NCBI GenBank assembly: GCA_963922205.1
Contig: CAWUHX010000263.1
Location: 186,001 to 250,000 of the forward strand
Origin: Romanomermis culicivorax
Taxonomy: Eukaryota > Nematoda > Enoplea > Mermithida > Mermithidae
Length of the DNA stretch: 64,000 nt
Reading direction: 5' to 3'
Shown: positions 1-64,000 of the stretch, piece by piece
How the letters are laid out: each line of letters starts with the position of its first letter
Position numbering within the stretch: position 1 is the stretch's first letter
Notes under the pieces: model-generated
What the model was told of the DNA's origin: nothing
The model's database searches: none
The model's input: the letters and a program-made list of their open reading frames with translations, nothing else
Made by a program: the position numbers and the translations under genes

Positions 1-1075
1 CCCGTGATCCCTTAGATGTTTTCGGGTGCGCCCTCAAAACATCCAGAGTAATTCATTTTAACTGACTGAGTGTGTCAGAATAGCACCCTTGGTACCCGTG
101 CTCCTTCTCTCTCCCACTGTGTGACCAGCGAACCTCACTTCATCTCAGTGATCGGCAAACCCAGCCACCAGCTGTATATAATACTCCTAGAGAGTGTCCG
201 TTCTGTCCGGAATGCGGGCTCCCGTTTCGGACACGGCTGTAAGTTACTTGCGAATGTCGTCCAACACGGAACCTCTGTATAGTCCATCTCACTGTGCAGA
301 GATCGCAATCGCTCCTGGCGAGTGAGGCCCGTTGTGTAACTGTGCGACCCCTTTGCGTAACTGGGTTTGTAAATTAGTTTTGTCCCTATTCATTGCTCCC
401 TTTTAAGTTCACTTTCAGTTGTCCACATCCTTTTCACTTTATGCCACTTTATGCGCTACTCCTGGTGAGTAGGATCTTGCCGGCTACGAGTCCGCCTCGC
501 CCCAAGGTTTGTAAACTAGTACAGCGGTCGAACTTCCAGGAAAAACCCCTCCTGAGCGGGTTCATCCGTCATCTTATTTCTCGACAGGAAAACCGCCTTT
601 TCTCTCCTCTTATATCTAATCTTCTGCCCTTCTCGGCTACTCTGATTGCCGGGCCCAGGCCCCAATTCTATATCTTTGGTCGGGATCGATTCCCCCATAC
701 CTCAGGCCATGCCTCTGTCCATCACGGGCGACCAGATAAACTCCCTTCTGCGTCACCCTGGTGTACTCTGATCTTGCATCTTATAATCCTATTCCATTCT
801 AGCTCCCTTTTTCGTGGTCGCTAGTCTTAAGCTAAATCAAGTTTACGTCACAAACGCCGTCGCGCACGTGTTTTCCGAATTCACGCGCTCTTTCGCCGCG
901 AATTCAAAAGTAGTACTCACTTTCATTTTACACAATAGAGACACCCCGTCGTTCCTGCCGTCTCAGTACCCAGCCTGTACAGACCAGTGAGCCGCTCTCT
1001 ATTCAATTTGACTTAATTGCTTCATGGGCAAGGACGTCTGTTCTAACCACCTTACGGGAAAATGAACCCTCGGAC
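1..1075 (+). other. 5' leader of Gypsy-type retroelement
   Basis: This is untranslated sequence upstream of the gag start. It does not match the end of the 3' LTR at 10812-12259, so the 5' LTR and primer-binding site should lie left of the window. A TATA-like string (tatataat, about 175-182) is visible but its role is unknown. The open frame at 393-824 has no recognisable content and I treat it as chance. Confidence 0.55.
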
Positions 1076-2191
1076 ATGAAGTCAGAAGCTGATCTCCCTT
1101 CACAGATCGAGAACAAGGTCCAGGCAGCATTTGAGAATGCTCTTGTATCCCTCAACCAAAAGGTAGAGGCCATGAATGGTCGGAGGCACCCTCCTGTGTC
1201 CAGCTTTATGGCCCCTCCCACCTTTTCCGGTGCTTTTGGTGAGTCTATCACCTATTTTATGTCGCATCTTACTCGTTTCTTTACACTCCAGGGTGTAAGC
1301 GAAACGGATCATGCGTATAAAATCGCCTTTCTGGAGTCATGCCTCACGGGTCCTGCTCTTGCCTCCTATCGGGACTTCAGTAGCAGCACTCCAATACCTA
1401 CCCGCTACGAAGAGTTTACGGCTTTTCTACGGAGAGATTTTCCGGTAGGGCGCGACTCTGATCTGCATCAGCAGCTGATCCAAGATCGACTGCAGAAGCC
1501 GACAGAGTCCGCGATAGTCTACCTTGAGCACCTCAAGAGACTATCCAGGGTAGCGTATCCAGATCTCGCGACGGATGTCCGAGATTCTATCATCAAACCT
1601 ATCTTTCTGCGAGGATTGAAGCCGGTCCTCCGAGATAGTATCAAGTTTAGGGAGTTTACGACTCTTGAAGAGACACTCAAGGCAGCCTGTTACGCAGAAT
1701 CCCAAATCTTTCAGGACAAGATCCGGTACACTGCTCCTTCTAACGCCGTTTTCTCTTCAGAACCTAAACACGCCGGATATAATCCCAATATGCCTAACAG
1801 AAGCGCAAACAGTCGTCAGAGCAATGCTCCAACGTCGTCATCCTCCGCCGATGAGGTTCGCCGCTTGAAACAGGAAATGGCCAGGCTCACGGCCCACGTA
1901 GCGAAGCTCACGGCCCAGCAACATGCACCAGCGCCAATCCAACAGACGCCGCCTCCACAGCCGTCGACACCAAATCAGTCTGCCAGGCGACGCTCGTCGG
2001 GAGCACACCTTCAAACGTGCTCCTTCCACGGACTGTGTACACATAGCGACGCCGACTGCCGGGCCCAGAGTCCCACCGGTGCCGCTCCCGGTAACAACGC
2101 CGCTGACGGTGGTCGCTGTTATTTTTGCCGTACACGTGCCCACCCCACGGACCGATGTGATAGGCCATGCCCTCATTGTCATCAAGTGTGA
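1076..2191 (+). CDS. gag: Gag polyprotein (capsid and zinc-knuckle nucleocapsid) of a Ty3/Gypsy-type retroelement
   Basis: The 371-codon product would form the particle that packages the element RNA. Residues about 40-225 have the spacing and composition of a Retrotrans_gag capsid domain (YFMSHLTRFF, AYKIAFLESCLTGPA, FLRGLKPVLRD). A Pro/Gln/Ser-rich linker with a short heptad-like segment (EVRRLKQEMARLTAHVAKL) follows. The C-terminus is Cys/His-rich, with one clear CX2CX4HX4C knuckle (CYFCRTRAHPTDRC) and a partial CPHC motif at the end. The start is the ATG at 1076, the first in this open frame. The 3' end overlaps the next ORF by 25 bases in a -1 frame, which suggests ribosomal frameshifting for downstream products, but I see no classic slippery heptamer. 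Family assignment is firm; the frameshift is inferred. Confidence 0.85.
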   Translation: MKSEADLPSQIENKVQAAFENALVSLNQKVEAMNGRRHPPVSSFMAPPTFSGAFGESITYFMSHLTRFFTLQGVSETDHAYKIAFLESCLTGPALASYRDFSSSTPIPTRYEEFTAFLRRDFPVGRDSDLHQQLIQDRLQKPTESAIVYLEHLKRLSRVAYPDLATDVRDSIIKPIFLRGLKPVLRDSIKFREFTTLEETLKAACYAESQIFQDKIRYTAPSNAVFSSEPKHAGYNPNMPNRSANSRQSNAPTSSSSADEVRRLKQEMARLTAHVAKLTAQQHAPAPIQQTPPPQPSTPNQSARRRSSGAHLQTCSFHGLCTHSDADCRAQSPTGAAPGNNAADGGRCYFCRTRAHPTDRCDRPCPHCHQV

Positions 2192-5100
2192 GTGCAACGA
2201 TCAACTGCTGTCCACAGCGCAATCCGGCAAACACGGGTGAGAATGTCTACCAAGATACTGGTTATTCTTCCCAGGGGACAAATGTGTATCACCAGAGAAA
2301 TGGTTATCACCCTCCTAACGGGATGGGAAACCAATATCGGCAGCCCATACATCGCAACAATGCCGTTGGGGCTACCGATGGCCCTCCTCATCCAGATCCT
2401 CTTGACCTGGATGATGAGGCACTCGCTGAACACCTGACAGATTCTTCACAACAGTGTTATCCTGTCTGCGTAATCAGTATTGGATTTTCAGCGGTCCAAG
2501 CAGCCCAGGTACCCGTACCGATAAATGTATCGGACATACCGCTGCCACCACCACCACCAAAGTATGCGATGCCGGTCACTCTGGACCCCTCGACGACACC
2601 GCAGTTTGTTGGCCATGCTAACATCCTCGCATCGTATCGCATCCCCAAGATTAAGACTGCCGAGCCAGCTCCAGCCGCAAATACAACGTCTTCGGCGCCA
2701 CCGGCCCGCATCGTCCCTCCAGGACCACCGCCTTTGATCCCCACCGATTCGGCTACGGAAGTCCTCGACCAGGTCGAGCCCATGAATTTGTCAGGTATAC
2801 TACCTTCTTCTTCAGGTGATCCTAGAGTAGGAACCAGAAATCTATCTCAGTCCACGACTCTATCAATTTCTTGTTCACAGCGCCATCGCACCTCCAAGAC
2901 GCGATGTTGGCCATCTGGTCAGTTGACCTGGCCAAGAAATACCCGCATTTGCCATGGACCCTGCTCAACGAGCCATCGCATGTGGAAGCGCTCATGGCTG
3001 CTGACGTGGTGCTTGCGGCACCTGTTTCAATGCGACTCTTACGACCCCACGTCGCCTGACGGGCACTCGAGTTCATTGCCAATGGGACTATCACAATCTC
3101 GCCCGTCGAGAAGTTTTTATTGGACGGGGAGCCATCCTCGCCTTCGGTCGATGCCGTCCGCCGAGCAGTCAAACAGGCCAGTCGGATCCTCCTGCCTGCT
3201 GTCGCCGCTACATCACCGACAGCAGCGCCCCCTGTTGCCGCGACATCGCCAACAAAAATGGACATTACTGCTTCCTCGCCCCCGGCCAAGGAACCCGCGA
3301 ATGATCCTACACCGCCCGCAACAGCCCAAAATACATCGTCGGCAACAGCCCAAGCCAAATCGCCGGCGCCAGCCCAAGAGACATCTCCGACCGCTGCGAC
3401 CAAGTCGCCCGTCGTCGAACACATGGCCGTCGACGAGACCTTACGTCCGGTTAACGAAGATGTCAGCATCGTTGAGGAATCTCCGTTCCCAACGGCAGTC
3501 GCCCCACGGTCGCCAAAAATCGGTATCCTCCGGGAAATCCACCCGTGTGGTGGATTGGTCCTCGATTTCCCCGGCCAGGAACCCATCTCGTCCGACAGCG
3601 ACGAAGAAGAAATCTGACACTGCCCCTCAGGCCAGATTTGTGGAAATGAGTGAACACTTACAAATTACGTTTGTACAGTTGTTTTTGATAATAAAATTGA
3701 CCTTGGTAGCATCACTGTTTCTAGGGGTGAGTTTGTCAGCACCGGCGGCTCAGTATCAATTTTGCAGTCTCTCAAGAAGCGGACATCCACTTGAGTTACC
3801 CCAGCGTGTAGAGTGTAAACCACCGCAATCTTCATGGAGCCCGCGGCGCATGAATGTTACGGTGTATGTCCCTAGCTCAGACCCGATTACAACCACAGCG
3901 TGGAAATGCACATTGCGCTCCCGCAAAGTCTGCACCAACACTGGCTTCTTCGGCTCTAGGGGCATCACTGCAGACGTCATTACCACTCAGCACATAGCGC
4001 CTGCGGCATGCACGCTAGCACATCGCACTAAGATGTTTGGTTCACAAAAACTTGTCGGCATTCGCCCTGGCTTTTATAGCACAAACCAAACATTGGAAGT
4101 GATGTACGAATGGTGCTGCAGCGACGTCTGCAAGACAGTGACTAACCTCTTCATCGAGGAGGGACAAGTCGCTTCGTGGGACGGCACTACGGCCCTAAGC
4201 ACCTTAGGCGATGTAGGTGGATGCAGTCCCACTGCAGGCCAGTGCACTACTCCAGACGGGGTCATTGTCTGGCCTGCACAAAACTTCACGGCGCGGTGTC
4301 ATTATCACCCCAAGGGAAATTTCACTGCGTCCATGTCAGGGAACCACGTCATCATCGATGATCTACAGGTTGCCCTCAAGATCCCGGGAAACTCCCGTGT
4401 CTTCCAACTGTGCCCAGAACTACGTTCCACCACAGTCCGGACGGATCAGGGTCTTCTCCTTCGCATCCACGGGAGATACAATTTGACCCAAAACTTGTTC
4501 AGAATGGCAAAGGACACCCGTCCCGATCCTGTCAATGCCAAACTGAACTATCTGGCTCAGCAGATCAAGGAGTTGGAAATTAACGGTTTCCGGTTCACGT
4601 GGCTTGAGCTCTGCTCTCACGCTCAACGCTATCTTGATCTGACTTGGCAGTTGCTTCGCTTCGACCCTACCTTGGGTGCCCGGGCATTCCTCCAGAGGAA
4701 TGACCTGACGGCGGAATTCACAGGCGACGCACTGACAATATGGCCGTGTCAGAAGGTCAACGCCACCTACGTTTACCACTCGTACCGGGTGGGAAACGTT
4801 TGCTACAAGTACTTACCTGTACAGGTCGGCGGCACCATCTACTTCGCCACCCCCGGTGGTCCGGATCTCATTAAATCTAGCCCAGTTGTGCCGTGTCATC
4901 ACCACTTTACAGGGATTTTCCGAAATGGCTCGGGCTGGTTTACTGAGTCTGGCGCAGTCCATGTGAGCCACATCCCACTGGAACTCTTCTGGAAGCATCG
5001 TTTCAACATCACTCACGTCGAGGCACCGGCGCTCTTCCATGACCAGTTGGCGATGACCCCTTCAAACTTTGCCTTCTTTAAACAGTATGTTTATAAGACT

Positions 5101-8100
5101 GAGCAAATTGAAGCGGTACTCAACCGGCTGGTAAACTTTACCACTGGTCTGTCCCTGCAACCAGACGCCATTTACCAGGCCTTTGCAGGGGTAGGAACCG
5201 ACATCAAGGCCTCTCTGGAAGGTGTCCGTTTGGCAGCAAACCATGTTATTACGGGTCAACAACAGACCCTCGCCCAGGGCTTGCATGCTGTCCTGAGCGG
5301 GCCGGTCCAATTGATCCTTAACATCCTAATTACCCTGACAGTGCTGATCGGTGTCGGATACCTTGCCTATCTCGGTGTATCTTATTATCTCAGCTATCGT
5401 CTGCGGAGCAAACAGGTCAGGTTTGTTAGCCGTTTCTCCCCGTTGGGTCTTTACCGCAAAGTCCAACGCTGGATCGGTTTTCACTATGTGCAAAACGATG
5501 TGCCCTCCCAGCTTGACCGAATCACACCGTGTTTCGTCGTGCTGTTGGATACCAAGGAAACTCCTGCTTTCCTTGACACGGGTTGCTCCCGCACTATCAT
5601 TAGCCAACGCCTTCATAAGGCCTTGGCTAAAGAAAGTCCGAAGGCGGTCATGGCGTTCCAGCAACATCACGACTTTAACCCATTGATGAGCATCAATGGT
5701 AAAGCCGTTCATACCATCCTTTCGGGACCATATGAAATCATGTTGCCCGGAAACCGCCAGCCGAACACACGGATCGATATACATCTCCATGTGTGCAAGA
5801 CTACGTCTCCCTTCTGGGCACCTGTTGACCTCATACTCGGACTGGACTTCTTAGAACAGTTCAAGAACATTATGTTTGACTACCAATGTAATGTTTGTCG
5901 GCTGGACGCGGTAGAATTACCCCTCCTGCTGACCACGCCGGAGATTGACCAGATCGACCCCTGGTGGGAGAACACCCGTGCTCTCTCACGAAGCTCACAC
6001 AGGTCGGGATCACGATCGCGGTCCAGGGCTTCGTCCATCTCTCAGCCACACTCACGGGCCTCCTCAATTGCCTCATCACGTGGGTCAACTAGGGGATCCA
6101 GGGCCTCTTCTAGACGGGCAAGTCGTCATTTGTCAACCTTGCACGGGTCAGGTTGCCCTCGACCTCCGCCTGGAAACTCTCCAGTCACGCTAGAGAAAGG
6201 CCGATACCGTGAGCCAAGTGATTCAGATGCTCCGGCATCACCCGTGCCAAACGCGCCACCGCTATCGGACACCGAGATTGAATCACTAGGAGCTACTCAG
6301 AGCCCAAGGGACCACTCAGACCACGTGCTTACGGTACAGGATGAGTCCACCCTTCTCAATGACCCAGAACCCTCCATCGGATACGCTCTAGTAGGTCTAC
6401 TACGTCGTATGGGACTGCCGATTCCAAAGCGGTCCAGTAAGACCAAACACACTAGTGGTGCCACCACACCTGATTCCGGTCATGTGGTCTCTGCTTTTTA
6501 CCCAAATGATATTCGGACTACCCATATCAAAGTTCTCCTCAACAATTGGGTAGAAGCAAAGGCACTGGTCGACACAGGAGCTGTTTTCTCACTCCTGGAC
6601 CACAAGTTAGCGGCCCAGCTGCCCAACTTGACACTTTTACCAACCAGGGCTCGTCCTATCACAGCCAACGGGTCCCCGATCCCACTGCTAGGAGCAGCCT
6701 ACATCACGGTTACAATGGCTGATGTCTCTGAACGGATTCAGGTCCAAATACAGGAGAACTGTTCAGCTGAACTGGTCCTTGGAACAAACTTCCTCGGCCG
6801 GTTCAATTGTGTCAGCTTGAACTGGGAGAAGTCCTTCCTCCAGTTCAAAGAAAGTAGAATCCCCTGTGACGGTCTCATCCACAGCCCACCTTCTGCCCGC
6901 GGCGCCTTGCCCCTGAAGGACTTGGTAATTCTGGAGCCTTGCTCCCTGACAGGATTCACTGTACCTGTTCCACCAATCTATACGAACGTACCTGAGGTGG
7001 CCTTCTTTCCGAAGCACCTCACCGGGTCTCAGAGACACGTATATTTCGCTGGAAGCGTGAGTAGCGTGACCAACGGTCACATACCACTTCAAGTAGTTAA
7101 CCCGAATACGCATTCCGTGGTTCTCTACCCACACATGACCATCGGTCATGTGCAAATGCATAGTGAGCCCTCACGGGAATCACCGGTCGACTCAGACACC
7201 GTCCTCGATCATCGGTGGGTCGAGGCCAATGCTGTAATCTCACCGGACATCTCCCCTCGGGACCGGGCAGCCTTACTCGACCTGCTGGTTGCATACACCG
7301 ACCTTTATGCTATTGATGAAAAGGACACAGGTTCCACTGATCTCGTCCAGCACGAAATCAGCACGGGCGATGCCCGCCCAGTCCCCCGTTTCCCTTACCT
7401 GTCCTCACCTAAGGAGAAGGATCTCATCATGCAGGAGGTCAAGGCGCTCCAGGAGAAAGGTATTATTCGGCCGAGCACGTCTCCGTGGGCTACTAATACT
7501 GTCCTGGTGCATAAGAAAAACGGTTCTCACCGTATGTGTGTTGACTTTCGTGGTCTTAACGAGGTCACGAAAAAGGATGTCTACCCTCTCCCATGGATAG
7601 ATGACATTCTCGACACACTCAAGGGTATGAAGTACTTCACTACCCTTGACCAGGCTAACGCTTATTGGTCAATCCCGATTGCCGAGGCGGATAAAGAAAA
7701 GACTGCATTTAATACACCTATTGGACTTTACGAATTCAATTATTTGCCGTTCGGTTTATGCAACGCGCCAGGGACATTTCAATGCCTTATGGACCTCCTC
7801 CTTACTGGAATCCAATGGCGCACGGTTCTGACCTATCTCGACGACATTTTGGTGTTCGGGAACTCTCACACCCAAATGCTTGAGCACCTGGCAGATGTGT
7901 TCGCCCGTCTTCGCCGGGGTGGAATGAAGCTCAGACTGAGCAAGTGCAAATTCTCGCACTCAGAGGTAGAATACCTAGGCTATCGCATCTCACAGAGCGG
8001 CCTAGAACCTGACCAAGCCAAGCTGGCCGCCGTCCAAAACCTACCCATTCCACAAAACGCCAAAGACATCAAGTCCTTCCTAGGCCTCGTGTCTTACTAC

Positions 8101-8898
8101 AGGCGTTTCATCCCTGGTTGTGCCCGGCTCAGCGAGCCCCTCACCAAGCTCTTACGGAAGGAAACTACTTTCCAGTGGTCAAAACCTCAGCAGGAGGCGT
8201 TCGATGAACTCCGCCGCCTGCTGACCAACCCTCCTATCCTGCGCCATCCGGACTTTTCGAAATCCTTCATCCTTCAAACTGATGCGAGTATTTCGGGGAT
8301 AGGAGCGGTTCTTAGCCAGTTAGACGAAAATGGATACGACCATCCTGTCGCGTACGCCAGCCGAGGGTTAACAGCGGCCGAGAAAAACTACTCCATTACA
8401 GAACTGGAAACTCTCGCTGTTGTCCATTTCGTCAAGCACTTTCGACCATACCTCTTCCAGCACGAGGTGGTCATTCAGACTGACCATACCGCGGTCAAAG
8501 CAGTGTTGGAGAAGCCTAACCCCTCTGCTCGGATCGCTCGGTGGGGACTCGCGCTCGCCGAATTCAAACTGACAATTCGGCTGCGAAATGGTCAGTCTAA
8601 TGGTAATGCTGACGCATTATCATGCCTGCCGGATCCTAACTCCCTCACCGGTCAGAGTATTGATGATACTCCCCTCTACAGACCTGAGGGGCATGTTATG
8701 ATGATCACCGATGGTGCGCAGCACCTGGCGAGATCAAGGCCCTTGACCGATGGTGTGCAGCACCTGGCGCGTTCAAGTAATTCAGCACCGATCACTGTTG
8801 TGCAGAGGGCCCGGTACCATCAGAGTCCTATGCCGAGATATCCGTTGGTGCGCAGCACCCCGACCTTTTCGCTGCTCAGCTGGAGGATCCAGAGTTAG
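2167..8898 (+). CDS. pol: Giant ORF2: linker, envelope-like glycoprotein, two retropepsin motifs, reverse transcriptase and RNase H
   Basis: A single 2243-codon frame. Residues 1-220 are Pro-rich. About 221-490 is Arg/Pro/Ser-rich and may be an off-frame reading. Residues 494-1085 are an envelope-like ectodomain with a signal peptide and a C-terminal membrane helix. A first retropepsin motif, FLDTGCS, has its Asp at 1137. An RS-rich stretch follows (about 1275-1330), then a second motif, LVDTGAV, with Asp at 1469. Reverse transcriptase starts near 1726 and has catalytic YLDD (Tyr at 1890). RNase H has QTDAS (Asp at 2039), the ELET motif and a terminal NADALS motif. The RT block is plainly Ty3/Gypsy. 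The final ~25-50 codons drift out of frame with integrase, which continues in the -1 frame. This is far longer than ordinary Gypsy pol ORFs because of the envelope insertion. Whether one polyprotein is made, or the envelope comes from a spliced mRNA, cannot be read from DNA. Confidence 0.85.
2826..3617 (+). pseudogene. Overlapping +3-frame reading inside ORF2, protein-like but with one stop
   Basis: In this frame the translation has ordinary protein character, for example [21 protein letters not shown] and [19 protein letters not shown]. It continues into an Ala/Pro/Thr-rich stretch and an acidic end (SSDSDEEEI). The frame used by ORF2 over the same bases is an Arg/Pro/Ser-rich string typical of reading GC-rich codons out of frame. 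One TGA at 3058-3060 interrupts the protein-like frame. The ancestral Gag-proximal coding frame may therefore run here, with frameshifts on both sides having let ORF2 stay open by chance. Overprinting of two real proteins is the alternative. Codon-position statistics on related copies would decide. Confidence 0.4.
3618..3631 (+). promoter_or_regulatory. Possible 3' splice site just upstream of the envelope ATG
   Basis: A short pyrimidine tract ending in ctcag (tgcccctcag, AG at 3629-3630) sits 16 bases before the envelope ATG at 3646. A second candidate, ttcttcttcag, ends at about 2815. Either could pair with the strong donor in the LTR to make a subgenomic envelope mRNA. This is sequence-based inference only. 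Confidence 0.3.
3646..5490 (+). CDS. Envelope-like membrane glycoprotein segment inside ORF2
   Basis: From an in-frame ATG at 3646 the reading has a hydrophobic signal-like segment ([17 protein letters not shown]), then about 530 residues rich in Cys pairs. At least eight N-glycosylation sequons are visible (NVT, NQT, NFT, NLT, NAT, NGS, NIT). Near the end is a helical segment with Gln/Leu heptads, then a strongly hydrophobic helix at about 5311-5385 ([20 protein letters not shown]) and a basic tail. This is the layout of a type I membrane fusion glycoprotein. The spacing around [10 protein letters not shown] and the following PC motif reminds me of chuvirus-type (Jingchuvirales) glycoproteins captured by LTR elements. 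That is recollection only and needs a profile search. The retropepsin DTG follows the tail within about 60 codons and no stop separates them. The membrane glycoprotein call is fairly secure; its viral family is not. Confidence 0.65.
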
Positions 8899-8942
8899 CC
8901 GACATCATTCGCTCTCTTAAGCCTCTGGGCAACCTGAATGAT

Positions 8943-10214
8943 GTGCGAGGCTACCATCTGTTGGATAACGTTCTTCAGAAATGGACAGGCGAGTCCAATA
9001 AGATTGTCATACCCAAATCCATGGTTACTACCATTATCCGGGCTCATGATGATGACATCTTAGCTGGACACTTTGGTGCTAAACGTACTGCGCGGCTCAT
9101 TGCTCGCAGATACCACTGGCCTTCCCTCAGTCGGGATGTCAAGTCCTTCTGTCAGCGGTGTGATCTTTGCCAACGGAATAAGCCCGCTCGACAGAAAACC
9201 ACTGCGACCCTGAAACCTATCACCATCACGGGACCGTTTCATCGGGTAGGTGTCGACTGTATGGGACCAATGACCACTAGTGAAGCTGGCAACCGTTTCA
9301 TCGTAGTCTTCATCGACTACTTTACAAAATGGGTCGAGGCTTTTGCTACTCCAGACATCACTGTGCACACCATAGCCCGGCTGTTTGTAACGCAAATTGT
9401 CTGCCGGCACAGGGCACCGCAGATTCTTCAGTCAGATCGTGGCACTGATTTCACATCAAAACTGATGACTGAGATCACTGCGATCTGCGCAACGAAGAAG
9501 ATCCACTCTACCGCCTATCATCCGATGACCAACGGCGAGGTGGAAAGAGCTAATCAGACGCTAGCCACACGGCTACGTATGTATGTTCATCAAGGACATA
9601 CCGATTGGGATGAACACCTACCATACGCTGTGTTTGCCGTCAATATCAGCATGAATGAGTTAACAGGGTACTCGCCCTTTGAACTCATGTACGGTCGCAC
9701 ACCCATGCTCCCTGTTGATGCCCCGCTCTCATTCAACCCTCCGGCCCATATCATTAATGTTTCCTCATATGATATGGAGGTCAAACGTCATTTCACGAAT
9801 GCGTTAACCTTAATCCAGAGTCGGATTGAGAAAGCACAGGAGACCTATGCACGGTCGTACGACCGGAAGGCACATGATGTCTCGTACAAAGTAGGGGATC
9901 AGGTGTTCAAACTGCGCACCTCCAGCAAACGTGGACTCACTCCTAAATTGCTGCCCATCTACGATGGGCCCTACCTGGTAACAAGTGTGGCATACCCCAA
10001 TGTCACACTTCGTCTCGAGACGGATCAGGAAGACACTGTACATGTCAACCAGCTTCGACTTTACGTGTCCCCTGAACAACTGAGTGAAGCAGAGGATACA
10101 CCTCCCACTTCACAGGCAACAGATTCGGCACCCTTATTGTATCCTTCAATAAGCCGGGACTTTACACCGAATTTGATTGACCCACATCTTGATGCAGAGG
10201 TCCCCGACCCTTAA
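8943..10214 (+). CDS. int: Integrase of the Gypsy-type element
   Basis: The 423-codon frame carries an HHCC zinc-binding domain (HX~H in AHDDDILAGHFG, then CQRCDLC), the catalytic core and a C-terminal GPY/F module (YDGPYLVTS). Core residues are Asp in VGVDCMG, Asp in QSDRGTDF and Glu in NGEVERANQ. It inserts the cDNA into the host genome. The frame is open well upstream of the first ATG, to about 8790, and reads plausible RNase H-integrase linker there ([16 protein letters not shown]). Integrase is therefore the continuation of pol after a -1 shift, not an independent gene. Either a single-base indel between about 8700 and 8820 has broken pol, or the shift is programmed. The shift falls in or next to three near-repeats of a GAQH/GVQH-coding segment, where slippage would be easy. 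Confidence 0.85.
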   Translation: MRGYHLLDNVLQKWTGESNKIVIPKSMVTTIIRAHDDDILAGHFGAKRTARLIARRYHWPSLSRDVKSFCQRCDLCQRNKPARQKTTATLKPITITGPFHRVGVDCMGPMTTSEAGNRFIVVFIDYFTKWVEAFATPDITVHTIARLFVTQIVCRHRAPQILQSDRGTDFTSKLMTEITAICATKKIHSTAYHPMTNGEVERANQTLATRLRMYVHQGHTDWDEHLPYAVFAVNISMNELTGYSPFELMYGRTPMLPVDAPLSFNPPAHIINVSSYDMEVKRHFTNALTLIQSRIEKAQETYARSYDRKAHDVSYKVGDQVFKLRTSSKRGLTPKLLPIYDGPYLVTSVAYPNVTLRLETDQEDTVHVNQLRLYVSPEQLSEAEDTPPTSQATDSAPLLYPSISRDFTPNLIDPHLDAEVPDP

Positions 10215-10248
10215 TTCAAGATGCATTCTCTTCATTGTCCCCGCTTAC

Positions 10249-10813
10249 GGACGAGGACGTCCTTTTTCGAAGGACCGCCGTGCCCCTCACGAAGTATCCA
10301 CTCTTGTCCATGCTGGATCTTAGTGGATAGAAGAGAACGTTCAGCAACCAAAGCATCACGCCTTAGGCGCATCCTCACGCGATAGCCTACACTTCACTGG
10401 GTGCATCCTCTGCGATAACCCGACAATCTACACTTCACTGGGTGCATCCTCTGCGATAACCCGACAATCTGTACCTCACTGGGTGCATCCTCTGCGATAA
10501 CCCAAAAATCTGTACCTCGCTGGGCGCATCCTCTGCGATAGCCTACATCCTGCCCTGAAAATTTTTCTTTTCTGTGTTCTAGACTGTCGCACAGGATATT
10601 CAATGTCTGCAACTTCATGCATCAACAACCTCCGGTTACCATACCGCCGAACGAATTACGACCAAAGAAGGTTCCATCCGTCAACAACCCAACGGACCTA
10701 TTCGACCACCCGCCGTCGCACCTTGGAACGACCCACGACCACGGACACGCCGCACAAACCTCACTACTAACCACTGCAAGGACGAGGACGCCCTTTTTCG
10801 AAGGACCGCCGTG
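10249..10813 (+). repeat. Duplicated 34-bp segment flanking the 3' untranslated region
   Basis: A 34-bp string beginning ggacgaggacg and containing cctttttcgaagg occurs at 10249-10282 and again at 10780-10813 with one difference. The second copy directly abuts the LTR start at 10812, where the polypurine primer should lie. The first copy is 35 bases after the integrase stop. It may be a duplicated plus-strand priming region, but the purine run is short. Confidence 0.6.
10389..10552 (+). repeat. 41-bp tandem repeat, four units, between integrase and the 3' LTR
   Basis: Four units start at 10389, 10430, 10471 and 10512. Each contains ctgggtgcatcctctgcgat or a close variant; a partial unit precedes them at about 10362-10388. 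The first two are nearly identical and the last is most diverged. Function is unknown. Confidence 0.85.
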
Positions 10814-11042
10814 TCACGTGCCGCTCAATTCTCCAACGTCACGTGATTCCGATCATGCCGACATTTTGTTATTTGTTTCATGTTTCGTTTATTACTCGAT
10901 CATGCTTTTGTTTAGTTCATTTTTACACATGCATTTTACCCTCGTTTTTATATTTTTCATGCATTTCTATGTTTCGTTTTGTTGTATTTTATTACAAACG
11001 CGGGCTACAGTAGGCCCTTTAGCTAAAAAACTTCCGCCAGTC

Positions 11043-11337
11043 GTGCTCCACGAGCACATGGCTATTTTTGGTGCGCTCCATGCACCTCTTATCATCAAAA
11101 TTAGCGTCGTTTTTGTTACGCAAAAACGACTAGCTAAGAAGTTTTAGCTAAAGACGTTCATATGCTTAGCATAGGCCCTGCAGTCGGCCTCAGTGCTAAA
11201 CGCATGTGAACGAAAAAATGTCTATGTGCTCATAGGCATCTTCTGCATCGCGTCTAGCTGCAGAAGTTAGCTTGAGCGCCGGGAAACTCCGCCCAAGCTG
11301 CAGCTGTAGCCAAACATGTCCTTAAAAGGACATGTTT
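11043..11337 (+). other. Hairpin cluster in the LTR
   Basis: Visible perfect stems include GTGCTC/GAGCAC (11043-11057), GTCGTTTTTG/CAAAAACGAC (11106-11130) and a 12-bp stem AAACATGTCCTT/AAGGACATGTTT (11312-11337). All recur in the second LTR at about 35036-35330. Where the copies differ, one stem is equal or better paired in the second copy (GGTGCA/TGCACC there). It may be a structured 5' RNA leader element. Confidence 0.55.
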
Positions 11338-11728
11338 CTTTAGTTTTTCGCTCATTCTTGGGTTCACCAAGCTTTCGTCCGGTTGTAACTCCGCGTCCGC
11401 CGCCCTTCGTCAAATTTGCATAATTTATTATACACCTGTGCGTCCGCCGCCTTATTACCAATAAATTTGCATAAATTTACCAGTGTTCACTGCGTCCGCG
11501 GCTTACCGTCTACAGTACCCGCTGCCCATCAGTGCCAGGTGTCCGATCGCCCCCCGGTTCGTGGATTAAACGTTGGAGTACCGCCTCCCGCTCGCCTCCC
11601 GCTCGCCGCCGCTCGCCGCCGCTCGCCGCTAGGACGTTTGTGGATCGCATCCCCGCCCCAGTGCCAGAAGACCGAAAGCATCCAGGGACTTGCCGCCCGT
11701 TGCGTCGCATCGCTTGAGAAACAGGACT

Positions 11729-11736
11729 AGGTGAGT
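11729..11736 (+). promoter_or_regulatory. Conserved 5' splice site in the LTR
   Basis: CTAG|GTGAGT matches the metazoan donor consensus and is unchanged at 35751-35760 in the solo LTR. Position after the poly(A) signal suggests it lies in R/U5, so any transcript begun in the 5' LTR would carry it. It could serve envelope mRNA production. Confidence 0.5.
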
Positions 11737-12300
11737 CTTCTCAGGGGATTATTGTTATTTGTGGGGTATTTGTTGGGGAATCCTTCCTAAGTCGGTTTCC
11801 CCACGGTTGTCCACAGATAAGTAGGGCCTCAACCTCTCAGGTTCGGGCTAAAAGGGGCTGTCTGGTTCATAATCGGGTCCCACCAACTAGGTCATTTTAC
11901 GGGTGACCCTGTCCCCGCTCTCACTGAGTAGGACTCGGGGATTGTCGCACCTAGCCTGGCAGCGTTGTCCATTACCCTACAGCAAGACCCCAAGGACAAC
12001 ACAAGAGAACCAACTATAGACCTCTCTATAGCCACCATTTGCCAGGTTAGGCCCCAACGCCATTTAGGGAAGCCTGGGGAAAATGCCAGTATCCATCAGG
12101 AGTCACAGCCTATTACTCACTGTAATAGGATCAATCTGATATGGTTCACCATCAATGTGACGTCTAAAACACGGTATTACCTGATGAGATACCCAGACCT
12201 CCCCAGCTCTCCCAAATCCACATGTCATACACGTGACATGGATGGCGCAACATGTGACACGTTTTATAGAAAGAAGTAACTAAAAATGCTAAAAAATAAA

Positions 12301-12590
12301 ACTCATTTTTGAGTGAGGTATTCGAAAAGAAAAGTTTCAGAGCACCAAACTGATTTTTGAGTGAGGTATTCGAAAAAAACAGTTTCAGAGCACCAAACTG
12401 GTTTTTGAGTGAGGTATTCAAAAAAATAGTTCCACAGCACGAAAGTGATTTTTGAGTGAGGTGTTCAAAAAAAAATAGTTCCACAGCATGAAAGTGATTT
12501 TTGAGTGGGGTATTCGAAAAAAATTGTTTCAGAGCACCAAACCGATTTTCGAGTGAGGTATTCGAAAAAAATGTTTCAGAGCCCCAAACT
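12301..12590 (+). repeat. ~47-bp tandem array, about six units
   Basis: Units read roughly tttttgagtgaggtattcg, an A-run, then a gtttcagagcaccaaact or gttccacagcacgaaag ending. A few more unit fragments lie at 12839-12890, so a MITE has split the array. Copy 2 of the block (26337-26672) has one more unit. Confidence 0.8.
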
Positions 12591-12591
12591 A

Positions 12592-12836
12592 TAGTCTGTT
12601 TTTCTTGAAATGCTTCTAAATAATGAAAGTGGAAAGTAAGTAGTATTTCAGATTTTTACGATTTCCTGATTAATGATATATGGTATAGGACTGAAAATTT
12701 GTGAGCATACTGACCTAACCTTCAACAATTTTTCGAGTGAAAAATTTTAGAGTAAGAGCTGTATGTAAACAATTTTGACGACGATACTGATTTGTGTCAC
12801 TTTTCTATATGGAAGCTTTTTTTAAAAAACAGACTA
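12592..12836. mobile_element. TA-flanked MITE (TAGTCTGTTTTTC family), copy 1
   Basis: The 245-bp element has inverted ends TAGTCTGTTTTTC and its complement ...AACAGACTA, with TA on both sides. No coding capacity is seen. TA target and ends suit mobilisation by a Tc1/mariner transposase. Related copies lie at 13874-14100 (inverted), 18545-18792 (diverged), 24936-25185, 26675-26919, 28070-28296 and 31984-32161 (truncated). Confidence 0.8.
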
Positions 12837-13257
12837 TAATTTTTGAGGGAGGTATTTGAAAAAAATAGTTCCGCAAAAAAATAGTTACACATCAAGAATG
12901 CATGGATTAAAAACAAGGGAATGCTTAGCTGCTCATTTCGACAAATTTTCATTTCGTCAAAATTATAACGATAATAATGATTGGATTTGGAAATTTTTTG
13001 TGAACTCATCAACAGACTTATGATTTTATGTGCACTAAAATGTTTGTTTTACATTGCACCTGAATTTTTTTTATTTTTCCTAAATTTTTTATGAATTGTT
13101 TTATTTTTTCTTTGTCCTCGAAAAAACTATTTGATTCGATTCCTGTGTAGATTATTGGAATCGAGTAATTATGCACTATATGATTCTAAGCTTATTATTC
13201 TTTACTTTCTATTGGCGGCCTTTCCTATTGGCAATATTAATGATTCAGCCTACTTTA

Positions 13258-13672
13258 GCGCATTAGCCACATTAGCCCATGCGCCAGACCCATTATTTAT
13301 AACACACTGCATTAGCCACACTAGCCCATTGGCCACATTAGCCCATTGGACACATTGGCCCATGGGGGGCATTAGATCATGGACCACATTAGGGGTTGGC
13401 CAGATTAGCCCAATGGCCACATTAGCCCATTGGCCACATTAGCCCATTAGCCACATTAGGCCATTGGCCACATTAGCCCATTGGCCACATAAGCCCATTG
13501 GCCACATTGGCCCATTGGCCACATTAGCCCATTAGCCACATCAGCCCATTGGCCACATTAGCCCATTAGCCACATTAGCCCATTGGCCACATTACCCCCT
13601 TGGCCACATTAGCTCACTCAGCCACTCAGCCACATTGGCCTAATTCATAAGCACATTTAGCCTATTAGCCAA
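13258..13672 (+). repeat. 17-bp satellite, copy 1
   Basis: Tandem cattggccacattagcc-type units run for about 415 bp. Each unit is itself two similar half-units (cattggcca / cattagcc), so the array is self-similar at two scales. There are no unique spacers. The first and last units are the most degenerate. Confidence 0.85.
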
Positions 13673-13873
13673 GCTAATATTTTTGAATCTGTATACAAAA
13701 CACAGGAGTAGGCTATTCAGGTTAGGCCGAAGTATCTGTGAAGTAATGATATTTGGGGAAGGCTGTCATGTGACACACGATGGAAGATTGAAAACACCAT
13801 GTCTTGGTGTGCATATGTATTCTGAGGTATCACAATCCAGAGAATTTGTAACACTGTAGCTGAATGTTATATC

Positions 13874-14100
13874 TATAGTCATGCTTTTAAAGTGAAAATT
13901 GACAAAAAATAGCACTGTCGATAAAATTGTTTACACAATTTTTGACTATAAAATTCTTTAATCAAAAAATAGTTAAAGGTTAGTTGAGTATGCTCACAGA
14001 TTTTCAGTCCTGTGTAACGCACAGTTTAGCTGAAAATCTAAAAAATCTGAAATACTACTTGCTTTCCACTTAGGAAGCATTCCAAGAAAAACAGACTATA
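13874..14100. mobile_element. MITE of the TAGTCTG family, inverted orientation
   Basis: It starts TATAGTCATGC and ends AAAAACAGACTATA. The body is the reverse complement of the 12592 element with substitutions and small indels. It lies 12 bases left of the Tc1-like transposon. Confidence 0.65.
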
Positions 14101-14112
14101 GAAAGCTCTATA

Positions 14113-16215
14113 GGCCTGTCCCCGGTACAGCAAGACTCAAAACAGCGATTCTCGTTACAGCGAAGTTTCAAAACAGCGGATCTCAATACAGCGAATGATA
14201 AAAAGTTACGTCAAAGTAAACGCACACATCATGTTTCTAATAAATATGTAGTCACGTGCAAAATTATAGCCCCCCTCCTGATATTTTCGAAAACCATAAA
14301 TTTATTCAACAAAAACGATCCAAATAACTTTTAAATGCATGCAACAATAAATACTAATAATTAATAGGTCCTCCTTTTGCATTCACAACCATAGACATCC
14401 GTTTTGGCACGGAAGCAATCAATTTTTTACAATATTCAACACTGATACTTTTCCAAACATTCAACAGTTTTACATGTAATTCATCATCACTTGGCGCATG
14501 AAAACTAATTTTTTGCAACTCTATCTTCATCACATGCCACAAATTCTCAATAGGATTGAGGTCGGGAGATTGTTGCAGCCATTCTAGCACAACAATCTTT
14601 TTATTGCCGAAAAATTTGGTCATTATTTTGGCCTTATGTTTAGGGTCATTGTCCTGTTGAAAAATCCAACCGGTTGTAGACGATAAAGGTAGAGCAGAAT
14701 CCAACGAGTCTGTCAAATTTTCTTCTAATAGCGAAATGTAAGATGCAGCAGTGAATTTAGGATCTGTTGGTTTGTTGGGAATGAATACCAAAGAGCCGAC
14801 ACTGCACAAACGGAATGCACCCCACACTAAAACGCCTTTACCGCCACCATGTTTGACACTACTGACCATGCACTTCATAGCATATCTTTCACCAAGTCGA
14901 TGACATACAAGCACCCTATTTTTCTGAGTAAACCGCTCAAACTTCAATTCGTCGGAAAACAACACTTTGCTCCAATCGGACACTGTCCAGTTGAGATGAT
15001 CGATCGCAAACTGTAGTCTCTTCTTTCGGTTGACTTCTGATATGAAGGGTTTTTTGGATGCAACCCAAGTGGTAAAGCCTAAAAGAAATAAAAAAATAAA
15101 AATATCTTCAACTAGTGTATTTTTTGCATGAAAATGTACCTAGTTTGTTTAGCCGACAGCTGATTGTTGATCGGTGAACAATAGTGCCTCCACCACTGGC
15201 AAGATCTTCCGTCAATTCCGGGATAGATTTTCGGCGGTTCTGTTCCACTAAACGTCAGAGTCTTCTATCGTCCCTTTCACCAAGTTTCGATTGTCTACCA
15301 GCATGCTTATCATCGCAAAAAGAGCCTGTTCTGATGAATTTAGCGATAGTTCTTCTGATAATGCGCCGATCGATATTCAGTCGCCGAAAAATTTCGTGTT
15401 TCGATAGTTTAGCAACGTTATATAATGCGTAAATTGACGCCCGTTTTGTTGGTGAAATACTACGTCCACGACCCATTATTGAATCCAGGAGAACAAAACA
15501 CACACCAACGAAGAAGAACACACTTTACACTAACTCATTTTTTGCTCAAAGTCCATTTTCTTATTTTATTTTATTCAAATTCAAAATATACTGATTTCTT
15601 GGGGGGGGGCTATAATTTTGCACGTGACTAGGTATCTTGAAACCGTTCTTGCTAGTTGAGTATATTTTTAGTTGCATTTGGCCGTCTAAGTTTCACACGC
15701 TTTAGTGCTGCAGTTGCGAACACATTTTTGCAAAACCTTTGAAAAAACAAAAACAAAAAATTACCACAAGGATTCCCGATTAAAATTGTTTCGTATGGAG
15801 CTTAATTGCAAAGAAAATTAAATTAATGAAATAAATAAAACAAAATGAAGTAAGCAAATAAAATGAAATAAGCACATAAAATTAAATGAATAAAATAATT
15901 TAGTGGTAAAGGCAAAACAAAAAACAAATAATGAAGAAATGAAAAGTAGGATAATCTGATAAAAAGTATGTAAAAAATTGAACAAAAGTACGTAACCTCA
16001 AAAAATTAAACAAAAAAAACAAAAAGTGGCTCAAAATAAAAAGAATATAAAAGGGAAAAGTCACTTTTTGAGAATCTGTTCCGAGACTTCACTGTTTTGG
16101 GAATCGCTGTATTGAGACTTTGCTTTATTGAGAATCGCTGTTTTGAGACATCGCTCTATTGAGTCTCGTTGTTTTGAGTTTTGCTGTTGTGTCTTTCACT
16201 GAATAGGGGTGAAAC
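14113..16215 (-). mobile_element. Tc1-like (DD34E) transposon, block copy 1
   Basis: About 2.1 kb. Both ends carry long inverted repeats built of degenerate ~17-18-bp iterons of the form cagcga-NN-ctcaaaa: 14130-14200 on the left and the complement at 16071-16195 on the right. Outer tips are GGCCTGTCCCCGG and the complement of ATAGGGGTGAAACC. TA precedes the left tip. The transposase is on the minus strand; about 0.6 kb of A-rich DNA fills 15640-16060. Confidence 0.75.
14354..15476 (-). pseudogene. Tc1-like transposase with intron, nonsense-mutated copy
   Basis: Exon 1 is 15476-15140 and exon 2 is 15078-14354. A 61-bp intron with GT...TTTTAG ends separates them. Exon 1 encodes a paired-like helix-turn-helix (GRGRSISPTKRASIYALYN). 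Exon 2 has the DDE core: Asp in FSDEL, Asp in FQQDNDPKH and Glu in LNPIENLW, with 34 residues between the last two. A TGA at 15257-15255, where copy 2 has CGA, truncates exon 1 after GERDDRRL. This copy is therefore inactive although its catalytic half is open. Confidence 0.8.
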
Positions 16216-17742
16216 CGGATGCGGCCATTTTTGAAAAAACAGTAAACAGATTTTTTTCCCGACTTCCCCTAAAGTTGTGGGCAACTGAGGATTCCAAACA
16301 CGAAAAATTTGTTTTCTCACATCTCAGTGTTCTGTTACATATATGTTGGTTGACTTGGTGATTCAGGACATCCATTTTGTTATCAAGGCTGCTTCTGTTG
16401 TAGTGCGAAATCTGATATACTCGTGTCAGTTTTGAGATAGGCCCACAAGTACAAAGAGTCCTACTACGCTGCACCTCAATCAGGACAGAACTTGCCATGG
16501 AACAAGCTTTTGATAAATTAGGCATTTAATTTTTATTATTATTCTCGTTCATCTTTCCCATGTTTGTTATTATTAATAATTGTCTTCTTGAAAAATGTTG
16601 AAACTTGTAGAATGGCGATTTAAGGGTAAGTTCTGCAAATAAATATTTAGTTAAAAAATCGTTTTATTCTTGTTTTAAAGTGTGTTGCTCAGTCTGGCTA
16701 ATTTTAGTCAGGTGTATCTGGCGTAAGTAAGATTTCTGATCTTGACTACTAGCCCTTGAGTGAGGAGTCAGTCCGATTTTTGAGGCAGGTGCTGAAAAGC
16801 ACTAATGGTAAGGCCGACCTCTGGTTAATCATCAATTTTGACTAATTCTTCTGATCATGAATCAAACAGTCAAAAAATGGTTTGGACCCAGTTATTTTTA
16901 GCAGATGTAACACTCCTTGATTAGAAACATTTGTAATTGTAGATGATTGGATTAAGTTCATGACATTAGAAGTTTTTGAATCTCAATTTTTGTTTCGGTT
17001 ATATTCGGTTATATAGCTCTATAAATGTGAAACAAAGATCAAAGCAGGTCGCGTTATTAGTAATCCAGAAGCAGTATTCAGATTTCATAGTTTCAGATTA
17101 ATCTACTCTCAAGCCGTAGCCTTAATATTGTAATTAATTAAAAGTGCAAAAATTTTCATACAGAAACGCATACCATTTGATGTAGACAGTCGAGGTAACG
17201 GGATTGTAATAAAAAGGAGTTCTTGAAATAAAAATACGAATTTAAAGCACTAGTCGAGAGAACGATATGGTCGAAATAAAGGGATGGTCGAGGTAAAGGG
17301 ATGTTCGAGGTAAAGGAACGGTCGAGGTATGGGGACACAACGCTTTCTTGATGGCTCGCCTGATTTTTATATTAGAAAAACATGTTTTCATCTCGAAATT
17401 GAAAGAATATTTGTAGTGTTTCTCAGTTATCAAAAATGGTAGATTTAGTTTTCATGGTTCCCTTTCTATTTTTCTCTAGAAATTTGAATTTTCGTATGAA
17501 AAAAACAGTAGTCTCACAAAGAAAAAAGACAAAATTAATGACAGTCTTGATAAAACTATCCGTGTTGGATTTTTACCCTCTAAAAAGATATCAAATGAAA
17601 CGCAAAAATTTATTCTATTGGGCCAAAAAATATTTCTGAGCAGCCAATTGAAGAGTGATTTTCAAGAAAGAAAAAAGTATACCATGTTCTGAAGTGACGA
17701 AAATATGGGTCACTGCGAATCAGCTCGCAAGTGGGGATTGAA
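16216..17742. other. Right part of block copy 1, no gene recognised
   Basis: AT-rich DNA with short direct repeats of a ggtcgaggtaaaggga type at about 17275-17330. Open frames such as 16196-16525 are equally preserved in copy 2 simply because the DNA is. They show no domain or splice signals. Confidence 0.5.
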
Positions 17743-18544
17743 ATGTCTCAGATATGTCGAGAGTTCTTGACGTATGCTTTCTAAGGTGGTTTGATGGGCA
17801 GGAACAACCATGTCATGGAAACTTTTTGATGAAAATCTGGGAGTATCATTGTGCAAAACCAAAGATGCCAACTACTTGAAATGTAAAAAATTATTTTCCG
17901 ATAAACTGTGTGAACAATGTCCATAGAAATTTTTGACATTTTTAATTGACGAGCACTTTACGAAAAAGAGACTGTACATGTACATTGCAAAGTTATGTTT
18001 TGAATCGAAATTGTGACGATTTAATAGACCACAGACAGTTAGCGCTCTCAAAGTAGTTTTCGCAATGCGTAAGGTAGATTTTTTTCTCTTGATTATATAG
18101 TAAGGTTTAATTCAGTGACCTATGCTTTGGCAGGGAGTCGTAAAAATATGGAACAAAACTTGCCTGCCACTAAAAATGTGTGAACTTTTCACAAAAAGCA
18201 TGCAAAGCTAGGGTAAGCATACTTCATAAAATAATGTCGCTCGTCGAACTTTGCTTTTGACCGCCATGTTTCCTGTATGATATTTAACAATTTCCGGGCT
18301 ATTGACTGCTAACAATCAGCTGGCACGAGTTCATCCCCTCAATGCCAACCAAAAACACTCAAAGGATGTGTCTCTGGTCCTTCAAAGCCAACCGTAAGAA
18401 ATTATGCTGTGAAATACAGGAAACTGCCATCTCCGCTGATCTGCATTATTCGCAGCCCCATAATAAAAAATAATTGATTCATTCCAAATTATATTCAATT
18501 TAAGATTGGTCTTTTTTATGTTTTGTTTATTCAAAATGTTTTAC
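17743..18544. other. Gap without recognised genes
   Basis: No coding exon, RNA gene or bounded repeat could be supported on either strand. Confidence 0.4.
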
Positions 18545-18792
18545 TATAGCCTGTTTTTCATAAAATGCTTCCAGATAATGAAGCTGGAAAGCAAGTATTA
18601 TTTTACATTTTCAGCATTTTCTGCCGAGCCGTACTTTAGATGGAACAAAAATTTTGTGATGACAGTCAACTAGCGCTCGGAAATGTTTGAGTAAAAACCT
18701 CTACAGTAAAAGCTTCATGTGCAGGATTTTCCAGTCACATGATATTTACCTCATTTTTTATTTTAGTGGCATTTTATAAGAAACGGACTATA
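18545..18792. mobile_element. Diverged TAGTCTG-family MITE
   Basis: Ends are TATAGCCTGTTTTTC and AAACGGACTATA. The internal tract aaaatgcttccagataatgaa matches the family with many substitutions. It is older than the block copies. Confidence 0.6.
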
Positions 18793-19397
18793 AATATGGA
18801 GTAGCATTTAAGAAATAATATATTGGACAAAAAATGTGGCAGTTGAAAGCAAATAATGCATGTCAAAAACCGAAAAAATCGAAAATTTTCAACTGTTGTC
18901 TTACTCTAGCTATGTGAATTTTGACTTTCGGATGCACTAAACATCATTTTCGTTTTTGAGGCATCAAAATACTATATTTAATTTTCAGGTGGCGTAAATT
19001 TTTGACCTACCGCAGCCTTCTGTAAACAACAATTCTGTATTCTACTGTAGCGACTGAAGTATAGAAAATTTGATTACAGTTTCTTATCCACCATAAAATT
19101 TTTCATCGAGTTGGATGTTCGGATGATCACCGTATGCTGTGCTGTGACAGAAATATCTAAATTTTCGAAGAGCAGGAATCAACGAAGACCGTCCGCAAAT
19201 TATAGCGGGCGTTTCATAAGTAATTAGGAAGTTCGATTACAATTTTCTTGACATTGATTTGCTTCTGGATAATTATGTTTTTCAATTATTACAATTATCT
19301 TAATTAGTATTTGCATTTCCCCTACGACATATGACTTAACAGAAACTTGCAAAAATATGACATATAGTACATAATTGCTTTCTGGTTTCGTTTTTAG

Positions 19398-19694
19398 AAA
19401 CATCAAGCAAGACATGTGTCTCCATTACCGGATATTCCAAAAAGTTTTGAATGCAATTTAATTACAATGCAATATCCTTTGCTCCTAATTCATGTCAATA
19501 GTAAAACTGATGACACAATAGTTGATCTATGGATTAGTGTAAATTCGTGCAGCTCAAGGATTCCTGCAGCTAATCTGCCACCAATAGAGTATAAACGGAC
19601 ATTCAGGCGTCACATAAACGTGCACCTCATTCCGTTTTCTGCACCACACTACATCCTTCGGCATATACTGAAATTTTTTTCGAAAAGTAAATAA
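19398..19694 (+). CDS. Possible terminal coding exon of an unidentified gene
   Basis: A good acceptor (tttcgtttttag, AG at 19396-19397) opens a 98-codon frame to TAA at 19692-19694. The stop overlaps a poly(A) signal AATAAA at 19690-19695. The product has balanced composition (for example SPLPDIPKSFECNLITMQYP) and a basic end, HILKFFSKSK. I recognise no domain. Upstream exons were not found; 18793-19397 shows no convincing donor-linked frame. Transcript data would settle it. Confidence 0.35.
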   Translation, partial: KHQARHVSPLPDIPKSFECNLITMQYPLLLIHVNSKTDDTIVDLWISVNSCSSRIPAANLPPIEYKRTFRRHINVHLIPFSAPHYILRHILKFFSKSK

Positions 19695-19695
19695 A

Positions 19696-20459
19696 GTGCG
19701 ACTTACTTGAAAACATTTAATCACTCAATAAGAATTGGGGGGGGGCAATCAGATGAGGCCTTTTATCACTTCATATTGATTTTCCCCATTTTGGCTGTTT
19801 CCTGTCAACTTCTTGGAAGTTTTTTAACAGTCTTGATGTGATCTTGAGGTAAAAAGCTTGTGGTAAAAGAGGAACGGGTGTTATAATTGAATCAGAAGTC
19901 GCATACTGACTAGAACAAAACAATACAATTGGTTTATGACATTTTCATTCCTCTTTTAGACAATGACCCAAGATTGGAAATAATACCGTAATCTGCATTA
20001 CGTAAAATACCTGTAGATTGGAAATGACAATAATAATGTACCGTCTTCAAAATCATTTAAATATCATTTAAATATTAAATCTTCAAAATCATTTAAATAT
20101 ATAAATACATATTTAAGTACGCTTTTTTACTCAAAAAATAGCAAGGGATGAGGCGGAGCGGATCGTCAAAACTTTTAAACATTCAGCCTGTAAATCCCTT
20201 TCGGTCGGACAAGATAACTGTAGTTCAGTGGAAAATGTCTTACTGTGACCTGCAACCGAACCGAACAAAAATTTCCCTTTCATTCGGTTACATTCCGTCG
20301 ATTGCATCCGGTTCAGTCCTGTTCCGTCGAAAAAGGCAAGTATAAATGAGCCATAAGCGACGTAGGAACTAGCAAAAAATATCAGTACTTGCTTTTCAAC
20401 TCATAATATTTACAAACATTTCGAGAAAAAACATAATTTACAGATTCGTGTTGCCAATA
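19696..20459. other. Gap without recognised genes
   Basis: AT-rich sequence with a short local duplication (atcatttaaatat repeated at about 20050-20100). Nothing coding is supported. Confidence 0.4.
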
Positions 20460-21321
20460 TCACCCCTTAGCTTTGACTGCCATCTTCGTAATTTTTCTTT
20501 GAATCGTTCTCGAATATGTTGTCTTCTGTATATTTTTCACAATCTTCGCGGCTGTTGTCTTAGCTGCTTTCATATTTTTGACTATTGTCTTGGTTGTTTT
20601 CGGCGGCATTTTTGCCGTCGTCTTTGCCATTTTAGTTACAGCTAAAGCCTTCGCAACTTTCTGAGTCGCTTTTGCCATTTTTGTGCTTTTGATTGGCGTC
20701 GGGGTTATCTTTGCCTGAATTTTTAGCGGCATCGATTTCATCATTTTTGTTGTTTTCCGAGTCGTCGTTTTGATCATTTTGCCTGCCGTTGCCTTTGTTG
20801 TCTTGGCAGTTGTCATTTTCAATGTTTTACGAACTGCGGCTGGTGTTGTTTTCTTCGATGCTTTCGCAGTTGTCTTGGTCGTTTTTTGGGTTGTTGTTTT
20901 CCTAGTAGTCGTTCTCAGTGTTGTTTTTCTCCTTGTCGTTGTTGTTGTTGTTGTTTCTACGTCCAGTGTAGAATCGGAAAAATCTCTAATCATTGCGTTA
21001 CTCGACGTTTGTGATGATTCAATAGTGAAGATTTTGCCAGTATCGCCGATAGATGCAGTCGCTGAATGAAATATCGCTCTAGTGGATGTTGTTTCAACAA
21101 TACCATGTTGTGTCACTATGCCCTCGCCCATATCTGCTTTCGACGGGCCCGCCGGAGGAATGTCGATGGAGTAATAGTCCCCATATACGGCACCTGGTAT
21201 GTTTAGCCCGAACCCTCGGGGGTTCCGTTTCTGACGGCTGAAAACGTAGTCTGAAAAATCGATTCCATCTTCGTCTTCCGCAACCAATAATTCATCGCTT
21301 TGGAGTTGGAGCGATTTCTCG
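20460..21321 (-). CDS. 3' exon of a Thr/Lys-rich, probably secreted protein with a furin-like site
   Basis: On the minus strand an acceptor (ttcttttctag) at about 21322 opens an 862-base exon in phase 2 that ends at TGA 20460-20462. The first ~90 residues are non-repetitive and acidic (VAEDEDGIDFSDYVF), followed by RQKR, a furin-type dibasic site, then NPRGFGLNIPG. After about residue 140 it becomes Thr then Thr/Lys-rich, with short repeats of KTTK and TRKTT type and very few aromatic residues. Such tails are seen in mucin-like or matrix proteins, but I recognise no family. The open frame extends upstream to 21380, but that part lies beyond the likely acceptor. Upstream exons, including any signal peptide, were not found. 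The length of a biased but uninterrupted frame supports coding. Confidence 0.5.
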
Positions 21322-21399
21322 CTAGAAAAGAAATTACAGTCAGATTTTGGTCTATGAAAATTACGGTACACCATCGACAACCTGGTCCGTTATATAAAA

Positions 21400-22269
21400 T
21401 TTTCCAAAAATAAAACAAAAGATTAAATTCTTCAATAATGTGCAGGAGGCTGAAGAAAAATTACACAAAAAATTGACCTAATAAAATGAAGAAAAGGCCT
21501 CAAAAAAGAAAAATCGAAGAAAATCTCAATAGGATTTCAACAACTTGACACGATTTTTATGAGGTTTCAAACAATAGAATAAATTTAGTTGTGTTTTGAA
21601 AACGAGGGACTGTGCAAATTCCAAATATTTACATGTTATAGTGCAATCGGCATAGGGATGCACATTGCAAGTAATGTTACGCAATTATTTCTTGCCTATA
21701 AACCATATTTATGCAAAAATTTACATAAATGGGATCTGCAGTAGCAATTATGCCTACACACGATCTCAGCTCAACGCCGAAATGTTAAAAGATGCTAGCA
21801 CAAGCATCAGACAGACAATTTAGCATTTAAGTCATTTCTATTAGAAGAAGCCTTCACCTTTGGAATAACGGTTTTGAACCTAAAAGTTCTAACAGCTTGA
21901 AATTGGTGATGTGAGATATGATTTACAGAATGATGCGAGAAGAGCCACCTGAAAAAAATCGTTACCACTTGAAAAAATTTGTTAGCAATTGAAAAACTTC
22001 TTGATAACCTGAAAAAAATCGATACCATCGAACGAGATGCACAAAATTTTTTCAAGATGCATCGCAAAAATTTCAAGATGCTTCGCAAAAATATCAAGAT
22101 GCATAGCGAAAAAATTCATGTTCGACTTTGTTTTCAAGTGAATCAGAATTTTTTCAAGGGCATCACATTTTTTCAAGATGATCTTGAAAAAATCAAGATC
22201 CCCTCTTGAAAAAAATTAATGTGATACGATCAGCATGAGTGTTTACAATTCTGATTTTTAAAATGGACA
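21400..22269. other. Gap with short repeats, no gene recognised
   Basis: About 21950-22210 holds iterated motifs such as cttgaaaaaat, catcgcaaaaatttcaagatg and aaaaatcaagat, a local degenerate tandem. Open frames here follow the repeat and look accidental. Confidence 0.4.
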
Positions 22270-23171
22270 TGTAACGACCAGATTTCTGTGAGGTACTTTA
22301 CTTGGACCAATCGGTCGATACGGCGGGGTAAATAACGGGACGGGGGCGCGGGCGTACGATTACAATAAAACAACGGGGATCGACGGTCGCTTGAACGTCG
22401 ACAATAAACGCGCTTCGAATTAAAACACGGACGGGGGCCTCGGTTTAAGTGCTTTCGAATAGTCGGCCGCTTGCAAATGTATAAAGACGGGGCGAGCGCG
22501 GAAGTCAAAACGGAACCAACCACAAGAATAAGAACCAGAATGATGATCAAAATCACGCTTTGCTTCTTCTTTTATACGGCGATTTTGGCCACTCCCTGGG
22601 CGCTGCGGGAGGTCGAGCTTCTGTCCATCTTCTTCCGCCAATCGTCGTTTCCGGCTACGCTTTTTATGCTTTCTTAGTTACGCCTCTCTAACGCTTTTCT
22701 GGTACCGTATGCTTTCTGTGCTTCACTTGCTTTCTACGGTGGGCTTGGCCACACCTTTGTGCTTCTGTGCATGCTTCCTGTATCGGTTTCTCTGTATACA
22801 CACGTTTTGTGGGGCTGCCGCTACTGTTACACTTGAGACTACTGTACGGCGGGGCTTCTACGCATTTTACTGTGTGCAGGTGTTGTTTACGATTTTTACT
22901 GGGGATTACGGTAGCTGTGGAATGTGTAGTTTAGTGTGGGTTCTAGGGGAGCAGCTGCCGTTTGTGCGAATTAATTAGGGCATCTTAATTGGGCTACCGG
23001 GGTGTGAACGGATCAAAATAAAGTACTTCACGTAATTTTGTAGGAATGTTTGGGTGTGAATCCCAGACATCCTTGAGACGATAAAATGTGAAAATAAAAT
23101 AATATCTAATAAATGTCTATTACATACAGTATGCTACATATTTACAGTACTGCTTTAGCAGGTACGTTACA
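22270..23171 (-). mobile_element. 3' LTR of a second Gypsy-type element (902 bp)
   Basis: Ends are TGTAACG and CGTTACA. In the minus orientation it is preceded by a purine tract GGAAGGAGGGAAA (complement of 23172-23184), the expected plus-strand primer, and then by an integrase C-terminus. A related LTR is at 60686-61494. Confidence 0.8.
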
Positions 23172-23202
23172 TTTCCCTCCTTCCGGAGTTGAATGTCCTG
23201 GT

Positions 23203-23600
23203 TCAAGGCTTTCGAGGTTGAGGAGGGGTGGGGGTAGATTCGCTAGCTGCTTTCCGAGGGTAGAAAGGGGTTGTCTCGTTTACATGCACCGTAAATGTAA
23301 TATTCTTATGGGGGTGTTTGAGTGTAACGTTGGGGTACATGAAATTTGTGACTGTATAGGGTCCGTTTTGGCGAGGGAGGAATTTGGGAGTCAGCCCTTG
23401 TTTACACGAATGATTTTTATAAAGAATAAGATCACCTGCCTTGTAATGTATGTTCTGAGCATGCTTGTTATACTGACGGGTATAGTGGGCTTGGGCTTTT
23501 TGCAAACTTTTCTGCACGGTTGAGAGTGCTTCTGTGAAATGCGATTTTACACGAAGGGCGTAATCGTCTAAGTCAACCATGTAGGACGTGGGGAAAAAAA
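23203..23600 (-). pseudogene. Integrase C-terminal fragment of the second Gypsy-type element
   Basis: About 130 codons read like the end of the integrase at 8943-10214 without being close to it: YKAGDLILY, GLTPKFLPRQNGPYTVT, YPNVTL and VHVNETTPFY. This is the GPY/F module. Homology stops near 23590 at an A/T-rich junction, so most of the element is missing. The stop is 16-18 bases from the polypurine tract, as expected at a pol 3' end. Confidence 0.75.
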
Positions 23601-24935
23601 AAATAATAAAAAAAGCCAATAAAATTTTTGTGGGTTAGCCTTGAATATATATCTCGTACAAAGAATTTCAGTTTGCTTGGTTGAAATCAATATCTAGCTT
23701 CCTATTCAACTGACCTCATCTTTTTTAGAAGAAAAAAGATTCTATTGTGGAAGCTTTATGTAAACGATTTCGCCGATAGTTTTTTGCCATTTCACGGTTT
23801 ACAAGTACTTGTAAGAACAGAAACTGGTTTACTGTATTTCATAGGCTAAAAAATTTTAGTCTGCATTAGTTTACGAAACGGTCTACTTTTCCCGGCTCCA
23901 AAGTTTTACGTTTCTACGTCCTGAAATTTTCCTTAGTAGGTGCAATTATTTATTATGGAAAACGTACTTCGCGTATAATTAGGTATTTAATTAGTTATAA
24001 CACGGTTTAAAACACCAAAATTAATTTGTATGTATGTGCTTGATTGACGATTGATTTTAATTACGTAATTCATTATCCGATGAATTTTCTTTTCGTAATA
24101 TATATTCGTGCTTTTTGACTCCAGCTACGTCACTGCCAGGCGTGTGTAAGGTTGGGATTTTTTGAAAAGAACGGTTCGGTCGATATTTAGTATGTTGAAT
24201 TGGTAAGATTACTGTAGTTTGATGTTGTAAACGGGCTCACGTTCGAAAGGCCGTTTACAAAAATTATGTTGTAACGCACGCTCGTCTTTCTTACTCCGGG
24301 AAGGTTGTCCTTGAATGTAAACAAGAAAAGTATTCCTCCGGTTATTTACACTGTAGGACAATCTTCTTATTGTAAAATGTACACACGTCAGTCGACAAAC
24401 AGAATAATTGTACAGATTTTACTATGCAAGTTTACACCGACCACCCTAAATGTCTTACATTCTCTAAAATTTGTGCGTATGTTGTAAACTAAATTTTTTC
24501 GTTGATCGGCTCTCAGATGAATAGTGTAAAAGTCGCCAATAATTGATCAAAATAAGTTTTTAAAATGCAATCAAGTTTTGGGCCATATCATCACCGTCGT
24601 CGTTATTAATTTACGCTGCGTGGATAATTATGCAAATTGTTTTTGTAAAGTTTTTTTGCTTAGTGTAAGGTTCGAAAAAATTGTACATTATGCGCTTTGT
24701 TGCGAAATTGAGCGATTTTTGGCGCTTTTTTTTATCGATTTGACTCCTATCCTTCTCTGTGTTGCTTTTTTGGTCGGCGCGACTTTTCTCTCTTTTTCTT
24801 CATTTTTACGTTCATCTCCATTAATTTATTATTTGTGTATTTTTTATTAATTTGCGCGTGTGTAAACCTACATTTTACGTTGTTTTCATTGTGGTTTTGC
24901 CATTAAAACACAGTTGAAGAAAGTGTCATCTAACA
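23601..24935. other. Gap without recognised genes
   Basis: AT-rich DNA. The longest open frame (24578-24850) is hydrophobic and Phe/Leu-rich, as expected by chance from T-rich sequence. A faint MITE-like tract (ggaagctttatgtaaacgat) is near 23750. Confidence 0.4.
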
Positions 24936-25185
24936 TACAGTCTGTTTTTCTTGAAATGCTTCTAAGTAATGAAAGTGGAAAGCAAGTAGTATTTCACATT
25001 TTCACGATCTTCTGATAAACAATACACCATATAGGACTGAAAATTTGTGAGCATATTGTCTCAACCTTTAACAATTTTTTGAGTGAAAAAATCTTACAGG
25101 AAGAGCTCTATGTGAACGGTTTTGACAACAGTACTGATTTGTGTCAGTTTTCTGCTTGGAAGCATTTCACGAAAAACAGACTATA
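24936..25185. mobile_element. TAGTCTG-family MITE
   Basis: Complete 250-bp copy, TACAGTCTGTTTTTC to GAAAAACAGACTATA. The body is collinear with the copy at 12592. Confidence 0.75.
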
Positions 25186-25581
25186 GATAGGTATGGATTT
25201 GCCAACCGAAATAGCCTACTACAGCATGCGCCACGGCTAAAGATGATCGTTCATCGATTCAGTTATTTACTCGGCTAATGGGCTAATGAACAAAATATAC
25301 ATCTTAAATGTCAATCATGCATATAATATATGTGTACATATACGATAACTTCGTTTTGAGCGATCGAGGTCAATGACACAGATGTTGAAACTTCTCAGTT
25401 ACTAGTTGGCTTTTTTCCCTTTGTACATGCCAAGTGAAACAACTGCTAAGCTGGTGTCCGTTAAAACACATAATGGAGCACACATAATTGGCATATTGCA
25501 TGTTGCCTCTGAAAATCTCTAAAGACCATGGACAGGATGAAATTTGAGATATGCAAATGCAACTCTTCGGGTCAACAAGTA

Positions 25582-25819
25582 GAAACCCCAAGCTTTCTTT
25601 GGTGACACATTGTAAGCAAATGACCCTTTAGCAAAGAAACGAAACCCCAAGCTATCTTTGGTGACACTTTGAAAGCAAATGACCCTTCAGCAAAAAAACC
25701 GAAACCCCAACCTTTCTTTAGTGACACTTTGTAATCAAATGGCCTTTCAGCAAAAAAACTGAAACCCCAAGCTTTCTTTGGTGACACTTTGTAACAAATG
25801 ACCCTTCAGCAAAAAAGCC
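25582..25819. repeat. 59-60-bp minisatellite, four units
   Basis: Units start gaaaccccaa at 25582, 25641, 25701 and 25761, with tttggtgacac and atgaccctt in each. The 60-bp period is a multiple of three, so the minus strand reads as a 20-residue repeat (AWGFSFFAE type), but start, end and splice evidence are absent. Confidence 0.85.
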
Positions 25820-26336
25820 AAGTTAGAATTTTGTTTCTTCCAGAGCTCAGCTAGGATTTCTTGTGGTCTCTCATTTAGAAATCTGTGCATTTTCTAGCTT
25901 TCTGTTTGTGTTCTTAATTTTAACCTAATGGCGTCAAAACTTAGGGATCGGCTTTGCAATATTGCGTATGTTCGGGCATACAAAAAAATATCGACTTTAT
26001 AACCATATATTTGATGCATCAGAGGTAAATTTTCTAGAAACAACAGGGCGCCTTTGTTATTTATAAACTTTTTAGATCGAAAAGCTCTTCCTTCACGAAT
26101 CACTTTCAAAAAATACCAAACCGGAATTTATTTTTGGAACTCTTCTCCCATGAGCTTCCATTTTGATGGCATAGTCATGGCCACACATGTGCTTGCAGGT
26201 ACTCTGTTAGGTCTCTGGGGTACCATACATCAGCATCCGAGGGTTTGGTGGGTCTTGACCCTCCCAGCGGTCTGAGTCAAAAAAATTTTTTGAGCCGTTT
26301 TATAGAAAGAAGTAACTAAAAATGCTAAAAAATAAA

Positions 26337-26672
26337 ACTCATTTTTGAGTGAGGTATTCGAAAAGAAAAGTTTCAGAGCACCAAACTGATTTTTGAGTGA
26401 GGTATTCGAAAAAAACAGTTTCAGAGCACCAAACTGGTTTTTGAGTGAGGTATTCAAAAAAATAGTTCCACAGCACGAAAGTGATTTTTGAGTGGGGTAT
26501 TCGAAAAAATTGTTTCAGAGCACCAAACTAATTTTTGAGGGAGGTATTTGAAAAAAAACAGTTCCAGAGCATGAAAGTGATTTTTGAGTGGGGTATTCGA
26601 AAAAAATTGTTTCAGAGCACCAAACCGATTTTCGAGTGAGGTATTCGAAAAAATTGTTTCAGAGCACCAAAC
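26337..26672 (+). repeat. ~47-bp tandem array, about seven units (copy 2)
   Basis: Same array as at 12301. A unit at about 26524 reads caaactaatttttgag, which equals the pre-insertion site of the adjacent MITE. The array resumes after the MITE at 26921-27055. Confidence 0.8.
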
Positions 26673-26674
26673 TA

Positions 26675-26919
26675 TAGTCTGTTTTTCTTGAAATGCTTCT
26701 AAATAATGAAAGTGGAAAGTAAGTAGTATTTCAGATTTTTACGATTTCCTGATTAATGATATATGGTATAGGACTGAAAATTTGTGAGCATACTGACCTA
26801 ACCTTCAACAATTTTTCGAGTGAAAAATTTTAGAGTAAGAGCTGTATGTAAACAATTTTGACGACGGTACTGATTTGTGTCACTTTTCTATATGGAAGCT
26901 TTTTTTAAAAAACAGACTA
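26675..26919. mobile_element. TA-flanked MITE inside the tandem array (copy 2)
   Basis: Ends TAGTCTGTTTTTC and AACAGACTA, with TA at 26673-26674 and 26920-26921. Equivalent to 12592-12836. Confidence 0.8.
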
Positions 26920-27437
26920 TAATTTTTGGGGGAGGTATTTGAAAAAAACAGTTTCAGAGCACCAAACTGGTTTTTGAGTGAGGTATTCAAAAAAATTGTT
27001 CCACAGCACGAAAGTGATTTTTGAGTGAGGTATTCAAAAAAAATAGTTCCACAAAAAAATAGTTACACATCAAGAATGCATGGATTAAAAACAATGGAAT
27101 GCTTAGCTGCTCATTTCGACAAATTTTCATTTCGTCAAAATTATAAAGATAATAATGATTGGATTTGGAAATTTTTTGTGAACTCATCAACAGACTTATG
27201 ATTTTATGTGCACTAAAATGTTTGTTTTACATTGCACCTGAATTTTTTTTATTTTTCCTAAATTTTTTATGAATTGTTTTATTTTTTCTTTGTCCTCGAA
27301 AAAAGCTATTTGATTCGATTCCTGTGTAGATTATTGGAATCGAGTAATTACGCACTATATGATTCTAAGCTTATTATTCTTTACTTTCTATTGGCGGCCT
27401 TTCCTATTGGCAATATTAATGATTCAGCCTACTTTAG

Positions 27438-27870
27438 CGCATTAGCCACATTAGCCCATGCGCCAGATCCATTATTTATAACACACTGCATTAGCCACAC
27501 TAGCCCATTGGCCACATTAGCCCATTGGCCACATTAGCCCATTGGACACATTGGCCCATGGGGGGCATTAGATCATGGACCACATTAGCGGTTGGCCAGA
27601 TTAGCCCAATGGCCACATTAGCCCATTGGCCACATTAGCCCATTAGCCACATTAGGCCATTGGCCACATTAGCCCATTGGCCACATAAGCCCATTGGCCA
27701 CATTGGCCCATTGGCCACATTAGCCCATTAGCCACATTAGCCCATTGGCCACATTAGCCCATTAGCCACATTAGCCCATTGGCAACATTACCCCCTTGGC
27801 CACATTAGCTCACTCAGCCACTCAGCCACATTGGCCTAATTCATAAGCACATTTAGCCTATTAGCCAAGC
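27438..27870 (+). repeat. 17-bp satellite, copy 2
   Basis: Same cattggccacattagcc array as 13258-13672, with a few units gained or lost. Confidence 0.85.
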
Positions 27871-28069
27871 TAATATTTTTGAATCTGTATACAAAACACA
27901 GGAGTAGGCTATTCAGGTTAGGCCGAAGTATCTGTGAAGTAATGATATTTGGGGAAGGCTGTCATGTGACACACGATGGAAGATTGAAAACACCATGTCT
28001 TGGTGTGCATATGTATTCTGAGGTATCACAATCCAGAGAATTTGTAACACTGTAGCTGAATGTTATATC

Positions 28070-28296
28070 TATAGTCATGCTTTTAAAGTGAAAATTGACA
28101 AAAAATAGCACTGTCGATAAAATTGTTTACACAATTTTTGACTATAAAATTCTTTAATCAAAAAATAGTTAAAGGTTAGTTGAGTATGCTCACAGATTTT
28201 CAGTCCTGTGTAACGCACAGTTTAGCTGAAAATCTAAAAAATCTGAAATACTACTTGCTTTCCACTTAGGAAGCATTCCAAGAAAAACAGACTATA
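28070..28296. mobile_element. Inverted TAGTCTG-family MITE (copy 2)
   Basis: Equivalent of 13874-14100, left of the Tc1-like element. Confidence 0.65.
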
Positions 28297-28308
28297 GAAA
28301 GCTCTATA

Positions 28309-30409
28309 GGCCTGTCCCCGGTACAGCGAGACTCAAAACAGCGATTCTCGTTACAGGGAAGTTTCAAAACAGCGGATCTCAATACAGCGAATGATAAAAA
28401 GTTACGTCAAAGTAAACGCACACATCATGTTTCTAATAAATATGTAGTCATGTGCAAAATTATAGCCCCCCTCCTGATATTTTCGAAAACCATAAATTTA
28501 TTCAACAAAAACGATCCAAATAACTTTTAAATGCATGCAACAATAAATACTAATAATTAATAGGTCCTCCTTTTGCATTCACAACCATAGACATCCATTT
28601 TGGCACAGAAGCAATCAATTTTTTACAATATTCAACACTGATACTTTTCCAAACATTCAACAGTTTTACATGTAATTCATCATCACTTCGCGCATGAAAA
28701 CTAATTTTTTGCAACTCTATCTTCATCACATGCCACAAATTCTCAATAGGATTGAGGTCGGGAGATTGTTGCAGCCATTCTAGCACAACAATCTTTTTAT
28801 CGCCGAAAAATTTGGTCATTATTTTGGCCTTATGTTTAGGGTCATTGTCCTGTTGAAAAATCCAACCGGTTGTAGACGATAAAGGTAGAGCAGAATCCAA
28901 CGAGTCTGTCAAATTTTCTTCTAATAGCAAAATGTAAGATGCAGCAGTGAATTTAGGATCTGTTGGTTTGTTGGGAATGAATACCAAAGAGCCGACATTG
29001 CACAAACGGAATGCACCCCACACTAAAACGCCTTTACCGCCACCATGTTTGACACTACTGACCATGCACTTCATAGCATATCTTTCACCAAGTCGATGAC
29101 GTACAAGCACCCTATTTTTCTGAGTAAACCGCTCAAACTTCAATTCGTCGGAAAACAACACTTTGCTCCAATCGGACACTGTCCAGTTGAGATGATCGAT
29201 CGCAAACTGTAGTCTCTTCTTTCGGTTGACTTCTGATATGAAGGGTTTTTTGGATGCAACCCAAGTGGTAAAGCCTAAAAGAAATAAAAAATAAAAATAT
29301 CTTCAACTAGTGTATTTTTTGCATGAAAATGTACCTAGTTTGTTTAGCCGACAGCTGATTGTTGATCGGTGAACAATAGTGCCTCCACCACTGGCAAGAT
29401 CTTCCGTCAATTCCGGGATAGATTTTCGGCGGTTCTGTTCCACTAAACGTCGGAGTCTTCTATCGTCCCTTTCACCAAGTTTCGATTGTCTACCAGCATG
29501 CTTATCATCGCAAAAAGAGCCTGTTCTGATGAATTTAGCGATAGTTCTTCTGATAATGCGCCGATCGATATTCAGTCGCCGAGAAATTTCGTGTTTCGAT
29601 AGTTTAGCAACGTTATATAATGCGTAAATTGACGCCCGTTTTGTTGGTGAAATACTACGTCCACGACCCATTATTGAATCCAGGAGAACAAAACACACAC
29701 CAACGAAGAAGAACACACTTTACACTAACTCATTTTTTGCTCAAAGTCCATTTTCTTATTTTATTTTATTCAAATTCAAAATATACTGATTTCTTGGGGG
29801 GGCTATAATTTTGCACGTGACTAGGTATCTTGAAACCGTTCTTGCTAGTTGAGTATATTTTTAGTTGCATTTGGCCGTCTAAGTTTCACACGCTTTAGTG
29901 CTGCAGTTGCGAACACATTTTTGCAAAACCTTTGAAAAAACAAAAACAAAAAATTACCCCAAGGATTCCCGATTAAAATTGTTTCGTATGGAGCTTAATT
30001 GCAAAGAAAATTAAATTAATGAAATAAATAAAACAAAATGAAGTAAGCAAATAAAATGAAATAAGCACATAAAATTAAATGAATAAAATAATTTAGTGGT
30101 AAAGGCAAAACAAAAAACAAATAATGAAGAAATGAAAAGTAGAATAATCTGATAAAAAGTATGTAAAAAATTGAACAAAAGTACGTAACCTCAAAAAATT
30201 AAACAAAAAAAACAAAAAGTGGCTCAAAATAAAAAGAATATAAAAGGGAAAAGTCACTTTTTGAGAATCTGTTCCGAGACTTCACTGTTTTGGGAATCGC
30301 TGTATTGAGACTTTGCTTTATTGAGAATCGCTGTTTTGAGACATCGCTCTATTGAGTCTCGTTGTTTTGAGTTTTGCTGTTGTGTGTTTCACTGAATAGG
30401 GGTGAAACC
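28309..30409 (-). mobile_element. Tc1-like (DD34E) transposon, block copy 2
   Basis: Same limits as 14113-16215: tip GGCCTGTCCCC after TA on the left and GGGGTGAAACC on the right, with iterated inverted ends. It contains an apparently intact transposase gene, so it is the better candidate for an autonomous copy. Confidence 0.75.
28550..29671 (-). CDS. Tc1-like DD34E transposase, two exons, open reading frame
   Basis: Exon 1 is 29671-29335 and exon 2 is 29274-28550, with a 60-bp intron (AG|GTACAT to CTTTTAG|GC). The join gives 353 residues, the usual length for this family. Residues about 1-60 form a DNA-binding helix-turn-helix (GRGRSISPTKRASIYALYN, then RRLNIDRRIIRRT). The catalytic triad is Asp in VLFSDELKF, Asp in IFQQDNDPKH and Glu in SPDLNPIENLW, exactly 34 residues between the last two. 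I start at the GRGRS Met; the in-frame Met 15 codons upstream adds a hydrophobic stretch that lacks family sense. It would cut and paste the element at TA sites, and may also act on the transposase-free relatives at 58297 and 61771. The intron inside a Tc1-like gene is less usual. Confidence 0.8.
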
Positions 30410-31179
30410 GGATGCGGCCATTTTTGAAAAAACAGTAAACAGATTTTTTTCCCGACTTCCCCTAAAGTTGTGGGCAACTGAGGATTCCAAACACGAAAAA
30501 TTTGTTTTCTCACATCTCAGTGTTCTGTTACATATATGTTGGTTGACTTGGTGATTCAGGACATCCATTTTGTTATCAAGGCTGCTTCTGTTGTAATGCG
30601 AAATCTGATATACTCGTGTCAGTTTTGAGATAGGCCCACAAGTACAAAGAGTCCTACTACGCTGCACCTCAATCAGGACAGAACTTGCCATGGAACAAGC
30701 TTTTGATAAATTAGGCATTTAATTTTTATTATTATTCTCGTTCATCTTTCCCATGTTTGTTATTATTAATAATTTTCTTCTTGAAAAATGTTGAAACTTG
30801 TAGAATGGCGATTTAAGGGTAAGTTCTGCAAATAAATATTTAGTTAAAAAATCGTTTTATTCTTGTTTTAAAGTGTGTTGCTCAGTCTGGCTAATTTTAG
30901 TCAGGTGTATCTGGCGTAAGTAAGATTTCTGATCTTGACTACTAGCCCTTGAGTGAGGAGTCATTACGATTTTTGAGGCAGGTGCTGAAAAGCACCGGTG
31001 GTAAGGCCGACCCCTGGTTAATCATCAATTTTGACTAATTCTTCTGATCATGAATCAAACAGTCAAAAAATCGTTTGGACCCAGTCATTTTTAGCAGATG
31101 TAACACTCCTTGATTAGAAACATTTGTAATTGTAGATGATTGGATTAAGTTTATGACATTAGAAGTTTTTGAATCTCAA

Positions 31180-31250
31180 TCTTTGTTTCACATTTATAGA
31201 GCTATATAACCGAATTTCGGTTATATAGCTCTATAAATGTGAAACAAAGA
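31180..31250. repeat. 71-bp perfect palindrome
   Basis: Two 35-bp arms (beginning tctttgtttcacatttatag) are exact reverse complements around a single t at 31215. The equivalent place in copy 1 (about 16987-17040) has only the right arm. Confidence 0.9.
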
Positions 31251-31983
31251 TCAAAGCAGGTCGCGTTATTAGTAATCCAGAAGCAGTATTCAGATTTCAT
31301 AGTTTCAGATTAATCTACTCTCAAGCCGTAGCCTTAATATTTTAATTAATTAAAAGTGCAAAAATTTTCATACAGAAGCGCATACCATTTGATATAGACA
31401 GCCGAGGTAACGGGATTGTAATAAAAAGGAGTTCTTGAAATAAAAATACATTGGTCGAGGTAAAGGGAATTTAAAGCACAAGTCGAGGTAACGGTATGGT
31501 CGAAATAAAGGGATGGTCGAGGTAAAGGGATGTTCGAGGTAAGGAACGGTCGAGGTATGGGGACACAGGTATGGGGACACAACGCTTTCTTGATGGCTCG
31601 CCTGATTTTTAGATTAGAAAAACATGTTTTCAGCTCGAAATTGAAAGGATATTTGTAGTGTTTCTCAGTTATCAAAAATAGTCGATTTAGTTTTCATGGT
31701 TTTCTTTCCATTTTTCTCTATAAATTTGTATTTTCGTATGAAAAAACAGTGGTCTCACAAAGAAAAAAGACAAAGGTAATGACAGTCTTGATAAAACTAG
31801 CCGTGTTGGATTTTTACCCTCGAAAAAGATATCAAATGAAACGCAAAAATTTATTCTATTGGGCCAAAAAATATTTCTGAGCAGCCAATTGATGAGTGAT
31901 TTTCAAGAAAGAAAAAAGTATACCATGTTCTGAAGTGACGAAAATATGGATCACTGCGAATCAGCTCGCAAGTGGGGATTGAA

Positions 31984-32161
31984 CCAGATTTTCTGATAAA
32001 CAATATATCATATAGAAATGGAAATTTGTGAGCATACTGATATAACCATTAACAAATTTTCGAGTCAAAATTTTACAATAAGAGCTCTATGTAAACGATT
32101 TTGACAATGATACGGATTTCTGTCACTTCTATTTGGAAGCATTTTATAAACAACAGACTAT
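31984..32161. mobile_element. Truncated TAGTCTG-family MITE at the right edge of block copy 2
   Basis: Starts abruptly at ccagattttctgataaac (family position about 60) and ends attttataaacaacagacta. The block junction therefore falls inside this MITE. Confidence 0.65.
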
Positions 32162-32225
32162 TGACACGTAATGGGTAAATGCATTGCCATCGTAACCATC
32201 ACCAAACACTGTTTGAAAAATAATG

Positions 32226-32305
32226 CTCAACCGGGATTTGAACCCAGGTCTCTGTGACTATAGTGCAGCGTTCTTCTGATTGAACTACCAAGCCAGTGTT
32301 GCGAT
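32226..32305 (-). tRNA. tRNA-like sequence or tRNA-derived SINE head, degenerate
   Basis: Minus strand shows a T-arm CTGGG-TTCAAAT-CCCGG (B box GGTTCAAATCC) and a D-arm TAGTTC...GAAC with an A-box-like stretch. The anticodon stem pairs at only about three positions and the acceptor arms do not pair, so it is probably not a working tRNA. Loop CTATAGT would give anticodon ATA. Best read as a tRNA pseudogene or SINE promoter. Confidence 0.4.
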
Positions 32306-33043
32306 TGCTACAAAGGGGTGATGTACGGTCATGCGACACGTGACACTATTACATTGAAAATAAAGGTCATTACTATAAGCAATCACATAATATTTTCGTC
32401 AGTAACTGGTAGCAAAAACAGCTGGAAATTTCTTTCAATAACCTACTTAAGTAGTCAAAATTTCTACAGAGATATTGAGAAATCGCCAGTGTACAAGCAT
32501 GATGATATTTTCAATGATTTGGGCCTTTACCATGCTCACAAAAAAATTCAGTTTTTCTACAGCATGAAGAGTCAAAAGAAGTATCAAATTGAACCTAGTT
32601 TTTGTATTTTTCACTGCGTCTATCACTTCGAATTAAATTGGCCCTGTAACATTTCAGATAGTCTGAGTTTCATTTAGCACTGTACTATATATTGATTAAT
32701 ACGTAAATAAACATAATTTGAGCATGATGTAGATAGTCAAAGATGGACATTTGATAAGGCGGTTAAAGAATTGAAATTCGGGAGGCATAAATTGCACAAG
32801 ACGAATCTTCTGAGGGGAGCAAAAACACAATTTTCTGAAATAATCGAAAAAAAATTCGAATTTAGTATCAAAAAAGACGTCTTTGCTGTGGTCAGGCCTA
32901 TTCTGCTGGGATTTGCTGGCATATTTTAAATTTCGACTCAGTCCAAACCTGTATACGTGATCTTCCAAAAACCAAATTTTCAGGCATGGAGTGCGTCTGT
33001 ATGGCGACGTATCGTAAAATTTCACTTTATGTGTCATGGCCCA
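32306..33043. other. Gap without recognised genes
   Basis: Contains a 119-codon open frame at 32318-32677 with no domain, no clear start context and no splice signals. I cannot support a gene. Confidence 0.35.
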
Positions 33044-33854
33044 CTTGCACCAACTCAGGAGCTCAGAGTGCAGGAGACCACATCAGGAGTGTTTACTTGC
33101 ACCAAACTAGAGGTTCAGGTGTTCAGGAGTTCAGCTCAGGGATGTTTAGTATCACCAAATAGTCCTGGAGTAGTTCGTTTGTTCAGAAGTGTAAATGCTG
33201 TTTTATACAGTCAACAAAACATCGATTTTCCTTGTTTTTGTGCCACTGTCTCTAATTTCCTGCGAATTTTATTGATTTTCACCAAGTTTTGAAAGTAAAA
33301 ACATTGTACTTTTCGATTCTTCCATTATATAATTATTTAGTACATTGACTGGAGTCACTTAAGCAGTCAATTCCTACGTAATTGAAATGGATAGTGAATA
33401 GTAATTATGCCTCAAAGTAATTCGGAGAACAAAACACTCTCAGCTATTGACGGATATAAATAAATTATTAAATCGGGCCCTAATTTAATAGGAATAGATT
33501 CAAGCACCGTACGACTCATTCTAAATCGACCACTAAAATCATTAAAATCAAAATTGATTCTTTCCTGAAATAGTGTCTTCTTCTTGAGTGGCTGCTGATA
33601 TTCGGTCGCGCCTTCACTAACTCGAAATCTTTCTGGACAAATGACAAAAAATTCGAAGACAAAAAAACACAACATAACCTTATAGCAGTGAAAATGCGGC
33701 TCCTAAAAAATGGCACACAAAATTTTGTTTACTACTCCTGAACTCCTCAATTTTTGGTGCAAGAAGCCACTTCATTGCTAGGAGTGGAAAAACGACTCTT
33801 CTAGGAGTTTAATTTACTCCTAAAGGGGTTCAGGAATAGAAATTTTGGTGCAAG
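33044..33854. mobile_element. Probable 0.8-kb inverted-repeat element
   Basis: The left tip CTTGCACCAACTCAGGAG and the complement of the right tip (CTTGCACCAAAATTTC) agree over the first ten bases. Both arms contain several caggagtt/aactcctg motifs. No transposase frame is seen and no convincing target duplication was found. Confidence 0.45.
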
Positions 33855-33909
33855 GGAATTCTTCTATAGTAGTTTTCTTGAAATGCTTCTTAATGGTGAA
33901 AGTGGGAAG

Positions 33910-34188
33910 TGTTGTGCAGGTCAGTAGGTTTATTCCCTACTGATGGCCCACACATAGAATGTTAGAAGAGGTATCTGTTAGGCTGGCCAATTAACATAAT
34001 CTAGTCATAAATAAAAACAGTAAACAAAGGTCCAATAAAAGACGAAAAGGAATCAATGAATATAGGAAAAACGACGCCCACATAAATTTATGTGGGTCCG
34101 AGGTGGACCGAAAATGGTGAGCGAAAATTCACATGCCCACAAATCCCATGCAGGTGCACCAGTATGATGTGCACGTGCAAACACATCA
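33910..34188. mobile_element. 279-bp insertion in the MITE, possibly a short solo LTR
   Basis: Begins TGTTGTGC and ends ACACATCA between gaag and gaaag, an imperfect target repeat. Internal short palindrome cccacataaatttatgtggg at about 34077-34096. Identity uncertain. Confidence 0.35.
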
Positions 34189-34241
34189 GAAAGCAAGATT
34201 TTCACGATTTTCTGATAAACACTGGAAGTTTGTGAGCATTG

Positions 34242-36634
34242 TGACGCCCTTTCTTAATGTTCTCAGAAACCCTGTTGCACCTACTGTGAAATTATGATAT
34301 CACCAAACAAAGGCTTGGGTTTTTGGTATTTATTATTAAATTACTCACAAATGTAAATAGATAAGGCAATAAACGGAACGGTGCGCGGGCTCGAAGGTGC
34401 AAAGGTTGGCACAAATAGGAGAGGTTAAAACTCTGCAGTTTGTTGTAGGGAAGGCAAATTCCAACAAGGGATTTGGCTATTCCGATATTCCGTAAATGAA
34501 TGGCAACGAGGGATTCGGCTGTTCGGAAATCCTGTAGATGAAGGGCAACTCGTTTGCCTCTAGCCAGCAATCGTAAGGCGAGCGATCAGCTATCACATAA
34601 GTCCAAAGAGGAGCGATTAAACTATCACATAATTCGACGACTCCAAAACTCCAACGGCTGCAACAATTGCAACGACTAAAGAAGACTGACTCTTCTCCTT
34701 TTTCTCAGTCACACATCAACTTCCTTGGGGCGTGGTCAGCCCTGCTTGAGTTGTAATCCTGGCACATAGTTCCACTAAGTGGAAGTGCCTATAAAGTACT
34801 TGTCACGTGCCGCTCAATTCCCCAACGTCACGTGATTCCGATCATGCTGACATTTTGTTATTTTTTCATGTTTCGTTTATTACTTATTCATGCTTTTGTT
34901 TATTTCATTTTTACACATGCATTTTGTGTTCGTTTTTATATTTTTCATGCATTTCTATGTTTCGTTTTGTTGTATTTTTATTTCTTTATGAACGCGGGCT
35001 ACAGTAGGCCTTTTAGCTAAAAACTTCCGCCAGTCGTGCTCCATGAGCACATGGCTATTTTTGGTGCATTCATGCACCTCTTATCATCAAAAATTAGTGT
35101 CGTTTTTGTTACGCAAAAACGACTAGCTAAGAAGTTTAGCTAAAGACGTTCATATGCTTAGCATAGGCACTGCAGTCGGCCTCAGTGCTAAACGCATGTG
35201 AACGAAAAATGTCTATGTGCTCATAGGCATCTTCTGCATCACGTCTAGCTGCAGAAGTTAGCTTGAGCGCCGAGAAACTCGGCCCAAGCTGCAGCTGTAG
35301 CCAAACATGTCCTTAAAAGGACATGTTTCTTTAGTTTTTCGCTCATTCTTGGGTTCACCAAGCTTTCGTCCGGTTGTAACTCTGCGTCCGCCGCCTTCGT
35401 TTAAATTTGCATATTTTATTATACACCTGTGCGTCCGCCGCCTTTTATCTTCAATAAATTTGCATACACTTGCATCTCTTACTGTGTCCGCCGCCTTATA
35501 GCAAGTTAATTTGCATAAATTTATACCCGGTTACCGCGTCCGCCGCTTACCGCCTACAGTACCCGCTGCCCATCAGTGCCAGGTGTCCGACCGCCCCGGT
35601 TCGCGAAGAAAATGTTGGAGACTCGCCTCCCGCTCGCCGCCGCTCGCTGCTAGGACTCTGTGTGGATCGCACCCCCCCGCTCCAGTGCCAGAAGACCGAA
35701 AGTATCCAGGGACTTGCCGCCCGTTTCGTCGAATCGCTTGAGAAACAGGACTAGGTGAGTCTTCTCAGGGGATTATTGTTATTTGTGGGGTATTTGTTGG
35801 GAAATCCTTCCTAAGTCGGTTTCCCAAGTTTTCCACAGATAAGTAGGGCCTCCACCTCTCAGGTTCGGGCTAAAAGGGGCTGCCTGGTTCATAATCGGGT
35901 CCCACAAATTAGGTCATTTTACGGGTGACCCTGTCCCCACTCTCACTGAGTAGGACTCGGGGATTGTCGCACCTAGCCTGGCAGCGTTGTCCATTACCCT
36001 ACAGCAAGACCCCAAGGACAACACCAGAGAACCGACTATAGACCTCTCTATAGCCACCATTCGCCAGGTTAGGCCCCAACGCCAACCAAGGAAAGCCTGG
36101 GGAAAATGCCAGTATCCATCAGGAGTCGCAGCCTATTACTCACTGTAATAGGATCAATCTGATATGGTTCACCATCAATGTGACGTCCAAAACACGGTAT
36201 TACCTGATGTGATACCCAAACCTCCCCAGCTCTCCCAAATCCACATGTCATACACGTGACATGGATGGCGCAATATGTGACATACTGTAGCAGTGTAGCA
36301 CCTGCTACTTCAACGGTTTTTGCCATAATTATTGGTGGGTTCGAAACATTGAACCCATTAGTGTATTTTTGAGTGAAAGTGGTTTTTTTGTTTTAAAGTG
36401 TGTCGACCCTTCGATTTCTTGCCTAGTACATACATAACAGTGCAAAAATGGTAAATAAAGTACTTGAGAAATAAGTCTGGTTTCCAACTCAGAACACAGA
36501 TTAACAAAAGCTTGGGAAACCACTAATTGGTTACATAATTGTACATGACGAGAAAAACATGTGGGACATGAGGGATAAATTAAATATATGAAAATTTGCA
36601 TAAAAATTATCCTAATTTTTACAACTCCTTGACA
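34242..36634 (+). mobile_element. Solo LTR of a third family, itself split by another solo LTR
   Basis: Begins TGTGACGCCC and ends CCTTGACA, flanked by GCAT at 34238-34241 and 36635-36638. Both flanks are MITE sequence that joins correctly when it is removed. It is about 907 bp without the nested LTR. It has a TATAAAG at about 34790 and AATAAA near 36452, in promoter-to-poly(A) order. It is GC-richer than its surroundings in the left part. Confidence 0.6.
34801..36282 (+). mobile_element. Solo LTR of the first retroelement's family, 4-bp target duplication
   Basis: Collinear with the LTR at 10812-12259 from TGTCACGTG to TATGTGACA. Flanked by TACT at 34797-34800 and 36283-36286. It has one more gcgtccgccgcc/aatttgcat unit (about 35390-35550) than the other LTR. 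The hairpins, the poly(A) signal near 35454 and the splice donor at 35755 are kept. No internal sequence remains, so it arose by LTR-LTR recombination. Confidence 0.85.
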
Positions 36635-36770
36635 GCATACTGCCCAAACTTCTAAAAAATTTTTAGAGCGAAAAATTTTACAGTAAAAGCTCTGTGTAAA
36701 CAATTTTAACGACAGCACTAATTTGCATCTCTTTTCTATTCGAAAGCATTTTATAAAAAACAAACTAGAA

Positions 36771-37405
36771 ACTTCTCTACTCATGGGACAGGGGTGAAGA
36801 CGTAGGTGCAAGTTGATTTTTCGACTCCTGAACATCAGGTGTCATTGATGCATGGTCCAGAAGTTTGGCACCAGTCCAATAGACCACCGCTGTCCGATTC
36901 CACGACTCTTGTACGCAATTTTTTTCGAAAGAAACGACGCAATGCTGATGTAAACATTTTCCAATTGGCATGAACGGAATCGCAGCAATTTGATAGATTT
37001 AAGATAGATTTGCAGTGTGACAGCAGGTGACTCAGAAGAAGTAGGCGATAAAGTTGAATCTTTGATAAAATAATGCCTCAAAAAACCTCATAGCGCCGAA
37101 AAATTGAGTAGTTGGAAGAAAAAATTGAGATCCTTGATGACATCTACATAAAAATTTGGTCCCAAACTATATGGGCGATGGAAATTGGGGTAAAATGACC
37201 CAATGACATAAACATGTACAAAGAACTTTTAGGAAATGGTATTTCAGCAATAATTTTTTCTCATGTGGAAAGTTTATTTGTGTGATTTTGATTTAATTTT
37301 TGAAGTTCTCAGTTTGAGTGCAAACGTAGTAATTCTCAATATATTTGAACACATAACAGTACAGCTTACTGTATCATAATTCGCCGGCGCACATGCAATT
37401 TCGTT
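36771..37405. other. Gap without recognised genes
   Basis: AT-rich; no supported exon or bounded repeat. Confidence 0.4.
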
Positions 37406-37525
37406 CGACCAGTGTTATTTTTTTGTGCCAAAACATGGTTTTTGGCACAAAAAAATTTGGAATGGCACAAAAAATTTTGAGCGTTTGTGCCAATTGGCAC
37501 AAAAATTTTGGCTGGTCGAACATTA
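37406..37525. repeat. Short inverted-repeat element with gtgcc/ggcac hairpins
   Basis: Outer arms TTCGACCAG and CTGGTCGAA enclose stems gtgccaaa/tttggcac and gtgccaattggcac. Similar pieces occur at about 41480-41575 and 42975-43030. Probably a small MITE family. Confidence 0.5.
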
Positions 37526-37575
37526 AATTTCCTTAATTTTTAGACGTCTAGGGGCTGAAAATGCAAAAAATTTTC

Positions 37576-39276
37576 GGCGCTTCGCGCCACTGTTTTTTTT
37601 CCCCTCCCCCGGGCCTTTTCCCCAAATGGGGAAAGGGATCAAAATTTTTTTCCCCATTTTCCCGAAGTCGTTTTTTTCGCTTAAAAATGCTCACAGACGC
37701 TTTATTTACGTGTTTTTGGGCTTTTTCAAGCCTTCTGGTGTTTTTAGACCCATTAATTCATCAAAAATTGAGGAAAAAATTGAAATTTTCGAGTTCAAAG
37801 TTTAATCTACAAGCATTGGAACAAACTTTCAAGCAAACTATCCAAAAGCATAATGACTTTGAATTACATGAGAAATCGATGGTTAAGTCCTCCATGTTGA
37901 CAATTGAGAACCTAAAAGGGATGTTAATCTTTCCGGCGCGAAGCGCCGGAAAAATTTTTTGGGTTTTGATATTCTGCGACGCTAGAAAATCAATTTTCCA
38001 AACGTTTATTTCAAGAAGTAGATTTGAATTTTGTGTTCAAAAGCCGTAATTTCTAGAATTTTACTCGAAAATTGTTAAAACCAGTATAATTTATTTGTAA
38101 ACTCTCATACTTGGTCGAAAATATATGAGTAAGCAGAGTATAAATTTCCGAAAGATATTTCCATGAAGCATTTAAATTGATTTTACGTTAGAAAAGAAAT
38201 AATTGCATCAAAAAGCTTAGAGACTTGACGTATTGATCTTTCTCAAAAGGAAAAAATGCGAATCTTCATTAAATATCATGATAAAATATTGAAGATTACC
38301 AATGAAAACATGAGATAATACGTTCAAGATGATGAAAACTATTATAGATTATATGATAAATGAAAGTAGACATGCTAAAAGCCGCGCCAGGGGTTAGTAA
38401 TGCATAATAATGATTATTAAAGTTATAATCGGCGCGAAGCGCCGGAAAATTTTGAGATTATGACCTTCTAAAATGCACCAAAATGCATCTTTTCTGTATC
38501 CGATCCCCAAAATTTTCTTCCCCAAATGGGGAAAGAGCCCAAAATTTTTTTCCCCTTTCCGAATTTTTTTTCCCGAAAAAGCACGATTTGGGGAAAAAAA
38601 CAGTGCTTCGCGCCCACCGTTTTTTTTTCCTCAAATGGGGTCTTTTGAGGAAAAAAATTTCGAAATGAGGAAAAAAATTTTGGGTATGGTTCTCATTGTG
38701 GAAAAAATTTTGGGGAACCCTAAACCGAAAAGATGCGTTTTGGTGGACTTTAAAAGGTCAAAATCTCAAAATTTTCCGGCGCTTCGCGCCGGTCAAGGGT
38801 ATATTTATAACTATATTCTATCAGGCGCGGCCGTTAGCATATCTACTTCGACTTACTAATTAATGCTCAACAGTTTCTATCAATCAAGTTAGCTCGTTTC
38901 ATTTTCTAATCGTTTACAGTCAATTATGTCGCCGAAAATAGAGATTTTTAATCAAGTCTATCAATTTTTTCTTTCGATGATTGAAATTTTTTTAACGTTT
39001 GCAATCTGAACTTTTACGTTTATTGAAGGTGAAAATTTAAGACATTACTCTAGAACGCGATTTTAAAACATTTGTTCACGAATCTGTTGGAGAGATTTAT
39101 TTTTCAGCGTTTTAGAATATAAAAACTGAAAAATTTTTCCGGCGCTGGGCGCCGGAATGGGAAGCAAATTACACTTCATCAGTCTGATTTTAATTTATTT
39201 CACAGCGTTATGAAAGTTCATTTTCCAGCGTTTTAGAAAGTGAAGAGCAAAAAATTTTTCCGGCGCTCCGCGCCGG
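37576..39276. repeat. Cluster of GC hairpins GGCGC-NNN-GCGCC in AT-rich DNA
   Basis: Perfect or near-perfect stems lie at 37576-37588 (loop TTC), 37933-37949 (GAA), 38430-38445 (GAA), 38776-38792 (TTC), 39139-39155 (TGG) and 39260-39276 (TCC). Further ones are at 41641-41655 (TAC), 42068-42080 (TTC), 44635-44651 (TGC) and 58628-58640 (GAA, one mismatch). Degenerate copies lie near 38604, 39608, 47440 and 49690. Most are next to a run of A/T such as aaaaattttt. The stem is constant while the loop varies. Confidence 0.85.
38430..38792. mobile_element. 363-bp inverted-repeat element ending in GC hairpins
   Basis: The first ~90 bases from the 38430 hairpin (ccggaaaattttgagatt...) are the reverse complement, with few changes, of the last ~90 up to the 38792 hairpin. 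The middle is rich in ccccaaatgggg and aaaaaaattttgggg. No target duplication was found. Confidence 0.6.
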
Positions 39277-40379
39277 ACCAAGAATTAAATAAAATCAAAT
39301 GTTGATAGCAGATAAATTCATGAGAACTCTATCGTTAACTTGCTTTATCCGCTCCTATAGAACACCAATATATTCTTCATGAGCTCATTTTGACTAACAT
39401 AACCAGAATTTTCTGAATTTTTTTCCTCATTTTTGCAGGTTTCTGACTACAAATACAACAAAATGCTTGGGTATGCTCCTAAAATGCATAAAAAAGCATC
39501 CGTAGCCACATTATAAGCGTTTTTAAAAATGTGGAAAATTTTTGGAAAATGAGGAAAAAAATTTTGGGTCCGGTTCTCATGTGGAAAAAATCTTCGAGGA
39601 AAAAAAACGGTGTTCGCGCCGCGCCGAGTCAATGGGTATAATATTTCCTATTCGTATATTTGACCCGAACGCGAACAATTTCTGTACAAACAGTGTATTA
39701 GTATTGTTGCAGCAAACTTTATAGGCTGTTAAGACTGATGAGTGAAAAGAAATTCTGAATATTCTCTGTGAATTCTCAGTCAGATTCGGATTTAAAACTG
39801 GAATTCTTACTTTTTGTGTTGATTGATTCAAATAGAAAAACCGATATCGTTGATAATCGTACAATGTTTGGATCGAAAAAACCTTTTCCCTAATTGAAGA
39901 AAAGGGTCAGAATTTTTTCCATATTTTCCCAAAGTCGTTTTCTCGCTTAAAGACGGTAAAAGACGCTTTATTTGAGTGTTTTTGAGCTTTTTCAATTTCA
40001 AACCTTCGGACGTTGGAAAATTTGGGGAACATGGTGGCCAAGTGAAAATTTCCAAAACGGCTGTTTTTGGGGGTTTTATGGTGTTGCGCATCCAATGGAA
40101 GTGGAATTGGGTCTCGGAAAGGGACGGGAAGGAAAAAAAAATTTGAATAAATTTTATGCAAATTTTTTTTCAAAAATAAAGGGCATGTGTGCGGGACAAA
40201 TTCCGATACTCAATTCCACGTGCGAAGATGCAAACACCATGAAACCGCCAAAAACAAGCACTTTGGAAATTCTCACTTGGGCACCAGGTGTGCGACAGTC
40301 ACAGTGTGTACAGTAAGCACGCATCTAGCCCCGAAACTCACTATCCTACTGGAAGTACATTTGGAAGAGCCTCTACAGC
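39277..40379. other. Repeat-derived gap, no gene
   Basis: Pieces such as ggttctcatgtggaaaaaat (about 39570) recur near 38690 and, inverted, near 41210. They look like fragments of the same inverted-repeat family. No coding region is supported. Confidence 0.4.
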
Positions 40380-40400
40380 GCTGCGCCCTTCGGGCGCAGC
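40380..40400. repeat. Long perfect GC hairpin with TTC loop
   Basis: Nine-base arms GCTGCGCCC and GGGCGCAGC around TTC. The stem differs from the GGCGC family but the loop is the same. Confidence 0.8.
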
Positions 40401-40492
40401 TGCTGTACCCTAAGCCTAAGCCTAAGGAAAATTTTAAAGGTAGGGTAAATTCGGTGGCCACCGTCATCTGCAGTTTACCCATAAATAACAAT

Positions 40493-40567
40493 CGTCCAAA
40501 ATAAACTCGTCCAAAATAAAACCGTCCAAAATAAAATCGTCCAAAATAAAATCGTCCAAAAATAAGC
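40493..40567 (+). repeat. 15-bp tandem repeat, five units
   Basis: Units are cgtccaaaataaaat or close variants. Confidence 0.85.
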
Positions 40568-41640
40568 GCCAATAGGTGTCTAAAAAATAATTATGCAAAT
40601 TATTAGTAGTTGAACAGCTGGTCTTAATAACTCAATCTGAACAAATAAACATGCAAATCAGCCAAATAAGCAAGCCATGCTAACAAACGGCCAATATGCA
40701 AATGAGGTCAAGGGTCAAACAAGGCATTGCACACACGATTTCATGCTCACATTCTGCATAAACCATAGCATGACACAAAATCACAACCGGAAGCAACCTT
40801 CCACAAAAAACCGAAAATGCGTCACTAAAATTCTCAACTTTCGCAAAGGTGCCCCCTATTTTCGTGCGACATGCAAATTTATCAGCTATTCTCAGTGGCA
40901 GTCACTCGAAATCTAACTGCAGGTACATGTATGTGCATCCAAGTCTCCAGGGAACGACCGGGTTACTGTACCTCGCTCAATTTTTCTCCAAAATTCATGC
41001 GTTTTTTCATGTTTAACCACGCTCTCCAAGCGTGCTCATAACTTTTGAACCGTTAGCTCCCCAGCCATGAATAAAAGTTTCCCATGCTCCAAACCGCCTA
41101 ATCTTTTCAACTGAGTTCCAGTGTGGGTAAACTGGGGATCAACCATGATCCCCAGTTTACCCCGGACGTTTTTAAACACCGTAGCGTACCGTTTTTTTCG
41201 TCGAAGATTTTTTCCACATGAGAACCGAATGCAAAATTTGTTCACTCATTTTCCAAAAATTTGCCACATTTTTAAAAACGTTCATAATTTGGTCATAGAT
41301 ATTTTTTCTGCATTTTAGGTCAGTAACCTAACCTGCAAAGCAAAAATGAGGAAAAAATGGAGAAAATTCTATTCAGGCCAGTCAACTTGAGATGATGAAA
41401 TGATATACATACATATTGGTGTTCTACAGAAGCATATTAGCGATGTAGTTCTCATGAACTTATCTGCAATCTTGGTGTTTTTTTTGTGCCAAAACATGGC
41501 TTTTGACACAAAACAATATGGAACGGCACAAAAAATTGTGAGTGCTTGTGCTAATTGGCATAGATTTTTCGACTGGTCAAAGAACAAGCTTACATGATTT
41601 CTATTCATTTTAGAGGCTAAAAATGTAAAAGTTTCTCGGT
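40568..41640. other. Gap without recognised genes
   Basis: Contains an imperfect inverted pair (tggggatcaaccatgatcccca at about 41133-41154). No gene is supported. Confidence 0.35.
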
Positions 41641-41713
41641 CGGCGCTACGCGCCGAGTCATCTCTTAAATTGATATTAGCTACTTCTGTTTTGCAATTAT
41701 CATCGATAACGAT

Positions 41714-42480
41714 CATACCTGTACTTGGGGGGGGACCCCCACCCCCAACAACTTGGCCGAACCCTATACCCAAATGTCGGGTCGGGACCCCCACCCCCAA
41801 CTTGGTCAACCCTATACCCAACCCCCCCCCCCCCCAAACCGTACATGTAATTGGGGGAAGTGCTATGGGAACTCCCCCCCCGGAAATCGTCGACCATATG
41901 GCTAGCCATTGGGCGACCCCCCCCAGGATTTTCCAATCCTATGGCTAGCCATATGGTAGCCGTATGAACCCCCATACTTTTAGTCGGAAAAATACTGAAA
42001 AATGCCACTTTTTTCAAGAAAAATGTCAATTTTTGAACAAAAAATTGTCGAAAACGTCAATTTTCTCGGCGCTTCGCGCCATAAGTACATTTTTTTTTAT
42101 CATTTTTAGACAAAAGTTACTACTTTTTCAACCGTTTTTTGGACTTTTTTCATGAAAAAATCGAATTTTGTTTCCTTCAGAGACCCCTGCCCCCCCCCAA
42201 ATTTTGGGAATTACTGACCCCCTGCCCGAAAAAAGTGCTCCAACCCCCCCCCCCAGACCTCGGAGCTCCGTTACATGTATGCCCCAAACTCGGAAAAAGT
42301 GGAAAAAATAAGGAAAAAAGTGGCTTTTTTGGCCTTTTTTGGGAAAATTTTCGAAATTTTTCCGATTTTTTGGGGGTTTTTATCGACCCCCCTCCCCGGA
42401 ATTTTGGAAAAGTTGCAACCCCCACTCACAAAATTTTGGGTTTACCCTCACCCCAACTGGTCGGACCTCTTACAGGTATG
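41714..42480. mobile_element. hAT-like MITE (CATACCTGTA ends) with exact 8-bp target duplication
   Basis: Ends CATACCTGTA and TTACAGGTATG. Flanked by ATAACGAT at 41706-41713 and 42481-42488. Internal sequence is strongly biased, with G/C homopolymers. It is split by the element at 41840-42281; without that it is about 317 bp. No transposase frame is present. The 8-bp duplication fits hAT transposases; Mutator-type is the alternative. Confidence 0.8.
41840..42281. mobile_element. hAT-like MITE (CATACATGTAA ends), nested copy
   Basis: Ends CGTACATGTAATTG and TTACATGTATG. Flanked by CCCCAAAC at 41832-41839 and 42282-42289. It contains a GGCGC-TTC-GCGCC hairpin at 42068. Relatives are at 47630, 55054 and 58435. 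Confidence 0.8.
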
Positions 42481-43033
42481 ATAACGATGTTTGTATCATT
42501 ACAGCTAATTTGTATAGGTTGTCAATGACATGAATACTAATTCTGAACTTCCTCTGCTCATCCAATGGGATTCGGATTTGAAACTGAAATTATTATTTTT
42601 GGTTTTTGTGCTAGAAATTTTCACAATTTTTGACTTAATTTTCTTTTGGAGTACGCAGTCAAAAAGACACTCTGAATTCAATCATGACATTGTTTTAGAA
42701 AGGTGTTCTTGGCCGAAAATTGAAGGAAAATGTACTTAAACTTCTTGAGCAATTCCATGAAAATATTAAAGTTTTCGCAGCATTTCATTTCTATCCGACT
42801 CTCGTACAGTCTTATCATCTCATTGACGTGGTTAGCTGAAAAACAAAGTGCTCACGACGATTATTACGCATATTAAGTACACTGCGAGGAACGTAGCTCT
42901 AATTATGTTTGTATCAAACTTTTGACCTAGAACTTTTTCGCAGTTTTCAGTATGTTTCTAGCGGGAAAAAGTTTTTATGCCAATGGCACAAATTTTTCGG
43001 TCTCTTGTGCCAATTGGCACAAAAAAAATATAT

Positions 43034-43966
43034 GAATGATCTTGGTGTTATGTTCAATGAAAAATTGTCAGCAACTGCCCACTGTAATTATGTGGTTAAA
43101 AAAGCATCTAGGTTGGCAAATTTGATTTTAAAATGTTTTCACCCTAACTTCAATGAATTGAAAATCAGGGCTTTTAAATCCTATGCTCTCCCTATTCTGG
43201 AATATGGTTCACCACTCTGGAATCCTTGTTTGATTGGGTATACTAAATTAGTAGAAAAAGTTCAACGAAGGTTTACAAAAAGACTTTTTGGTTATAAAGA
43301 TTTAAGCTATAAGGAGCGCCTCGACAAATCTGGCCTTGATGACCTTGCATTGAGACGTACGTGTATCGACTGATCTTACATGTTCTTAATTTTGAAATTT
43401 AAAGTTATTCCACCTGATTTTTTTTCACCTTGTGTCCGTTCAATTATCGCGCGTCCAACTTATTTAAATAGTATAAATCGAAATATAACTCTAATGCTTT
43501 AAAACATGATTTCATACCTGTAAGAGCTCCTATCAGTTGGGGGAGGGTAAACCCAAGATTTTGGGGCGGGGTCCCAACATTTCCAAAATTTTGGGGTCGG
43601 GGTCCTAACATTTTCAAAATTTTTGAAAGGGGGTCGAAAAAGCCCCCAAAAAAGTCGAAAAATTTTCGAAAATTTCCCTTAAAAAGGCCAAAAAAGCCAC
43701 TTTTTTCCTAATTCCTTCCAATTTTTCTAGTTTGAGGGGGGTTGGGTATAGGGTTGACCAAGTTGGGGGTGGGGGTCCCAACATTTGGGTATAGGGTTCG
43801 ACCAACCTCCCCCCAAATTACAGGTATGTTTGCTTGCGAAATATTAATGTTTGGAATTCCTTACCCAATGATATCATTCGTTCGAACAATATGCCCTGTT
43901 TTCGGTCTGAATTGAGTCATTTTTTAAAGCTCAATTCGCACGTGCTTTTGTCACGTCCATGAGCTT
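43034..43966 (+). pseudogene. Decayed LINE (non-LTR retrotransposon) reverse transcriptase C-terminus
   Basis: The reading NDLGVMFNEKLSATAHCNYV, ILEYGSPLWNP, VEKVQRRFTKRLFGY matches the end of LINE RT domains. After an inserted MITE at 43513-43828 the typical tail RNINVWNSLPNDII continues. Stop codons and frame changes near 43371 and 43490 show it is dead. Clade is not determined; the 5' part is absent. Confidence 0.75.
43513..43828. mobile_element. hAT-like MITE (CATACCTGTAA ends) inside the LINE
   Basis: Ends CATACCTGTAAGAGCTCC and CCCAAATTACAGGTATG, 316 bp. It interrupts LINE coding sequence, which fixes its limits approximately. No clear target duplication remains. Confidence 0.65.
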
Positions 43967-45747
43967 TTCTGTATTATTCTTATGTATTTACTCTTGTATT
44001 TATTCGCATTTAATAAATTTCTTTCTTTCTTTCCTAAAACGCTGGAAAATAAATCTTTGCAACAAATATTCCGGAATAAAAGTTCTAAAATTGCATTCTA
44101 GAATAATGTGTTCAATCTTCATTGTCTATAAATCCAAAAATTTCATGTTAAAAGCGTTTGGAAAATTCCTAGCCCCAATAGGAAAAATTTAGAGAATTGA
44201 TGAAAAATCTCTATTATCGGCGCAATACTGACTGTTGACGATTACAAAATGAGACGAGCTAACTTGATTGATAGAAACTGTTGTGCATTAATTAGTAAAT
44301 GGAAGTACATACGCTAACGGACTGAAATTCAAAAAATTTTAATATCAAAATATCATGGATAAATGTCCGATCCGATCTCTTATTGTTTCTCGTCATATTG
44401 AAAAAAATCAAAATTTTTCTTGATCCCTTTTTAGTGTTTGAATATTTTACGGTTTTGTGAATTAAACTTTCCATTTAGAATATAATTCAAACATCATCAG
44501 TGCCGAAAAATAAAAGATGTTTTTTATGTTTGAGAAATCCAAACTATCGGGTGCGTACTAAATTTTTGTATTAGATAAATGTTGAAAAAGATACAATTTT
44601 CTGCATTCTAGAATACTGAAATTTAGAAAATTTTCCGGCGCTGCGCGCCGGCAGGCATAAACTATCTTCGACTAAAAGATAGAATGTCTGTTGCCGAAAT
44701 TTTTTGCAACCTTTCTTTACGATCGGTCACTTATGGTTGTAGCAGAATAAGGTGAAAATGCATTTTCCGACATTTTAGAAGCCTTGAAATGAAAATTTAT
44801 CGATAGTCTTGCCAGACTCCAAAACTCATGAAATCCAGTTGCAGAAGTTTAGAACTGCCGTAATTTTAATGAAGTTCAAAAAAATTAGCATTTAATCCCT
44901 TTTCTGATAGAAGTGAAGTGAATTTATCAATTTTAGTTTGAGCAAGCATGTTCCTACTTTTACGACGTGTACTTTGAATTACCTATTTAAGATAATGAAG
45001 CAAGTGGAAAATAATAATTGTACGGAAATAGGTGGGATGGTACCGAATTTTTTTCACTAGAATTCCGTACGGTACGGAAATAACCATGGTACGACCTGGG
45101 TAGGAAATTTTCACCGCTCATTTATGAATATCAGAAACAGCGTAGGACCCAACAAGCTTCTTTGAGAGTTCATTGATTATTTAGGTTGGAGCTGGAACAC
45201 TTTTTTCCCCGACCGTCTTACCACATTTGTGAAAAGACTTGAAAAAAGTTGCTACAAAGTAGTAAATTTTTTTCCGTTGTGTGCAATAATTTCGCAACAT
45301 TTTGTAAATTGTACATTTTTATTACTCCAGCACTCCGAAATTGTTGAAGAACTTAATCATATTTTATAGAGGCATCAATGAAAGTGATGATGAAGATAAC
45401 GACAATGAATGAGAGTATAATGATGATCCTAAATAACCGTTGATTTGGAAAATAAATGTTATTGACCATTCTTTCTCTGATTCATGAATCTAGATTTTTT
45501 ATTGAAAAGACCTCGTTAAGAGTCACAGTAATTTATTCCACGTTTGTGGAAAAACTCTAAATTTTTTTCCACATTCTAAAATTTTTTTCCACAAATAGGG
45601 CTATATGACATTCTCCCCATTCTGCGAATTCGGCTGAATACATTCCTGGTGAGAATAATCAGTGGATATACATTACAGTACGCGCCAGAATTTTCTTCTT
45701 CAATCATTGCAAAATAAATATTCTCAGATATACGTGCGTGTAACATA
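43967..45747. other. Gap upstream of the phosphatase gene
   Basis: Holds one GC hairpin (44635) preceded by a gttttagaa-type tract shared with 39120 and 39230, and two ttttttccac motifs near 45560-45590. The gene's promoter should lie within the last few hundred bases, but I see no defined TATA box there. Confidence 0.4.
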
Positions 45748-48700
45748 ATGGGAGCTTATCTTTCGGAACCGGTTTGTGAAAAAATATCCGAGGCGGGCGA
45801 GAACAATCGTATTCGATACGGCGCTTCGGCCATGCAAGGTTGGCGGATGCAACAAGAAGTAACACTAGGTCTCAAATCTATATATACAGGAATCAGTTGA
45901 AATAGGAATTCTCAATTTTAAGCTTAAAGGACTAAAATAACTGACTTTATGCAAATTCACACAATAAAAAGTATAAACGCGCTAAGATTATAAACGTAAT
46001 AACTCCGTGGGATAATTAACTCATTTTTTTTAAAGGATGCTCACAATTGTATACCAGATTTCGACAACGGTGCTTCATTTTTTGCCGTCTACGACGGACA
46101 CGGTGGTAAAAAAATTGTCTCCATTCTAGAAATGAATAAGTGTTAAATAATAAATTTTATCATAACAGGCATGGAAGTTTCTAAATTCGCGTCGGATGAA
46201 TTTCCGCAGACGTTGACGTCGATGGACGATTGGAAAAACGGACAAATAAGTCAAGCTTTAGAAAACGCATTTTTGAAATTCGACGAAAAATTACTAGAAC
46301 CAGAAATTATAGAAAAAATGAACGAAATATCGGGTGTCAGCGACGCCGAAGAAAAAGGTAACATTTAGGGTGAGCCAAAAATGGCGTTAACTTTCAAAGA
46401 CTTTCATAGCTTTCGAATGGATGAAGCTTTTTAAATGTGGTTTGCTGACTTCGATAGATAAAGCATCTGGCATGAATACTAAAAAGTTTCAGCTATATTG
46501 CTCGAATATTGACCGACTAGAATCAAAAATACTTTGCGAAAAAACCACGAAAATCGAAAAAATCAACATGTTTTATAACGGAAAAAAGTATATAACAGCT
46601 GAAGACTACAAAAGCCGTTGAAATGTGTCCTCTTTTTTGTTTCACCATTAATTTTAACCGTTTTTCGAACTGGTCAATGACAGAATTGATTTTGCTTTTT
46701 CTAATTTCAAAATGAAAGTTCTTGGTTTAGGAAAAATTTTGCCCATATTGAAACAAGAAACTGACGGGTTTAAATTACGTGCGAATTACAAATTTGAGAG
46801 ATTTTTAAAGTATTCTTGAGTTTGAACGACATTACAAAACTTTTTCCACATTAGCATAACTTTTATATAATAGTTTCTGAAAAATTACCATTTTTACAAA
46901 ATTTTTGTTTATGTAAAAGCCATAAAAGCTAGAAGCATAAAACTTAGCCTTTACAACAAAAATAAAGGGGGTCTAATGCAGCAATCCGCATTAAAAAAGC
47001 TCCGTCCGTTCAAAAGTTATGGAAGTCAGCACGGGTCGCCTTTTTTGGCTCACCTTGTATAAATATTGATTACGCGTGCCAAATTTCCAAATCTTCTGGC
47101 TACTCCTTTGTGTAGGCAAATATGCAACCCATAAAGACAAGCTTGAGTTCAGTTTGAAAAAAATATTAAATTAAATATTGATCAAGCTATTGATGCATTG
47201 TATCATCACTTCGGCTAACACAGAGCGAGGGTAACTTAAAGACATTTATTTTTTATGGTATGAAATACAGTGCGTAACCAATTTAAAAAGAATCGTGCCG
47301 AAATTTCTTTTTTGCTACGACTTATTACAAAAGCTTTTCTATGTTTGTGTGCAAAATATGTACAGATATATTTGTCCAAATGTTCTTGTTGGAAAGACGT
47401 TCGTCAAGCCTCCAAAACCGAAAACTATCAAAAAATTTTCAGCGCTTCACACCGGATTTAAAATTACATTATTCATAGAGTGGTTCATTCAATTGTGCTT
47501 GAAAACTATTTCTAAACAATCTTTACCGCTCTGGTTTGAAGCACCTATAGCATAAACATTGAGTGATTTCTTGCTTTTTTACTTTCACGGTAAAAGCTGG
47601 GAGTGGGCATACGCACACTCGACTCAAAGCATGCATGTAACGGCACTCCAAAGTCTGGGTATCGGACGACTTTTTTTGGGACTGGGGGTCACTTATTCCT
47701 TAAAATTTTTACGGGAGGAATTTCTGAAAAAAAAAATTCGATTTTTCCACCAAAAAATTGAAAAAAGGTTCGCAAAATAGTGATTTTCGTCTTAAAAAAT
47801 GTATCAATGGCGCAAAACGCCAAGAAAATTGACGTTTTTGACCATTTTTTGTTAAAAAAATGACATTTTTCATCAAAAATGGACATTTTACAGAATTTTT
47901 CCGACCAAGAGTATGGGGGTCCTTATGACTACCATATGGATAGGATTGGAAAATCCTGAGGGTTCGCCCAATGGCTAGCCATATGGCCGACGATTTCTGG
48001 GGGGTTCCTATAGCACTTCATCCTCAATTACATGATGACCCATATCATGATTATGTCACTATCAACTATCACAAAGAACTTTTTTATCACCAAAGAAGGA
48101 ACATTGCAATAAGTTTATGTAGAAAACGATGATTTAGTTTACATACCTGAAGTACTTTACCTGTGTACTAGAGTATACATAAAATTTTACTTTGTACAAA
48201 GATTTGTCTGCCGTGCCGTGTGAGTGTTAAAAAAATTCCGTTATCGAAAAGCTCCCACTTTTCAATTGGAGAAAGACCAGTGAATCGGGCGGAAAAAGCA
48301 AGCAAATCTTGATTCCAGAAGCCATATTTTAAATGAACGAATCAAATTTAATTTCTCATCGCTAAAGTTTTGTTGGAGTACATCGCCTCCTTTCCGAAAG
48401 GCCATTTCAGGAAGAATCAAATCGCATTTTGATGCGGAAAAGTTAGTAGCTTTACTGAATTCTCAAGGATTTTCTGGATCATAATTTGCCTTGAATAATG
48501 ATAAAAATAATGTTTCAAGTGGAACTGTAATCAAAGAAGCTCAATCAAGTATCTGAATGGCTATTCAAAAATCAACTGAAAGAATTTGAATAAAGTGAGC
48601 AACTAGCCACAAATAGTTGATCAGGCAATATTATTGTTTGAATATAAAAAAATCGAAATCATGATTATTACTGCGTACAGTCAGGTATTTCAGAAGACGA

Positions 48701-51700
48701 AGACGATGAAGATAAGACCAGGCTGTTGGAAGAAGCGTCTTTGCCTTTGGAGGAAGTGTTGAGCAGGTACGGTGTCACTTTACGACGGAAAAAGCGCGAT
48801 TCGGGTGATTCATCCGCGTCTGATGTGGAAGAAACCGAACGGGCAAAACAAGACATTCCAGTAAGTGAGAGAAACGAAAAATGTTCCATTTTTAGGAGAA
48901 AGTTTTCAAGAAAATCTTTCTCATTCGCTCTAAGTCTCGAAATTTTTCGATTAATGTTTTAAAAATGTAATTATCCGTTCTATTTGAAAGGCAAAAAATA
49001 CCAAAAAGCAAGAGAAACCGGTCAAAAGGGACGCTAACGGTGTTGTTAAAAGCCCAACGAAAGATGATAATCCGCCTGATGATCCGAAAATCCGTACCGA
49101 AAATGACGGTTTAGAACCGGAAAGTAAAAAGGTTCGATTAATTTCGACGACGACAGAATCGACTATGAATGATATTACACGTCCTGTTGTTGAAAGTCTG
49201 GATAGTAAATTGGACACTGAAGTTAGCAGTAGTACCGAAAATGAAATATCGCCAGCGGATTCGGTAAGAAACGGGTCGAAAAATGAAGCCAAAATAGAAA
49301 TGAAAGAAGAAGACACAGTTGGAGAAGATATGAAAATCGAATGCCGAAAAGTTGAAACCAACGAAAAAGGGTGAAAGATTTTTGCGTTGAAATTTTTTTT
49401 CTTCACCGTTTTGTAATTGGGACAAATTCCACAGAACCGCTAATAACTAACATGCTTGAGACGAGCGAATTAATGTTGAAAAATTCCCTTGATACAAATT
49501 CAGTCTTTCGGCGTGCGTTTTGATTCTAGAAGTTCGCGACTTTACAAAATTAACTAATTCTTCCTGCCATAAGAACATCCTTGACTATAACTTTCTTAGA
49601 TTTTGGTGTCTTCAACTTTGACATGAGTTTTCTTTTTGATTAAAAATGTCAATTTTGAACTAGAAGTGCTCATAAACGTCAATTTTCTCGGCGCTTCGCA
49701 CCATGAAGTTATTTTTTACGTTTTTAGACAAAAATTACTGTTTTTTGAACCTTTTTCGGACTTTTTTTGATGAAAAATTGAATTTTCTTCCATGACTTCC
49801 CCCTCCCAAAAAAATTTTTGGAAATCATTGACCCCGGCCCTTAAAATTGACCACAATTGAGAATATAAACATTGTTTTTCCGTTTCTTTTCTGAAATCAA
49901 AATGCGTTGCATATTTCCATGAACAATGAATATTATTCTGAATTTCAAAATTTTTCAACGATCTATATATATGTTATTATGTTTTTGTAGAATAACAAGT
50001 ATTCTATTATTATAAATTCTGATATTTACTATCAATCTCACTTCTTGATTATGTTTTAAGTGAAGTTATATGCGAATCTACAGAAATCATCGAATGCCAT
50101 CGGGAAAACGGCAAAGCTCAAAATCAAAAATCTGTTTCCGATCAACCGAATGAAAAAAAAGACGGCGACGAGGACGAAGAAGAAGACGATGAAGAATACG
50201 AAGAATCCGGCGAGCAAGGGTGCGAAAATCTTCTTTTTGAACGAACTAACTCCTAGTTGTATAGGGGGTTTTGCAGATTTCAATTTACACTTTGGTACTC
50301 CAAGTCATGCATGCACATAGTAGAGTAGGCAGGAGGAGGTAAACCCTCCTACCGAGACCCTGGACACCCCCTGGCCCGAAAACACTCCAACCCCACTGAA
50401 CTTTTTCTAAGACTGTTTTTTTGATGATTTTTATGCATATTTTGTATGAAAAACATGCTTGTGGAGCTTTTATTTTTTTGCTCACTCACTCTCATCTGCT
50501 TCGATGAAAGTTCCAAGGGCCCTCCTCTCTGGAAAAATCCTGCCGTGCATGTTTGCTCCAAATCTTGTACTTGGCGTCTCGCAGAAATATCTTTCAAAAT
50601 AGCTTTCGATTATCCAATTCGAATTAAAATCCATTTTTACCGTGAACTATTGGCTCCATTCTATTTTCATTATAATTCCGGTCTGTGAGCAATTTTGTTT
50701 TTTGTAGCGATGATGAAGAAGATGACGACGAAGAGGATGATGAAGAAGAAGAAGAGGAGGGAGAAGGAGACGTGGAACGCCAAAGTTTGCGCGAAGTTTT
50801 GACCGAAGCGGCTTACGAAACGCTAGAACAATTTCCCGGTCCCAGCGTAGAAATTGTAAGCTTTCGTTTTAGTAATTTTTTTCAAATCAATTTTCTAACA
50901 CTCGAGTATAATATTTGTTCTCTTGAATGTAAGTTTAAAATGCTTAGTTCAAGATACACTTTCCACAAAAGATATAACAATCTTGATCTCCTGCCTGACA
51001 CATTTACAGTATAGGATGCCGGTTTTCAGTCGTCACTAGATTTTTATACCTTGACAAGACATTGAACTATTACAGTTTCTTTTCGCTTGGAAACGAAGAT
51101 ATTTTAGTTTTTTCGCTCCTTGGCAATCCAAACATAAACTTAGAACCCAATGTTAAACATAGAAAATCCAAAATTTTTATCTTTTCATGATTAATTTTTC
51201 AGCAAAAACGAAGTTTTAAATTTCTTAGCTCGGGGCAAGATCATCCAATACTAATGTTTTCAACAAGAAAGCCAGCTCGATTTACAGTGTAGCTTCAGTT
51301 TAGAATGTGTATTTGAATCAAAAAATCTGAATTCTGCCGTAAAAATTTTATGTGCTACCCTCGTGCTCGTTATCATAATTTGATATCAGGGTATGAAAAA
51401 TTCACGAAGTCTCAAGTTTTACAGTCATGCTTTCTAAAGTGCGATTAGAGATAACTAGAGCAAACAAACCATTTGTTCTTATGGTATTTTGCTTTTGGAG
51501 AGCGTGAGTTAAAGAAACATGTGCAATGCCGTTTCTTTTGGAAAAGAAAATTTTCTCACAATAATTGGAAGCGACAGTTTTCTTAAAAATTTAATTTTTT
51601 TCATCAATCATAATAACTTTTTCTAATTTATAATTCATGCAGTATCGTTAGCTAATATGAAATAAAAAGAAAAAGAATCGTCTTTGAAATTTTTGCCTAT

Positions 51701-54700
51701 ATCATACATGAAGAGTAGACCATTTAATGATTACCTATTTGTTAGTATTATATATGTCCGGCCCTGGCTAAAATGTCGCCTATGGGACAATTCTAGGTCC
51801 AATGTTATCACCACAGATGCCCGAGGCATCTGCTCCAGTGCCGTAGTATCTGGTACAGGCTGGCGTCAGCAGTTCTGATACTGCTGCTTTTAGTACCCCT
51901 ACAAATGGGAAATACGACTTTGTGCACTGTAGAGAGAGAAATTTTCATGGGAATCGACAATCCAAGGATGTCTTACGTGAGAATAATGATGCGAGTAAAA
52001 ACAAAATTTATTCCAAAACCAAGGTTTAATGATCAGCTTTATTGTCGCCGTTCTCATCAATATTAGAGCAGTGATTGAGTTGGTTTTCGATCAGAATAAA
52101 GACTAGTTTAGTTGCTTGGTTTACTAGACACGAGAAATTGATTTGTTTTGTTTGACGCAGGAAAATTTCGTAGCAAAGTTATCAGAATTTCTGACATAGT
52201 GTTTTTCGTAATGGTATTTTAATTCATTATTCCACATCCATTGAAATATTTTTGAACAACACCAGGTATGTTCCACAATGATCATTATTTTCATATTTTG
52301 CTTGATTCAACACTCAAGGATGTAATACTTCGTGAATAAAATTATTTTAAATTATTTATAACGCATCCTGTGCCCAACATATTATGTACAACGCGTCGGC
52401 GCAGGTTCCGAAGCACCCGCTTTAGCAAACAAATCATAATTTTTTATAAATAGTCATATTAATAATAATAATAATAATGATAACAATAGCTATACTAGTA
52501 ACAATAAAATAATTCAGTAGAATCCTATTGAAAGTTAAAAAATAGTATAGTAAATAGTGATGTGCGTCGGATATCTGAAGATCCGGACGAATATTGTGAA
52601 AAACAATATTCGGGTATTTTCGTTGTCCAAAAAAGAAGGAAAGGATACTGAAGTGTTAGGTGCTACATTATGGAGTATTCTCATGTGAGCGATTCCCATG
52701 TGAGAAGATTCCCAATTGAGTGAATTCCCATTGGGCGAATCCAAACGCGTCTATTCCCAACTGAGCAATTCCCCATTGAACGACTTCCCATGTCAGCGAT
52801 CCCCCATTGAGCGAATTCTCGAGTGGGCGAATTCCCATGTGAGTTATTTTCCGATTGAGCGAATTCCCAAAGGAGCTAATTCTCAATTGAACGATTCACA
52901 AATGAGCGGCTTCTTAATTCCAAACGAGCAATAGAGAATGCAATAACATTTTCTTCACCTTTTACTCCTTTACATTATATTTTTCTTTGTATGTATTTCT
53001 TTTTTATTTCGTTCTGTGTGTTGCAATTATGTTTTCGTTTATTTATGTCTTTGAATTTTATCTTTTATCTTTTTTCTTGTTTGCTCATGAAAGAATACAT
53101 TACAAGTTGTCATTCTTAATACGCATCATCTCCCATGTAATTATTATACAATGCGGCACGCTCTATTTTCTATTTAATTTTATTAGGTCGTTTTTTTATT
53201 ATGCCAATTTTTATTATGGGGCAATCAATACGTGAAGTTAAAGAGCAATAAAAACTCTACAAGATAGGGCTAATTGCAAGCTTTAATGACTCCATTTCGT
53301 CATACAGTATCAATCCTTTTGCAAGTACTTACAGCCAACTTCTGTACAATATTGTTTTCAACTTTCTTTGAACAGTACTTTATACGAGTTATCAGTTGTT
53401 GTAAAGTTTTTGCTTGCCAACCTTGGACGTAGACCAAAGACTTTAGATAAGACCAAAAATCCTCGATGGCTCGAACTTCAGGAACACGGGCAGGGTTTAA
53501 AGACTTTCCCAAAAATTCCACATTTTCGACACACAAGTGATCCAAAACAATTTTGGAATAATGTACACTCGCTTGATCTGGCCAAAAGGCATTTTTACCT
53601 TGAGTATAGTTGGTCCGATGTAACGGATGTACCTGCGCTTAATGCATTCATTCAAATGATGTTGAGTGTTGATGGCCTAGCCGGATTTGCAAATGAAAGT
53701 TTGTGACAAGCGATTGGGCCCAATGGCGACCCAAACCAAAATTTTCTGTTTTAACTTTGGTTTTTTAACAAATTTAACATCTGAAGGTGTATACCTGACA
53801 TGTCCAGAGTGTGAAACCCGCCACTGCCATTTATCGAGGAGTGCAACAAAGTAAAATATAACTCATCATCCATAATGAAATGTTTTTCACCAAAACATCA
53901 AAGAAGCCAGCCACACTTCATCTTTGCAAGTTAAATTTGCACATTAGATGGAGAGGGAATTCGAATTTTCTTCCTATACTGCAATTTTAACTTCTTATAA
54001 ACAATTTCGTGCATGTACGACTTGTCTTCGTTTTCGAAATGAGAAAATGTAAATTGTTTGCCTTCATCTAAGTGGTTAGGGTAAAACTTGTAGACGCGAG
54101 AATGTAAAGCTTCTTCTTTCGATAGCATTTTAGAAGCAAAATGTGTGGGCAAGAAAAAAAGGAATTTCCTTGCTCAAATGTAGATTTCACGCTCTTTACA
54201 ATGGAGTAACTCACTTCACACAATTTCAAAAATTGGTGTCACAGTAAAGGATTGAAAAAAGTCCAGATTTTTACCGGACACCCATTACAAAGAAAAATAT
54301 AAGGTAAAGTAGGAAAATTTGAAGAAAGTGTTATTATATTCTCGATCGTTCACATGGAAATCGCTCAATTGGGACTCGCTCACGTGGGAATTGCTCAATT
54401 GAGAATTCGCTCACTTGAAAATTCGCTCACTTGAGAATTCGCTCAATTGAGAATCGCTCAATTGAGAATTCGCTCAATCGGGAATCGCTCACAGGCGAAT
54501 CGCTCGATTGAGAATTCGCTCACGTGGGAATTCACTCACCTGGGAATCACTCACATGAGAATCTATTACACAAAGTTTCAACAACAAAGGTTCAGTAGTT
54601 TTGTAGTTGACCCAGTGTATTATTACTTGATATGTGACTTCTTTTTACCTCTTTGCAAACAACATTAAAAATATCCGGATATGCGAAGGTGCAAAAAACA

Positions 54701-57700
54701 CGGATATCCGGATATGGAAATTTTTCCAGCGCACATCACTAATTGTAAAATGTAAACAATACGTGTAAATAATGAATATTAAATAAGCGTCGTATTGAGG
54801 GCCATGTTTCTCGTTCAATCAAATGCGTTTAGTTTTAGTCAAAAAAATGACTGATTCTATTTATAGTTAAATAACTAAGAAGCGTCTATCTCTAACGTAT
54901 TTTATACATTTCCAGCATGTATTCAAGGCCAGATTTCATCTTAGTATCATAAAAACGACCATTGACGGAAAGGTTTTTAGATAAAGGATGAAGATCCTTG
55001 AAGGACTCGTAGAATAAGCGAATCAATTTGCGAACCAGGAATATACTCATACCCATACATGTAATTGGGGGAAGTGCTATGGGAACCCCTCCCCCAGAAA
55101 TCGTCGAACATATGGCTAGCTATTGGGCGACCCCCCCAGGATTTTCCAATCCTATGGCTAGCCATATGGTAGCCCTTGGGACCCCCATAGTTTTAGCCGG
55201 AAAAATACTGAAAAATGTCAATTTTTGAACAAAAAATGGTCAAAAACGTCAAGTACATATTTTATAATTTTTTAGAAAAAATTACTACTTTTTAAACCGT
55301 TTTTTTGGACATTTTTCATGGAAAAAATCAATTTTTTTTCCTTCAGGGACCCCTCCCCCAAAATTTTGGGAATTACTGACCCCCGGCCCCAAAAAAGTGT
55401 TCCAACCCCCCCCCCCAGACTTCGGAGCTCCGTTACATGTATGCTCATACCCGATCACGAATACTTGGAAATTTTCACGACTTTTATTTTCTCGAAATCT
55501 TAATTCATTCTCTAATCAACAGCCCGGCAACTCTAGCGGCACCACCGCTTGCGTTCTCGTAATTAAAGACGACCAGGTTTACGTCGCCAACGCCGGCGAT
55601 AGTCGCTGCGTCTTATGTCGCAATGGCAAAGCGCTAGATTTATCTATAGACCATAAACCGGAAGACGATGTCGAACGACGACGAGTCGAAGCGGCCGGCG
55701 GCGCCATTACAGCCGACGGTCGCGTGAACGGCGGTCTCAATATGTCCAGAGCTTTAGGTATTTATATATAAAGCTGAAGATCAAAATAACTTCTCATTGT
55801 TTATCCACTCAATTTTAAAAATGAAGGAAGCCGTTACAAATTACCGAAAAGCGACCCAAACTTCTACTTGAAATTCTGGTCGTTATTTCTTTCACATTTA
55901 CCCCTGTTGATGTTTTTCATGTTCCAAAATTTGCACAGGTCTACGCTTTTTTGGTTCTTCTTTTAAAAATTTGATTTGTCCGAAGTAAATATAGTTTATT
56001 AAAAATTAGGGAACAGACACATTCTTGAATTTCAGATCAGATCATGTTAATAATCAAGTTAAATTAATTTGCCTGTTTACGTTTCTAAGGTCACATGCAA
56101 ATATTTATAGAGTGTAAATTATCATTTCTGGCGAAAATTGATTCTGGTATTCTTGAAAAGCTCGAAAATAAATCTTCTCAGCACTTATTGCTACATGAGA
56201 TGTTTAATTTTACAGTTGAAAAAAGACGTTTTTATTGTTTTTCAAAATTTAGAAATTCATGTACATGGTTTTTTTTTTCAGTTTCTTAGTACTATAAGTT
56301 GGAAAAATGTCAAGTTCGGAGAAAGGTTTAAGAAAATTGGACGAAAAATATCTATTTTTGTCAAATATTCCAAAACTATCGAAGATTATTATTTAAATAC
56401 TTGAATGTAGCACTCTGGATATAAAAACGATAAATAATTGATTCAAATGTGAAAGCAGACAATTTCATTAAAAGCAGTAACGCTAGCTTACTAAAACGTT
56501 AACGTTTGATGTAATGACCACTTCCATTTCAATGCTCAATATATAAAAACTTCTAAAGTTCCGTATGTATAATTAACTGAATTAACTATGTAAGTCATAT
56601 TTCAGCCACACGAATTCAAAAGAATTGGAACTTTCTACTCATTTAATCCCTAAGCCGAACCCATGTAATTAGTATATTTGTTGTAGCAAATGTCAGAACT
56701 CACTCGATCGTAACTTCCATCGAACCTGGAGTGATTTTCAGATTTTCATTCAAAGAAATCGGGGAATTTTTTGATTTCTATATTCTGCACCAATTAACGA
56801 TTACTTTCCTGTTTTCTCTGTAGTCTAAATTCGCATTATTTTGAATACATTCTGCAGTAAAAATTCAGGTGCGTTGTGAGTAAATCTAAGGGAGGATATG
56901 TGCCAATAATCCTGCTGATTTCCCCAAAAATAAACTTGTAGGCTTTTTCAAGAACAATCATCGAAATTCATAATCATTTTGTATAATTCTGTGAATTTCT
57001 CGCTTTACTTTCAGGTGATCATTTCTATAAATCCAACGAAAAACTTCCTTTGAAGGACCAGATGATATCTCCCTTACCCGACATTCAAGTAGAAAAATTG
57101 CAAGACGACGATATGTTTTTAGTCCTCGCTTGCGACGGAATATGGTAATTTGAAATTTTGAGCCATTGAAGTAACGAATTTCGGATTTTTTCTCCAATAA
57201 TTTAATGGAGCGGATTTTCTAAAAGCTGATTCAAAGTAGGATTGATCCGGTTTTGTTACTGGTGTTCATTACAGCTGTAGTTTTTTCGATTTTGAATATT
57301 TTGACTTTCAGAACTGTCTCATTTATACGTGAAAACTTTCTGAAGTACTATTTTCGCTCTTGTATTTTTAGACTTCTTATGAATTGAAATATTTTTTGCG
57401 TCTAAAATACTGAAAAAGTTCATTTTCTTCGATCCATTAAAAATGATATTTCAGGAATTCGATGAGCAGCCAAGCTGTCGTAGATTTCGTCGCTCCTAGA
57501 TTGAAAGCTGGTATCGAACCGTTCAAAATTTGTGAAGAAGTTAGTGTTTTACATATAGATCATAGTAACATCTTCGAAATCGGATAATGATTTTCCGTGA
57601 AAGCTGAAAACGATGATTAGAATTTTGGTCAAAATAACAAAAATCAAAATTAACTGCAAATCAATCAATTTTAAATGCATAATCTGTCAGAAATGCAGTT

Positions 57701-60114
57701 TTAAAAATCTTGGTTTTGTTCTTATGTACGCCGTATTTTTTCTCGGTGAAGTTTTATGGAAACGCGATTTGTAAAATTCCAATTCATAAATTGTTAGACT
57801 CAAAAAGGTTATTAGACATTCGTATCGAATAGTATTTTTTTAATTTTTTGACGACTTAGTTATATTAACATTTTCATTTCCAATTATGCTCTTATGTTTC
57901 CGGTTAAATCCAGCCAAAATATGAAAAACGTGTTCGAATAATCAATGTGTAAAATTAATGCAGAGAGATGTGCGACGCTAAAAAACTTTTATATTTATGT
58001 AGCATACTGACGTCATTTTTTCACGGTATACTTTTGCCGTTAGACAAGATTTTTGCGACAGTGTTTACTTTCACACGAAAATGACGTCCGACTGACGTAT
58101 ACCTTATCTCGTCTGTCGCATCACATTTGGAAGATAAGTTTATTCTTCTTGCTGACCTGAATTTTTTATTTGACTTTCAACTTGATTCGAAGAATATTCC
58201 AATGTTCGATCGTTAGAGAACCATAATCAACGTCAAACTTTAAGAAATAATGAGCTACTGTACTCTTTGCAGGATATCTGTAGATTACGGTAAGTATGGC
58301 GTGTCCCCAATACAGCAAAACACACAACAGCGAAGCTCAAAATAGCGAGACTCAAAACAGCGAACTCCCAAAACAGTGATTTTCATTACGGCGAAGTTTC
58401 AATACTGCAATTCTCAAAACAGCGAGGTCTCAATCATACATGTAACGGAGCTCCGAGGTCTGGGGGGGGGTTGGAGCACTTTTTTGGGGCCGGGGGTCAG
58501 TAATTCCCAAAATTTTTGGGGGAGGGGTCCCTGAAGGAAAAAAAATTGGATTTTTTCCATGAAAAATGTCCGAAAACGGTTTAAAAAGTAGTAATTTTTG
58601 TCTAAAAATGATAAAATATGTACTTATGGTGCGAAGCGCCGAGAAAATTGACGTTTTTGACCATTTTTTGTTCAAAAATTGACATTTTTCATTATTTTTC
58701 CGACCAAAAGTATTGGGGTCCGTAGGGCTACCATATGGCTAGCCATAGGATTGGAAAATCCTCGGGGGGTCGCCCAATGGCTAGCCATATGGTCGACGAT
58801 TTCTGGGGGGGGGGTCGCCCAATGGCTAGCCATATGGTCGACGATTTCTGGGGGGGAGGTTCCCATAGCACTTCCCCCCCCAAATTACATGTATGGTGTC
58901 AATACAGCGAATAGTAAAAAATTCTATGCGTTAGAGTAAACGCACGCATCATTTTTATAATAAATATGCAAATTAGGTATATTAAAACCGTTTTTGCTAG
59001 TTGAGAGTCTATTTTTAGTTGCATTTGGCCATCTAAGTTTCACATACCTCCGTGCTGCAGTTGCGGTAGGTATGCACGAACCGAGCATTCCAAAATCACA
59101 AAAAAATATCTGTCAAAAAAACATTTCTGCAAAACGTTTGAAAGAAAACAGAAACAAAAAATTATCATAAGAATTTCCGATTAAAATTGTTTTGTATGGA
59201 GCTTAATTGCAAAAAAATTAAATTAATCAAATGAATAAAACAAAATGAAATAAGCAAATGGAGTGAAAGAAAGTAATCAAGCAGTAAAAGCAAAACAAAT
59301 AATAAAGAAACGAAAAGTAAAATAATGTGGTAAGCAATAGGTAAAAAATAGAACAAAAGTACAGAACCTGAGAAAAATTAAACAAAAAGCTCAAAATGAG
59401 AAGAATATAAAAGGGAATAAGTCAATAAAAGAAAAAAAGAGCAGAAAACACATTAATAATGAGCAGAACAGAATAAAAAGCTGTAATGTCGTGAAAACAC
59501 ATACTATAGAGCCATAATGTCAGAAATCTGGCGATTCGTGCCAAAATCTGTGACAACCAGCATCCACAATAGGAACAAATAGGCAATGCGCGAAAACTTC
59601 TACCCCGCCCAATCTCTATTTTTCCATTCTAAAGATAACTTTTTTGAAAATTCACTGTTTTGAAACATCGCTGCTTTGAGAATCGCTATTTTGAGTTTTG
59701 CTGTTGTTGTGTGTTTCGCTGAATGGGGGCGGAACCGTGGGTATGAACATTTGTGATTCGTCAAAAATTGGCATTCAAATGCTTCGCGACGTGGGGCTTA
59801 CTGTCACTCAAACTTAGAGAAGACGTTTTTCTAAATTTGTTCTTTCTGTCGTTTAACGGTGTATGTTCGTTTTTCAGTTGTGCGACGGTTGTTTAGCGTC
59901 AACGACAGTCGGCGACGGTACCGGTTGCGACAATATGACCGTCATAATCGTCGATTTGAAAAAACACGCCTTGTCATCGATGAATCGGACGGCCGCTGGC
60001 GGCGATCAAAATCCAAACGCCGAAGCATTATCTGACGTGACGCCGCCGCCGTCCGAGCCGTCGGCGGTTGTTGGCGACGTCAACATCGATCAATCGTCCA
60101 CGGCGACCGGTTAG
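45748..60114 (+). CDS. PPM1G: PP2C-family Ser/Thr phosphatase, PPM1G type, complete in 11 exons
   Basis: Exons: 45748-45858, 46036-46105, 46169-46357, 48685-48860, 48991-49370, 50061-50219, 50708-50855, 55523-55757, 57015-57144, 57455-57539 and 59878-60114. All introns are GT-AG with matching phases, giving 639 residues. The N-terminus MGAYLSEPV, a myristoylation-type start, and SAMQGWR are diagnostic of PPM1G. Metal-binding acidic residues are visible: Glu37/Asp38 (EDAHNC), Asp57 (YDGHGG), Asp530 (ACDGIW) and Asp579 (GCDNMT). A long Glu/Asp-rich insert (about 330-395) splits the catalytic fold, as in other PPM1G proteins. The total exceeds the ~546 residues of the vertebrate protein through a longer linker. 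It dephosphorylates Ser/Thr with Mn/Mg; relatives act in the nucleus on splicing and chromatin factors. Exon 4 has two in-frame acceptors nine bases apart, so a three-residue variant is possible. The introns are loaded with transposons. Confidence 0.93.
46368..47057. mobile_element. 690-bp TA-flanked MITE in PPM1G intron 3
   Basis: Left tip GGGTGAGCCAAAAATGGCG and right tip complement CAAGGTGAGCCAAAAAAGGCG form inverted ends beside TA (46366-46367 and 47058-47059). This is typical of mariner-type elements. No intact transposase is present. Confidence 0.65.
47630..48037. mobile_element. Diverged hAT-like MITE in PPM1G intron 3
   Basis: Starts CATGCATGTAACGGC and ends CAATTACATGATG. The middle matches 58435-58895 (atggctagccatatgg, gacgtttttgaccattttt). 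No target duplication survives. Confidence 0.6.
48038..48684. other. Remainder of PPM1G intron 3
   Basis: AT-rich, nothing recognised apart from the exon 4 acceptor at its end. Confidence 0.4.
49610..49850. mobile_element. Relic of the hAT-like MITE in PPM1G intron 5
   Basis: Shares aacgtcaattttctcggcgcttcg and the ttttttggactttttt tract with 42000-42160, but lacks recognisable ends. Confidence 0.5.
50856..52554. other. First part of PPM1G intron 7
   Basis: Mostly AT-rich. A ~130-bp GC-richer island at about 51760-51890 (ggccctggctaaaatg, gatgcccgaggcatc) stands out as probable foreign repeat DNA that I cannot identify. An imperfect aat microsatellite lies at about 52461-52479. Confidence 0.4.
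52555..54742 (-). mobile_element. DD37E mariner-type transposon relic in PPM1G intron 7
   Basis: Tips TAGTGATGTGCG and CGCACATCACTA bound 2.19 kb, with TA at each end. Long inverted ends (about 52680-52900 and 54345-54560) consist of degenerate iterons of gagcgaattcccaa/ttgagaattcgctc type. The transposase lies on the minus strand. Confidence 0.75.
53300..54160 (-). pseudogene. Decayed DD37E transposase
   Basis: Minus-strand pieces in several frames: FIMDDELYF (first Asp region), [21 protein letters not shown], then an open tract with [11 protein letters not shown] and [11 protein letters not shown]. There are 37 residues between the last Asp and Glu, the spacing of the mosquito-type ITmD37E group. 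Frameshifts between about 53590 and 53900 make it non-functional. Confidence 0.7.
54743..55053. other. Spacer in PPM1G intron 7
   Basis: AT-rich sequence between two insertions; nothing recognised. Confidence 0.4.
55054..55443. mobile_element. hAT-like MITE with exact 8-bp target duplication, PPM1G intron 7
   Basis: Ends CATACATGTAATTG and TTACATGTATG. Flanked by CTCATACC at 55046-55053 and 55444-55451. It lies only 79 bases before exon 8. Confidence 0.85.
55758..57014. other. PPM1G intron 8
   Basis: 1.26 kb of AT-rich DNA; I see no bounded repeat or RNA gene. Confidence 0.4.
57540..58296. other. First part of PPM1G intron 10
   Basis: AT-rich, nothing recognised. Confidence 0.4.
58297..59736. 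mobile_element. Non-autonomous Tc1-type element in PPM1G intron 10
   Basis: Tips GGCGTGTCCCCAATACAGC and the complement of GCTGAATGGGGGCGGAACC enclose the same cagcga-ctcaaaa iterons and subterminal sequence (gtgctgcagttgcg, cgattaaaattgtttt) as the DD34E element at 28309. No transposase is present. It is split by a MITE at 58435-58895. Confidence 0.75.
58435..58895. mobile_element. hAT-like MITE nested in the Tc1-type element
   Basis: Ends CATACATGTAACGG and TTACATGTATG. Flanked by GTCTCAAT and GTGTCAAT (seven of eight). The uninterrupted relative at about 61865-61885 reads ctcaatacagcgaatac, the empty site. An internal ~50-bp tract is tandemly duplicated (atggctagccatatggtcg). Confidence 0.8.
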
Positions 60115-60320
60115 TCTCCTCTCAAAAACAAACGGGCATATTCGGTTGGACATTTTTTGGCAGTAAAACATTATCGTACGGTGGTTAAATTTTCTCTTCG
60201 TTCGGAAACATTTGGAATGCTCAGTTCACTGTATAAGTTGAATATCGATTTATATAGACGATTTCAAGTTTTCTTTTTGTTTTTTCGTCGTTTTTTCACA
60301 TTTTTGTTGTTGGTTTTATA

Positions 60321-60326
60321 AATAAA
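60321..60326 (+). terminator. Probable PPM1G polyadenylation signal
   Basis: AATAAA lies 207 bases after the TAG, the first consensus signal downstream, in T-rich sequence. Confidence 0.6.
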
Positions 60327-60629
60327 GACTATGAACATTAATTTTTTAGGTAAATTAGAGTCAAGTCGGAATTTGTGACAGTTTTTGAGGATCATCCCGA
60401 TTAACCCGGCAGTAGATCTGAATTCGGAGGTGTTTCAACTTCGATATATGATCGGAAAACAATCAAAGTGGAGAATTTACGTTTCACAAATATACAACGG
60501 GATGCACTAACAGATTAGCGATTAGATAAGAGCGGAATTCCCAAGCTTCACTTTTCCACGAATTGTGGAACTCAAAAAATTTTTCAACGAACCACTGGAT
60601 TTTTGTAATCGTCATCTTCCAGAGTTAAT

Positions 60630-61593
60630 GAACGTTTAATATAGTTATTTGGAATTTATTGAAGAAATGCATAACAAAACGACACTGTAACGGCCAGATT
60701 TCTGTGAGATACTTTACTTTTAACCAACGGTCGATACAGCGGGGACGGGGCGCGGGCGGTACAATAATACGGGAATACAAGGAATGGTCGACGGTCGCTT
60801 GAACGTCGAATAACAAAAATGGACGGCACGTTTGCTTGCAAATGAAAATACGAACGCGAACGACGAATTTAAAAAAAAACCACGAATAATAATCATAAAA
60901 ATCACGCTTTTTCTTCTCTTTTATACGACGTTTTGGCCACTCCCTGGGCGTCGCGGGAGGTCGTGTTTCCGTCGATCTTCTTCCACCAATCGCTGCTTCG
61001 CTTACCTGTTTCCGCCTACTGTATGCTTCTTTCGCCACGCCTCTTGCTTTAATTTATTCTTAATTTCCGCGCTCACATGCCTTTTAACCTACAGTATGCT
61101 TTGCCGCCTATGTTTTTTAGTTTTTCATGTATTTTACCGTTTTCTATGCATTCCTCCTAAATCTTCTGTCTGGGTCGGGATTTCTGTACTTTCTACATGG
61201 GCAGGTGTGTTTACGCGTTTTGGAGGGGATTATTGTACCTACAAAATGTGTATCTTCATGTGCATTACGAGGGCCAGGTGCCAATGTGGAAATAATTATG
61301 TGTGTCTTTAATTGGGTCAATGGGGTGTGGGACGATCAAAATAAAGTGCTTCACATAAATTTATAAGAATGTTTGGGTGTGAATTCCAGACACCCTTGGA
61401 GACGATAGATTAATAAATGAAAATATATCTAATAAATGAATATCACATACTGTACAATTTGTATTTACATTATTGCTTCAGCATATACGTTACACTTGTG
61501 CTATGGGAATGGAATAGTATGCATTGGATTGGTCAAGGAACGTTTAATATAGTTATTTGGAATTTATTGAAGAAATGCATAACAAAACGACAC
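60630..61593. repeat. Exact 56-bp direct repeats around a solo LTR
   Basis: gaacgtttaatatagttatt... occupies 60630-60685, directly against the LTR, and recurs unchanged at 61538-61593. The second copy is 43 bases beyond the LTR's other end. Confidence 0.9.
60686..61494 (-). mobile_element. Solo LTR related to 22270-23171
   Basis: Ends TGTAACG and CGTTACA, 809 bp. Shared segments include ccagatttctgtgag, cactccctgggcg and gaatgtttgggtgtgaat. No internal coding sequence is attached. No short target duplication is present. Confidence 0.75.
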
Positions 61594-61770
61594 CAAACCT
61601 AAAAACTCGTGACCTTAACATTTTAATAACTCGTCAAAAAACTTTGAGGTCGTTCAACCAACAAATCGAAAACGGTAAATTGTTTTTGTATTAATAATAT
61701 GAATAAATTGGATGGAATTTTTTGCAGAAAGGAAATGCAGATTGCTGCATTAGAATTCCCTATTGTTTTA

Positions 61771-63945
61771 GGCGTGCCCCCAATACAGCGAAACTCAAAA
61801 TAGCGAGACTCAAAACAGCGTTTATCATTACTGCAAAGTCTCAATACGGCGATTCTCAAAAGAGCGAATCTCAATACAGCGAATACTAAAAATTTCTATG
61901 CATTAGAGTAAACGTGCACATCCTTTTTTTGATAAATTTGCAACTTAGGTAAATTAAAATCGTTTTGCTAGTTGAGATTTTTGCTCGTCTATTTCTATTT
62001 GCATTTGGCCATCTAAATCTCATATACTTTTGTGCTGCAGTTGCGGTAGGTATGCACGAACGGACCATTCCAAAATCACAAAATAAAATCTGTGAGAAAA
62101 ACATTTCGAAATGCTTGAAGAAAACAAAAGCAAAAAATTATCATGTGGATTCTCCATTGAAGTTGTTTTGTAGGCAGCTTAATTGCATTGCAAAAAAAAT
62201 TAAATTGGTGAAATAAATAAAATGAAATGAACAAATTAAATGAAATGAATAAAATAATTAAGCAGTATTGGGCTAAACAAAAAACGAATGATAAAGACAT
62301 GAGAAGGAAAATAATGTAGTAAAAATTAGAACAAAAGTAGACAACCTGAAAAAATTATACAAAAAGTAGCACTGTCAGGGTTATGTCAGGGTTAAGTCAG
62401 GCTTACTTAAGATTGATATGTACTTGAGCAAGTTGGGTTTTGACTTTACTAATTTACAACTTACAACCTTCGTACAAACGTTGGTTCGATTCGAAATGTA
62501 AAATCGGTGCAAAAACGCAAACGTAAAACGGGCGCGAAATTACACAACATAAACCTGGCGCAAAAATGCACAAAACTAAAAATGGTCCAGTCTCAGGACG
62601 ATTCTCGTAAGGCAAAATCACTGACAGAATCCGGCGCGGGATTCAACTGCTGAGGTCAACGCAAAAACCAAAGACTGGCTATGTTTCAAAAACAGGGTAT
62701 TCTTCCTTGTTTCAGACCCACTTGACCCACATTTCAGACATGAAAAACACCCACAGTGGTCGGCGCGGACCATACTTGAGTTACTGTAGGTTCTGAAATC
62801 TACAGGGCGCCACAATTAGCCCATTATGCAAGTGTCCGTAATTAGTGTTCTGAGATGTCGCCACTGTTTCCATTGAAGTGTGCATAATTACACAAGTGTC
62901 CATAATTACACTACCAGGTGAAACTAACCCTCAAAAATTCGCGTCCTGGACGCGACCTGGACACGTCCAGGTCGCGTCCAGAACGCGTCTTTTTCGGCAG
63001 CACAAAGAAAACTTTCATCTTTCTTAGTAATTGACATTCATACAATAACTGTCAATCATAGTTCTTTCATAATGTGTAGTGGATATGCACTTTGTTTTGA
63101 CCTACAGTATGACAACAGTTGACCTTTCGTTTATATCTGGTAAATAATGTGTGCTTTCTATAGAGAGGTAAGAAGGAAGCCTCAGCAAAATTCTTTGGCT
63201 TTGTGTGACACGAGCACATGGCCTGTCAATTTTATTGTCGGTATAGTGTGCTTTTCGCGTCCTGGGTGCGTCCCAGACGCGTTCTGGACGCGTTCCGGAC
63301 GCGTCCTGGACGCGACCGGCATGGACGGTTAGTTTCGCCTGGTAGTGTAGTGTTTTTGAGTTGTCACCACTGTTTCCGTTGAAGTGTGCATAATTACAAT
63401 AAAAAGTGCTCGAGTGCATAAAACTCGTAATTCCAACGAACGAAAAATAGCTGTACAAAAACAGGTTTTAACCGGAATTTTTTGGAGGAAAATATGGTAG
63501 AATTTGCAGATTTTTGTCACTCCTCATGACAGCACAAAATAAGAATATTCAAAAAAATAAATCAATAAAAGAAAAAAGAAACGTGCATGTGGATAACAAA
63601 TCAGAACAAAAAGCTGTAATGTCGTGGTGAAAACACATGCTACAAAGCCATGTCAGAAATCTGACGATTGGTGCCAAAATGTGTGACAACCAGCATCCAC
63701 CAGATCGAAAAGGGGGACCAAATAGGCCATGTGCCAAAATGCTTACTCGGCCCAATCTCAATTTTTTCATTCCAAAGCTTTGGAAATTCGTCATTTTTGA
63801 GAATCCATTCTTATACTTCGCTGTATTGAGACTTCGCTGAATTGAGAATCGCTGTTTTGAGACGTCGTTGTTTCGATAATCACTGTATTGAGTCTCGCTG
63901 TTTTGAGAATCGATGTTGTGCGTTTCGCTGAATAGGGGTGAAACC
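61771..63945. mobile_element. Second non-autonomous Tc1-type element
   Basis: Left tip GGCGTGCCCCCAATACAGCG after TA; right tip is the complement of GCTGAATAGGGGTGAAACC. Iterated inverted ends occur at 61783-61885 and 63800-63930. Internal sequence lacks transposase. A 439-bp MITE sits at 62909. Of the remainder, 62380-62620 is unassigned sequence with short repeats such as gtcagggtt and gcgcaaaa. Confidence 0.7.
62909..63347. mobile_element. 439-bp TA-flanked MITE with gacgcgtcc repeats
   Basis: Ends CACTACCAGGTGAAACTAACC-like and its complement, with TA at 62907-62908 and 63348-63349. Both subterminal arms (62940-62992 and 63256-63318) are runs of ggacgcgtcc/tggacgcgacc units in opposite orientation. 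A related local sequence (gtaattagtgttctgagatg at about 62840) preserves the unoccupied site. Confidence 0.75.
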
Positions 63946-64000
63946 TTGTTTTGTGCTCCTAGCCTCATAAACAGACATTTCATAAAAGTGGGCATTTTTC

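What the first reader, a model, noticed from the sequence alone, without database searches (positions are those of the whole stretch)
3646..5490. Envelope-like glycoprotein placed between gag and pol, in frame with pol
Seen: a signal-like segment, many N-glycosylation sequons, Cys pairs and a membrane helix, followed without a stop by retropepsin, RT and RNase H. Known: in retroviruses and errantiviruses env follows pol and uses a spliced mRNA. Here the order is gag, env, protease, RT, RNase H, integrase. An active element would need a signal peptide inside a polyprotein, or a spliced message giving an Env-Pol fusion. This arrangement may be undescribed. It is the best candidate for a novel system in the window.
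Basis: partly seen in the sequence, partly recalled or inferred. Interest (0 to 1): 0.88.

Follow-up and report, generated by a model that had tools for sequence, protein, structure and literature searches.

The report
Retroelement with envelope before pol
A Ty3-type retroelement carries a virus-like membrane-fusion glycoprotein between its capsid gene and its enzymes instead of after them; unnamed relatives share this order, which has already been reported in giant planarian elements, so it is an unusual but not unknown design.

Summary
Window 3646-5490 encodes a fusion glycoprotein of the Monjiviricetes (mononega-/chuvirus) type, probably class III, in frame with protease, RT and RNase H of a Ty3/Gypsy-type LTR element whose 3' LTR ends at 12259. 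Five unnamed database polyproteins carry this envelope before the protease (5 of 5); in the four that reach further upstream, gag-like sequence comes first (in P0007 by eye only). All 16 envelope cysteines are shared by 7 of 7 sequences. Envelope and pol trees share their best-supported split, so the two seem to have travelled together.

The novelty claim fails in part: PMC6431247 (2019) reported in-frame env between gag and pol, with mononegavirus-like matches, in giant planarian Burro elements. Different here: a compact element in which that cargo was not found, the same order in diverged relatives, and a second retropepsin next to the membrane anchor. In this copy gag, part of the linker and integrase lie in other frames than env-pol, so it is probably decayed. 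Most likely mode: one Gag-Env-Pol chain threaded twice through the membrane; a spliced message is the main rival. Other genomic copies and a structure could not be examined (tools unavailable).

The parts
1076..2191 (+). Gag: Ty3-type capsid (1244-1699) and one CX2CX4HX4C zinc knuckle (about 2117-2158)
   Evidence: PF19259 E 2.1e-8; similar to the N-terminal part of P0008, P0009 and P0010, not detected with P0007; knuckle read by eye from the sequence
2167..3645 (+). Gag-env linker; open in frame 1, but the coding signal moves to frame 3 between about 2790 and 3617, where stops occur
   Evidence: Frame tests, frame-3 reading; no Pfam match in frame 1 or in 3120-3617 of frame 3
3646..5490 (+). 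Envelope: Monjiviricetes-type fusion glycoprotein (probably class III), starting with its own ATG
   Evidence: PF24664 E 9e-14; 34-38% identity to six relatives, 16 of 16 Cys shared by 7 of 7 sequences (BLASTP)
3655..3747 (+). Hydrophobic signal-like segment (proposed first membrane pass)
   Evidence: Hydropathy
4531..4950 (+). Fusion-protein core matched by Pfam; overlaps the stretch that matches herpesvirus gB
   Evidence: PF24664 match, residues 296-435; gB profile matches
5287..5385 (+). Envelope membrane anchor (proposed second membrane pass)
   Evidence: Hydropathy
5518..5886 (+). PR1: extra retropepsin next to the membrane anchor, DTG motif
   Evidence: 34.4 bits with a profile of five relatives' proteases; best of 200 shuffles 2.7
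6514..6840 (+). PR2: retropepsin corresponding to the single one in relatives, DTG motif
   Evidence: 74.2 bits; 37.5% to P0006
7507..7989 (+). Reverse transcriptase, YLDD at 7834
   Evidence: PF00078 E 2.6e-35; motif
8176..8565 (+). RNase H
   Evidence: PF17919, PF17917
8943..10214 (+). Integrase, in another frame than RT; similarity to a relative starts at 8826
   Evidence: PF17921 E 5.5e-20, PF00665 E 3.9e-8; tblastn
10812..12259 (+). 3' LTR with TGTCA...TGACA ends; a 5' LTR would lie outside the window
   Evidence: Alignment to solo LTR; ends; homology of the flank to a second place in the window starts at 12260
34801..36282 (+). Solo LTR of the same family, TACT on both sides (4-bp target duplication)
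   Evidence: 88.7% identity over 1515 columns, 100 of them gaps; flanks

Best explanation
This is a partly decayed copy of a Ty3/Gypsy-type, retrovirus-like element from a diverged lineage that took up a mononega-/chuvirus-like fusion glycoprotein and keeps it between Gag and protease. Proposed working (inferred): the intact form makes one Gag-Env-Pol chain. Gag is made in the cytosol; the hydrophobic segment at the start of Env acts as an internal signal and sends the Env ectodomain into the ER; the anchor at its end returns the chain to the cytosol, so protease, RT and integrase stay on the Gag side. Signal peptidase would free Gag, and the element's retropepsin would cut Pol from the Env tail. 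Gag, Pol and Env could then meet in one budding particle without a spliced env message. Shown here: Env identity, order, common frame with PR-RT-RNase H, the same order in relatives, two hydrophobic flanks. Inferred: topology, cleavages, polyprotein expression, fusion activity.
For: Env family: PF24664 in the window and in 7 of 7 family members. PDB profile search with seven envelopes: 34 of 36 matches at E<=10 are herpesvirus gB (best E 0.0044), counting one labelled ORF8 that I recall to be a gB; the other 2 are NMDA receptors. Env before protease and RT in 5 of 5 database polyproteins and before integrase in the 4 that reach it; P0007 to P0010 are single chains of 2293-2847 residues. Gag-like N-termini: P0009 and P0010 by Pfam zinc knuckle and gag similarity, P0008 by gag similarity, P0007 by a knuckle seen by eye. 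Env and pol trees both join P0007-P0010 apart from window and P0006 (support 99 and 100). Hydrophobic regions flank Env: two and only two above threshold in the window ORF, P0008 and P0009.
Against: In this copy gag, linker, env-RT and integrase occupy three frames, so the window itself shows no single chain. The leading segment is weak in P0007 and P0010 (hydropathy 1.51 and 1.60 against 2.3-2.5 in the others; other regions of those two proteins score higher). Within P0007, P0008 and P0009 the pol and integrase trees join P0007 with P0008 (90 and 99) while the env tree joins P0008 with P0009 (61); P0010 as first branch has only 63 in the env tree. The window envelope alone found no gB in the PDB. 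No structure, RNA or protein data; hosts of the relatives unknown.
Confidence: 0.6

Rival explanations
1. Env (or Env-Pol) is made from a spliced message starting at the ATG at 3646; the shared frame with pol only serves an Env-Pol fusion or is incidental.
For: The envelope starts with its own Met and a signal-like segment at 3646. A pyrimidine-rich stretch ending in CAGG lies just upstream (3623-3631; the pattern occurs at 9 separate places, 14 overlapping matches, in 10.8 kb). A stop ends the frame-3 linker at 3617. Retroviruses make Env from a spliced mRNA (PMC10309623 passage); the same for errantiviruses is recalled.
Against: P0007 to P0010 run through gag-like part, env and pol as single chains, which needs no splicing; P0009 has no Met in the 33 or so residues shown before its signal segment. 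The splice-like match was looked for after the fact.
Confidence: 0.27
2. Several Ty3 lineages captured related envelopes independently at the same place.
For: LTR elements have captured envelopes from different viruses more than once (PMC7642597 and PMC5408684 passages). Env and pol trees disagree, weakly, inside P0007-P0009.
Against: Same position in 5 of 5 and the same best-supported split in env and pol trees.
Confidence: 0.08
3. The segment is a host gene fragment or a chimera limited to this copy.
For: The window holds only one copy of this coding region, and the genome could not be searched.
Against: Five diverged polyproteins have the same fusion; the frame is open across the env-PR border; viral family match.
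Confidence: 0.01
4. The envelope is a relic without function; the element moves only inside the cell.
For: This copy is probably decayed in the linker and between RNase H and integrase.
Against: All 16 cysteines are kept in 7 of 7 sequences that are only 28-42% identical, and the envelope frame is open here. That the relatives' envelopes are open says little, since they were found as predicted proteins.
Confidence: 0.1

Closest known systems
Burro giant Gypsy-like elements of planarians (PMC6431247, section 7 read)
   Same: Env in frame between gag and pol, matches mononegavirus fusion glycoproteins, Gypsy-like pol
   Different: Burro exceeds 30 kb with a 4873-residue ORF1, cargo domains (MATH, BIR, BCL2-like, ankyrin) and a dUTPase-like motif; here at most 12,259 bases of the element lie in the window, no such domain was found in the pieces scanned, and there are two retropepsins. 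Direct sequence comparison was not possible.
Anakin, BEL/Pao elements with a chuvirus glycoprotein in mosquitoes (PMC7642597, passages)
   Same: Envelope of chuvirus type captured by an LTR retroelement
   Different: Pol there is BEL/Pao; here the capsid matches Ty3_capsid. I did not verify where Env lies in Anakin.
Lokiretroviruses (PMC9040795, passages)
   Same: Env similar to mononegavirus fusion glycoproteins
   Different: Dual RNase H, in vertebrates; here one RNase H region was found.
Errantiviruses and other envelope-carrying gypsy elements of animals (PMC13172572, passages; Chary and Hayashi 2025 seen only in its reference list)
   Same: Gypsy elements with an envelope; passages say that some have type III fusion glycoproteins
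   Different: [quoted passage not shown] here Env precedes the protease.

Membership tests
Ty3/Gypsy (Metaviridae) LTR retrotransposons | Ty3-type capsid, then PR, RT, RNase H, integrase in this order | tested here: met
   Pfam; order by coordinates (integrase in another frame in this copy)
Ty3/Gypsy (Metaviridae) LTR retrotransposons | LTRs with TG...CA ends and 4-6 bp target duplication | tested here: met
   3' LTR 10812-12259; solo LTR with TACT on both sides
Ty3/Gypsy (Metaviridae) LTR retrotransposons | Two LTRs around this copy | not testable with these tools
   5' side lies outside the window; the genome search did not complete
Monjiviricetes-type fusion glycoprotein | Profile match above curated cut-off | tested here: met
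   PF24664 50.8 bits against 27; 7 of 7 family members match at E<=0.01
Monjiviricetes-type fusion glycoprotein | Class III fold | tested here: inconclusive
   Profile matches to gB are weak (best E 0.0044); the window envelope alone gave none; structure prediction switched off
Burro | Env in frame between gag and pol | tested here: inconclusive
   Env-pol is in frame and env follows gag, but gag is in another frame in this copy
Burro | Giant size and MATH/BIR/BCL2-like/ankyrin cargo | tested here: not met
   No such Pfam match in the seven pieces of 1076-11147 scanned or in 3120-3617 of frame 3; 10215-10616 and frame 3 before 3120 were not scanned; the 5' end is outside the window
Burro | Sequence relationship | not tested
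Retroviridae / lokiretroviruses | Dual RNase H | tested here: not met
   One RNase H region by Pfam at E<=1 in 7000-8898 and none in 8943-10214; a degenerate tether domain could escape Pfam
Errantiviruses | Env downstream of integrase | tested here: not met
   Env at 3646-5490, integrase at 8943-10214; no envelope match after integrase
Anakin (BEL/Pao) | BEL/Pao-type pol | tested here: inconclusive
   Ty3_capsid matches gag and no BEL/Pao model was listed for pol; no pol tree with references was made

The most novel reading that the evidence does not exclude
A deep lineage of Ty3-type retroviruses makes Gag, Env and Pol as one chain threaded twice through the membrane, in the manner of alphavirus or flavivirus structural polyproteins, with Burro as a giant branch; in the window's branch a second retropepsin sits at the cytosolic exit of the anchor and may be specialised for cutting Env from Pol.
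Probability: 0.4. Interest if true: 0.75.

Novelty: new variant of a known kind. Interest (0 to 1): 0.5.

Why it matters
Retroviruses place env last and make it from a spliced message. A lineage that keeps a fusion glycoprotein in the middle of its polyprotein would need another way to set the amounts of Gag, Env and Pol and to sort them across a membrane. The shared order in diverged relatives turns a remark on one element family in a review into a group that can be traced and tested.

Tried and rejected
Rejected: host gene fragment or copy-specific chimera. Rejected: a second copy of the coding region in the window; tblastn of five relatives at E<=1e-3 shows only this locus and a short integrase-end fragment at 23218-23592, minus strand. 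Rejected: PR1 as a recent tandem copy of PR2 (E 0.26 between them). No result: three envelope scans and one RT scan of viral contigs (69) and one scan of prokaryote genome contigs confirmed no relative. A PDB search with the window envelope alone gave two unrelated matches (E 0.44 and 1.1); gB appeared only with profiles (22 of 22 matches with four sequences, counting ORF8; 34 of 36 with seven). Protein searches scored only the 8000 candidates sharing most words, so relatives may be missing. The coding-frame log-odds come from a codon model trained on this element and are coarse; the printed header says 120-nt but the windows were 150 nt. P0005 (536 residues, lone envelope, no context) is in the envelope counts and was left out of the order counts. 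Chary and Hayashi 2025 (eLife 108449), the paper most likely to bear on this, is not held and may already cover it.
Full report
What is there. Up to 12259 the window appears to be the inner part and 3' end of an LTR retroelement. Gag is ORF 1076-2191 (Ty3_capsid, E 2.1e-8), then comes a linker, then from the ATG at 3646 an envelope, followed in the same open frame by aspartic protease, reverse transcriptase and RNase H to 8898, and integrase in another frame at 8943-10214. The 3' LTR was found through a solo LTR at 34801-36282, 88.7% identical over 1515 columns. It starts TGTCA and ends TGACA, and the solo copy has TACT on both sides. Its end at 12259 has a second support: the flank from 12260 on matches another stretch of the window from 26296 on, and the match starts at the first base after the LTR. 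A 5' LTR would lie outside the window; the leader 1-1075 has only one 25-base chance-level match after 10214 (E 0.17).

The envelope. Pfam gives PF24664 Monjiviricetes_fusion at E 9e-14 and, below its cut-off, Borna virus G. Of seven family members, 7 match PF24664, 4 BDV_G and 4 Glycoprotein_B at E up to 0.01. Against the PDB the window envelope alone gave two unrelated matches, E 0.44 and 1.1. A profile of four envelopes gave 22 matches at E up to 10, all gB or ORF8; a profile of seven gave 36, of which 34 are gB (one labelled ORF8, which I recall to be a gB; best E 0.0044) and 2 NMDA receptors. The aligned stretch lies in the second half of the ectodomain. All 16 cysteines of the window envelope are cysteines in 7 of 7 aligned sequences. 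It has 9 sequons against a mean of 3.28 in shuffles, 3 of 1000 reaching 9.

Is the order real and shared? Three protein searches (the first two scored only 8000 candidates each) gave six relatives. P0005 is a lone 536-residue envelope without context. The other five are polyproteins. Starts of the envelope, protease and RT matches are: P0006 272, 635, 968; P0007 917, 1335, 1664 (its protease match is below the Pfam cut-off); P0009 741, 1083, 1407; P0010 1119, 1534, 1882. P0008 has the envelope at 1103 and RT at 1854; its protease was not found by Pfam but shows a DTG motif at 1530 and lies in the protease profile, which was built with it. So the envelope precedes the protease in 5 of 5, and integrase comes last in the 4 that reach it. 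Gag similarity to the window was found for P0008, P0009 and P0010, not P0007; P0007 shows a zinc knuckle by eye; P0006 begins at the envelope. P0008 has a dUTPase and P0010 an RRM domain ahead of the envelope, so this spot seems to accept extra domains, as in Burro.

Did envelope and pol travel together? Among the six polyproteins envelope identities are 33-42% and pol identities 36-58%; P0005 is 28-35% to the others. Both trees join P0007-P0010 apart from window and P0006, with support 99 (env) and 100 (pol). Inside that group they differ: pol and integrase join P0007 with P0008 (90 and 99), the envelope joins P0008 with P0009 (61); P0010 is the first branch in the pol tree (99) and, weakly, in the env tree (63). 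This favours one old capture; six sequences are few.

State of this copy. The coding signal lies in frame 2 for gag, in frame 1 to about 2790, in frame 3 with stops to 3617, in frame 1 from env to RNase H, and in frame 3 for integrase; between 2190 and 2790 it is weak. P0007 to P0010 carry the corresponding parts in one frame. The simplest reading is decay of this copy in the linker and between RNase H and integrase; programmed frame changes are not excluded. The RT motif (YLDD at 7834) and integrase motifs are present.

Two proteases. A profile of the five relatives' proteases finds two domains between envelope and RT: PR1 at 5518-5886 with 34.4 bits and PR2 at 6514-6840 with 74.2 bits; the best of 200 shuffles scored 2.7. 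With a profile that includes both, each of the five relatives shows one. From its DTG to the start of the RT match PR2 is 312 residues away, the relatives' proteases 306-334 (from positions), and PR2 is 37.5% identical to that of P0006, so PR1 is the extra one. Whether other copies have it is unknown.

How it may work. Two hydrophobic regions flank the envelope; in the window ORF, P0008 and P0009 they are the only two above threshold, while the first is weaker in P0007 and P0010 and falls below it. A chain that starts in the cytosol, enters the ER at the first and returns at the second would keep Gag and Pol on the same side. That is inference. The rival is a spliced message with a junction near 3631; the window has a fitting ATG and a splice-like CAGG just upstream, found after the fact.

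Known or new. What differs is the compact element without the Burro cargo in the pieces scanned, the same order in diverged relatives, and PR1. PMC13172572 (passages and a reference-list entry) cites a 2025 paper on envelope-carrying retrotransposons across animals that I could not read; it may include this group.

Noticed in passing
window 12260-17742 and 26296-31983: A segment of about 5.5 kb is present twice (92-97% identical in three pieces), holding a DDE_3 transposase fragment (14354-14983 by Pfam; its twin 28550-29179; minus strand; Tc1-like is my recollection). The element's 3' LTR ends exactly where the first copy begins.
   Followed up: partly
window 5518-5886 and 6514-6840: Two unlike retropepsins in one polyprotein; each of five relatives shows one.
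   Followed up: partly
window 23218-23592, minus strand: Short fragment similar to the C-terminal end of the relatives' integrase.
   Followed up: no
window 10387-10540: Tandem repeat of a 41-bp unit, 3.8 copies, between integrase and 3' LTR.
   Followed up: no
window 42909-43373: ORF that looks like the end of a non-LTR retrotransposon reverse transcriptase (recalled resemblance; no Pfam match).
   Followed up: no
P0008 residues 622-742; P0010 residues 419-475: dUTPase and RRM domains ahead of the envelope in relatives.
   Followed up: no
P0007 residues 902-905: RFRR, a furin-like site (by eye), ahead of the conserved envelope core; I saw none at that place in the window envelope.
   Followed up: no
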